Shown piece after piece: positions 1 to 37,850 of a stretch of DNA of 37,850 nucleotides. Position 1 is the stretch's first letter, and each line of letters opens with the position of its first letter. Made by a program: the position numbers and the translations under genes. The notes below the pieces were generated by a model. It had not been told where the DNA came from and ran no database searches. It worked only from the letters and a program-made list of their open reading frames with translations. This DNA comes from a virus: IMG/VR virus record IMGVR_UViG_3300032282_001178, positions 1-37,850 of that record. The stretch is one strand, 5' to 3'.

Positions 1-1614
1 CGCACTGTTAGGATCACTGACTGGAATCACGTCAACAGTGTCGTAGTCAGACTGCTTGGCCATGCGGTCGCCACTTGACGGGTCGTACTCATACTCAGTG
101 GGAGCGTAGTCACGGATGATGTTCTTTAAGAGCTTAAACTCTTGCTTCATCGAGTAGTGCACACGAGCCTGCACCGCACTCATGGTCTTCAACTGACGCT
201 CAAGAATAGCCAGCGTTGTACCTACTGGCGCATTCGCACTCATGTCACTGACCTTCATGTCAGCAACAGAACCCAGTCGGCGACCTTCTTCCGTAATCTT
301 ATCTAACAGTCCTGCCAAAACTTGTGATGGTTCTTTGTATGGCAGAGCCATGATGTTGTCACGAATAGAACCAGAGGGCACGTCCATGTCACGGAACTCA
401 CCGGGAGAGATTGGGGTATCGTCGTCCTTGATCCGCAAGCCGCGTGTCTTTAAGCCACCGGGCAAATTGCTCAGTGTGCCAGCATCAATGAGTTGCCTAA
501 TAAGAGACGTACCGGCCCGGGCATAACCACCAATAAGATGTATGAAGCCAAAGCCATAAGCACCAAAGCCGGGTATATAGTCGTACTGGACAAAATGCTG
601 GCGCTTAATTTTGAGAGTGTCTTCTTCTTCCCAGTTGCGGTAGATGGAGAGAACTTTACTTGTGCCCTTGTCAATAGAGATAATGTACGGAAGAGCAATC
701 TCATCTTCATCCTCGTAGCCGGGTAAGTTGTAGTCAATTTGAATTTCATAAATCTGATAGCGATCATCATCTGTGAGTGAATAGCCTTGCTCATCAGCTT
801 TCTTCTTTTCAACGTCTGTGTGTACTCGCGCAGGCTCACCCAACTCAACATCTTTATAGAAGCCCGCTACTTGCAGTTTCCTAATATCGTTCTTTGTCTT
901 GCGCATGATGTGAGACACGCGCTCTGCTGTACGAGCACCGGAAGAACCATAAGGAATGATGATGTCTTCAGCAGGAATAAACACCGAAGTCTGACGGCCC
1001 AATGATGGATCAAAGTAAACTTTCTTGAACGCAGACCCAGCCAGACCTAAGTTAAACAACATGCGCTCGTGCTCAGGGCGGTACTCAGACATTACCTCCG
1101 TGAGTTGGTAATTCATGTCTTCTCTTACGCGCTCCGCCGCCTGTTCTTTAAGTTTATCAATGGCTCCAATAATTTCCGTTTTGACTGGGCCTTGCGAAGG
1201 GAAAGTTTCAATAATAGTCTCACTTTGGAAGCGCACGGCAGCTTCTGTAAGGACGGTCGAATATACGCCGCAAGCACCCAGCCAAGGCTCCGTTCTTTCT
1301 TCATACTTCATCCCCAAAACATCTAGACCTTTGACGAACATCTCAACCCACTCTTTGCGGGAGTTGATGTCACTCTCAACATCACCCATGATGTCTTCGG
1401 CAATCTTCTGTAACTCGCCCTCGTCCATGAACTCAGCAAGGTTGGAGTCAAACTCTTCTTCATCACCTTCTGTGCCGGGTTCAATCTCAATCTCTAAACC
1501 GTCCATGCCGATGCGCACACCCTCTGGATTTTCAATCTCAATTTCAATATCAGCCATTTCTTCCATCTCATCAATACCGAGAGGTGCTGCATATAAACTT
1601 TTGTCGATGCTCAT
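1..1614 (-). CDS. Phage portal protein (N-terminal 538 codons, cut by window edge)
   Basis: The reading frame is open from an ATG at 1614 to the left edge, giving 538 codons without a stop, so the C-terminus is missing. The start has a good ribosome site (AAGGA, 6 bases upstream) and lies 8 bases after the terminase stop. The N-terminus is very acidic (runs of E and D to about residue 75). Then come phrases typical of portal proteins in P22-like and uncultured aquatic podovirus genomes: a WLGACGVYST-type stretch, LGLAGSAFKKVYFDP, and GEFRDMDVPSG near residue 425. Portals form the dodecameric ring at the capsid vertex through which the terminase pumps DNA. Position directly after TerS-TerL supports the call. 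Family assignment is by recollection of sequence pattern and synteny, not by search. Confidence 0.82.
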   Translation of the reverse strand, partial: MSIDKSLYAAPLGIDEMEEMADIEIEIENPEGVRIGMDGLEIEIEPGTEGDEEEFDSNLAEFMDEGELQKIAEDIMGDVESDINSRKEWVEMFVKGLDVLGMKYEERTEPWLGACGVYSTVLTEAAVRFQSETIIETFPSQGPVKTEIIGAIDKLKEQAAERVREDMNYQLTEVMSEYRPEHERMLFNLGLAGSAFKKVYFDPSLGRQTSVFIPAEDIIIPYGSSGARTAERVSHIMRKTKNDIRKLQVAGFYKDVELGEPARVHTDVEKKKADEQGYSLTDDDRYQIYEIQIDYNLPGYEDEDEIALPYIISIDKGTSKVLSIYRNWEEEDTLKIKRQHFVQYDYIPGFGAYGFGFIHLIGGYARAGTSLIRQLIDAGTLSNLPGGLKTRGLRIKDDDTPISPGEFRDMDVPSGSIRDNIMALPYKEPSQVLAGLLDKITEEGRRLGSVADMKVSDMSANAPVGTTLAILERQLKTMSAVQARVHYSMKQEFKLLKNIIRDYAPTEYEYDPSSGDRMAKQSDYDTVDVIPVSDPNSA

Positions 1615-1622
1615 AATATTCC

Positions 1623-3146
1623 TTAGTAGTACGCTGCGCGTCTGCCCGATTTAAACAATCTAACTTCGTCTAGTTCATCACTAGGAAGTCGGAGGAATCC
1701 ACCTTGCCTAAAACGCATTAAAGCAAGTGTTGTCGCGTCAACCAAGTCGTCATGCTCGCCTGACGGGAATGCCCCAATCTCATCAACCAATTCTTCAGCC
1801 CAACGAGTATCGGGAACCCACACTTTCCCAGAAGCGATTATGTCCGATACTGCGTTCAAGCGGGCAATTTTGTCTTGCCCTTTACCCGGCGTAAATTCCT
1901 GCACAGGTATGCCCATGGCTCTCAGTTCATAAATCAGCGGGCCACCCGTGGCCTTCTTCTCAATGAGCATCCCATCGGGCTCCCACTCGTTGTACTCTAT
2001 GAGCACATCTTTTTTAAGCTGCACCCACTCCACTCGCTTGCGGTAGGTATTCAAAAGAATAATGTTAGGGCGCATATCATCCTCTTCACAGTTGAAAACG
2101 CCCCAAGTTGTGCCTGCTGAATAGTCAGCCCGCTGTGTTTTCTCAAACGCTGTGTCCCATGTCTGCAAAACATAGTCGCATTTAGGTGGTCTTTCGTTTG
2201 GCCAAATCTTCCACCAGTCGCGCTTGATAATCGCTGACTCATTTCCCACGGGATTTTGCTGATACTGGGCTTGCCACTTGGCATTTGGCAGTTCTTCGTG
2301 CAGCGCTTCGAGCTCTTCTTTGCTCCAAAATTCAGGCCAAAGAGGGTTTCCAGAGGGCAAAATAGCCGGAAATTCGATCACTTCCCAGTCGTTTTCACCC
2401 CTTAAAGCAGCATTTTTAAGCACTTGACCGGTCAAATCGCGCTGTGCCCAGCGTGTCATCACAATAACAATCGACCCACCCGGCTGCAAACGCTGTCTTG
2501 GGCCAGATGTGTACCACTCAAACACCTTATCGTAGATGTCTGGGTTGCTTGCCGCCATCGCAGCCTCTTGTTCTGAGTGCGGATCATCAATAATGAGCAG
2601 GTCAGCACCCTTACCGGTTACCGTACCCCCCACACCAATCGCAAAATAGTCACCACCCTTGCTGGTATTCCATCTTCCGGCTGCTTTTGAGTCAGCTTGC
2701 AGGTGTAAATCGGGGAAAATCTCGCTATAAACCTCAGAATCGACCAAATTTCGCACTTTTCGACCGAATCCGACCGCTAATTCACCCGTATTGGACGACT
2801 GGATGACCTTTTTGCCCGGAAACTTGCCCAAAAACCAAGCAGGTAGTAAGTAAGAGGCAAACTCTGACTTAGTGTGGCGAGGAGGCATATTGATAATGAG
2901 ACGTTTGCACTCTCCACGGGCTACCCTTTCAAAAGCTTCGGCCATTCGCTTGTGGTGTCTACCCGAAATAAAGGTTGGCCACACCCGGGTTGTAAACTGA
3001 ATGAACTTTTCCTGAGCTAGCTCACGTTGTTTTAGCTTTTCCAAGTGGATTAGCTGTTTCTCTAGTACGCGCAGGTCAGTATCCGAGAGCTTGCCGGTAT
3101 CAACAAGCCCTTCCAAGTCTTTCAATGAGATCTGTGACTCACTCAT
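1623..3146 (-). CDS. terL: Terminase large subunit (ATPase-nuclease)
   Basis: 507 residues, usual length for the family. It is the DNA-packaging motor: an N-terminal ATPase translocates DNA into the prohead and a C-terminal RNase H-fold nuclease cuts it. Visible motifs: Walker A-like PPRHTKSE at 88-95, Walker B LLIIDDPH at 183-190, coupling motif VMTRW at 229-233, then nuclease acidic residues in QTWDTAF (D331), MLIEKK (E396) and EHDDLVDA (D466/D467). The pattern matches terminases of the TIGR01630 type. The start overlaps the end of the small-subunit gene by 8 bases and has no clear ribosome site of its own, suggesting translational coupling. The portal gene follows after 8 bases. Confidence 0.95.
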   Translation of the reverse strand: MSESQISLKDLEGLVDTGKLSDTDLRVLEKQLIHLEKLKQRELAQEKFIQFTTRVWPTFISGRHHKRMAEAFERVARGECKRLIINMPPRHTKSEFASYLLPAWFLGKFPGKKVIQSSNTGELAVGFGRKVRNLVDSEVYSEIFPDLHLQADSKAAGRWNTSKGGDYFAIGVGGTVTGKGADLLIIDDPHSEQEAAMAASNPDIYDKVFEWYTSGPRQRLQPGGSIVIVMTRWAQRDLTGQVLKNAALRGENDWEVIEFPAILPSGNPLWPEFWSKEELEALHEELPNAKWQAQYQQNPVGNESAIIKRDWWKIWPNERPPKCDYVLQTWDTAFEKTQRADYSAGTTWGVFNCEEDDMRPNIILLNTYRKRVEWVQLKKDVLIEYNEWEPDGMLIEKKATGGPLIYELRAMGIPVQEFTPGKGQDKIARLNAVSDIIASGKVWVPDTRWAEELVDEIGAFPSGEHDDLVDATTLALMRFRQGGFLRLPSDELDEVRLFKSGRRAAYY

Positions 3147-3747
3147 GGTTAGGTACGTCTTCCCGGGTGTCCGAGTCTATGGGTTCTTCAGTATCCAGAA
3201 CTTTCAACGGGGTTCCCAGTTGAGCATCCAAATCGTCAAGTGGGGTGATGTCTGTTACGTCGCTGTGCAGCAAGCGTTTAATCCGTTCCTTGATTGAATT
3301 TTCAAGAGACTGGGATGTTGTGTGGTGCACAGTAATCTCACTGCGTTCCGTAAAGATTCCAATATCTGAATGCTTGCCGAGCAACTCAAGAGCCTTGATT
3401 TCAATCTTCAGGTCTCCGCAGTCAGCTAGCTCGATCAGCTTGTTTGTGATTAAGTTACGTGCCTGCTGTGCATCCGCAATGGCTTGAAAGTCGTACTTTT
3501 TTAGTATAGCCGCAGCAGCCGCAGCTTGGCCGGGCGACTTGATGTGCTTGGGTGTCTTGGCTGTTTTGGTAACCAGATCAACTACTTGCTTGCCGTCCTT
3601 CTCGTTGAAGTCCAGACCACCGCCAAGCTCTTTAATAAAGTCAGCAGTATTTGCAGCAATGGCAATAGCATCCTTCTGAGTCTTTGGAGACTCTTCGGAT
3701 ACGTCAAAAGGGACAGGAATGTCCGAGGTAGGTTCTAGTTTAATCAC
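3139..3747 (-). CDS. terS: Probable terminase small subunit
   Basis: 202 residues. It is first in the visible late operon, immediately before the large subunit. The central part (about 100-165) reads LIELADCGDLKIEIKALELLGKHSDIGIFTERSEITV, which is the layout seen in many phage small terminase subunits (helical DNA-recognition part, the KALELLGKH phrase, then an oligomerisation segment). The small subunit would recognise the packaging site and load TerL. The annotated start is GTG at 3747; no strong ribosome site precedes it and the frame stays open further upstream, so the true start could be a little earlier. Function rests on synteny plus the short motif, not on a catalytic residue. Confidence 0.7.
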   Translation of the reverse strand: MIKLEPTSDIPVPFDVSEESPKTQKDAIAIAANTADFIKELGGGLDFNEKDGKQVVDLVTKTAKTPKHIKSPGQAAAAAAILKKYDFQAIADAQQARNLITNKLIELADCGDLKIEIKALELLGKHSDIGIFTERSEITVHHTTSQSLENSIKERIKRLLHSDVTDITPLDDLDAQLGTPLKVLDTEEPIDSDTREDVPNHE

Positions 3748-3779
3748 CGGGTAAGCGCACCAATGAATATGAAGACTGA

Positions 3780-3808
3780 AATGTAACAGCGTTTTTAATT
3801 TTTTGCAA
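3780..3808 (-). promoter_or_regulatory. Possible sigma-70 promoter for the late (terminase) operon
   Basis: On the minus strand TTGCAA (3808-3803) and TACATT (3785-3780) are separated by exactly 17 bases, 33 bases before the small-terminase start. Both hexamers are imperfect, and the tract is A/T-rich so chance matches are likely. It is the best candidate I see for leftward transcription. Confidence 0.3.
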
Positions 3809-3994
3809 AAATTTTTTGTGGTTAGGGTTTTTACTTAGACCTGGGGGGTGTTCTGTATTAGCGGGGGTGGGGTGAAACTTGGGGGAAGAAATCGTTTGAG
3901 CAACGCTGTGTGTAGGGGATTTCTAGGATTCCTCTTTGGTCATTTGGGGGATGCCCCTCGGGTGGGTCATTTGCTTTGAAGCTTTTCAAAAGGG

Positions 3995-4007
3995 CTAACA
4001 ATGTTAG
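3995..4007. promoter_or_regulatory. 13-bp palindromic operator-like motif, copy 1
   Basis: Exact CTAACAATGTTAG, arms inverted around one central base. It lies 31 bases upstream of the P1 -35 box, in the divergent regulatory region. Confidence 0.75.
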
Positions 4008-4038
4008 ATCAATTCTATATTTATTGTTCACGCAAATC

Positions 4039-4067
4039 TTGAGTTTGCCTCTTTTTTGTGGTATAAT
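4039..4067 (+). promoter_or_regulatory. Promoter P1 (sigma-70 type)
   Basis: TTGAGT at 4039-4044, 17-base spacer, TATAAT at 4062-4067, with TGG just before the -10 (extended -10). The end TTTGTGGTATAATATA is shared with P2 and P3. Transcription would run into the gene at 4142 through a leader of about 65 bases. Confidence 0.85.
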
Positions 4068-4076
4068 ATACTCAAG

Positions 4077-4118
4077 CAATCAAAATGATTGTGGCGGTTT
4101 CCAAGTCCGTTTACTTGG
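4077..4118 (+). other. Leader hairpins downstream of P1
   Basis: Two small stems lie between P1 and the first gene: CAATCA/TGATTG (4077-4082 with 4086-4091) and CCAAGT/ACTTGG (4101-4106 with 4113-4118), the second followed by TTTTATT. They could be a weak attenuator or a transcript-stabilising leader; the stems are only 6 bp each. Confidence 0.4.
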
Positions 4119-4141
4119 TTTTATTAGAAGGTTAGAAGATC

Positions 4142-4633
4142 ATGACTACAGTTACACAAAACACAGTTTCCCTCGAATCATTGCGTCAAGGTGTTGCCGA
4201 TGCCGTCAAGCGTGCCTACGGCGCTGAGCGTGACTATGCTGAGAAGCTTTGCGAGGTGTTGCCCGTTGAATGGTATTTAATAGAGCACAATGACAAGGGC
4301 GAAGACGCGAAGCAAGTTCACGCTGAGAAAAAAGCGTTGTTCAAAGCATTGAACGAGGCAGAACACACAAACCCGTCAACAGTATGGGCGCGGGTTCGCA
4401 AGTATGCACAAGAGCACATCGAAGGCAAGCCCGAGAAAACCGAGGGTTCAACCGATACGTCAGTAGGTGCAAGACACAATCGAAGCTTGAACCTCCGTCT
4501 TATCGAGGAACTGAGCACCTTGTTCAAAGCTTGCAAGAACGCGGAGAGCCTGAGTGATCGTGAGCAAGACGCGCAGACCTACATAACCTCCGCGTTGATT
4601 GCCCTCGGTGTTGACACCGGTGCGATAGAGTAA
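4142..4633 (+). CDS. Unknown early protein, 163 residues
   Basis: First gene after promoter P1, with ribosome site AGAAGG and a leader ending in the same GGTTAGA(A)GATC-type sequence found before the P2 gene. The protein is mostly helical and polar, with an acidic and lysine-rich middle (about 50-125) and no recognisable catalytic motif or membrane segment. It is followed by a GNRA-type hairpin and a strong terminator, so it is a single-gene transcript separate from the P2 operon. Being first in the early region under a strong promoter suggests an early regulatory or host-takeover role, but this is inference only. I do not recognise the family. Confidence 0.85.
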   Translation: MTTVTQNTVSLESLRQGVADAVKRAYGAERDYAEKLCEVLPVEWYLIEHNDKGEDAKQVHAEKKALFKALNEAEHTNPSTVWARVRKYAQEHIEGKPEKTEGSTDTSVGARHNRSLNLRLIEELSTLFKACKNAESLSDREQDAQTYITSALIALGVDTGAIE

Positions 4634-4640
4634 ACCACAG

Positions 4641-4658
4641 GTAAGGGGAAACCCTTAC
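4641..4658 (+). other. GNRA-loop hairpin after the first early gene
   Basis: GTAAGGG, loop GAAA, CCCTTAC: a perfect 7-bp stem with a GAAA tetraloop, 8 bases after the stop codon and 9 bases before the terminator stem. Probably protects the 3' end of the transcript. Confidence 0.5.
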
Positions 4659-4667
4659 CCCATCCTG

Positions 4668-4691
4668 AGCCCGCCTTGTGCGGGCTTTTTT
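4668..4691 (+). terminator. Rho-independent terminator
   Basis: Perfect 7-bp stem AGCCCGC/GCGGGCT with a 5-base loop (CTTGT), followed by six T. It ends the P1 transcript. Confidence 0.9.
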
Positions 4692-4705
4692 GCGTCTGCT
4701 CGCAC

Positions 4706-4718
4706 CTAACAATGTTAG
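4706..4718. promoter_or_regulatory. 13-bp palindromic operator-like motif, copy 2
   Basis: CTAACAATGTTAG, extended to a 17-bp palindrome ACCTAACAATGTTAGGT (4704-4720). It lies directly after the terminator and before the direct repeats. Confidence 0.75.
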
Positions 4719-4720
4719 GT

Positions 4721-4818
4721 CGATTTGAATACCAGTTCTCTGGTCGGTAGTAGCGGCAAGGTCGGCAACGTTCCAAAGCACCCCGATTTGAATACCAGTT
4801 CTCAGGGCGGTGGTAGCA
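4721..4818. repeat. Direct repeat pair, 20 bp identical plus imperfect tail
   Basis: CGATTTGAATACCAGTTCTC occurs at 4721-4740 and again at 4784-4803, 63 bases apart. Each copy continues into a similar tail (GGTCGGTAGTAGC versus GGGCGGTGGTAGC). Each copy has a palindrome copy next to it (4706 before the first, 4825 after the second). No gene overlaps. Possibly protein-binding sites of a replication or regulatory region. Confidence 0.7.
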
Positions 4819-4824
4819 AGCGAC

Positions 4825-4837
4825 CTAACAATGTTAT
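4825..4837. promoter_or_regulatory. 13-bp palindromic operator-like motif, copy 3
   Basis: CTAACAATGTTAT, one mismatch in the last base. Next to the second direct repeat and at the left end of the GTTAC-rich tract. Confidence 0.65.
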
Positions 4838-5287
4838 GTAACTTTATGCAATGTTACGTCTAATGTTACGAAAAAAAGGGCTTTGTTACGTTACGAAACG
4901 CTCGCAACCCGCATGAAACCTAGAAAGTTACAATGTTACGCTTTTTGAGCCTAATGGGTGTCGTGTTACAAAAGTTATGAAGCAACGAAGTGCCTCAAAA
5001 GTGCAAAACGTATTACGCAAATAATTTTGGAGGCCATATACCCATTTTTAAAAAACACATAACATTATAACATTACCCTAAAAAACACTACTTTTCAGAG
5101 GAGAACCCCGTGTTACGTTTCACGTTACGTTTTGCTCAATTTCCGTTACATTTCCCAAATAAAATAACATACCACACTTTACTTTCATAACACTGCTTAA
5201 AAAATAGGCAGTCTGCTCATTTCATAACTTTCGTGCTTCCTCGAACAAGTTCGCGGCTCACTTTCGTCTCACCCAAGACTAAAGAAC
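4838..5287. other. Gene-free A/T-rich tract with many GTTAC(G) elements
   Basis: About 450 bases with no supportable gene. The pentamer GTTAC (or GTAAC) recurs about ten times between 4838 and 5150, three times as AATGTTACG (around 4851, 4863 and 4933), which resembles the right half of the 13-bp palindrome. A/T-rich stretches with TAACATTATAACATTA lie around 5059-5078. The arrangement (iteron-like repeats, A/T-rich DNA, direct repeats nearby, no gene) would suit a replication origin or a large regulatory region, but nothing proves it. Confidence 0.45.
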
Positions 5288-5316
5288 TTGACTTTGACAT
5301 AACATTGTGGTATAAT
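5288..5316 (+). promoter_or_regulatory. Promoter P2 (sigma-70 type) with internal operator half-site
   Basis: TTGACT at 5288-5293, 17-base spacer, TATAAT at 5311-5316 with extended -10 TGG. The spacer carries ATAACATTGTGGT (5299-5311), whose left nine bases match the palindrome TAACATTGT, so a protein bound there would cover the promoter. It drives the gene cluster starting at 5406. Confidence 0.88.
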
Positions 5317-5323
5317 ATAAGTT

Positions 5324-5342
5324 AGATGGGATAAAACCATCT
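5324..5342 (+). other. Leader hairpin downstream of P2
   Basis: AGATGG (5324-5329) pairs with CCATCT (5337-5342); a second short GGGC/GCCC stem follows near 5345-5358. Placed as in the P3 leader, right at the expected 5' end of the transcript. Confidence 0.4.
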
Positions 5343-5370
5343 ACGGGCAATCCCGCCCATTAGAAGCACC

Positions 5371-5383
5371 CTAACAATGTTAG
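5371..5383. promoter_or_regulatory. 13-bp palindromic operator-like motif, copy 4 (P2 leader)
   Basis: CTAACAATGTTAG within CCTAACAATGTTAGG (5370-5384), 22 bases before the start codon at 5406. The segment from here to the start codon is nearly identical to the P3 leader (8264-8298). Confidence 0.8.
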
Positions 5384-5405
5384 GTTCAATTAGAGAGGTT
5401 AGATC

Positions 5406-5573
5406 ATGCAAGAAAACGACACCCCAATCACAGTCGAGCAAATCAAGCATTGGCTTGGTAGCGACCATCAAAACCCAAGCGACTATCTCCAACTGCTGTA
5501 TGAGTTGGTCAATGGCGAGTACGACCCCGCCCAAATGCGCTTAGACATAATCAACTCAGACCTAGGAGAGTAA
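5406..5573 (+). CDS. Unknown small protein, 55 residues
   Basis: First gene of the P2 unit; ATG at 5406 follows GAGAGGTTAGATC. The protein is acidic and polar, with one likely helix (IKHWLGSDHQNPSDYLQLLYELVNG). I do not recognise it. The next gene starts two bases after its stop, and its own last codons (CTAGGAGAG) supply the ribosome site for that gene, so the two are coupled. Confidence 0.75.
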   Translation: MQENDTPITVEQIKHWLGSDHQNPSDYLQLLYELVNGEYDPAQMRLDIINSDLGE

Positions 5574-5575
5574 CC

Positions 5576-5800
5576 ATGTCAGATTGGCACGAGTGCCGCA
5601 ACTGCGGTGACGATATACACAGCGAGCGGTGGTCACTAGGCTACCGAGTCTGCCTATTCTGCGGTGAAGAAGCCGCACGCATGGAACGCATGAGTTGGTG
5701 CGTAGTGCAGGAATACGGCAAGGGCAACTACCAACTTGTTACACCTGCGAGCGCACGGGTAACACTTAAGCAAACCAACCAAAAAGAACTGAGGGGCTGA
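5576..5800 (+). CDS. Small zinc-ribbon protein, 74 residues
   Basis: Two CxxC knuckles, CRNC (C7, C10) and CLFC (C26, C29), 15 residues apart, form a classic four-cysteine zinc ribbon. The remaining C-terminal part (about 40-74) is polar with basic residues. Such small zinc ribbons in phages may bind nucleic acid or protein; no specific role can be read. The ribosome site GGAG lies in the previous gene's end. It sits in the P2 operon between two other small unknown genes. Confidence 0.8.
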   Translation: MSDWHECRNCGDDIHSERWSLGYRVCLFCGEEAARMERMSWCVVQEYGKGNYQLVTPASARVTLKQTNQKELRG

Positions 5801-5802
5801 GC

Positions 5803-5979
5803 ATGACCGAAGAAGAATTCAATGCCAACTTTAATGACGACCTCACACGCATGAGGGAACAACTGCGCTATGCCCTAAACAATATCGACAGTATCCGTAA
5901 CCGCCATGAGGTGCGGGGCAGACTGGAAAATGTTTACTTCACGCTCGATGAACTGTGCGAACAAACCAAAGGGGGCTAA
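5803..5979 (+). CDS. Unknown small protein, 58 residues
   Basis: ATG at 5803 follows GAGGGGCTGAGC, a strong ribosome site lying at the end of the previous gene. The product begins MTEEEFNANF, is charged and likely all helix (RMREQLRYALNNIDSIRNRHEVRGRLENVYFTLDELCEQ). The stop codon TAA lies inside palindrome copy 5, which also holds the start of the next gene. Family not recognised. Confidence 0.7.
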   Translation: MTEEEFNANFNDDLTRMREQLRYALNNIDSIRNRHEVRGRLENVYFTLDELCEQTKGG

Positions 5980-5988
5980 CAATGTTAG
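5976..5988. promoter_or_regulatory. 13-bp palindromic operator-like motif, copy 5 (on a start codon)
   Basis: CTAACAATGTTAG. It contains the TAA stop of the upstream gene (5977-5979) and the ATG start of the downstream gene (5982-5984), with GGGGG just before as ribosome site. Confidence 0.8.
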
Positions 5989-6236
5989 ATAAAGAAAACA
6001 CAGGGATGATGTACTGGGGCTATTTGTTCTCCGACCACGAAATCTACCCAATCGGTTGGTATGACATGACCGACTGGACTGCGGGATGGGACAAGTTGTT
6101 TGCGGATGTAACGCAGATGGCTGAAGACTTAGGCGTTGAGCCTATCCATGCAATCCGAGGCGACTGCATCCAAGACTTGATCGAAGACCTAGTAATCCTA
6201 ATGAAGGACATGAAGGAGCCTAACAATGTTAACTAG
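5982..6236 (+). CDS. Unknown protein, 84 residues
   Basis: I place the start at the ATG inside the palindrome (5982), because GGGGG lies at the right distance; an in-frame GTG at 5955 has no ribosome site and would overlap the previous gene. The protein has an aromatic N-terminal half (GMMYWGYLFSDHEIYPIGWYDMTDWTAGWDKLF) and an acidic helical C-terminal half. It ends KEPNNVN because the next ribosome site and palindrome are translated as its last codons. The same tail KEPNNVS ends the protein at 6312-6827. Family not recognised. Confidence 0.75.
   Translation: MLDKENTGMMYWGYLFSDHEIYPIGWYDMTDWTAGWDKLFADVTQMAEDLGVEPIHAIRGDCIQDLIEDLVILMKDMKEPNNVN
6220..6232. promoter_or_regulatory. 13-bp palindromic operator-like motif, copy 6 (on a start codon)
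   Basis: CTAACAATGTTAA, last base differs. Preceded by AAGGAGC; the ATG at 6226-6228 is the start of the 29-residue membrane peptide. Confidence 0.75.
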
Positions 6237-6315
6237 ATGGGAAAAGCTCGAACGTATTGTTATTTTGTGTGCTTGCATAGTGCTTGCACTTGACCTACTT
6301 TATTGGAGACCATGA
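6226..6315 (+). CDS. Small single-span membrane protein, 29 residues
   Basis: ATG at 6226 lies inside the palindrome and has an excellent ribosome site (AAGGAG, 8 bases upstream). After a short charged start (MLTRWEKLER) there is one hydrophobic stretch (IVILCACIVLALDLLYW) that can cross a membrane, then RP and the stop. The stop TGA overlaps the next start as ATGA. Tiny membrane peptides in early phage regions often modify host membrane proteins or act in lysis control; here only the membrane segment is evident. The strong ribosome site and tight packing argue that it is real. Confidence 0.65.
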   Translation: MLTRWEKLERIVILCACIVLALDLLYWRP

Positions 6316-6827
6316 TGAGACACGAACATTTACCGGCACTAAAAGGCTACACATCCCAAGCCCAATACGATGCGCTCAAGTCCATCGAAGAAACCAAGTC
6401 AATCAAGGCTTTGGTGTTCTCGGGTTCATCAAGTCGCACCCTCGGTGCGTTAGTGCGTAGCGCATGGATAAATACTTTTCCCTACGTTGAGGATGGTATC
6501 AAGTACGAGGGCTGGTGCGTAACCGATGCGGGTAAGCACGCAATGGCTATGTTTGCCGAGCGACTACGCTTGCAGAAGATTGAGGATGACAAGAAAGCGC
6601 AGAAACTTACCTTGTATCGTGAGTGCGTGGTACACGCATATACGCTAGAGCGTGACACCCGAGCAAGGCGTGAAGAGATTGAGATTGAGTACAAAAAACT
6701 AACGGATGAAATAGAAGAAGCCAAGCGCAAAGTTTCTGCGGCTGGCATGTGGTTGAATAGTCACGACAAAACCTCTGTGATCTACTCAGTACGAGAGCAA
6801 CTGAAGGAGCCTAACAATGTTAGCTAA
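6312..6827 (+). CDS. Unknown protein with coiled coil, 171 residues
   Basis: Start at ATG 6312, overlapping the previous stop by four bases (ATGA), with GGAG just upstream. Residues about 15-80 include a compact region with SIKALVFSGSSSRTLGALVRSAWI followed by KYEGWCVTDAGKHAMAMF, which reads like a small winged-helix-type fold (helix, strand-rich part, helix), but I am not sure. Residues about 85-145 form a charged coiled coil (RLQKIEDDKKAQKLTLYR to KKLTDEIEEAKRKV). It ends KEPNNVS, encoded by the ribosome site plus palindrome copy 7 of the next gene. Function unknown. Confidence 0.8.
   Translation: MMRHEHLPALKGYTSQAQYDALKSIEETKSIKALVFSGSSSRTLGALVRSAWINTFPYVEDGIKYEGWCVTDAGKHAMAMFAERLRLQKIEDDKKAQKLTLYRECVVHAYTLERDTRARREEIEIEYKKLTDEIEEAKRKVSAAGMWLNSHDKTSVIYSVREQLKEPNNVS
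6811..6823. promoter_or_regulatory. 13-bp palindromic operator-like motif, copy 7 (on a start codon)
   Basis: CTAACAATGTTAG, preceded by GAAGGAGC exactly as in copy 6. The ATG at 6817-6819 starts the next gene, 11 bases before the upstream gene's stop ends. Confidence 0.8.
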
Positions 6828-6990
6828 GTTCCTAATGACAGGATGGAGTAACCGCTTTGGCTATTGGGTGACCGAGGTTGCCGAGGCTAAAGATATAAGC
6901 ACAGCAAGGGAACGCTTCTGCCTGAAGTACCCCACGCTGAAGAATGTGAAAGCCCTGCGCCTGCGTGCGCAATCAGAACTGATGGAGTAA
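6817..6990 (+). CDS. Unknown small protein, 57 residues
   Basis: Starts at the ATG inside palindrome copy 7 with AAGGAG as ribosome site and overlaps the previous gene by 11 bases. The product (MLAKFLMTGWSNRFGYWVTEVAEAKDIS...) is basic and probably a small alpha/beta fold; the last 30 residues form a helix-rich segment. No motif is recognised. The next gene starts three bases after its stop, with GGAG inside its last codons. Confidence 0.7.
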   Translation: MLAKFLMTGWSNRFGYWVTEVAEAKDISTARERFCLKYPTLKNVKALRLRAQSELME

Positions 6991-6993
6991 GCC

Positions 6994-13988: not shown

Positions 13989-14212
13989 AAATTCTATCAG
14001 CGTTCCCATGGATAACTGATGATGGGGAAAGAATTCAAGGCGAAAAGGGAATGACCTTGCGTGACTACTTTGCGGCTAAAGCTATGCAGTCTTACACAAG
14101 TGACAAAGAGTTTGTGGACGCTTGCGCATTTATGGAAAAAGATGTCAAGGAAGAGATAGCCCGAGTTGCTTATGCACAAGCAGACGCTATGTTGAAAGCG
14201 AGGCAAGCATGA
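13985..14212 (+). CDS. Unknown small phage protein, 75 residues
   Basis: ATG at 13985 overlaps the previous stop (ATGA) and follows AAAGGAG. The central phrase GMTLRDYFAAKAMQ and the C-terminal AYAQADAMLKAR are typical of a short protein family widespread in phages and prophages of proteobacteria, as I recall; function is not known to me. It begins with a beta-hairpin-like part (FPWITDDGERIQGEKG). Confidence 0.78.
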   Translation: MKILSAFPWITDDGERIQGEKGMTLRDYFAAKAMQSYTSDKEFVDACAFMEKDVKEEIARVAYAQADAMLKARQA

Positions 14213-14418
14213 ACAAAGAAGATGACGATGATATTCAAGACTACGTAGCCTCGGGTTGGCGTAAGCGTCAGGTGGCTATGGATAAAGAATACAACTACGA
14301 GCGTGATATACGTAACGATACGCTAGAAGAAGTAGCCAAAGAGTTTGAAAAGATGAAAGTTTTTGAAGCTGACACCATGGCAAGCATTGCCGTAAATATA
14401 AGGAATATGAAGAGATGA
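14209..14418 (+). CDS. Unknown small acidic protein, 69 residues
   Basis: ATG at 14209 (ATGA overlap with the previous gene). Earlier in-frame starts lie fully inside the upstream gene and have no ribosome site. The product has an acidic head (NKEDDDDIQDYVASG) and a helical charged body (RDIRNDTLEEVAKEFEKMKV). Not recognised. Confidence 0.65.
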   Translation: MNKEDDDDIQDYVASGWRKRQVAMDKEYNYERDIRNDTLEEVAKEFEKMKVFEADTMASIAVNIRNMKR

Positions 14419-14690
14419 GCACAAAAGCACTAAACGCTTGGGAAGAGTTAGCGCAAGTAAATCGCCCTAGCATTTTCTTAAAGGATGTTTATTTCCGAGC
14501 CAAGGGTGGCGGGACTATTACAAACGAAGAAGGCTTAGGCTACAAACAATTCGGCACGTTTACTCGTGCTAAAGAAAGACAACCAAACAAACACGAAGGA
14601 GTTTTAGAACATGCCGAGACCAAAGCCCCCCGCCCCCCTAAAGGTACGATACGTCAAATTGTCGGACGAAGAGTGGCTAAAGTTCAATGA
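14415..14690 (+). CDS. Unknown protein, 91 residues, overlapping the next gene by 80 bases
   Basis: ATG at 14415 (ATGA overlap with the previous stop). The N-terminal 55 residues (MSTKALNAWEELAQVNRPSIFLKDVYFRAKGG...) read as natural protein. The last 26 residues are encoded in the region that also starts the 86-residue gene in another frame and are basic and proline-rich (KAPRPPKGTIRQIVGRRVAKVQ). Either the overlap is genuine or a frameshift has changed the original end. Function unknown. Confidence 0.6.
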   Translation: MSTKALNAWEELAQVNRPSIFLKDVYFRAKGGGTITNEEGLGYKQFGTFTRAKERQPNKHEGVLEHAETKAPRPPKGTIRQIVGRRVAKVQ

Positions 14691-14871
14691 ATTAGGTGGA
14701 GCCGACTGGTTACGCAAGTATGTCAATAAAAAAGCAAAGTTCCCAAAAGAATACTACAAAGCCCTTGTTGAAAAACAAAGTGCTGAGTCAAGAAGAGCTA
14801 AGGGCGTGGTGGCCGTTCACACGGCTAGACCCCAAGCGATTCCCCAAACCAACGAAGCCACAACCAACTGA
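14611..14871 (+). CDS. Unknown phage protein, 86 residues
   Basis: ATG at 14611 with a strong ribosome site (GAAGGAG, 9 bases upstream). The phrase VRYVKLSDEEWLKFNELGGADWLRKYVNKKAK belongs to a small phage protein type I recognise by pattern: a beta-strand, a helix, then the GGADWLRKY segment. The fold recalls small DNA-binding proteins with a strand followed by two helices, but this is a guess. The C-terminus is low-complexity (Ala/Thr/Pro/Asn). Confidence 0.72.
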   Translation: MPRPKPPAPLKVRYVKLSDEEWLKFNELGGADWLRKYVNKKAKFPKEYYKALVEKQSAESRRAKGVVAVHTARPQAIPQTNEATTN

Positions 14872-14889
14872 TTATGAGGAGGCAACATT

Positions 14890-15120
14890 TTGATTGCAAA
14901 TAAAGAATGCTATGAGAGAGGATGCGCTTGCTACGACAGCCGAGTCGATGGTGAGGGTATTGAAGTAGTAGCAAAAGGTGAGCCTGTGGCGTGGATTAGC
15001 GCCAAAGAACTGCTAGTAATGCGTGGAAATGCGTATGCGGGTGCAAAAAGCTGGCGTGTAAACCTTGGTCTTGAACCGGAAGAAGGTGACGTTGGTTTGT
15101 ACATTAAAGGAGAAAAATAG
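14890..15120 (+). CDS. Unknown protein, 76 residues, TTG start
   Basis: The best start is TTG at 14890, with a strong ribosome site (GAGGAGG) 7 bases upstream; no suitable ATG exists. The N-terminus holds CYERGCACYDSR, a small cysteine cluster. The middle phrase EPVAWISAKELLVMRG is seen in many phage hypothetical proteins of the PVAWI type. The stop TAG shares its last base with the GTG start of the next gene. Confidence 0.7.
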   Translation: MIANKECYERGCACYDSRVDGEGIEVVAKGEPVAWISAKELLVMRGNAYAGAKSWRVNLGLEPEEGDVGLYIKGEK

Positions 15121-15326
15121 TGACCACAGGAATTGAATATTTAAAGTTAGAGAAGAAACGCAAGGGGCGGGGGCTTGGTAAGAAACCCGCCTTAGCTTGC
15201 ACGAGCTTGCGACTACCGAAGGAGGTGATGGATTATTTCGACACCAACCATCGAATGTCAAAGCAAGCCAAAATGAGAGAAGTTCTTACCGAGTACGTTA
15301 ATAAACAAACAGGAGTTAAACCATGA
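15120..15326 (+). CDS. Ribbon-helix-helix-like putative DNA-binding protein, 68 residues, GTG start
   Basis: GTG at 15120 shares its first base with the previous stop and follows AAAGGAG. After a basic tail (EKKRKGRGLGKK) comes a beta-strand TSLRLPKEV (28-36), a helix (EVMDYFDTNH) and a second helix (KQAKMREVLTEYVNK). This strand-helix-helix order with the SLRLP strand resembles ribbon-helix-helix proteins such as BrnA-type antitoxins. RHH dimers bind short palindromes, so this is a candidate for the protein that reads the 13-bp palindrome; that link is inference. No toxin partner is visible next to it. Confidence 0.6.
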   Translation: MTTGIEYLKLEKKRKGRGLGKKPALACTSLRLPKEVMDYFDTNHRMSKQAKMREVLTEYVNKQTGVKP

Positions 15327-15940
15327 TTAAAAAAGTAACCAAAGCCGCACAAGTGCGTAGCTACGTAGCCGCAAACCCCAAAGCCAAACCCGCAGAGGTA
15401 GCCAAGGAGATAGGTGTTGGGCTTCAGTACGTATACACAGTGCTGTGGAACGCAAAGAAGAAAGCCGGAGTTAAAAAGAAGGCTACGCTTACGCTACCTA
15501 AAGCTAAGTGGGGAACAACCCATATAGCTTCATCCAACGTATCCGTTAAAGATAAGTTGAAAGAGTACGAAGCCAAGAAAACGAAAGAGCAAGTAGACAA
15601 GTATTGGCAAGCCGTAGGTGAAGTCCAAAAGGCAGGGCTATCAGCCGCCCGTGTTGCCGAACTTACTGCGCTAGCCGGTAAGCCCAAGGCACGTATGCAG
15701 AGTAGCGAGCCCATGCAGATTGATATGTTCGAGCCCGAGTTTGATGACCTAGTGAATCACCCTGCCCATTACAAGGTAGGTGGAATCGAGACCATCGACT
15801 TCATCGAAGCGAAGAAGTTAGGATACAACCTTGGCAACGTGGTGAAGTACCTGACTCGTGCCGACCACAAAGGCAACAGGCTTGAAGACTTGCGCAAAGC
15901 CCAGTGGTATCTGACACGCGAGATTGGCGCACTGAAGTAA
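15323..15940 (+). CDS. DUF3310-domain protein with N-terminal helix-turn-helix
   Basis: 205 residues, ATGA overlap with the previous gene, ribosome site AGGAG. The N-terminal part (about 9-50, AAQVRSYVAANPKAKPAEVAKEIGVGLQYVYTVLWNAKKKAG) reads as a helix-turn-helix. The C-terminal part (about 138-205) has VNHPAHYKVGGIETIDFIEAK, GNVVKYLTRADHKGN and LEDLRKAQWYL, the hallmark of DUF3310, a small domain very common in phages and of unknown molecular function. Between them lies a lysine-rich linker. It is the last gene before palindrome copy 17 and a terminator. Confidence 0.85.
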   Translation: MIKKVTKAAQVRSYVAANPKAKPAEVAKEIGVGLQYVYTVLWNAKKKAGVKKKATLTLPKAKWGTTHIASSNVSVKDKLKEYEAKKTKEQVDKYWQAVGEVQKAGLSAARVAELTALAGKPKARMQSSEPMQIDMFEPEFDDLVNHPAHYKVGGIETIDFIEAKKLGYNLGNVVKYLTRADHKGNRLEDLRKAQWYLTREIGALK

Positions 15941-15946
15941 AACGAC

Positions 15947-15959
15947 CTAACAATGTTAG
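15947..15959. promoter_or_regulatory. 13-bp palindromic operator-like motif, copy 17
   Basis: CTAACAATGTTAG within CCTAACAATGTTAGG (15946-15960), between the DUF3310 stop and the terminator stem. It is the last full copy in the window. Confidence 0.75.
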
Positions 15960-15969
15960 GGTATATCCT

Positions 15970-15992
15970 AGCCGCCTACGGGCGGCTTTTTT
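15970..15992 (+). terminator. Rho-independent terminator
   Basis: Perfect stem AGCCGCC/GGCGGCT with a TACG tetraloop, followed by a run of T. It ends the P3 gene cluster just before promoter P4. Confidence 0.9.
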
Positions 15993-16004
15993 ACGTCTCT
16001 ACTA

Positions 16005-16032
16005 TTGACAAAGTCAAGCAAGGTGCTATATT
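16005..16032 (+). promoter_or_regulatory. Promoter P4 with palindromic -35 region
   Basis: TTGACA at 16005-16010, 16-base spacer, TATATT at 16027-16032. The -35 box is the left arm of TTGACAAAGTCAA (16005-16017), an inverted repeat similar to the one at P5 and to the 13-bp palindrome. It starts the replication gene cluster. Confidence 0.8.
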
Positions 16033-16058
16033 AACTCCATAAACAACTGGAGTATTAG

Positions 16059-16358
16059 ATGGCAACCACACCCGAAGCCAAGGTCAAAGCAAAGATCAAG
16101 GCAATCCTCAAAACCTACAAAGCCTACTACGCCATGCCCATCGGTACTGGCTACGGAAGCAGTGGCGTCCCCGATTTTTTAGTTTGTCTCAATGGAGAGT
16201 TCTTGGCTATTGAAGCCAAGGCAGGCAGGGGTTACCCGACTGCATTACAAGAGAAGAACCTTAAACAAATTAGAGAAGCAGGGGGCAGGGCGTTGGTCAT
16301 CAATGAAGAAAGCCTTGAGTTAAACATACTCGAAGCCATACTGGACAACATGCTATGA
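16059..16358 (+). CDS. VRR-NUC domain nuclease
   Basis: 99 residues, the usual length of a stand-alone VRR-NUC protein. These are PD-(D/E)XK-fold endonucleases related to Holliday-junction resolvases. Visible active-site pattern: GVPDF (P38-D39) and IEAKAG (E52, K54), followed by a Q64 in TALQEKNL; the GYGSSGVPDFLVCLNGEFLAIE region is characteristic. The start ATG follows TGGAG. Probably resolves branched DNA during replication or packaging; the next gene, DNA polymerase, overlaps by four bases (ATGA). Confidence 0.88.
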   Translation: MATTPEAKVKAKIKAILKTYKAYYAMPIGTGYGSSGVPDFLVCLNGEFLAIEAKAGRGYPTALQEKNLKQIREAGGRALVINEESLELNILEAILDNML

Positions 16359-18172
16359 AAATAATTACAGTTGACTTTGAGACGTTCTACTCACGCGAGA
16401 TTGGGTTTGCCAAGCAGACTACCGAAGAGTACATCCGTGACCCTGAGTTCCATGTCGTAGGGGTATCAGTGCAGGTGGATGATGGTGAGCCAGAATGGTT
16501 CAGCGGAACGATGGTTCAGACTGCCGAGTACCTTGGTCAGTTCGATTGGAAGAATTCACTGGCGCTAGCACATAACGCTATCTTTGATGGGGCAATCTTG
16601 AGTTGGCACTTTGATATTAAACCAAAGGGTTGGTTAGATACACTGTCTATGGGTCGCGCACTACATGGTACTAACGTAGGCGGCAGTCTCAAGGTGCTAG
16701 CGCAGTACTACGGCATTGGAGAGAAGGGTACAGAGGTTGAGAACGCCCTTGGCCTGAGACGGATCGACTTTCCCCCCGAGCAGTTAGCAAGGTATGGGGA
16801 ATACTGCATGAACGATGTAGCCCTGACATGGCAGTTGTTTGGCAATATGAGCGCAGGGTTTCCACAGGTAGAGCTGCGGTTAATTGACTTAACCATACGC
16901 ATGTTCACAGAGCCGTCTTTGGCGCTGGACTTGCAAGTACTCGGTGACCACTTGGAGTCGGTGAAAGATTTGAAGGCTATGGCGCTAGGGGCTTACGAAA
17001 AAGAAGACATGATGAGCAACCAAAAGTTTGCCATTATGTTGCAAGCCGCAGGCGCTACACCGCCAATGAAGATCAGCCCCACTACCGGCAGAGAGACGTT
17101 TGCTTTCTCTAAGACCGATGAAGAATTTAAGGCATTGCTAGAACACGATAGCCCCGCAGTGCAAGCGTTGGTAGCCGCACGCCTTGGCACGAAGTCGACC
17201 ATCGAGGAGACGCGAACCGAAAGGTTCATTGGGATTGCCAAGCGAGGACTTATGCCAGTTCCCTTGCGATACTATGCGGCTCACACAGGGCGGTGGGGTG
17301 GTGACGACAAACTCAACCTACAAAACATCCCGCGCAACTCCCCCCTGAAACACGCTATTTTTGCGCCAACAGGATACATGATGATCGACTCAGACTCATC
17401 ACAAATTGAAGCCCGTACGCTAGCATGGCTTGCGGAACAGAACGACTTAGTGGAGGCATTTGATCGTGGCGAGGATGTATACAAAATCATGGCATCTGCT
17501 ATTTATGGCAAGGACGCCTCGGAGATTACAAAGGATGAGAGATTCGTTGGTAAGACCACTATCCTTGGCTGTGGGTACGGAATGGGTGCGGCAAAGTTCC
17601 AAGCGCAACTCAAGAACTTTAACGTGGAGATTACGTTGGAAGAAGCAAAACGCATTATCGACACTTACCGCACTACGTATCCGAAAATTACTGCGCTCTG
17701 GAAGAAAGCCGGTACTGCGTTAGAGGCAATTTTGCGTGGCAATTCAATGGCGCTAGGCCGCGATGGTGTCTTAAAAATAGAAGGCAACAACGGTGTTTTA
17801 CTTCCCAATGGTTTGTACCTGCGCTATCCGAACCTGCGCATACTTCAGAGTGAGGAAGGTAAGGCCGAGATGGTCTACGACACCAAGCGGGGAAAAGCAA
17901 CCATACCCAACCGAATCTATGGCGGTAAGGTGATTGAGAACGTATGCCAAGCCTTAGCTCGTATTGTGATCGGTGAGCAGATGCTATTGATAGCCAAGAA
18001 GTACAAGGTTGTGATGACTGTGCATGATGCGATTGCTTGTATCGCGCCGACACCCGAGGCTAAGACTGCGCAAGAATACGTAGAGATGTGTATGCGCGTG
18101 CGCCCCAAATGGGCACTTGACCTACCGCTTAACTGCGAGGCCGGATGCGGCAAGAGCTATGGCCTTTGCTAA
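16355..18172 (+). CDS. Family A DNA polymerase with 3'-5' exonuclease
   Basis: 605 residues, short as in many phage polymerases (no 5' nuclease domain). Exonuclease motifs: Exo I VDFETF (D7, E9), Exo II HNAIFD (H73-D78), Exo III YCMND (Y150-D154). Polymerase part: HTGRW (310-314) and LQNIPR, motif A IDSDSSQIEAR (344-354), motif B region RFVGKTTILGCGYG (396-409), motif C TVHDA (555-559). All catalytic residues appear present, so it should be an active, proofreading replicative polymerase. It starts inside the previous gene's stop (ATGA) and overlaps the next gene by 14 bases. Confidence 0.95.
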   Translation: MKIITVDFETFYSREIGFAKQTTEEYIRDPEFHVVGVSVQVDDGEPEWFSGTMVQTAEYLGQFDWKNSLALAHNAIFDGAILSWHFDIKPKGWLDTLSMGRALHGTNVGGSLKVLAQYYGIGEKGTEVENALGLRRIDFPPEQLARYGEYCMNDVALTWQLFGNMSAGFPQVELRLIDLTIRMFTEPSLALDLQVLGDHLESVKDLKAMALGAYEKEDMMSNQKFAIMLQAAGATPPMKISPTTGRETFAFSKTDEEFKALLEHDSPAVQALVAARLGTKSTIEETRTERFIGIAKRGLMPVPLRYYAAHTGRWGGDDKLNLQNIPRNSPLKHAIFAPTGYMMIDSDSSQIEARTLAWLAEQNDLVEAFDRGEDVYKIMASAIYGKDASEITKDERFVGKTTILGCGYGMGAAKFQAQLKNFNVEITLEEAKRIIDTYRTTYPKITALWKKAGTALEAILRGNSMALGRDGVLKIEGNNGVLLPNGLYLRYPNLRILQSEEGKAEMVYDTKRGKATIPNRIYGGKVIENVCQALARIVIGEQMLLIAKKYKVVMTVHDAIACIAPTPEAKTAQEYVEMCMRVRPKWALDLPLNCEAGCGKSYGLC

Positions 18173-18911
18173 ATCTGCTAGACCGTACGGCAAAATAAAT
18201 AAAGGGACAAGCATCCCCTATGGCACACTTGCGGATGCAAGCCAAGAGCTTATCAAAGTTTACTACTACCATGGGTACAAAGAGGACTCAATGTTGCCTG
18301 AGTTCCCATGCTTACCATACGAAGAAGAGCCAACTATCGACCCTGATGAAGAGCTATGCAAGGCGCAGTTAGCCGAGCATGTTAAAGAAATGTTAGACAC
18401 TCTTACGCCAAGGGAATCCAAAGTATTACGTATGCGGTTTGGAATTGAATTGGATGCTGACTTCACCTTAGAAGAAGTTGGAAAGGCATTGTATGTAACA
18501 AAGGAACGTATTAGGCAGATTGAAGCCAAAGCATTACGCAAAATGAAGAGGCCGGAGCGTAGCGAGATACTAAGACAAATTTGGATGCCCGAAGATTACT
18601 ATCAAACAACAGAAGAAAAGCGGCTTGAAATTTTATCCATACAAAAGAAATGGCGTGAGGCTAAAGAGCAACGCGAAAAAGAAAAAGATAACGAATTACA
18701 GGCGCAGGCTTTTATTCGTGGAGATTCATTAACGGCTAAAAAACGCAAATTGTGGTGGGAACTTAGACCCGCGCTTCAAGATGCGCCATGGGTAAAGAAC
18801 CTAAAGATAGAGAAGCCCGATATGTACCAAGAGCTAAAGGAATTGGTAGCCGACATTTGGGATATGGACGCAAAAGAAATTTGGAAGAAGTACACAAAGG
18901 AAGATATATGA
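18159..18911 (+). CDS. Sigma-70 region 4 protein with C-terminal coiled coil
   Basis: 250 residues; I choose ATG 18159, overlapping the polymerase end, although the ribosome site is weak. Residues about 72-138 match sigma region 4 of RpoD-type factors very closely: LDTLTPRESKVLRMRFGIE, FTLEEVGKALYVTKERIRQIEAKALRKMKRPERS. Region 4 binds the -35 box and the RNA polymerase beta flap. Regions 2 and 3 are absent: the N-terminal 70 residues are unrelated and the C-terminus (145-250) is a charged coiled coil (RLEILSIQKKWREAKEQREKEKD). So it cannot melt a -10 box alone; it may act as a competing or recruiting factor at -35 elements. The close likeness to housekeeping sigma suggests capture from a host. 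Confidence 0.85.
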   Translation: MAFAKSARPYGKINKGTSIPYGTLADASQELIKVYYYHGYKEDSMLPEFPCLPYEEEPTIDPDEELCKAQLAEHVKEMLDTLTPRESKVLRMRFGIELDADFTLEEVGKALYVTKERIRQIEAKALRKMKRPERSEILRQIWMPEDYYQTTEEKRLEILSIQKKWREAKEQREKEKDNELQAQAFIRGDSLTAKKRKLWWELRPALQDAPWVKNLKIEKPDMYQELKELVADIWDMDAKEIWKKYTKEDI

Positions 18912-19138
18912 AACCTACCGCATGGTACGACCCAACTAACCGCATGGTCAGCACAGACAAAGATAGCCCTTTGTTCACACCGCTTGGTCAGATATGGCCT
19001 TTGTATCCACAGCGCACATGGGCTGGGCTGACGGATGAGGAGAAGGCAAGTTTTTGGACAGCAGACCAGATGACCCAAGAAGAATGGGATAAGTTGTTTG
19101 CCGCCATTGAAGCCAAACTCAAGGAAAAGAATACATGA
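18908..19138 (+). CDS. Unknown phage protein, 76 residues
   Basis: ATG at 18908 overlaps the previous stop (ATGA) with AAAGGAAG upstream; an earlier in-frame start would lie deep in the sigma gene. The C-terminal half (TWAGLTDEEKASFWTADQMTQEEWDKLFAAIEAKLKEKNT) is of a type common in phage genomes of proteobacteria, ending in AIEAKLKEKN. The role is unknown. Confidence 0.75.
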   Translation: MKPTAWYDPTNRMVSTDKDSPLFTPLGQIWPLYPQRTWAGLTDEEKASFWTADQMTQEEWDKLFAAIEAKLKEKNT

Positions 19139-19371
19139 ACAGAGAAGACATTATCCGAATAGCACAAGAGGCGGGGTTGCATATTGCAACCGATGTAAAT
19201 TGGATGCCCATAATTGGACTTGAATACGCAGAACGCTTTGCCAAGCTAGTAGCACAGCATGAGCGTGAGGCGTGTGCAAAGGTGTGTGAGGAACAGATGC
19301 AAGGCAAATCAATTTGGATAGAGGGCGCAAGAGCGTGTTCATTAGCCATCCGAGCAAGGGGACAAGCATGA
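19135..19371 (+). CDS. Unknown phage protein, 78 residues
   Basis: ATG at 19135 (ATGA overlap). It starts MNREDIIRIAQEAG and continues ERFAKLVAQHEREACAKVCEE, a very common short phage/prophage hypothetical protein type. Mostly helical with two cysteines in ACAKVCEE. No known function. Confidence 0.8.
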   Translation: MNREDIIRIAQEAGLHIATDVNWMPIIGLEYAERFAKLVAQHEREACAKVCEEQMQGKSIWIEGARACSLAIRARGQA

Positions 19372-19484
19372 ACGGAAAAGACATCATTAGCAAGGGGCGC
19401 AGGATGCCCAACTTGTTCTACACACCGATAGCCGCTTATTTGATCGGCCTCTTGATGGGCTATTTGATTTGGGGGCAAGCATGA
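19368..19484 (+). CDS. Small membrane protein, 38 residues
   Basis: ATG at 19368 overlaps the previous stop and its own stop overlaps the next start (ATGA on both sides), with AAGGGGAC as ribosome site. After a basic head (MNGKDIISKGRRMP) there is one hydrophobic segment (AAYLIGLLMGYLIW), short but able to span a membrane. The exact fit between neighbours supports it. Confidence 0.6.
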   Translation: MNGKDIISKGRRMPNLFYTPIAAYLIGLLMGYLIWGQA

Positions 19485-20146
19485 AACAACTTATTTGGTC
19501 ATTCAGTAGTCTCAAGACCTTTCAGCAGTGCCCTAAGAAGTACTTCCACACCAAGGTTGCCAAGGATGTAGTCGAGGGCGATACAACCGCCACGCTGTAC
19601 GGCAAAGAAATGCACACCGTTGCCGAGGAATACATTCGAGATAGCACGCCCATACCTGAGAAGTTTGCGTACATTAAGTCTTCTCTAGATAGACTAAACG
19701 CCATCCCCGGGGAGAAACATTGCGAGGTAAAACTAGGGCTAACCAAAAACTTAGAGCCTTGCGAGTTCTCAGCCGAGGGCGTGTGGTGGCATGGCATTGC
19801 CGACTTGGTCATCATAAACCGCGACAAGAAGCTAGCCTACTCGGTTGACTACAAGACAAGTAAGAACGCACGCTATGCCGATATGGGTCAGCTTGACCTG
19901 ATTGCTACTGCTTTGTTTGCCAAGTACCCCGAGATCGAGCGGGTTAAGTCTGCGCTTATGTTCGTAGTCAGTAAAGAATTCGTCAAGGCCGACCATGATG
20001 CCAAGATGAAGTCAGTGTATGTGCAACGAGTACTGCCCGACATTGAGCGGCTCGAAGGCGCATTCATGAGCGGGGTGTGGAACCCCAAAACAGGGCCACT
20101 CTGTAAGTGGTGCTCAGTAAAACAATGTGAATACAACAAAGGATGA
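19481..20146 (+). CDS. Cas4/RecB-like PD-(D/E)XK nuclease with iron-sulfur cysteines
   Basis: 221 residues. The RecB-type nuclease pattern is visible: H45 in KEMHTVAEEY, GIADL (D108), VDYKTS (D123, K125) and MGQLDL (Q138). One N-terminal cysteine (C17, FQQCPKK) and three C-terminal ones in CKWCSVKQC (C208, C211, C216) match the layout of Cas4 and AddB, where they hold a 4Fe-4S cluster. Such proteins are DNA exonucleases, used by phages in recombination or DNA processing. Start ATG 19481 overlaps the previous stop (ATGA), GGGGG upstream. No CRISPR genes or arrays occur nearby, so this is a phage recombination-type nuclease. Confidence 0.88.
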   Translation: MKQLIWSFSSLKTFQQCPKKYFHTKVAKDVVEGDTTATLYGKEMHTVAEEYIRDSTPIPEKFAYIKSSLDRLNAIPGEKHCEVKLGLTKNLEPCEFSAEGVWWHGIADLVIINRDKKLAYSVDYKTSKNARYADMGQLDLIATALFAKYPEIERVKSALMFVVSKEFVKADHDAKMKSVYVQRVLPDIERLEGAFMSGVWNPKTGPLCKWCSVKQCEYNKG

Positions 20147-20148
20147 CC

Positions 20149-20349
20149 ATGACCGAGGAAGAAAAGAACAATGCCGCCGCTTACATGAAACTGCAGGACG
20201 ACGTTAAGCAGTTGATTATTGATACTGTATGCAAAGAACTGCACAACTATAGTAGCTCCATACATAGTCATATCAAAAGCGGATTACTGCACACCTACGA
20301 TTTTGAGCAGAGGATCAGAGACATCATCAGAAACCAAATGACTAAATAA
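20149..20349 (+). CDS. Unknown small protein, 66 residues
   Basis: Two close ATGs exist (20143 and 20149). AAAGGA lies 6 bases before the second, so I choose 20149. The product is helical and polar (MTEEEKNNAAAYMKLQDDVKQLIIDTVCKEL) with no recognised motif. Confidence 0.68.
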   Translation: MTEEEKNNAAAYMKLQDDVKQLIIDTVCKELHNYSSSIHSHIKSGLLHTYDFEQRIRDIIRNQMTK

Positions 20350-20359
20350 GGAGCTAAAA

Positions 20360-20716
20360 ATGTCAGATGATTATGTACGCGCACGTAACACAGACCCCTC
20401 GACAAGTCACGAGGCGGCAGATAAAGTAGGGGAGTTCGCCCATGCCCACTACTATCAGATACTACATGCCTTGCTAGACCACGGCCCACTAGGTAAAGAT
20501 GGTATTGCTAAGATGGCGAATATGAATAGCCGTGAAGATGGCGTTGCTGTATCCCGCCGACTGCCTGAGTTGCAGAAGATGGGTTTAGTATCCCTCACGG
20601 GTGAGAAAGTTCTATCACGTAGCGGTCGTAACGAACGTGAATGGGCTATTAACGAAGCCGTATATCAAGAAAGAGTTAAACAAAATGCCTTACGTAAACA
20701 AACCCCGCCCTTATAA
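20360..20716 (+). CDS. Winged helix-turn-helix phage protein
   Basis: 118 residues, ribosome site AAGGAGC. It starts with the phrase RARNTDPSTSHEAA found in a widespread phage protein type. It then has a winged-helix pattern: HYYQILHALLDHGPLGKDGIAKMANMNSREDGVAVSRRLPELQKMGLVSLTGEKVLSRSGRNEREWAI, i.e. three helices with the recognition helix at VSRRLPELQKMG and a wing at LVSLTGEKVLSRSGRNEREW. It could bind DNA or act as a local regulator. It overlaps the next gene by 32 bases. Confidence 0.8.
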   Translation: MSDDYVRARNTDPSTSHEAADKVGEFAHAHYYQILHALLDHGPLGKDGIAKMANMNSREDGVAVSRRLPELQKMGLVSLTGEKVLSRSGRNEREWAINEAVYQERVKQNALRKQTPPL

Positions 20717-20999
20717 AAAGGAATACCAACAGCAAGTTGCCCGTGGCGAGTTGCCTGACCGGATGGAGCGTCAGCGTGCCCGTAGTGAGTACGACAAAAA
20801 GCATCCCGACAAGAACAATGACGGTACTGCTGATTCTAGGGAAGGCAAAGACATTTCTCACGTTAAAGCGCTGAGCAAGGGTGGCTCTAACAAGGACGGC
20901 ACAAAAGTTGAAGCCGCCACAAAGAACCGCTCGTTCAAGCGTAACTCACAACACAAGTTGGTGACTGAAGTAAGTACCAAAGAACGTAAGAAGAAATGA
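20685..20999 (+). CDS. HNH-like endonuclease, 104 residues
   Basis: Start chosen at ATG 20685 (MPYVNKPRPYKKEYQQQ), preceded by an AAGA-type weak site and coupled to the upstream gene by a 32-base overlap. The core GKDISHVKALSKGGSNKDGTKVEAATKNRSFKRNS has the DISHxxxLxKGGSN...NRS pattern of small phage HNH-type nucleases, with H59 and N81 as likely active-site residues. The basic N-terminal half (RMERQRARSEYDKKHPD) is also usual. It may nick DNA at packaging or recombination. No intron or inserted-gene context is seen, so I do not call it a homing nuclease. Confidence 0.72.
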   Translation: MPYVNKPRPYKKEYQQQVARGELPDRMERQRARSEYDKKHPDKNNDGTADSREGKDISHVKALSKGGSNKDGTKVEAATKNRSFKRNSQHKLVTEVSTKERKKK

Positions 21000-22381
21000 A
21001 CCTATCAGAGTATGACTGGCCAAGGCCACATGGCTTCACCCCGTTCGAGCATCAGAAGACCACCGCTGAATTTTTAATCAGCAACCGCAAGAGCTTTTGC
21101 TTTAACGAGCAGGGCACAGGCAAGACCGCATCAGTGATTTGGGCGGTGGATTATTTGATGAAAGTTGGAGTTGTTAGCCGAGTGCTTATTGTCTGCCCAC
21201 TGTCAGTGATGAAGGCCGCATGGCAAGAAGATCTGTTTAAGTTTGCTCTGCATCGCACAGTAGCCGTAGCGCATGGCGGTCGAGAGAAGCGCAAGCAAAT
21301 CCTTAACGGGCTTGCTGAGTTCGTCATCATTAACTTTGATGGCGTAGAGATCGTCAAAAAAGAAATCATTGCGGGTGGGTTTGATCTCATCGTGATTGAC
21401 GAAGCGTCTGCGTATAAGAACGCGCAGACTGAGAGATGGAAGACCATGCGGGACATTACCAAAGTTATCAAAGGCTTGTGGATGTTGACGGGCACACCAG
21501 CGGCTCAGTCACCTGTGGATGCTTACGGATTGGCAAAGCTTGTGAACCCCAAGGGTGTATCACCTTTCTTTGGTCAGTTTCGTGATTCAGTCATGCACAA
21601 GATCAGCGACTATCGTTGGATACCCAAGCCCACTGCCGAAGCGACTGTACACAATGTGCTCCAGCCCGCTATCCGGTTTGAGAAAGCCGACTGCCTTGAT
21701 TTACCAGAGGTTACTGCTGTTGACAGAGAAGCACCACTTTCACCGCAGCAGTTAAAGTACTACGCCATACTAAAGAAGCAGATGCTAATTGAGGCAGCAG
21801 GAGAAGAGATTACAGCAGTTAACGCCGCAGTAAAGATTAACAAGCTCTTGCAAATCTCAGGCGGTGCAGTGTATTCAGACAACGGCGAAGTAATTGAGTT
21901 CGATGTAACCGACCGCCTCAAAGTCATTAAGGAAGTGATTGATGAGTCAAGCCACAAGGTTCTTGTATTCGTTCCGTTTACACACACGATTGAGTTGTTA
22001 ACCAAATACTTAGTTAAGAACGGCATTACATGCGATGTCATTAACGGGGCTGTGTCTGCTAACAGACGCGCAGAGATAGTCAAAGAGTTTCAGAATCGCA
22101 CCGACCCTAAAGTGCTTGTCATCCAACCGCAAGCGGCATCACACGGGTTAACACTGACTGCGGCTAACACTGTTATTTGGTACGCTCCCACCTCCAGTGT
22201 TGAAACGTATCTGCAAGCAAACGCACGCATTGACAGGCCCGGCCAACGCAATCCAATGACTATCGTACACATACACGGAAGCCAAACAGAAAAACGTTTA
22301 TATGCTTTGTTACGCAACAACGTAGCGAACCATAACAAAATAATTGATTTATATCGACAAGAATTTTCAGACACCCCTTGA
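20996..22381 (+). CDS. SNF2/DEAD-like superfamily 2 DNA helicase
   Basis: 461 residues; starts in the previous stop (ATGA). Helicase motifs: Q-region FTPFEHQ (14-20), Walker A NEQGTGKT (37-44), motif Ia VCPLSVMKAAW, motif II LIVIDEAS (131-138), motif III LTGTPA (164-169), motif V IQPQAASHGLTLTAAN, motif VI QANARIDRPGQ (407-417). The QxxxRIxRxGQ end and the compact size are those of phage SNF2-like helicases that move on double-stranded DNA. Likely used in replication or recombination with the nearby nucleases. The stop codon overlaps the -35 box of P5. A palindrome-like CTAACACTGTTAT (22164-22176) lies inside but has a C centre. Confidence 0.93.
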   Translation: MNLSEYDWPRPHGFTPFEHQKTTAEFLISNRKSFCFNEQGTGKTASVIWAVDYLMKVGVVSRVLIVCPLSVMKAAWQEDLFKFALHRTVAVAHGGREKRKQILNGLAEFVIINFDGVEIVKKEIIAGGFDLIVIDEASAYKNAQTERWKTMRDITKVIKGLWMLTGTPAAQSPVDAYGLAKLVNPKGVSPFFGQFRDSVMHKISDYRWIPKPTAEATVHNVLQPAIRFEKADCLDLPEVTAVDREAPLSPQQLKYYAILKKQMLIEAAGEEITAVNAAVKINKLLQISGGAVYSDNGEVIEFDVTDRLKVIKEVIDESSHKVLVFVPFTHTIELLTKYLVKNGITCDVINGAVSANRRAEIVKEFQNRTDPKVLVIQPQAASHGLTLTAANTVIWYAPTSSVETYLQANARIDRPGQRNPMTIVHIHGSQTEKRLYALLRNNVANHNKIIDLYRQEFSDTP

Positions 22382-22405
22382 CAATGTCAAATGTGGTGTT
22401 ACATT
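22378..22405 (+). promoter_or_regulatory. Promoter P5 with palindromic -35 region
   Basis: TTGACA at 22378-22383, 16-base spacer, TACATT at 22400-22405. The -35 lies in TTGACAATGTCAA (22378-22390), which shares the ACAATGT core and 13-bp length of the operator palindrome, with symmetric changes in the arms. The hexamer overlaps the helicase stop codon. Confidence 0.7.
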
Positions 22406-22411
22406 AGAGTT

Positions 22412-22505
22412 GTGTCGCAGTGGTAGGTATTGGGTTAGCGCCAATACGTTGCTTCATTAGTTGATAGGACGAAACACTGCTTTATGTGAACTGCCACTGC
22501 AACAC
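22412..22505 (+). ncRNA. Structured RNA leader (5' UTR) downstream of P5
   Basis: A 94-base segment closes on itself: GTGTCGCAGTGG (22412-22423) pairs with CCACTGCAACAC (22494-22505), 11 of 12 pairs. Inside, GTATTGG (22427-22433) pairs perfectly with CCAATAC (22441-22447). The rest (22448-22493) holds weaker stems such as CAC/GTG around 22474-22488. It lies between P5 and the first gene (22528), has no coding frame of note, and would present a multi-branch RNA ahead of the ribosome site. It could be a regulatory leader or a separate small RNA. Confidence 0.55.
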
Positions 22506-22527
22506 ATTTAACAATTAGGAGAATCAG

Positions 22528-22950
22528 ATGGAAGAAGTTGAAGACAAAGTCACCTCCGTAGACTTGGACAGATTAACCTCAATCTATATCAAGATACGCG
22601 ACAAGAGAGCGGCAAACAAAAAAGTGTTTGAAGCTGAAGATCAAGACCTCGAAGAGCAGATGAAAGTGTTAGCACAAGAAATGCTCGACGTATGCAAAGA
22701 CATGAATGCCGACAGCATTCGCACCCCACATGGCACGATCATGCGTTCAATTAAGTCACGGTATTGGACGAACGATTGGGATTCAATCTACGGTTTTATT
22801 GAAGAAACCGGAGCATTTGGCCTGTTAGAGAAACGACTTCATCAAACAAACATGAAAGATTTTCTTGCTGAGAATCCAGACCTTTACCCCAAAGGGCTAA
22901 ATGTCGAAAGTGAATACACCGTGGTAGTTAGACGTTCTAAGGAAAATTGA
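22528..22950 (+). CDS. Unknown protein next to the ssDNA-binding gene, 140 residues
   Basis: First gene after P5 and the structured leader; ribosome site AGGAG. The N-terminal half is a charged helix or coiled coil (about 10-60, LTSIYIKIRDKRAANKKVFEAEDQDLEEQMKVL). The C-terminal half (SIRTPHGTIMRSIKSRYWTNDWDSIYGFIEETGAFGLLEKRLHQ...) is compact with aromatic residues. Proteins of this sort often precede the ssDNA-binding gene in related phages as I recall, so a role in replication or recombination is plausible. No catalytic motif seen. Confidence 0.8.
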   Translation: MEEVEDKVTSVDLDRLTSIYIKIRDKRAANKKVFEAEDQDLEEQMKVLAQEMLDVCKDMNADSIRTPHGTIMRSIKSRYWTNDWDSIYGFIEETGAFGLLEKRLHQTNMKDFLAENPDLYPKGLNVESEYTVVVRRSKEN

Positions 22951-22952
22951 AA

Positions 22953-23870
22953 ATGAGCAACATTACTATTCTTAATGAAGACCTCCCCGAATTCTTGCAA
23001 ACCGCAGGAGTTAGCGACCTCACACGACAACTTGCAGGTCGTACCGGAGTCAAACGCATTGTGCCCAAGAATGGCATCTTTCGTAAGACAGTCGGCGGTG
23101 AAGAGATGGGCAAGGTCAAAGGCAATCTGCACGCTGTGATTGTTAACGCATCCCCTGCTGTGGGTCGTATCTTCTACGCTAAGCAGTGGAGCCCTGATGC
23201 TGAGCCGACTGCGCCTGATTGCTTCTCTAACGATGGACGTGCACCCGATGCAGGTTCAGCCAACCCACAAGCAGAGCGTTGCGACACTTGCCAACAGAAC
23301 GTCAAAGGCTCAGGCCAAGGCAACTCTAAGGCTTGCCGTTACTCACGCCGCATTGCGCTTGTGTTGGAAGAAGACTTTGGTACATCACTGGAAGGTTCAG
23401 TCTATCAAATGAATTTGGCATCCAAGTCTTTGTTTGGTGATAGCGTAGGCGATAACACGCACACGTTTGAAAACTACTCCAAGTATTTGTCTAACAACGG
23501 CAAGAGCTTGGACTACGTTGTGACACAGATTAGTTTCAACGAAGACAATGACAACCAGTCAGTGTTGTTTACGCCGACTAAGTACATCAACAAGACACAG
23601 TACGCTGTGACTAGCAAAGTGGCTAACACTCCTGAAGTGCAGAAGATGGTCGTTATGACACCATACCAAGCAGACATGTCAGGTAAGCCCAAGCTAGAAG
23701 CGCCTACGCCTATGGGCAAGATGCTTGACGACGACGAAGAGAAGGCGATGGCTAAAGTAAAAGCTAGCCCGATTGACGAGCCAACTAAACGCCCTGCTAA
23801 GACTGCGCCAATACCTGTAACCAAGAAAGATTTAGATTCCGTGGTTAAGGCTTGGAGCGACGAGGAATAA
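22953..23870 (+). CDS. Putative single-stranded DNA-binding protein
   Basis: 305 residues; start ATG 22953, ribosome site AAGGAAA. A central domain contains conserved cysteines (CFSNDG, CDTCQQN, ACRYSRR between about 88 and 130), which may hold zinc as in gp32-like proteins. The middle is beta-rich. The C-terminus is a flexible Ala/Pro/Lys linker ending in an acidic tip (DLDSVVKAWSDEE), the classic protein-interaction tail of phage SSBs. It lies between the unknown 140-residue gene and the primase-helicase. The call rests on architecture and neighbours; there is no diagnostic motif. Confidence 0.6.
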   Translation: MSNITILNEDLPEFLQTAGVSDLTRQLAGRTGVKRIVPKNGIFRKTVGGEEMGKVKGNLHAVIVNASPAVGRIFYAKQWSPDAEPTAPDCFSNDGRAPDAGSANPQAERCDTCQQNVKGSGQGNSKACRYSRRIALVLEEDFGTSLEGSVYQMNLASKSLFGDSVGDNTHTFENYSKYLSNNGKSLDYVVTQISFNEDNDNQSVLFTPTKYINKTQYAVTSKVANTPEVQKMVVMTPYQADMSGKPKLEAPTPMGKMLDDDEEKAMAKVKASPIDEPTKRPAKTAPIPVTKKDLDSVVKAWSDEE

Positions 23871-23872
23871 AC

Positions 23873-24142
23873 ATGACCTATGGTTACAGCCAACGCTTAG
23901 TGGACGCGATTCAAAACGATGACTCTAAGTCGTTGGATGTGGCTTTAGGAAAGTTTCTCCTACGTAATGATATTCCGGTTGCTGAAGCTTCAGAAGCCTT
24001 GGGGGTAAGTCGAATGACGATTTACAACTGGCTAATGGGGGAGACCCACCCCTCAAAAGAAAACGGTTTTCGGATTATTGGATGGATGAGAACTTACAAA
24101 AAAGCCCAAAGAGAAGCAAAAATAAAACATGTCCCACTTTGA
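23873..24142 (+). CDS. Helix-turn-helix DNA-binding protein, 89 residues
   Basis: ATG at 23873 is two bases after the SSB stop, with GAGGAA as ribosome site. A Cro/XRE-like helix-turn-helix is clear at about 36-58: VAEASEALGVSRMTIYNWLMGE, with the turn LGVS and recognition helix RMTIYNW. The rest is a short helical frame and a basic tail. It could be the phage's transcription regulator (for example of the palindromes) or a replication accessory protein; both are inference. It overlaps the primase gene by 14 bases. Confidence 0.8.
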   Translation: MTYGYSQRLVDAIQNDDSKSLDVALGKFLLRNDIPVAEASEALGVSRMTIYNWLMGETHPSKENGFRIIGWMRTYKKAQREAKIKHVPL

Positions 24143-26969
24143 CCTACTAGACGCAGTACTACCCACAGGGGGTCGGTACTGTGTGTTTGGGCTAGGGAAG
24201 TATCCAGATCAGAAGTTTTACGATACAAGGGCAGAAGTAGATGAGCAGATTGAGACGCTAGTTCAGGCGAAGTTTGATGTGTTTTTTGGCTGTGCCAAGT
24301 TTGGCCCGCTCAATAACCGCACACATGAAAACGTAGCCCATGTTCGAGCACTGTGGATGGATATTGATTGCGGCCCCACGAAGGCTGTACCCGATGAAAA
24401 GGGAGTCATCAAGGGTTATATTGACCAAGCCACAGGTCTTGCCGAGTTCAAGAAGTTCTGCAAAAACGTAGGGTTACCACAACCGATTTTAGTTAGTTCA
24501 GGCTATGGCATCCACGCATACTGGTTGCTTGAAGAAACCTTAACTCGCACAAATTGGGAACCCCTTGCAAACCGCCTTCGTGAGTTGTGCGTAGAGCAAG
24601 GATTCATTGTCGACCCTGCTGTATTTGAAGCATCCAGAGTACTGCGTGTCCCCGGCACATACAACTTTAAAGCTGAACCTGTAGAAGTAAAGGTTCTTAA
24701 CGAAGTCACTCAGCGTATGACCTACGCACAAGTGAAAGAGCTACTCGGCGCACCCGATCCCGAACCGGAAGACGAGCGGCCAGACTTTATTCCGCGCACC
24801 ATGAGTCCTTTGATGGAATCGGTGATGCAGAATAAGGTCAAGCGTTTCAAAACAATAATGCTGAAATCAGCGCAGGGCGAAGGTTGTAACCAACTAATGC
24901 ACTGTTACGAGAATCAAGCCACACTCGACTACAACTTATGGCGCTCAGCGCTTTCGATTGCCACTTTTTGCGTTGATCGAGATTCTGCGGTACACAAAAT
25001 GTCTGCGGAGCATCCCGACTACGACCGGTTTAAGACTGAGTTTAAAGTCGATGATCTGCAACGCACAGGCGGGCCGCATCATTGCGCTACCTTTGAGAAG
25101 CAGAACCCCGGAGGTTGCGATGGGTGTAAACACAAGGGCAAGATCAAATCACCAATCATGCTTGGTGTGGAGATTGAAGAAGCCGAAGACGAAGATTACG
25201 ATGTTGTAATCGAAGCCGAAGACGGTGAGGTTGAGACAGTACGCATACCTGAGTATCCATTCCCATTCTTCAGGGGCAAGAACGGCGGCATTTACCGCAG
25301 GCCCTCAGACGATGAAGCGGAACCAGACCTTGTGTATGAGCACGATCTATACATCATCAAGCGGCTAACCGACCCCGATATTGGCGAGACATTGCTATTC
25401 CGATTGCACCTACCCATGGATGGCATGAAAGAGTTTGCAATCCCACTCGGAGTCCTTTCATCAAAAGACAAACTGCGTGAGGCACTAGCGTCTAAGGGTG
25501 TGGGCTTGTTTAGTAAGCAAGTCGACCTCATGTGCGTGTATGTGATTACAGCAGTCAAAAACCTACAAGTAATGCGGAGAGCAGATATTATGAGAACACA
25601 ATTTGGTTGGGTCGATAACGACAGCAAGTTCATTCTTGGCGACAGAGAAATTACAAAGGACGGCGTGTATTACAGCCCGCCTTCACACATTACCAAGTCG
25701 GTAGCCGAGCACCTCACTGAGCACGGTGACTTTGACAAGTGGAAAGAAGTCTTCAACATGTACGCACAGCCCGGCCTTGAGCCTCATGCTTTTGCGGCAC
25801 TGACGGCTTTTGGTTCACCACTGTTGAAATTTACAGGTATGTCCGGTGCAATCATTAACTTGATTCACAGTAGCTCAGGTTCGGGTAAGTCGACTGCCTT
25901 GTTTATGTGTAACAGTGTATGGGGTCATCCAGTTAAGAACGCCTCGATCTGGAAGGATACGTTCAACGCAAAGATGCACAGGCTAGGTGTAATGAACAAC
26001 CTGCCCAACACAATCGACGAGATTACGAACACCAGCCCTACGGAGTTCTCTGACCTGTCGTACAGCATCTCACAGGGTAGAGGTAAGAACAAGATGCGCG
26101 GCTCAGTCAACGAGGAGCGTGTCAATCTGACTAGCTGGAACGGGATGACTCTAACGTCCTCAAACGCTAGCTTCTACCAAAAGCTTGGTGCGGCAAAAGA
26201 TTCCCCTGATGGTGAGTCTATGCGTCTACTTGAGTATGAGATCAAGCCTAACAACCTGATTGACGTGCAGGTAGGCAAGCAGATGTTTGACCACCAACTG
26301 CGTGAGAACTATGGGTTTGCCGGTGAGATTTATGCCCAGTGGCTCGTCAACAACTTAGAAGACGCCAAAGACTTAGTCCGTCAGATTCAGGCTAAGCTCG
26401 ACAAGGAAGTTAAATTTACACAGCGTGAGCGTTTCTGGTCAGCCGTTGCCGCATGTAATATTGCCGGTGGTTTGATTGCCAAAAATCTACAACTGCACGA
26501 CTACGACATGAAGCTAGTCTACTCATGGCTAGTGAAGATGCTCGGCGAAATGCGCGAAGACGTAAAGCCACCAATCAGCAACCCCGCCTCTACCCTTGGT
26601 GAATTTATTAACGGCAACATGAACCACGCTTTGGTTGTGAACGGCGAGAATGACGCACGAAGCAATATGATTCCTATGCCGACTATGGAGCCACGAGGCG
26701 AGCTATTCATACGCTACGAGCCAGACACCAAGCTGTTATGGATTGCGGCAAAACCATTTAAAGACTTTTGTGTCGAGCGCCAAATTAACTACAAAGATTT
26801 ACTTAAAGAACTGAAAGAAGTTAATGTATTTAAAGAAGCGGTCAACAAGCGTATGGCTAAGGGCATGAAGGTTGTGTCCCCTGCGGTTCGTGCGCTTATG
26901 TTTGATGCGTCCCAAGCTGATTTTATTCACATAGAAACACCCGATGAAAATCGAGACAGTGCACTATGA
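24129..26969 (+). CDS. Primase-helicase fusion (AEP-like primase plus DUF927-like ATPase)
   Basis: 946 residues. The N-terminal primase part (about 1-210) has archaeo-eukaryotic primase signatures: LWMDID (D78, D80) for metal binding, SSGYGIHAYW (123-132) with the invariant histidine, and EASRVLRVPGTYN. A middle region has a cysteine set in HCATFEKQNPGGCDGCKHKG that may bind zinc. The C-terminal ATPase (about 540-760) has Walker A SSSGSGKST (581-589) and TIDEIT (D630, E631) as Walker B, with an IILNLIHSSSGSGKS-like layout typical of DUF927/helicase proteins. It would unwind DNA and make primers for the family A polymerase. Largest gene of the early region; the next gene overlaps its 3' end. 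Confidence 0.88.
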   Translation: MSHFDLLDAVLPTGGRYCVFGLGKYPDQKFYDTRAEVDEQIETLVQAKFDVFFGCAKFGPLNNRTHENVAHVRALWMDIDCGPTKAVPDEKGVIKGYIDQATGLAEFKKFCKNVGLPQPILVSSGYGIHAYWLLEETLTRTNWEPLANRLRELCVEQGFIVDPAVFEASRVLRVPGTYNFKAEPVEVKVLNEVTQRMTYAQVKELLGAPDPEPEDERPDFIPRTMSPLMESVMQNKVKRFKTIMLKSAQGEGCNQLMHCYENQATLDYNLWRSALSIATFCVDRDSAVHKMSAEHPDYDRFKTEFKVDDLQRTGGPHHCATFEKQNPGGCDGCKHKGKIKSPIMLGVEIEEAEDEDYDVVIEAEDGEVETVRIPEYPFPFFRGKNGGIYRRPSDDEAEPDLVYEHDLYIIKRLTDPDIGETLLFRLHLPMDGMKEFAIPLGVLSSKDKLREALASKGVGLFSKQVDLMCVYVITAVKNLQVMRRADIMRTQFGWVDNDSKFILGDREITKDGVYYSPPSHITKSVAEHLTEHGDFDKWKEVFNMYAQPGLEPHAFAALTAFGSPLLKFTGMSGAIINLIHSSSGSGKSTALFMCNSVWGHPVKNASIWKDTFNAKMHRLGVMNNLPNTIDEITNTSPTEFSDLSYSISQGRGKNKMRGSVNEERVNLTSWNGMTLTSSNASFYQKLGAAKDSPDGESMRLLEYEIKPNNLIDVQVGKQMFDHQLRENYGFAGEIYAQWLVNNLEDAKDLVRQIQAKLDKEVKFTQRERFWSAVAACNIAGGLIAKNLQLHDYDMKLVYSWLVKMLGEMREDVKPPISNPASTLGEFINGNMNHALVVNGENDARSNMIPMPTMEPRGELFIRYEPDTKLLWIAAKPFKDFCVERQINYKDLLKELKEVNVFKEAVNKRMAKGMKVVSPAVRALMFDASQADFIHIETPDENRDSAL

Positions 26970-27138
26970 GGTCAACTGGGCCAAGTTCCGCAAGGGGTAC
27001 TCGTTTTTTGTACCCTGCATTGATACAGCAAAAGCTAAAGCGGAACTTGGTCGAGTAGGCCGCCGATTGAAGATGGAACTACTTATGAAAGTAGTCATAG
27101 AAGAAGGCGTAAAAGGTTTGCGAGTGTGGAGGCTTTGA
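26944..27138 (+). CDS. Unknown small basic phage protein, 64 residues
   Basis: ATG at 26944 overlaps the end of the primase-helicase gene by 26 bases. The sequence (VNWAKFRKGYSFFVPCIDTAKAKAELGRVGRRLKMELLMKVVIEEGVKGLRVWRL) is strongly basic, and the SFFVPC...GLRVWR pattern is of a kind I have seen following phage primase genes. Likely nucleic-acid binding, unproven. It is the last gene of the early strand. Confidence 0.75.
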   Translation: MKIETVHYEVNWAKFRKGYSFFVPCIDTAKAKAELGRVGRRLKMELLMKVVIEEGVKGLRVWRL

Positions 27139-27151
27139 GCTAAACTTAACT

Positions 27152-27171
27152 GTCGGGAAGCAGTTGCCGAC
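27152..27171 (+). other. Hairpin after the last early gene
   Basis: GTCGG/CCGAC stem (27152-27156 with 27167-27171) followed by a T-rich stretch (TTTATTTTGG). May aid transcript ending together with the stronger terminator downstream. Confidence 0.4.
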
Positions 27172-27197
27172 GATTTATTTTGGTTGCCCTCCTTTTA

Positions 27198-27225
27198 CCC
27201 CCGGCTAATCCCCGGGGGTTTTTTT
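27198..27225 (+). terminator. Strong Rho-independent terminator between convergent units
   Basis: Seven perfect G-C pairs CCCCCGG/CCGGGGG around a 7-base loop, then seven T. It stops rightward early transcription against the leftward late unit. On the minus strand the stem is followed by TAAAAGG, not a T-run, so it serves the plus strand. Confidence 0.9.
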
Positions 27226-30200
27226 CATTTCGCCGCTTCTTTTTCAAGCTTCTCGCGGGAGGACTCAAGTAACTGCTCCAAGTACGGGTAGAACTTCTTG
27301 TCTACATCAAACCCGCGATCAGATCTGGCACGTTTAGCTATACGCGCTTGAACCAATTTGCTTAAGTCACCGCCATCAATCCTAGCCTGCGGGTTACGCG
27401 CACCAAACGCAATAAGCTTTTCTATTGCATCGTCAAATGCTTCGTCATCACCCCGTGTGGCTTCTAAGTCAACACGATTAACAAGCTTACCTTTTTCAAT
27501 TACCACTTTTGCCTTGAGTGCATTGGCTTTGAAGTTAGCTTCTTGCGCGGAGGCTAAACCTGTAGTCCGTGCGCCACCTGCTTGAGCAAGTAATTGCGCC
27601 TTGGTAAATTCCTCTGGCTCTCTAATGACCGCGCCAGTACTTGTTGTAGCACCTTCTTCGCTATACCGAACCGCAGTCAACGGCTGGCGCAAGGCGGCGG
27701 GGAGAAGCCTCTCCAAACCTTGCATGGTTTTGCCTTCTTGCAGTAAACGAATAGCAGAAGGTATTTGATTTAATGTCAGGCTAGCAAACGGCCCCATCAA
27801 TGACAGCGCATATTCTTGCACTGTATCTTCAAGAGTGCGTTGCTCTTTTAAATCTGGGAACCACATGTTGTTCATCGACAAACTGTTGGACATGTTGTAG
27901 CCCGTAATGGTGTCAATCAAACCAGAGTCAATGATTTCGCTAATCTTCTGCCCACCAATCTGGGCTTCACCAAAGAACTCAGGAATAAACACACTGCGGA
28001 ACCAGAACTCAATGTCGCGCTCTTCTAATGGATCTTCGTCATCGTCATCGCGCATTGCATTGATAATGCCTTGTATAACACCCATAGCCGCGCTGATACC
28101 GGGAACGCCAACGTAACCAGCTAGCAGGCCAGACATAAACAAAGTGCCAAACAACTGAGTTGCCGCTTCTTTCTTAGCCGCCGCATCCATACCAGACATA
28201 GCACGGTATCCATTACGCACTAAGTATGTGGTTACGAAAGCAGGGAAAGTTTTAAATTGCAGCAATGTACGACCAACGGGGCCGCGCATGATACGTGGAC
28301 GGTTTTGCTCAGAGAAGTTGCCAAGGGCATCGTAAGTATCCTTAACCGCTTGGTCGACCGCATCATCAAAAGACATACCTTCTTTGCGGCTCAAACGGAA
28401 CGAGGTCATGAACATAACTTCGCGGTTTAAGCGCTCGACGTGGTGGAACAAACCACCCATCATATTAGTTGCAGACTTCCATGCGCCTGAGTATTTAGCC
28501 GACGGAGTATTGCGGCGATCCATCAAGTCATAGGCCATCGTGATCTCACTGACACCACGATCCATCATTGCTTCAACAGCCCGTTGCTCTTCCTCGTTCA
28601 TCTTAACGCGGCGAGAGTTTGCCAGAGTCGGCAATGTAAGCTTACCGTCTTTGTCCATAACGCCGACGTCGTTAAAGATCAGCATCATTTTGCCCATCTC
28701 AGCAACTACAGCAGTGGGGCTATGACGAGACATAAGGACAGGTGCGCCAAATATGGGCAGTGAGGAGAACTGAACAACAGCAGTCTTAACCGAAGTCATG
28801 AAGTACAGGAACGCTGTTTTGTTTGCAACGTTAGCTGCACCTCGCGCCACAGAATCTACAGCAGGCGGGTACACATCCATTTGAACGCGCTCACCTAACT
28901 CATTGACTAGCATCTCTAGTTTGTCTTTATCAGGGTTACCCTTGAGACTTTCTTTGGCAGCGTCAACTTCACGAAGCATTACTGGGCCGTACTTCAAACG
29001 CGCAAGCTGATTAGCCATGTTGGTAGAAGACGTAATAAAGTTGCGCAGCGCGTCACCTGAGAAACCGGTAGTACCCTTGCGGTGGATAAACTGACGACGG
29101 AAACTCTGCTCCGGCATTGTGGTTAAGTACAACTGATAGATCTGATCCTTAAGCGCCTCGGCATCGACTTCATTCATGCCGTCACCGATCAACTCAAAGA
29201 TTTGTTTAAGCAGAGGCGCAGTGTCATTGGTCGTGCTCTTATCGCGCAAACCTTTCAAGTCGTTGCCGGTTTCAATATCCTCATCAGCCTTCATCTCAGA
29301 CAGACTGCGGGTATCACCTTCTTTTTGCAGATCACGAACTCGCTGGCGCATAAACATTTCGCGGTCTACTACGCTCTCAAACATGTAGAACTCTTTCTTC
29401 TTACCAGAGCCCACACGCAACCAGTAATCACCATAACGCATCAATGGGAAGTACGGAGCCAGACCTTTAGCCGTCTCGTACATCTTCTTAATCTCGGCCA
29501 TCAACTTACCCTTGGGTGTATCAGGGTCAGCGGCATCACCCGGAATCTTCATTGCGTCTATGCGGCTATTCAGTAACAAGCGGTACAAGTCAAAGTTAGA
29601 CTTGTAGTAGTCACGTACGTCGGTGTAGATTTCCTTAGCCCTATCGCTCAGGCCATCCCACATTTTGTTAAGCGTAGCGTCTTTCTTGCTTGTAGCAGGA
29701 TCAATGCTCTTGTCTGTGGCGTAGTGCATCACAGCAGACAACTCAGCTAGCTCGTTCTTCTTGCCTTTGACAAGCTTGCCATACAACCCGGGTTGGACAT
29801 CAAGCCATTTATTTACTACTTCTGAAGCACCTCCAAGCATCTTCATGCGCATAGCGCTCATGTCTTGCATCGCACGCCATGTTTTATCCATGTGCGTAAT
29901 ACCGAGGTTAGTGCCCCACTCAGCCAAGATGTTGGTTTGGATGGCAGGCATTAGCGCTTTTAGTTTTGCTACGTTAAGCGCACTCCAAATAGACTGGAGA
30001 GTGTCCAAGAAGATCTGTGGGTCGCGTAGCTTAACCATTGTGTCAATACCGTCGACTACCCCTTGCGCTTCCTTGCTGCGCAGGATTTTCTTCTCGGCAG
30101 CGGTAATCTTTTTAGCATTGGTTTTAGCTTTAGCCGCAGATACTTTCTCACCACGGCCTTCACGTACTGCGTTGGCTTTATCAGCCTTGGCAATCATCTT

Positions 30201-33200
30201 CATTGTAGGTGTCAGCTTAGCCGACAGAATCTCATCAGTAACAAGAATCAAATCAGACAGAGCGTTAACTGTGTCCAGACCCATGCCAAGCAGTTCACGG
30301 ATTGCGTCTACAAAGCGGTTAAACAGACCTGTGTCTTCCTCAAAGCCGTAAGCCCCCATCAGGAACTTTTGGAAGTAGGGGTCGGTCATGCCGTAGGAAA
30401 CAAACTCGTGCGGATTGCTGAACACACCAGACACGGTCTTCAAATAATAAATATCTGTGGGTAACTCGCCCAAGTTAGACAGTCGGTTGTATTCGTCCTT
30501 AGCGTTGTTCATTACCGCAAGAAGCTTGTTGTACGCACGAGTCAGCTTAGCGTCACCTGAGAACCCACGTTGAACCGCAAGAAGAGCCATCTCAAGCTTT
30601 TGTTGCGTTGCAGCATGAAGCAACTCGTGGAGCACTGTGGTGTTATTGATACCTTGGAAGTCACCGGCGCTAGAACCGCGCACGTAGATAATTTTTTCAC
30701 CGGTAGCTGTGTTCTCAAAATACACACCACGGGCACGGGAGTTGTCGTTACCCCAAGCTTCTTGATGGCGAGACAATTGCTCTGGCAGTGGGTCAGTTTC
30801 CTCAACTACAACAAACTTAACGCCGTTGACCAGCCCACGAAGGCGCTTGGCCAAGAACTTTTGAAAGCCAGTTCCCGTCTTAATGACTTGGTTGATGGCT
30901 TGCGCGGCGTTCTTAGCTTTCTTAAACCCTTCATCTGCGGTTTCAACTTCTTCATTGCTCGCAGAGCTTTTGTTTACGCGCTCTTGCGCTTTGTATTTAC
31001 GCCCAGCCAGCACGTCATCGTGATCCTTTTGGGAGATTTTTGATCGGTCAGCAAGTGCGGCTTTAACCCGCTTACCCAGAGCAGTGCCACGGTGCTTAGT
31101 TTCCAAGTCCATCATTGCGTTGATGGTGTCTCGTTTAAGCGCACGCTTCTCGTCTTGGGCAACAGTTAAATCTAGGTCGTCGGCAAACTTAGTCTCGTCA
31201 ACAGGGGCGGCGGCTTCATCTAGCTTAGCTTGTAACTTAGGCAGGGTACGCTCGCCCTTCATGTACTCAGCACGGCCTTCGGTACGGGCTTTCTCTTTCT
31301 CCGCACGCTTCTCTTCAGTGATGTCAGCCTTTGGCCGACCACGTTGCTTGCCGGTTACTGCTCCGGCTGCTGGTGCTTTTTGTCCTTCTTGCGCTGTTTC
31401 GACGGTTTTAGGGGTCTTAGTGCCAAGTTCGGCTCCTTTAGTTTGGATAGAAGTAATTGCATTGCCAACGTGTGTACTAGCTGTACCATCGTCGTTATAA
31501 AGTTTTTCTACTGGGTGTAGACCAACTTCAGGCGCAGTTTTAGCTGGATAAGTACCTACTATTTTATTAGTTTCTTTGTTAAACACACCAACTACGGGAT
31601 TAGCATTTGCTTCTGGTATATCAGCTACAGTGCTAATTGGTACAAACGAATCTTTGTATATATACCCAAGGCGTACGGAATTTTTACCCATACCGCCTTG
31701 CATATCGCTAAGAATTTCAGTGTTGTCGCCGGGGTTTACATACAACGCCGTGTGAGGCGGGTAAGTTGTACCTTTACCTGCGCCTTCAGATTTTTTAGTT
31801 CTTGAAGTTTTACCACTTCCATCAACTGTGTATTCACTACCTTTAGCAGTTGTAAAACTTACTGCAACGGGCTCAGATCTTTTTCCTTCAACAGGCTCTG
31901 TAACATCCGTTCTAGGAGAAACCATTCCATCTCGTTCAGCTTCTCCAACTCCTGTGGTGGTGGAAATGTCGTCGGCTGATTGTGCAGGTAGCGCAGGGCT
32001 CTCTCCACCTGCTTCACTGATAGGTTCTGTAACATCTTTTGCTCCCTCTTCAATAGGCGCATTTGCTTCCTCAATCTCGTTACGTGCTAGTGTAGCGGCG
32101 TCTTCGGGCATGTAGCCCCGCTTCTTGTATTTTGCTACAAGTGCTTCAAGTTCTGGGGTGGGCGCAGGTTGTACTTCTGGAGTTACTTCAGTAGGAGCAG
32201 CTTCCGAAGCTACCGTAGCGGGCGCAGGTTGTACCTCTGCCGCAGGCTTCATGCGTTTGGCTAAGGCATCTTTAAGTGCTTGGCGCTTGTCAACAGGCGG
32301 CGCGGGTTGTTCTGCGTCTAGCGTTGGCTCAATCTTTTCCGTAGGTGGTTTTTCTTTACGGCGACCAGCCAAAGCTGTAGCACCAACGCCCATGGTAGCG
32401 CCCGTGACAAGACCCATACCAGCGGCTTCAGCAACACCATTCATAAGCGGTTTGTCTGTGGCGTAGTTCATCCACATTTGCTCTTGCGCAGACTGTGGCA
32501 ACTCTTCAAACACACCTTCAGAAATACCCGATGCCGTAGCTCTTTTGGCAAAATCTGCGACAGACTTTGAACCACTAGGAGTTTTAGCACCGCCGACCAG
32601 CATCGTATCAATGTCGTCAAGACCAAGCTTTTTAGCCAGCTTGCCGCCAGCCACACCAAATGCAGCTGTACCAACGCCAGAACCAACAGCAGACAAAGCC
32701 TGCTTACCAGTCAATAGGCCGTCTTCGGTTTCCTGACGTATTTGCTCAGCAGCGCTACCAGCACCAAGTAAGCCTTCACCCGCAGCGGCGGCTAAATATG
32801 GGGAAACTTTTGGCGCGGCCTTTAAAACCCCTCTAGCAACCCCTGCGCCGCCAAGCATTGGTGCTATTGATTCGCCAACTGTTGTAGCAATAGTGCTGGG
32901 GTATTGAAGGGCTTTGCCAATGGTTGGTAAGAAACCTTTTGTTTCTTTTACTTGGCGATTTGCGTATTGTTGTGCCTCAGACAAATACGTATCAAGTATT
33001 TCTTTGGCTTCGTTAGGTTTGTAACCCGCTTGTTCAAGAAGTTTACCAACACGGCCAAGCGTGGGAATGTCAGCCAAACCAACAAAAGCTTCAGGTAAAC
33101 CAATAGCACTCTTAAGAAAAGTAATACCGGCATCGAGGGCTGTACCACCAATAGTTCTGTCGTAACCCTTTGCTTCTCTTGCCGCAACTTGAGCGCGGTA

Positions 33201-33428
33201 CTCATCCGCAGTCATGGAGTTAGGGTTACGTACCGGATTTGTACCCACAAACCGCTCCATTTGCTGGGGCGTTAATTGTTGCGCAGGGGCAGGTGCAATA
33301 GGGGTAAAAGAAGTAAAGTTAGCAGATGGCGCGGGGCTCGCTTCTAAAGGGGTAAACGAAGTAAAGTTAGCGGGCGGCGTAGCCTCCGCTTCTTCTACCG
33401 GTGTGAAGGAGGTAAAAGTCTGTGCCAT
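27225..33428 (-). CDS. Giant polyvalent virion protein with zincin motif, 2067 residues
   Basis: Last gene of the late operon. Three near-identical FTSFTP repeats (5-10, 22-27, 38-43) sit in an Ala/Pro-rich N-terminus. Residues about 150-360 are Gly/Ala-rich helices with membrane-active character. A long low-complexity linker (about 370-700) is rich in Pro, Ala, Glu, Lys. HELLH (934-938) in NNTTVLHELLHAATQQ is a zinc-metallopeptidase motif. A helical central region follows (1000-1600). Near the C-terminus GPVGRTLLQFKTFP and a hydrophobic stretch (LFMSGLLAGYVGVPGISAAMGVI) resemble the PLxRFG/LPD-type domains of phage polyvalent proteins, which are packaged and injected with the DNA. So it is probably an internal virion protein with several effector domains. 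Start ATG 33428 has only a weak ribosome site. Confidence 0.85.
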   Translation of the reverse strand: MAQTFTSFTPVEEAEATPPANFTSFTPLEASPAPSANFTSFTPIAPAPAQQLTPQQMERFVGTNPVRNPNSMTADEYRAQVAAREAKGYDRTIGGTALDAGITFLKSAIGLPEAFVGLADIPTLGRVGKLLEQAGYKPNEAKEILDTYLSEAQQYANRQVKETKGFLPTIGKALQYPSTIATTVGESIAPMLGGAGVARGVLKAAPKVSPYLAAAAGEGLLGAGSAAEQIRQETEDGLLTGKQALSAVGSGVGTAAFGVAGGKLAKKLGLDDIDTMLVGGAKTPSGSKSVADFAKRATASGISEGVFEELPQSAQEQMWMNYATDKPLMNGVAEAAGMGLVTGATMGVGATALAGRRKEKPPTEKIEPTLDAEQPAPPVDKRQALKDALAKRMKPAAEVQPAPATVASEAAPTEVTPEVQPAPTPELEALVAKYKKRGYMPEDAATLARNEIEEANAPIEEGAKDVTEPISEAGGESPALPAQSADDISTTTGVGEAERDGMVSPRTDVTEPVEGKRSEPVAVSFTTAKGSEYTVDGSGKTSRTKKSEGAGKGTTYPPHTALYVNPGDNTEILSDMQGGMGKNSVRLGYIYKDSFVPISTVADIPEANANPVVGVFNKETNKIVGTYPAKTAPEVGLHPVEKLYNDDGTASTHVGNAITSIQTKGAELGTKTPKTVETAQEGQKAPAAGAVTGKQRGRPKADITEEKRAEKEKARTEGRAEYMKGERTLPKLQAKLDEAAAPVDETKFADDLDLTVAQDEKRALKRDTINAMMDLETKHRGTALGKRVKAALADRSKISQKDHDDVLAGRKYKAQERVNKSSASNEEVETADEGFKKAKNAAQAINQVIKTGTGFQKFLAKRLRGLVNGVKFVVVEETDPLPEQLSRHQEAWGNDNSRARGVYFENTATGEKIIYVRGSSAGDFQGINNTTVLHELLHAATQQKLEMALLAVQRGFSGDAKLTRAYNKLLAVMNNAKDEYNRLSNLGELPTDIYYLKTVSGVFSNPHEFVSYGMTDPYFQKFLMGAYGFEEDTGLFNRFVDAIRELLGMGLDTVNALSDLILVTDEILSAKLTPTMKMIAKADKANAVREGRGEKVSAAKAKTNAKKITAAEKKILRSKEAQGVVDGIDTMVKLRDPQIFLDTLQSIWSALNVAKLKALMPAIQTNILAEWGTNLGITHMDKTWRAMQDMSAMRMKMLGGASEVVNKWLDVQPGLYGKLVKGKKNELAELSAVMHYATDKSIDPATSKKDATLNKMWDGLSDRAKEIYTDVRDYYKSNFDLYRLLLNSRIDAMKIPGDAADPDTPKGKLMAEIKKMYETAKGLAPYFPLMRYGDYWLRVGSGKKKEFYMFESVVDREMFMRQRVRDLQKEGDTRSLSEMKADEDIETGNDLKGLRDKSTTNDTAPLLKQIFELIGDGMNEVDAEALKDQIYQLYLTTMPEQSFRRQFIHRKGTTGFSGDALRNFITSSTNMANQLARLKYGPVMLREVDAAKESLKGNPDKDKLEMLVNELGERVQMDVYPPAVDSVARGAANVANKTAFLYFMTSVKTAVVQFSSLPIFGAPVLMSRHSPTAVVAEMGKMMLIFNDVGVMDKDGKLTLPTLANSRRVKMNEEEQRAVEAMMDRGVSEITMAYDLMDRRNTPSAKYSGAWKSATNMMGGLFHHVERLNREVMFMTSFRLSRKEGMSFDDAVDQAVKDTYDALGNFSEQNRPRIMRGPVGRTLLQFKTFPAFVTTYLVRNGYRAMSGMDAAAKKEAATQLFGTLFMSGLLAGYVGVPGISAAMGVIQGIINAMRDDDDEDPLEERDIEFWFRSVFIPEFFGEAQIGGQKISEIIDSGLIDTITGYNMSNSLSMNNMWFPDLKEQRTLEDTVQEYALSLMGPFASLTLNQIPSAIRLLQEGKTMQGLERLLPAALRQPLTAVRYSEEGATTSTGAVIREPEEFTKAQLLAQAGGARTTGLASAQEANFKANALKAKVVIEKGKLVNRVDLEATRGDDEAFDDAIEKLIAFGARNPQARIDGGDLSKLVQARIAKRARSDRGFDVDKKFYPYLEQLLESSREKLEKEAAK

Positions 33429-33439
33429 GTGCTACCCGT

Positions 33440-35110
33440 TTAGTTTGCGTAGCCGATTAGCTTACCATCTTTAAATACTTCAGTGCCTTTTCCGGGCACA
33501 AGTTTACCAGTCGTCGTTCCGGGTGGAAGCACTTGTTTGGGTTTAGTAGCCACAGGCGCTGGAGCATTAGCGGCAGGGGTTGGAGCAGGGGTGTTACCAC
33601 CAGACATCACAGTCGGCGATATTCCAAACTCGTTTTTAACTTGATTTTTAAGTTTAGCCATACCCGCCGCGTACTCATCTGGATTCTTTTTGCGCATCTT
33701 GCGCAAGTCTGAGTATTCTGGGCTGTAGTACCGCTCAAGGAATTCTTGATTGGCTTTTTCAGCTTTGCTAACTTCTACACGAGCCGTACCTGCCGACTGG
33801 CTTAACCTATCCTGAGCTAAGTTCATAGCCCGCTTACGGGTAGCCGCGTCATTAGGTTCACCTTCAGCAAGTAAACTATCTAATTCAACTTTGTACGACT
33901 GCTCATAGCGATCAAATTTTGGTGTTTTACCAGCGCCTTTAGCTTTAGCTCTTTCCTTTGCCGCTTGAACTTGAGCGTCGGCCATGACTTGTTTGCCAAT
34001 AACACCAAGATTGCCGGTAACGGCTCTGCCAATGAGCGTATTTTTAGATACACCCAAGTCCTTAGCAATCTTAGCCAAGTCAACGTCAGCCTTTTGTTCT
34101 GACTTAATGTCGCCATCTTTTTGCGCTTGACGCAGAGCTTGGACTTTGTACTGCGCTTCATTGAGCAACTCATCTACTTTGATACCGGCTTGGCGTAAAC
34201 CGGTTTCTTCTTCCATGAATTTTTCAGTGGAGCTAATATAGTTTTCACCTAATGCCCCAATACCGCCAAGACCTTTTTGCCCACGGGAAGCATCGCTATA
34301 TTTCAAAAGACCCCTGCTGGAAGCAAGTTTTCTACGAGTATCAATGTCTGCTTGTTGCTGTGCGCGGTCTGCTGCTTTGGCTTCTTTTAACGAGCCAAGA
34401 CCTTCCAAGTAACCCTTACCAATTGGGCCTTCTTCAATACCGTAATCTTTGGTCAGACCTTTTTCTATCTCTGCTCGTGAACGTACTGGACGCACGCCCT
34501 GTTTCATTTGAGCTTCAATCTGCGGTTGGAGTCGGCGAAGTTCTGCTACTGCATCATAGGAAACACCTGAACCTGAACCCGCCCCGGCATCTGACTCTTC
34601 ACCAACGTCATCTTCTTCAACTTCTTGATCTCCGTCTTCGCCATTAAAAGCAACAACGCCGCCTGAGCCATACTCAAACATGCGTGGGTCAATTGGCAAA
34701 GCAGCTAAGCCACCACCAGCCGCTGTCATAACTTTTTGAGGAGCGCCCTGTGCGGGGGCTTGTGGTGCTGGTTGTTGAGGAGCGGGAGCCCCTTCAGTCA
34801 TAACTTGACCGCCAGAACCTGTTTGCAATGTTGCGCCTGAGCCTGTTGTAACTGCTTGCCCTTGCGGTAACGCGCCAATACCCATGCCTTGCAAGGCTTG
34901 TTTAGGCAGGCTTTGGTTTAAAGGTTCAGCAGGCGGTTGCGGCTTGTTCTGAGCCGTCTGCATTTGTTTATTGATTTCGCTAATACGAGCAAGCGCCATG
35001 AACGGGGGCACTTCTGGGTTTCCACCTTGTGCCGCTGCCGTCAAATATTGAATTGACTGAGGTAGGGGTGGCAACTTGTTAAGGTTGTCTTGTACTTCCA
35101 TTAAGTTCAT
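33440..35110 (-). CDS. Putative internal virion (ejection) protein, 556 residues
   Basis: Ribosome site AGAGG. The N-terminal third is rich in Gln, Pro, Gly and Ala (about 40-190) with an acidic block (GEDGDQEVEEDDVGEESD). Residues about 190-480 form long charged helices (KEAKAADRAQQQADIDTRRK, LNEAQYKVQALRQAQKDGDIKSEQ). The end is Ala/Pro-rich with a small basic domain (VLPPGTTTGKLVPGKGTEVFKDGKLIGYA). Such compositions and the place before the polyvalent protein point to a protein packaged within the capsid. No enzyme motif is visible. Confidence 0.68.
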   Translation of the reverse strand: MNLMEVQDNLNKLPPLPQSIQYLTAAAQGGNPEVPPFMALARISEINKQMQTAQNKPQPPAEPLNQSLPKQALQGMGIGALPQGQAVTTGSGATLQTGSGGQVMTEGAPAPQQPAPQAPAQGAPQKVMTAAGGGLAALPIDPRMFEYGSGGVVAFNGEDGDQEVEEDDVGEESDAGAGSGSGVSYDAVAELRRLQPQIEAQMKQGVRPVRSRAEIEKGLTKDYGIEEGPIGKGYLEGLGSLKEAKAADRAQQQADIDTRRKLASSRGLLKYSDASRGQKGLGGIGALGENYISSTEKFMEEETGLRQAGIKVDELLNEAQYKVQALRQAQKDGDIKSEQKADVDLAKIAKDLGVSKNTLIGRAVTGNLGVIGKQVMADAQVQAAKERAKAKGAGKTPKFDRYEQSYKVELDSLLAEGEPNDAATRKRAMNLAQDRLSQSAGTARVEVSKAEKANQEFLERYYSPEYSDLRKMRKKNPDEYAAGMAKLKNQVKNEFGISPTVMSGGNTPAPTPAANAPAPVATKPKQVLPPGTTTGKLVPGKGTEVFKDGKLIGYAN

Positions 35111-35121
35111 ACTGCTACCTC

Positions 35122-36297
35122 TTATGCTGGTGGCATCAAGCCAAGGTTCTTAAGTGTATCTTCTATGCCGGGCAAGCTACCAGTAATCTCGGCCAATTGA
35201 CCCAAACCAGATTTAGGCAATGGACTGTTAGTTACTGTCTGGTATGGCAAGCCTTGCAACATAGATTGGAGGTACTGTGTTTTCTTCATCGGATCATCGC
35301 GTTGCGCCAAGAATTCATTGTAGTCGGCAGTGATACCTTCTTGCTCAATACCGCGCTGAGCTTGACCTGCGTTAGCCAACATGTTGACCAAGTCTTTAGA
35401 TTGACCTTGTTCAGTATTAAACTGACCCATGGCTTTATCGTACGCATTTGCGTACCCTTGGCCAACAGTCTTATTCTGCTCCATCATTAGATTGCGGTTA
35501 TTTTCTGCGTTCATAATGGCTTGACGACCACCACCAAACGCGCCAGCACCAGTCAATTTGGCGTTAGCTTGCATATTAGTAATGTCGTTTTGACGGCGCA
35601 ACTCATCCATCTGCGGGTTAAGTACAGACTGCAAATACGGGTTCATGTACGACTGCGCAATGTTGCTAGGCTGTTGAGAACCTTGTGGCGGTGGTGGAGT
35701 TAAGCCTGCAATACCGCCTTGTGGAGGCGTACCCATTGGGCTTGTAAAACCCATGCCGGGTGGTGGTGTAACGCCAGTAGTGTCATAAGGCGTAGGAGCG
35801 CCGGTGTTTTCACCTGTTTGTGCTGTGCCTAAAGTGCCGCCCATAGGCATATTTGCAGTGCCTACACTAGGATCGCGTTGATTAAACAACGGCATATCGT
35901 CTTGCATTGGCATACCCGAAGTAAGCTCACTCATATTGGGGGAAAGTGAGCCTTTATACGCAGGCATAGCCATAGCACCGGGAGGCAAACCACCAGCAGC
36001 AGATGTACCTCCATATTGAGGTTGCTGACCACCCATACCAGAACTAAAGCTTTGACCTAAGTTACCGGGAAAAGATAGGCCGCCTAGACCTTGAAACACT
36101 TTACTCTGCAAATTAGACTGGCCAGCAGTCATTGGGCCTTGATAGACCTGATAGGGCTCGTTTGCTACAGCTTGGGCTTTGCCAAGCATATTAGTTACGT
36201 ACGGCCCGGCCCAGCTAGAGAGTGTGGATTCCGAAGTACCACCAGCGGCGGGGAGTGCCGAAGCTGCGGTGTTTCCAGTAGAAGGTGCAGTAGCCAT
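35122..36297 (-). CDS. Putative internal virion protein, 391 residues
   Basis: Ribosome site AAGGA. It has Ser/Thr/Gly/Pro-rich low complexity (1-230) with phrases AGPYVTNMLGKAQAVANEPYQVYQGPMTAGQSNLQ, then helices around YMNPYLQSVLNPQMDELRRQNDITNMQANAKLTGAGAFGGGRQAIMNAENNRNLM, a pattern I associate with structural or internal proteins of uncultured aquatic podoviruses. Neighbours on both sides are also virion-type. No catalytic motif. Function assigned by pattern and synteny only. Confidence 0.68.
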   Translation of the reverse strand: MATAPSTGNTAASALPAAGGTSESTLSSWAGPYVTNMLGKAQAVANEPYQVYQGPMTAGQSNLQSKVFQGLGGLSFPGNLGQSFSSGMGGQQPQYGGTSAAGGLPPGAMAMPAYKGSLSPNMSELTSGMPMQDDMPLFNQRDPSVGTANMPMGGTLGTAQTGENTGAPTPYDTTGVTPPPGMGFTSPMGTPPQGGIAGLTPPPPQGSQQPSNIAQSYMNPYLQSVLNPQMDELRRQNDITNMQANAKLTGAGAFGGGRQAIMNAENNRNLMMEQNKTVGQGYANAYDKAMGQFNTEQGQSKDLVNMLANAGQAQRGIEQEGITADYNEFLAQRDDPMKKTQYLQSMLQGLPYQTVTNSPLPKSGLGQLAEITGSLPGIEDTLKNLGLMPPA

Positions 36298-36306
36298 AGT
36301 CGTTCC

Positions 36307-37245
36307 TTAAGCGGGTAAATGCTTGTCTGATTTAGTATCGGCAGCGATGTTCTTGGCCTTGCTGCGAGCCTTTTTAATCCTGTCCATCATTGCGTATAGT
36401 TTACGCGCACCAGCTTCTGTTGAGCCATTACCCAGTTCAGAAACAATACGTGCTGGAATTACAAATTCACCGTCGGCTAACCGAGCGGGTTGGTCTTTGC
36501 CAATCGTAGCTGGGATGCTATCAGACACGCCATCACCCGGGCCACGGAGCAGCCTGCCGCCATCTGAGTAACCACCCAAAGTAGTAATACCACCAGCGGC
36601 GAATTGAATTTGGTCAGCGGTAGCGCCATTCATTTTTGCTATAAGTGCGGCATCGGCGGCACTGCGGGCTGGATCTCTTTCAAAAGGCGCAGGGGCGTAT
36701 GACTGCACAGGCGGTTGAGCCGTTGGTTGAGCAGCTTTAGCCGCAGCAGCTTGCGCAGGTGTTAGGTATTGGTTAGGGCTAAAGTAAGAAACACCACCTG
36801 AACCGGGTCGGCGAGCTACTGTTTGCCCTGTTGCGTCCTGCATAGTTCTTGGAATAGGCAGCATCTGGCGTGACGACACAAGTTCTGGAATACCGCCTTT
36901 GTAACCACCGGGGCCACCTGTTACGCCAAAAAGTTTATCTGCGAGCTTACCTAAGCCTGCTGCGCCCAAAGTTTTAAGCAGTGGAGAACCCGCGAATAAT
37001 TTGCTAAGGTCTGAGCCGCTAAACAAACTACCAACACCGTTAGTGTTTAAATCACCTGCGTAGGCAGTGCCGCCCGGATTGATAGTGCCGTCTGAGTTGT
37101 AAGACGTAGTATCAGGAGTGCCGCCGTAGTCACTGTAGCCCGTAGCGTCTGGTGTGCCCGTTGTAACTGTGTTGCCGGACGTATTACTTGGGAGGTCGCC
37201 ATAGTCGCTGTAATCCGGGTTGCTCCAGTCAATTTCATCTGCCAT
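36307..37245 (-). CDS. Virion-associated protein with conserved C-terminal DGVSDSIPA domain
   Basis: 312 residues, ribosome site AAGGAG. The N-terminus is Asp/Thr/Gly/Tyr-rich with imperfect repeats (YSDYGDLPS, GYSDYGGTPD, SYNSDGT). The C-terminal 75 residues carry GPGDGVSDSIPATIGKDQPARLADGEFVIPARIVSELGNGSTEAGARKLYAMMDRI, a phage domain seen in many podovirus and siphovirus structural proteins; its exact role is unknown to me. The end is lysine-rich. Confidence 0.75.
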   Translation of the reverse strand: MADEIDWSNPDYSDYGDLPSNTSGNTVTTGTPDATGYSDYGGTPDTTSYNSDGTINPGGTAYAGDLNTNGVGSLFSGSDLSKLFAGSPLLKTLGAAGLGKLADKLFGVTGGPGGYKGGIPELVSSRQMLPIPRTMQDATGQTVARRPGSGGVSYFSPNQYLTPAQAAAAKAAQPTAQPPVQSYAPAPFERDPARSAADAALIAKMNGATADQIQFAAGGITTLGGYSDGGRLLRGPGDGVSDSIPATIGKDQPARLADGEFVIPARIVSELGNGSTEAGARKLYAMMDRIKKARSKAKNIAADTKSDKHLPA

Positions 37246-37246
37246 A

Positions 37247-37850
37247 TTAGGCTCCTTGCCTTATGATTTCTGCAATTTCTTCGGGGGTCGCAGCATTGTC
37301 GCTTGACCCTTCAATCTTTTTAAGCAATTCTTCGACGTCATTTTCGTCGGTTTTGCCTTTTCGAGCAAGTGCTTCTTCCTCAAGCTTTTCACCCTCTGCA
37401 CCAGCTTTGGTGACGCTCAGCGACCTATACTCTTCTTGCTCTAACTGACCTTTTTTGCCAATCTTCTGCTTCTTAGACCCAAAGTCTTTGCCGTAATAAA
37501 ACACGTTTGCCAGTTGCGGCGCAGCAAATGTACTCGCAAGCGCGGTAGCTTGAGGCCAAGTTAAACCTGTTGCCTTGCTTGGAACTTTTGGATCTTTAGG
37601 CGGTTTAGGTGGCGGCAGTTTAGTTGGATCGGTAATTATTTTAGTGACAACTGGGTCATCTATTAAAGTAGTAACTTTATCAATTACATGATCCGGCAGG
37701 GTATCAACAATTTCATCGGGGGTAACTTTAACCTCTGGAGTTGTCTTAACCTCTGGAGTAGTCTTAACCTCTGGGGTAGTCTTAACCTCTGGAGTAGTCT
37801 TAACCTCTGGGGTAGTCTTAACCTCTGGAGTAGTCTTAACTTCTGGGGTA
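37247..37850 (-). CDS. Virion protein with PEVKTT tandem repeats (3' part; runs off the right edge)
   Basis: The frame is open from the right edge to the stop at 37247; a shorter frame starting at a GTG near 37504 is only an inner part. The visible N-terminal side consists of at least six repeats of TPEVKT, then a short segment (VTPDEIVDTLPDHVIDKVTTLIDDP), a proline/lysine linker (KLPPPKPPKDPKVP), a small region LTWPQATALASTFAAPQ and a charged C-terminus (KLEEEALARKGKTDEND). The repeats suggest an extended elastic or stalk-like segment. Two bases separate it from the 312-residue gene. Start and N-terminus lie outside the window. Confidence 0.8.
   Translation of the reverse strand, partial: TPEVKTTPEVKTTPEVKTTPEVKTTPEVKTTPEVKTTPEVKVTPDEIVDTLPDHVIDKVTTLIDDPVVTKIITDPTKLPPPKPPKDPKVPSKATGLTWPQATALASTFAAPQLANVFYYGKDFGSKKQKIGKKGQLEQEEYRSLSVTKAGAEGEKLEEEALARKGKTDENDVEELLKKIEGSSDNAATPEEIAEIIRQGA
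37731..37850. repeat. 18-bp tandem repeat array encoding TPEVKT
   Basis: Six full 18-bp units (37731-37838) plus a part unit to the edge, basic unit ACCTCTGGRGTAGTCTTA. From the second unit on, GGA and GGG alternate strictly, so there is a 36-bp higher period. The array continues beyond the window. Confidence 0.9.

Follow-up and report, generated by a model that had tools for sequence, protein, structure and literature searches.

What reads a short palindrome that recurs many times across the early genes of an environmental phage, and what does its reading accomplish? We asked this of the window, the whole 37,850-nucleotide stretch of IMG/VR record IMGVR_UViG_3300032282_001178 that was analyzed.

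A palindrome array in the early region

A preliminary description had counted 17 sites spanning positions 3995 to 15959, 13 exact and 4 with outer-base changes, and we found every one of them where it had been placed. The 13 exact copies read CTAACAWTGTTAG, while the sites at 4825, 6220, and 9801 carry one change each and the site at 13599 carries two. The array is real, and its claimed excess over chance was confirmed: the 11-bp core TAACAWTGTTA occurs 17 times, against 0.03 expected and a largest count of 1 in dinucleotide shuffles. Eight sites lie wholly within coding sequences, compared with 0.17 expected and a maximum of 2 in 1,000 synonymous-codon shuffles, so that codon use, which the description had named as a possible refutation, does not account for them. 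No other A/T-centered copy exists in the window, as had been reported, and a single C-centered copy, CTAACACTGTTAT, is present at 22164. On the + strand of the window, the site centers are A in 14 cases and T in 3. The sites are symmetric and irregularly spaced over 12 kb, in agreement with the view that they are not iterons, which in plasmids and phages are regular tandem direct repeats at an origin. The label "phage-wide" was wrong, since near-complete relatives of 60 to 64 kb hold nearly all of their sites in one early-region stretch.

The sites, to which we assign no strand, lie between genes, at gene junctions, and within genes. Sites 2 (CTAACAATGTTAG, 4706 to 4718) and 3 (CTAACAATGTTAT, 4825 to 4837) are intergenic. 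Site 5 (5976 to 5988) is at a gene junction and contains both a TAA stop codon and an ATG start codon, site 6 (CTAACAATGTTAA, 6220 to 6232) is at another junction, and site 7 (6811 to 6823) is at a junction where it covers the start codon at 6817. Sites 8 (7493 to 7505) and 9 (CTAACATTGTTAG, 7894 to 7906) are within a gene for a 388-amino-acid protein (6994 to 8160), and site 11 (CTAACATTGTTAG, 8981 to 8993) is within an AAA/MoxR-like gene (8299 to 9366). The DUF2201 gene (9807 to 10991) has site 12 (ATAACAATGTTAG, 9801 to 9813) over its start codon at 9807 and site 13 (CTAACATTGTTAG, 10765 to 10777) in its interior. Site 14 (12002 to 12014) is within the gene at 11258 to 12106, site 15 (13012 to 13024) is intergenic and shortly 5' of the gene at 13035, and site 16 (ATAACAATGTTAT, 13599 to 13611) is close to the 3' end of the gene at 13365 to 13634.

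Sites flank predicted promoters

The remaining sites accompany predicted + strand promoters, all with an extended -10. Site 1 (CTAACAATGTTAG, 3995 to 4007) is 5' of P1 (TTGAGT-17-TATAAT, 4039 to 4067), and 66 bp separate its center from the end of the -10; P1 is placed likewise in many relatives. Sites 4 (CTAACAATGTTAG, 5371 to 5383) and 10 (8265 to 8277) are in the predicted 5' untranslated regions of P2 (TTGACT-17-TATAAT, 5288 to 5316) and P3 (TTGACA-17-TATAAT, a 12/12 match, 8182 to 8210), respectively, each centered 61 bp past the -10. Site 17 (15947 to 15959) is intergenic, 5' of a terminator and of P4, the promoter of the replication genes (TTGACA-16-TATATT, 16005 to 16032), and its center precedes the end of the -10 by 79 bp.

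We measured this geometry from the -10 in 117 nonredundant strong promoters. A site was present at +40 to +65 in 54 of the 117 (null mean, 4.3; maximum, 10) and at -85 to -55 in 34 (null, 3.6; maximum, 10), while only 1 had a site at -40 to +30 (null, 9.1). The sites thus keep off core promoters and flank near-consensus ones, at about +55 and -75 from the -10. Where one promoter has both an upstream and a downstream site, the two are mostly 103 to 140 bp apart.

Relatives carry the array in more than one spacing code

The array was seen again in dozens of related IMG/VR contigs from environmental phages, bearing out its conservation between related phages, and in these relatives the sites are restricted to the early region, single outliers aside. 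Across the relatives, CTAAC-N3-GTTAG and CTAAC-N4-GTTAG each account for 365 unique sites, while any other CTAAC/GTTAG spacing from 0 to 30 gave at most 14 unique sites. A presence/absence profile of the 3-bp motif initially misled us, since the records that lack it have the 4-bp motif. A third half-site, CTGAC-N4-GTCAG, occurs in one subclade (L027, L028, and L041). No comparable palindrome was found in the distant relative KPP25, a nucleotide similarity search of phage records gave no match, and a search of papers with the motif string returned nothing.

Some genomes mix the codes. In L031-type mixed genomes, the 4-bp sites are 24 intergenic and 1 intragenic, while the 3-bp sites are 3 and 24 (P = 1.6 × 10−10), and pooling all mixed genomes gave the same kind of split by code (P = 2 × 10−20). 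This division is expected if conversion is a 1-bp insertion, which would shift the frame within genes.

The first early gene varies with the code

P1 precedes a gene on the + strand (4142 to 4633) that is the first early gene, is monocistronic, and encodes a 163-amino-acid protein that we predict to bind the sites and call the reader. A terminator-like hairpin (+ strand, 4667 to 4687) lies directly 3' of the gene, so that the gene has its own terminator as well as a promoter flanked by a site. The reader gene is present in the long records that take in the upstream end of the array.

We counted the code changes required on each gene tree, for which the minimum with three codes is 2. The reader tree required 3, the MoxR, DUF2201, and p295 trees 5 each, and the p282 tree 6, with about 17.7 for shuffled codes; the PolA, p388, VRR-NUC, DUF3310, and RHH trees compared with the reader in the same direction. 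The reader tree therefore follows the site code better than that of every other gene tested. The closest comparison is between L059 and L063, whose DNA is about 86% identical and whose DUF2201 and RHH proteins are 93% identical. Homologous intergenic sites occupy the same places in the two and are distinguished by a central 1-bp indel, while the readers share 28% identity over 43 amino acids, and the reader is the sole gene over 150 amino acids without a close counterpart. Because the sites differ in step with the reader version, often by one base, the product of the first early gene is likely to be the binder of the array.

The code is imperfectly tied to the main reader clades. The two CTGAC-N4 carriers with a known reader sit side by side at the base of branch B, and L185, L189, and L191 to L195 have a B-clade reader yet the 3-bp code, which requires a change of specificity inside the reader family. 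The correlation is also inflated by coinheritance of neighboring genes, as backbone genes follow the code too, although less well, and the reader could be linked to the sites through an indirect, unseen partner.

Iterated profile searches seeded with either of the two divergent reader branches joined both in a single family. Pfam and PHROGs gave only scattered weak matches to this family, PDB sequences gave no credible match, and none of 63 reader proteins matched a ParB-family Pfam model. Searches of INPHARED by tblastn with the window reader and a 4-bp-code reader gave no match, nor did the reader profile in KPP25 or TM27A. In GTDB genomes, a search of limited sensitivity found the family practically absent, with one weak match (L197) in a genome that has no palindrome array. 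AlphaFold models of readers (pLDDT, 78 and 80) had no match with an E value below 0.001 in fold searches of PDB and BFVD; the best VIA-align Z scores (5.1 to 5.2) covered about 48 residues of a helical hairpin and were not informative. Since the models lack a convincing match, we recognized no DNA-binding fold. The Cre N-terminal domain weakly resembles the models (Z, 2.7 and 2.4), and one member of the family matched PF13495 (E = 0.038); we regard these observations as only a lead.

Proposed mechanism and alternatives

Starting from what was computed, namely the sites and their conservation between phages, the spacing code and how it is coupled to the reader gene, and the promoter geometry, we infer direct binding, dimerization, and repression: the palindromes would be double-stranded DNA operators through which a reader dimer silences the early region by looping, roadblock, or both (probability of roughly 0.66). 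The dimer would sit on the palindrome with one subunit per CTAAC half-site. Made early, the reader would fill all of the roughly 13 to 22 early-region sites; those at about -75 and +55 would hold a promoter in a loop, and/or reader bound downstream would stop polymerase soon after it leaves the promoter. Most sites have no detected promoter nearby, and looping alone is therefore insufficient; sites within and between genes may act as extra roadblocks, or stoperators. The outcome would be an early region shut off or damped as a whole, with the reader autoregulated, and the purpose may be an early-to-late shutoff or the exclusion of kin phages.

The same logic of a monocistronic regulator with autoregulatory sites and near-consensus early promoters would suit a prophage repressor that silences a resident genome and excludes kin, as in cluster A mycobacteriophages, and repeated changes of code are expected under heteroimmunity. 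However, Phage_integrase (PF00589), Resolvase (PF00239), and ParA (AAA_31, PF13614) each matched 0 of 16 relatives of 47 to 66 kb, and the near absence of the reader family from GTDB, within the sensitivity of that search, also argues against residence in hosts. With a symmetric site and neither integrase nor ParA in these records, a lysogeny role is unsupported, and we consider it doubtful. The missing ParA likewise weighs against a role in which the reader, as a nucleoid-like or partition protein, would bridge the dispersed sites and hardly affect transcription directly. Sites inside genes and distant from promoters would fit such genome organization, and Corndog phages show a similar spread with no assigned function (PMC4351075), but the sites stay in the early region, lie at set positions around promoters, and avoid core promoters, which makes this quite unlikely.

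The preliminary description had proposed RHH, HTH, and winged-helix proteins as binders, and co-variation instead names the 163-amino-acid reader. Dimers of RHH proteins typically bind palindromic sites, and an RHH gene (15120 to 15326) is present in 18 of 19 records, but its product is nearly unchanged between L059 and L063 despite their different codes, and its tree requires 6 changes compared with 2 for the reader on the same contigs. The tree of the DUF3310 protein (15323 to 15940), which has an HTH part, requires 5 changes compared with 3, and a host factor would leave unexplained a switching that follows a phage gene; another reader of any of these kinds is very improbable. Finally, the palindrome could act in mRNA, as a small hairpin with a CUAAC/GUUAG stem that a translational regulator would read at start codons. 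Between 19 and 28% of sites lie over a start codon that is accompanied by a Shine-Dalgarno-like sequence, and the loop would go from 3 to 4. A test of outer-base co-variation did not support this reading: the outer positions of 3-bp sites vary independently (4 A..T pairs observed, 3.2 expected), and the mild A..T excess of 4-bp sites (29 versus 13.7) may be a genome-to-genome preference. Away from start codons, the sense-strand center across relatives is A or T about equally (158 and 178), and site 1 is upstream of a predicted promoter while others are deep in genes, so an RNA element is hardly to be expected.

Relation to known systems

Two well-known proteins offer partial parallels to the proposed reader-operator network. 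GalR binds two operators that flank the gal promoter without overlapping it and loops the promoter, but GalR is a LacI-family protein of one operon, while here an unrecognized protein family would serve an array. KorB of plasmid RK2 reads a 13-bp palindrome at dispersed places, one protein reading all of them; KorB is of the ParB family, no domain of which was found in the reader, and ParB/KorB arrays have a ParA partner, for which the 16 long records gave no match.

Among phages, the array resembles that of cluster A mycobacteriophages, in which each genome has at least a dozen short sites, many of them in narrow gaps between genes, and one phage regulator (PMC6550527, PMC9283540). In that cluster (L5 gp71, Bxb1, and TipsytheTRex), regulator and motif also differ together between related phages (PMC6550527, PMC9283540). 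The cluster A site, however, is an asymmetric 13-mer that a monomer reads, and its copies follow the direction of transcription and occur genome-wide, while the site here is a perfect dyad of the early region. Cluster A phages have an integrase or parABS and an HTH repressor; here, no lysogeny genes were found in 16 long records, the reader has no recognized homology (Pfam, PHROG, PDB, and fold searches), the code differs by spacing, and promoters are bracketed at defined distances. The array is thus most likely stoperator-like in logic and outside the mycobacteriophage system. The preliminary reading of dispersed, symmetric protein-binding sites with an operator- or stoperator-like spread stands, without its mycobacteriophage kind.

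Corndog and other cluster O phages carry 17-bp repeats, TGTTCGG-NNN-CCGAACA, and have no integrase, and stable lysogens were not recovered (PMC4351075). Their repeats are likewise dispersed, dyad symmetric, A/T rich at the center, and often intergenic, with some in genes (PMC4351075), but they differ in motif from CTAAC-N3/4-GTTAG and spread over the whole genome. The authors thought a role in transcription initiation unlikely, and binder and function were unknown (PMC4351075); here, a reader is nominated and placement is linked to promoters. The T1/Stevie 22-bp repeats, which are multiple and intergenic in a lytic phage, were likened to stoperators by their authors (PMC4319613), although they are asymmetric, oriented, and unrelated in motif.

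Dispersed palindromes of lytic phages such as Corndog had previously been without a known binder or function. The natural experiments described here tie one uncharacterized protein to such sites and provide a testable protein-DNA pair, possibly with a new DNA-binding fold. We lean slightly toward the fuller view that the reader represents a new DNA-binding family in control of a phage regulon with an exchangeable code, in which replacement of the reader would drive 1-bp indel rewriting of intergenic sites (N3 to N4 or the reverse, and CTGAC-N4 in one lineage) and leave frame-locked fossils in genes, probably as an escape from silencing by kin. A network of 13 to 22 sites would then have been caught changing its code, with intergenic copies moving by one base while genic copies are held by the reading frame, a glimpse of regulatory turnover under natural conditions. 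Comparing codes between near-identical phages may also be a route to the readers of other orphan phage repeats. For this phage family, the sequences point to an off-switch for early genes whose code can change.

A dispersed palindrome array in the early region

The preliminary description had reported 17 copies of the palindrome CTAACA(A/T)TGTTAG between 3995 and 15959 of the window, and the coordinates of all 17 agreed with our own search. The core TAACAWTGTTA occurs 17 times in the window, always between 3996 and 15958, versus 0.03 copies expected from shuffles of the window. The 13-mer is exact in 13 of the 17 sites, and the remaining 4 deviate at the outer bases only. An equal frequency under the same codon use had been named as evidence against the array; when synonymous codons were shuffled within each gene, 0.17 wholly intragenic sites were expected and 8 were present. 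These controls show that the array is real and that neither composition nor codon use accounts for it. In the long noncoding gap behind the first early gene (4720-5200), GATTTGAATACCAGTTCTC is present twice between sites 2 and 3, followed by a GTTACG/TGTTAC-rich stretch that reaches about 5200.

The viral record is 37.85 kb, and it is probably a bit over half a genome, because the long IMG/VR relatives measure about 60 to 66 kb. The rightward early region carries genes for an AAA/MoxR-like ATPase and a DUF2201 metallopeptidase/VWA protein and is followed by a VRR-NUC-like nuclease, PolA, a sigma-70 region 4 protein, a RecB-like exonuclease, an SNF2 helicase, and a DUF927 protein. The terminase gene is leftward, as are unannotated genes that include one of 2067 aa (a single minus-strand ORF at 27225-33428, kept in most relatives). 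The sigma-70 region 4 protein in the replication region (18117-18911; PF04545, E 1e-17; PHROG RNA polymerase sigma factor) is a candidate middle/late transcription switch. The nearest named phages are distant, with PolA 37% identical to that of Rhizobium phages of the RHph_TM27A kind and 34% identical to that of Pseudomonas KPP25/phiR18. RHph_TM27A itself (MN988461; loci L150-L151), with a similar gene order, has another dispersed palindrome, TTACC-N6-GGTAA, in 26 copies versus 0.04 expected over much of the genome, with no obvious strong promoters close to the copies.

Conservation of the array and a spacing code

We gathered relatives by searching with two window proteins and one reader homologue of another branch (the reader is the predicted site-binding protein described below; L- and G-numbers denote related phage records or loci, mostly IMG/VR contigs). 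Absence of the sites from related phages would also have counted against the array, and it is kept in relatives. Records with the 3-bp spacing of the window (CTAAC-N3-GTTAG) have as many as 21 copies in 21 kb, and in G001 (63.3 kb) 17 of 17 copies lie inside 12 kb; G017, G037, and G016 are similar, and G012 has one copy outside. Records seemingly without the motif have the same half-site spaced one base wider. Across the pooled loci, CTAAC faces GTTAG 365 times at 3 bp and 365 times at 4 bp. A 5-bp spacing occurs 10 times, spread over three loci, and no other spacing up to 30 bp occurs more than 14 times. G031 and G034 have 3-bp spacing with a free centre (CTAAC-NNN-GTTAG), and L027, L028, and L041 have 8 to 10 copies each of CTGAC-N4-GTCAG. 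L070 has 6 TAAC-N5-GTTA sites (5 of them CTAAC-N5-GTTAG) alongside 6 TAAC-N4-GTTA sites, a possible further spacing class.

An RNA-level reading of the palindrome is unlikely. The outer positions of 3-bp sites are independent of each other (A..T 4 observed, 3.2 expected), and the centre of sites without a start codon is A in 158 and T in 178, both as expected for a symmetric DNA site. In the 4-bp sites, A..T outer pairs are mildly overrepresented (29 versus 13.7), probably through differing preferences between genomes. The first site, at 3995, precedes the predicted promoter of the reader gene.

The predicted reader gene changes with the code

The reader is the 163-aa product of the first early gene (4142-4633), which is monocistronic: its predicted promoter is at 4039-4067 and its terminator at 4667-4687. 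When every ORF of 19 records was compared without bias, the homologues of this gene were the cluster that best divided 3-bp from other records. They form branches A (3-bp) and B (mostly 4-bp), with about 20% identity between them, and an iterated profile search seeded with either branch unites the two in a single family of 106 ORFs, 69 of them unique. On the reader tree, 3 changes among the three codes suffice for 72 contigs, with each code assigned from sites outside genes. Among the 52 contigs with all five proteins, the number of changes is 3 for the reader, 5 each for MoxR, DUF2201, and p295, and 6 for p282, versus about 17.7 with shuffled code labels; some contigs share recent ancestry, so that site counts and trees are not fully independent. 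The PolA, p388, VRR-NUC, DUF3310, and RHH trees also fit the code less well than does the reader tree when both are built from the same contigs. Seven records (L185, L189, and L191-L195) pair a B-clade reader with 3-bp sites, which gives this code another origin inside branch B. Pfam, PHROG, and PDB sequence comparisons found no relative of the reader. AlphaFold models are mostly helical with a helical hairpin at the C terminus (pLDDT 78 and 80), and structure searches with them gave no significant neighbours, which does not prove the fold to be new.

Since the tree change counts are small, two natural experiments weigh more. L059 has an A reader and 16 sites of 3 bp, and L063 has a B reader and 22 sites of 4 bp. 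Across much of the early region the two phages are about 86% identical in DNA, with 93% identity for DUF2201 and for RHH, whereas the alignment of their readers spans 43 residues at only 28% identity. At homologous intergenic places with a site in both, the sequences are CTAAC-AATGTTAG versus CTAACAAATGTTAG, a central 1-bp indel that recurs at several independent places of the array, and L168 gives the same picture in this comparison. In the compared stretch, the reader is the only gene of more than 150 aa without a close counterpart; L059 accessory genes of 148 and 115 aa are likewise unmatched.

The second experiment comes from genomes with both spacings. L031 has a B-type reader and a DUF2201 protein that groups with the 3-bp clade of the window (99% support). 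Its near relatives L029, L032, L035, and L039 are also mixed, and their readers fall outside the stored DNA. With genes called by a simple longest-ORF rule, these five genomes have 24 4-bp sites outside genes and 1 inside, versus 3 and 24 for 3-bp sites (Fisher p=1.6e-10), and the trend is the same in other mixed genomes (pooled p=2e-20). A one-base insertion could convert an intergenic site but would cause a frameshift at an intragenic one, and the intragenic 3-bp sites therefore look like fossils of the earlier code. In fully 4-bp genomes, 42 of 185 sites are intragenic, versus 89 of 189 in 3-bp genomes (p=9e-7).

Sites flank predicted promoters

Four strong promoters with an extended -10 are predicted in the window, at 4039 (P1), 5288 (P2), 8182 (P3), and 16005 (P4). 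P2 and P3 have a site 61 bp after the -10, and P1 and P4 have one 66 and 79 bp, respectively, before its end. Among 117 nonredundant promoter-like sequences in relatives, consensus predictions of the same quality as the window promoters, 92 have a site within 160 bp (null 38), with 54 at +40..65 (null 4.3) and 34 at -85..-55 (null 3.6). Just 1 has a site at -40..+30 (null 9.1). Promoters with a site on either side mostly have the two 103 to 140 bp apart. This placement is not that of promoter occlusion; it fits a loop around the promoter, like the loop that encloses the gal operon promoter, or a roadblock just after polymerase escape. Because the promoters are close to consensus, repression is the more plausible effect, rather than activation.

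Relation to known systems and possible purpose

The closest known systems are the stoperators of cluster A mycobacteriophages, which are asymmetric, oriented, and genome-wide in temperate phages (PMC6550527, PMC9283540), and the 17-bp palindromes of cluster O (Corndog), for which neither a binding protein nor a function is known (PMC4351075). The window array is a different system from both. Sixteen records of 47 to 66 kb gave no match to Phage_integrase, serine recombinases, or ParA-type ATPases, with well-known genomes as positive controls, and a search of limited sensitivity found the reader family almost nowhere in GTDB (one genome per species), so a temperate lifestyle is not supported by these searches. 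The evidence is all comparative and the contigs are metagenomic; it fits best with early-region shut-off during the lytic cycle or with exclusion of related phages. The B-clade readers that go with the 3-bp code should be useful to map the residues that set spacing. The recurrent code changes would fit selection for escape from silencing by kin.
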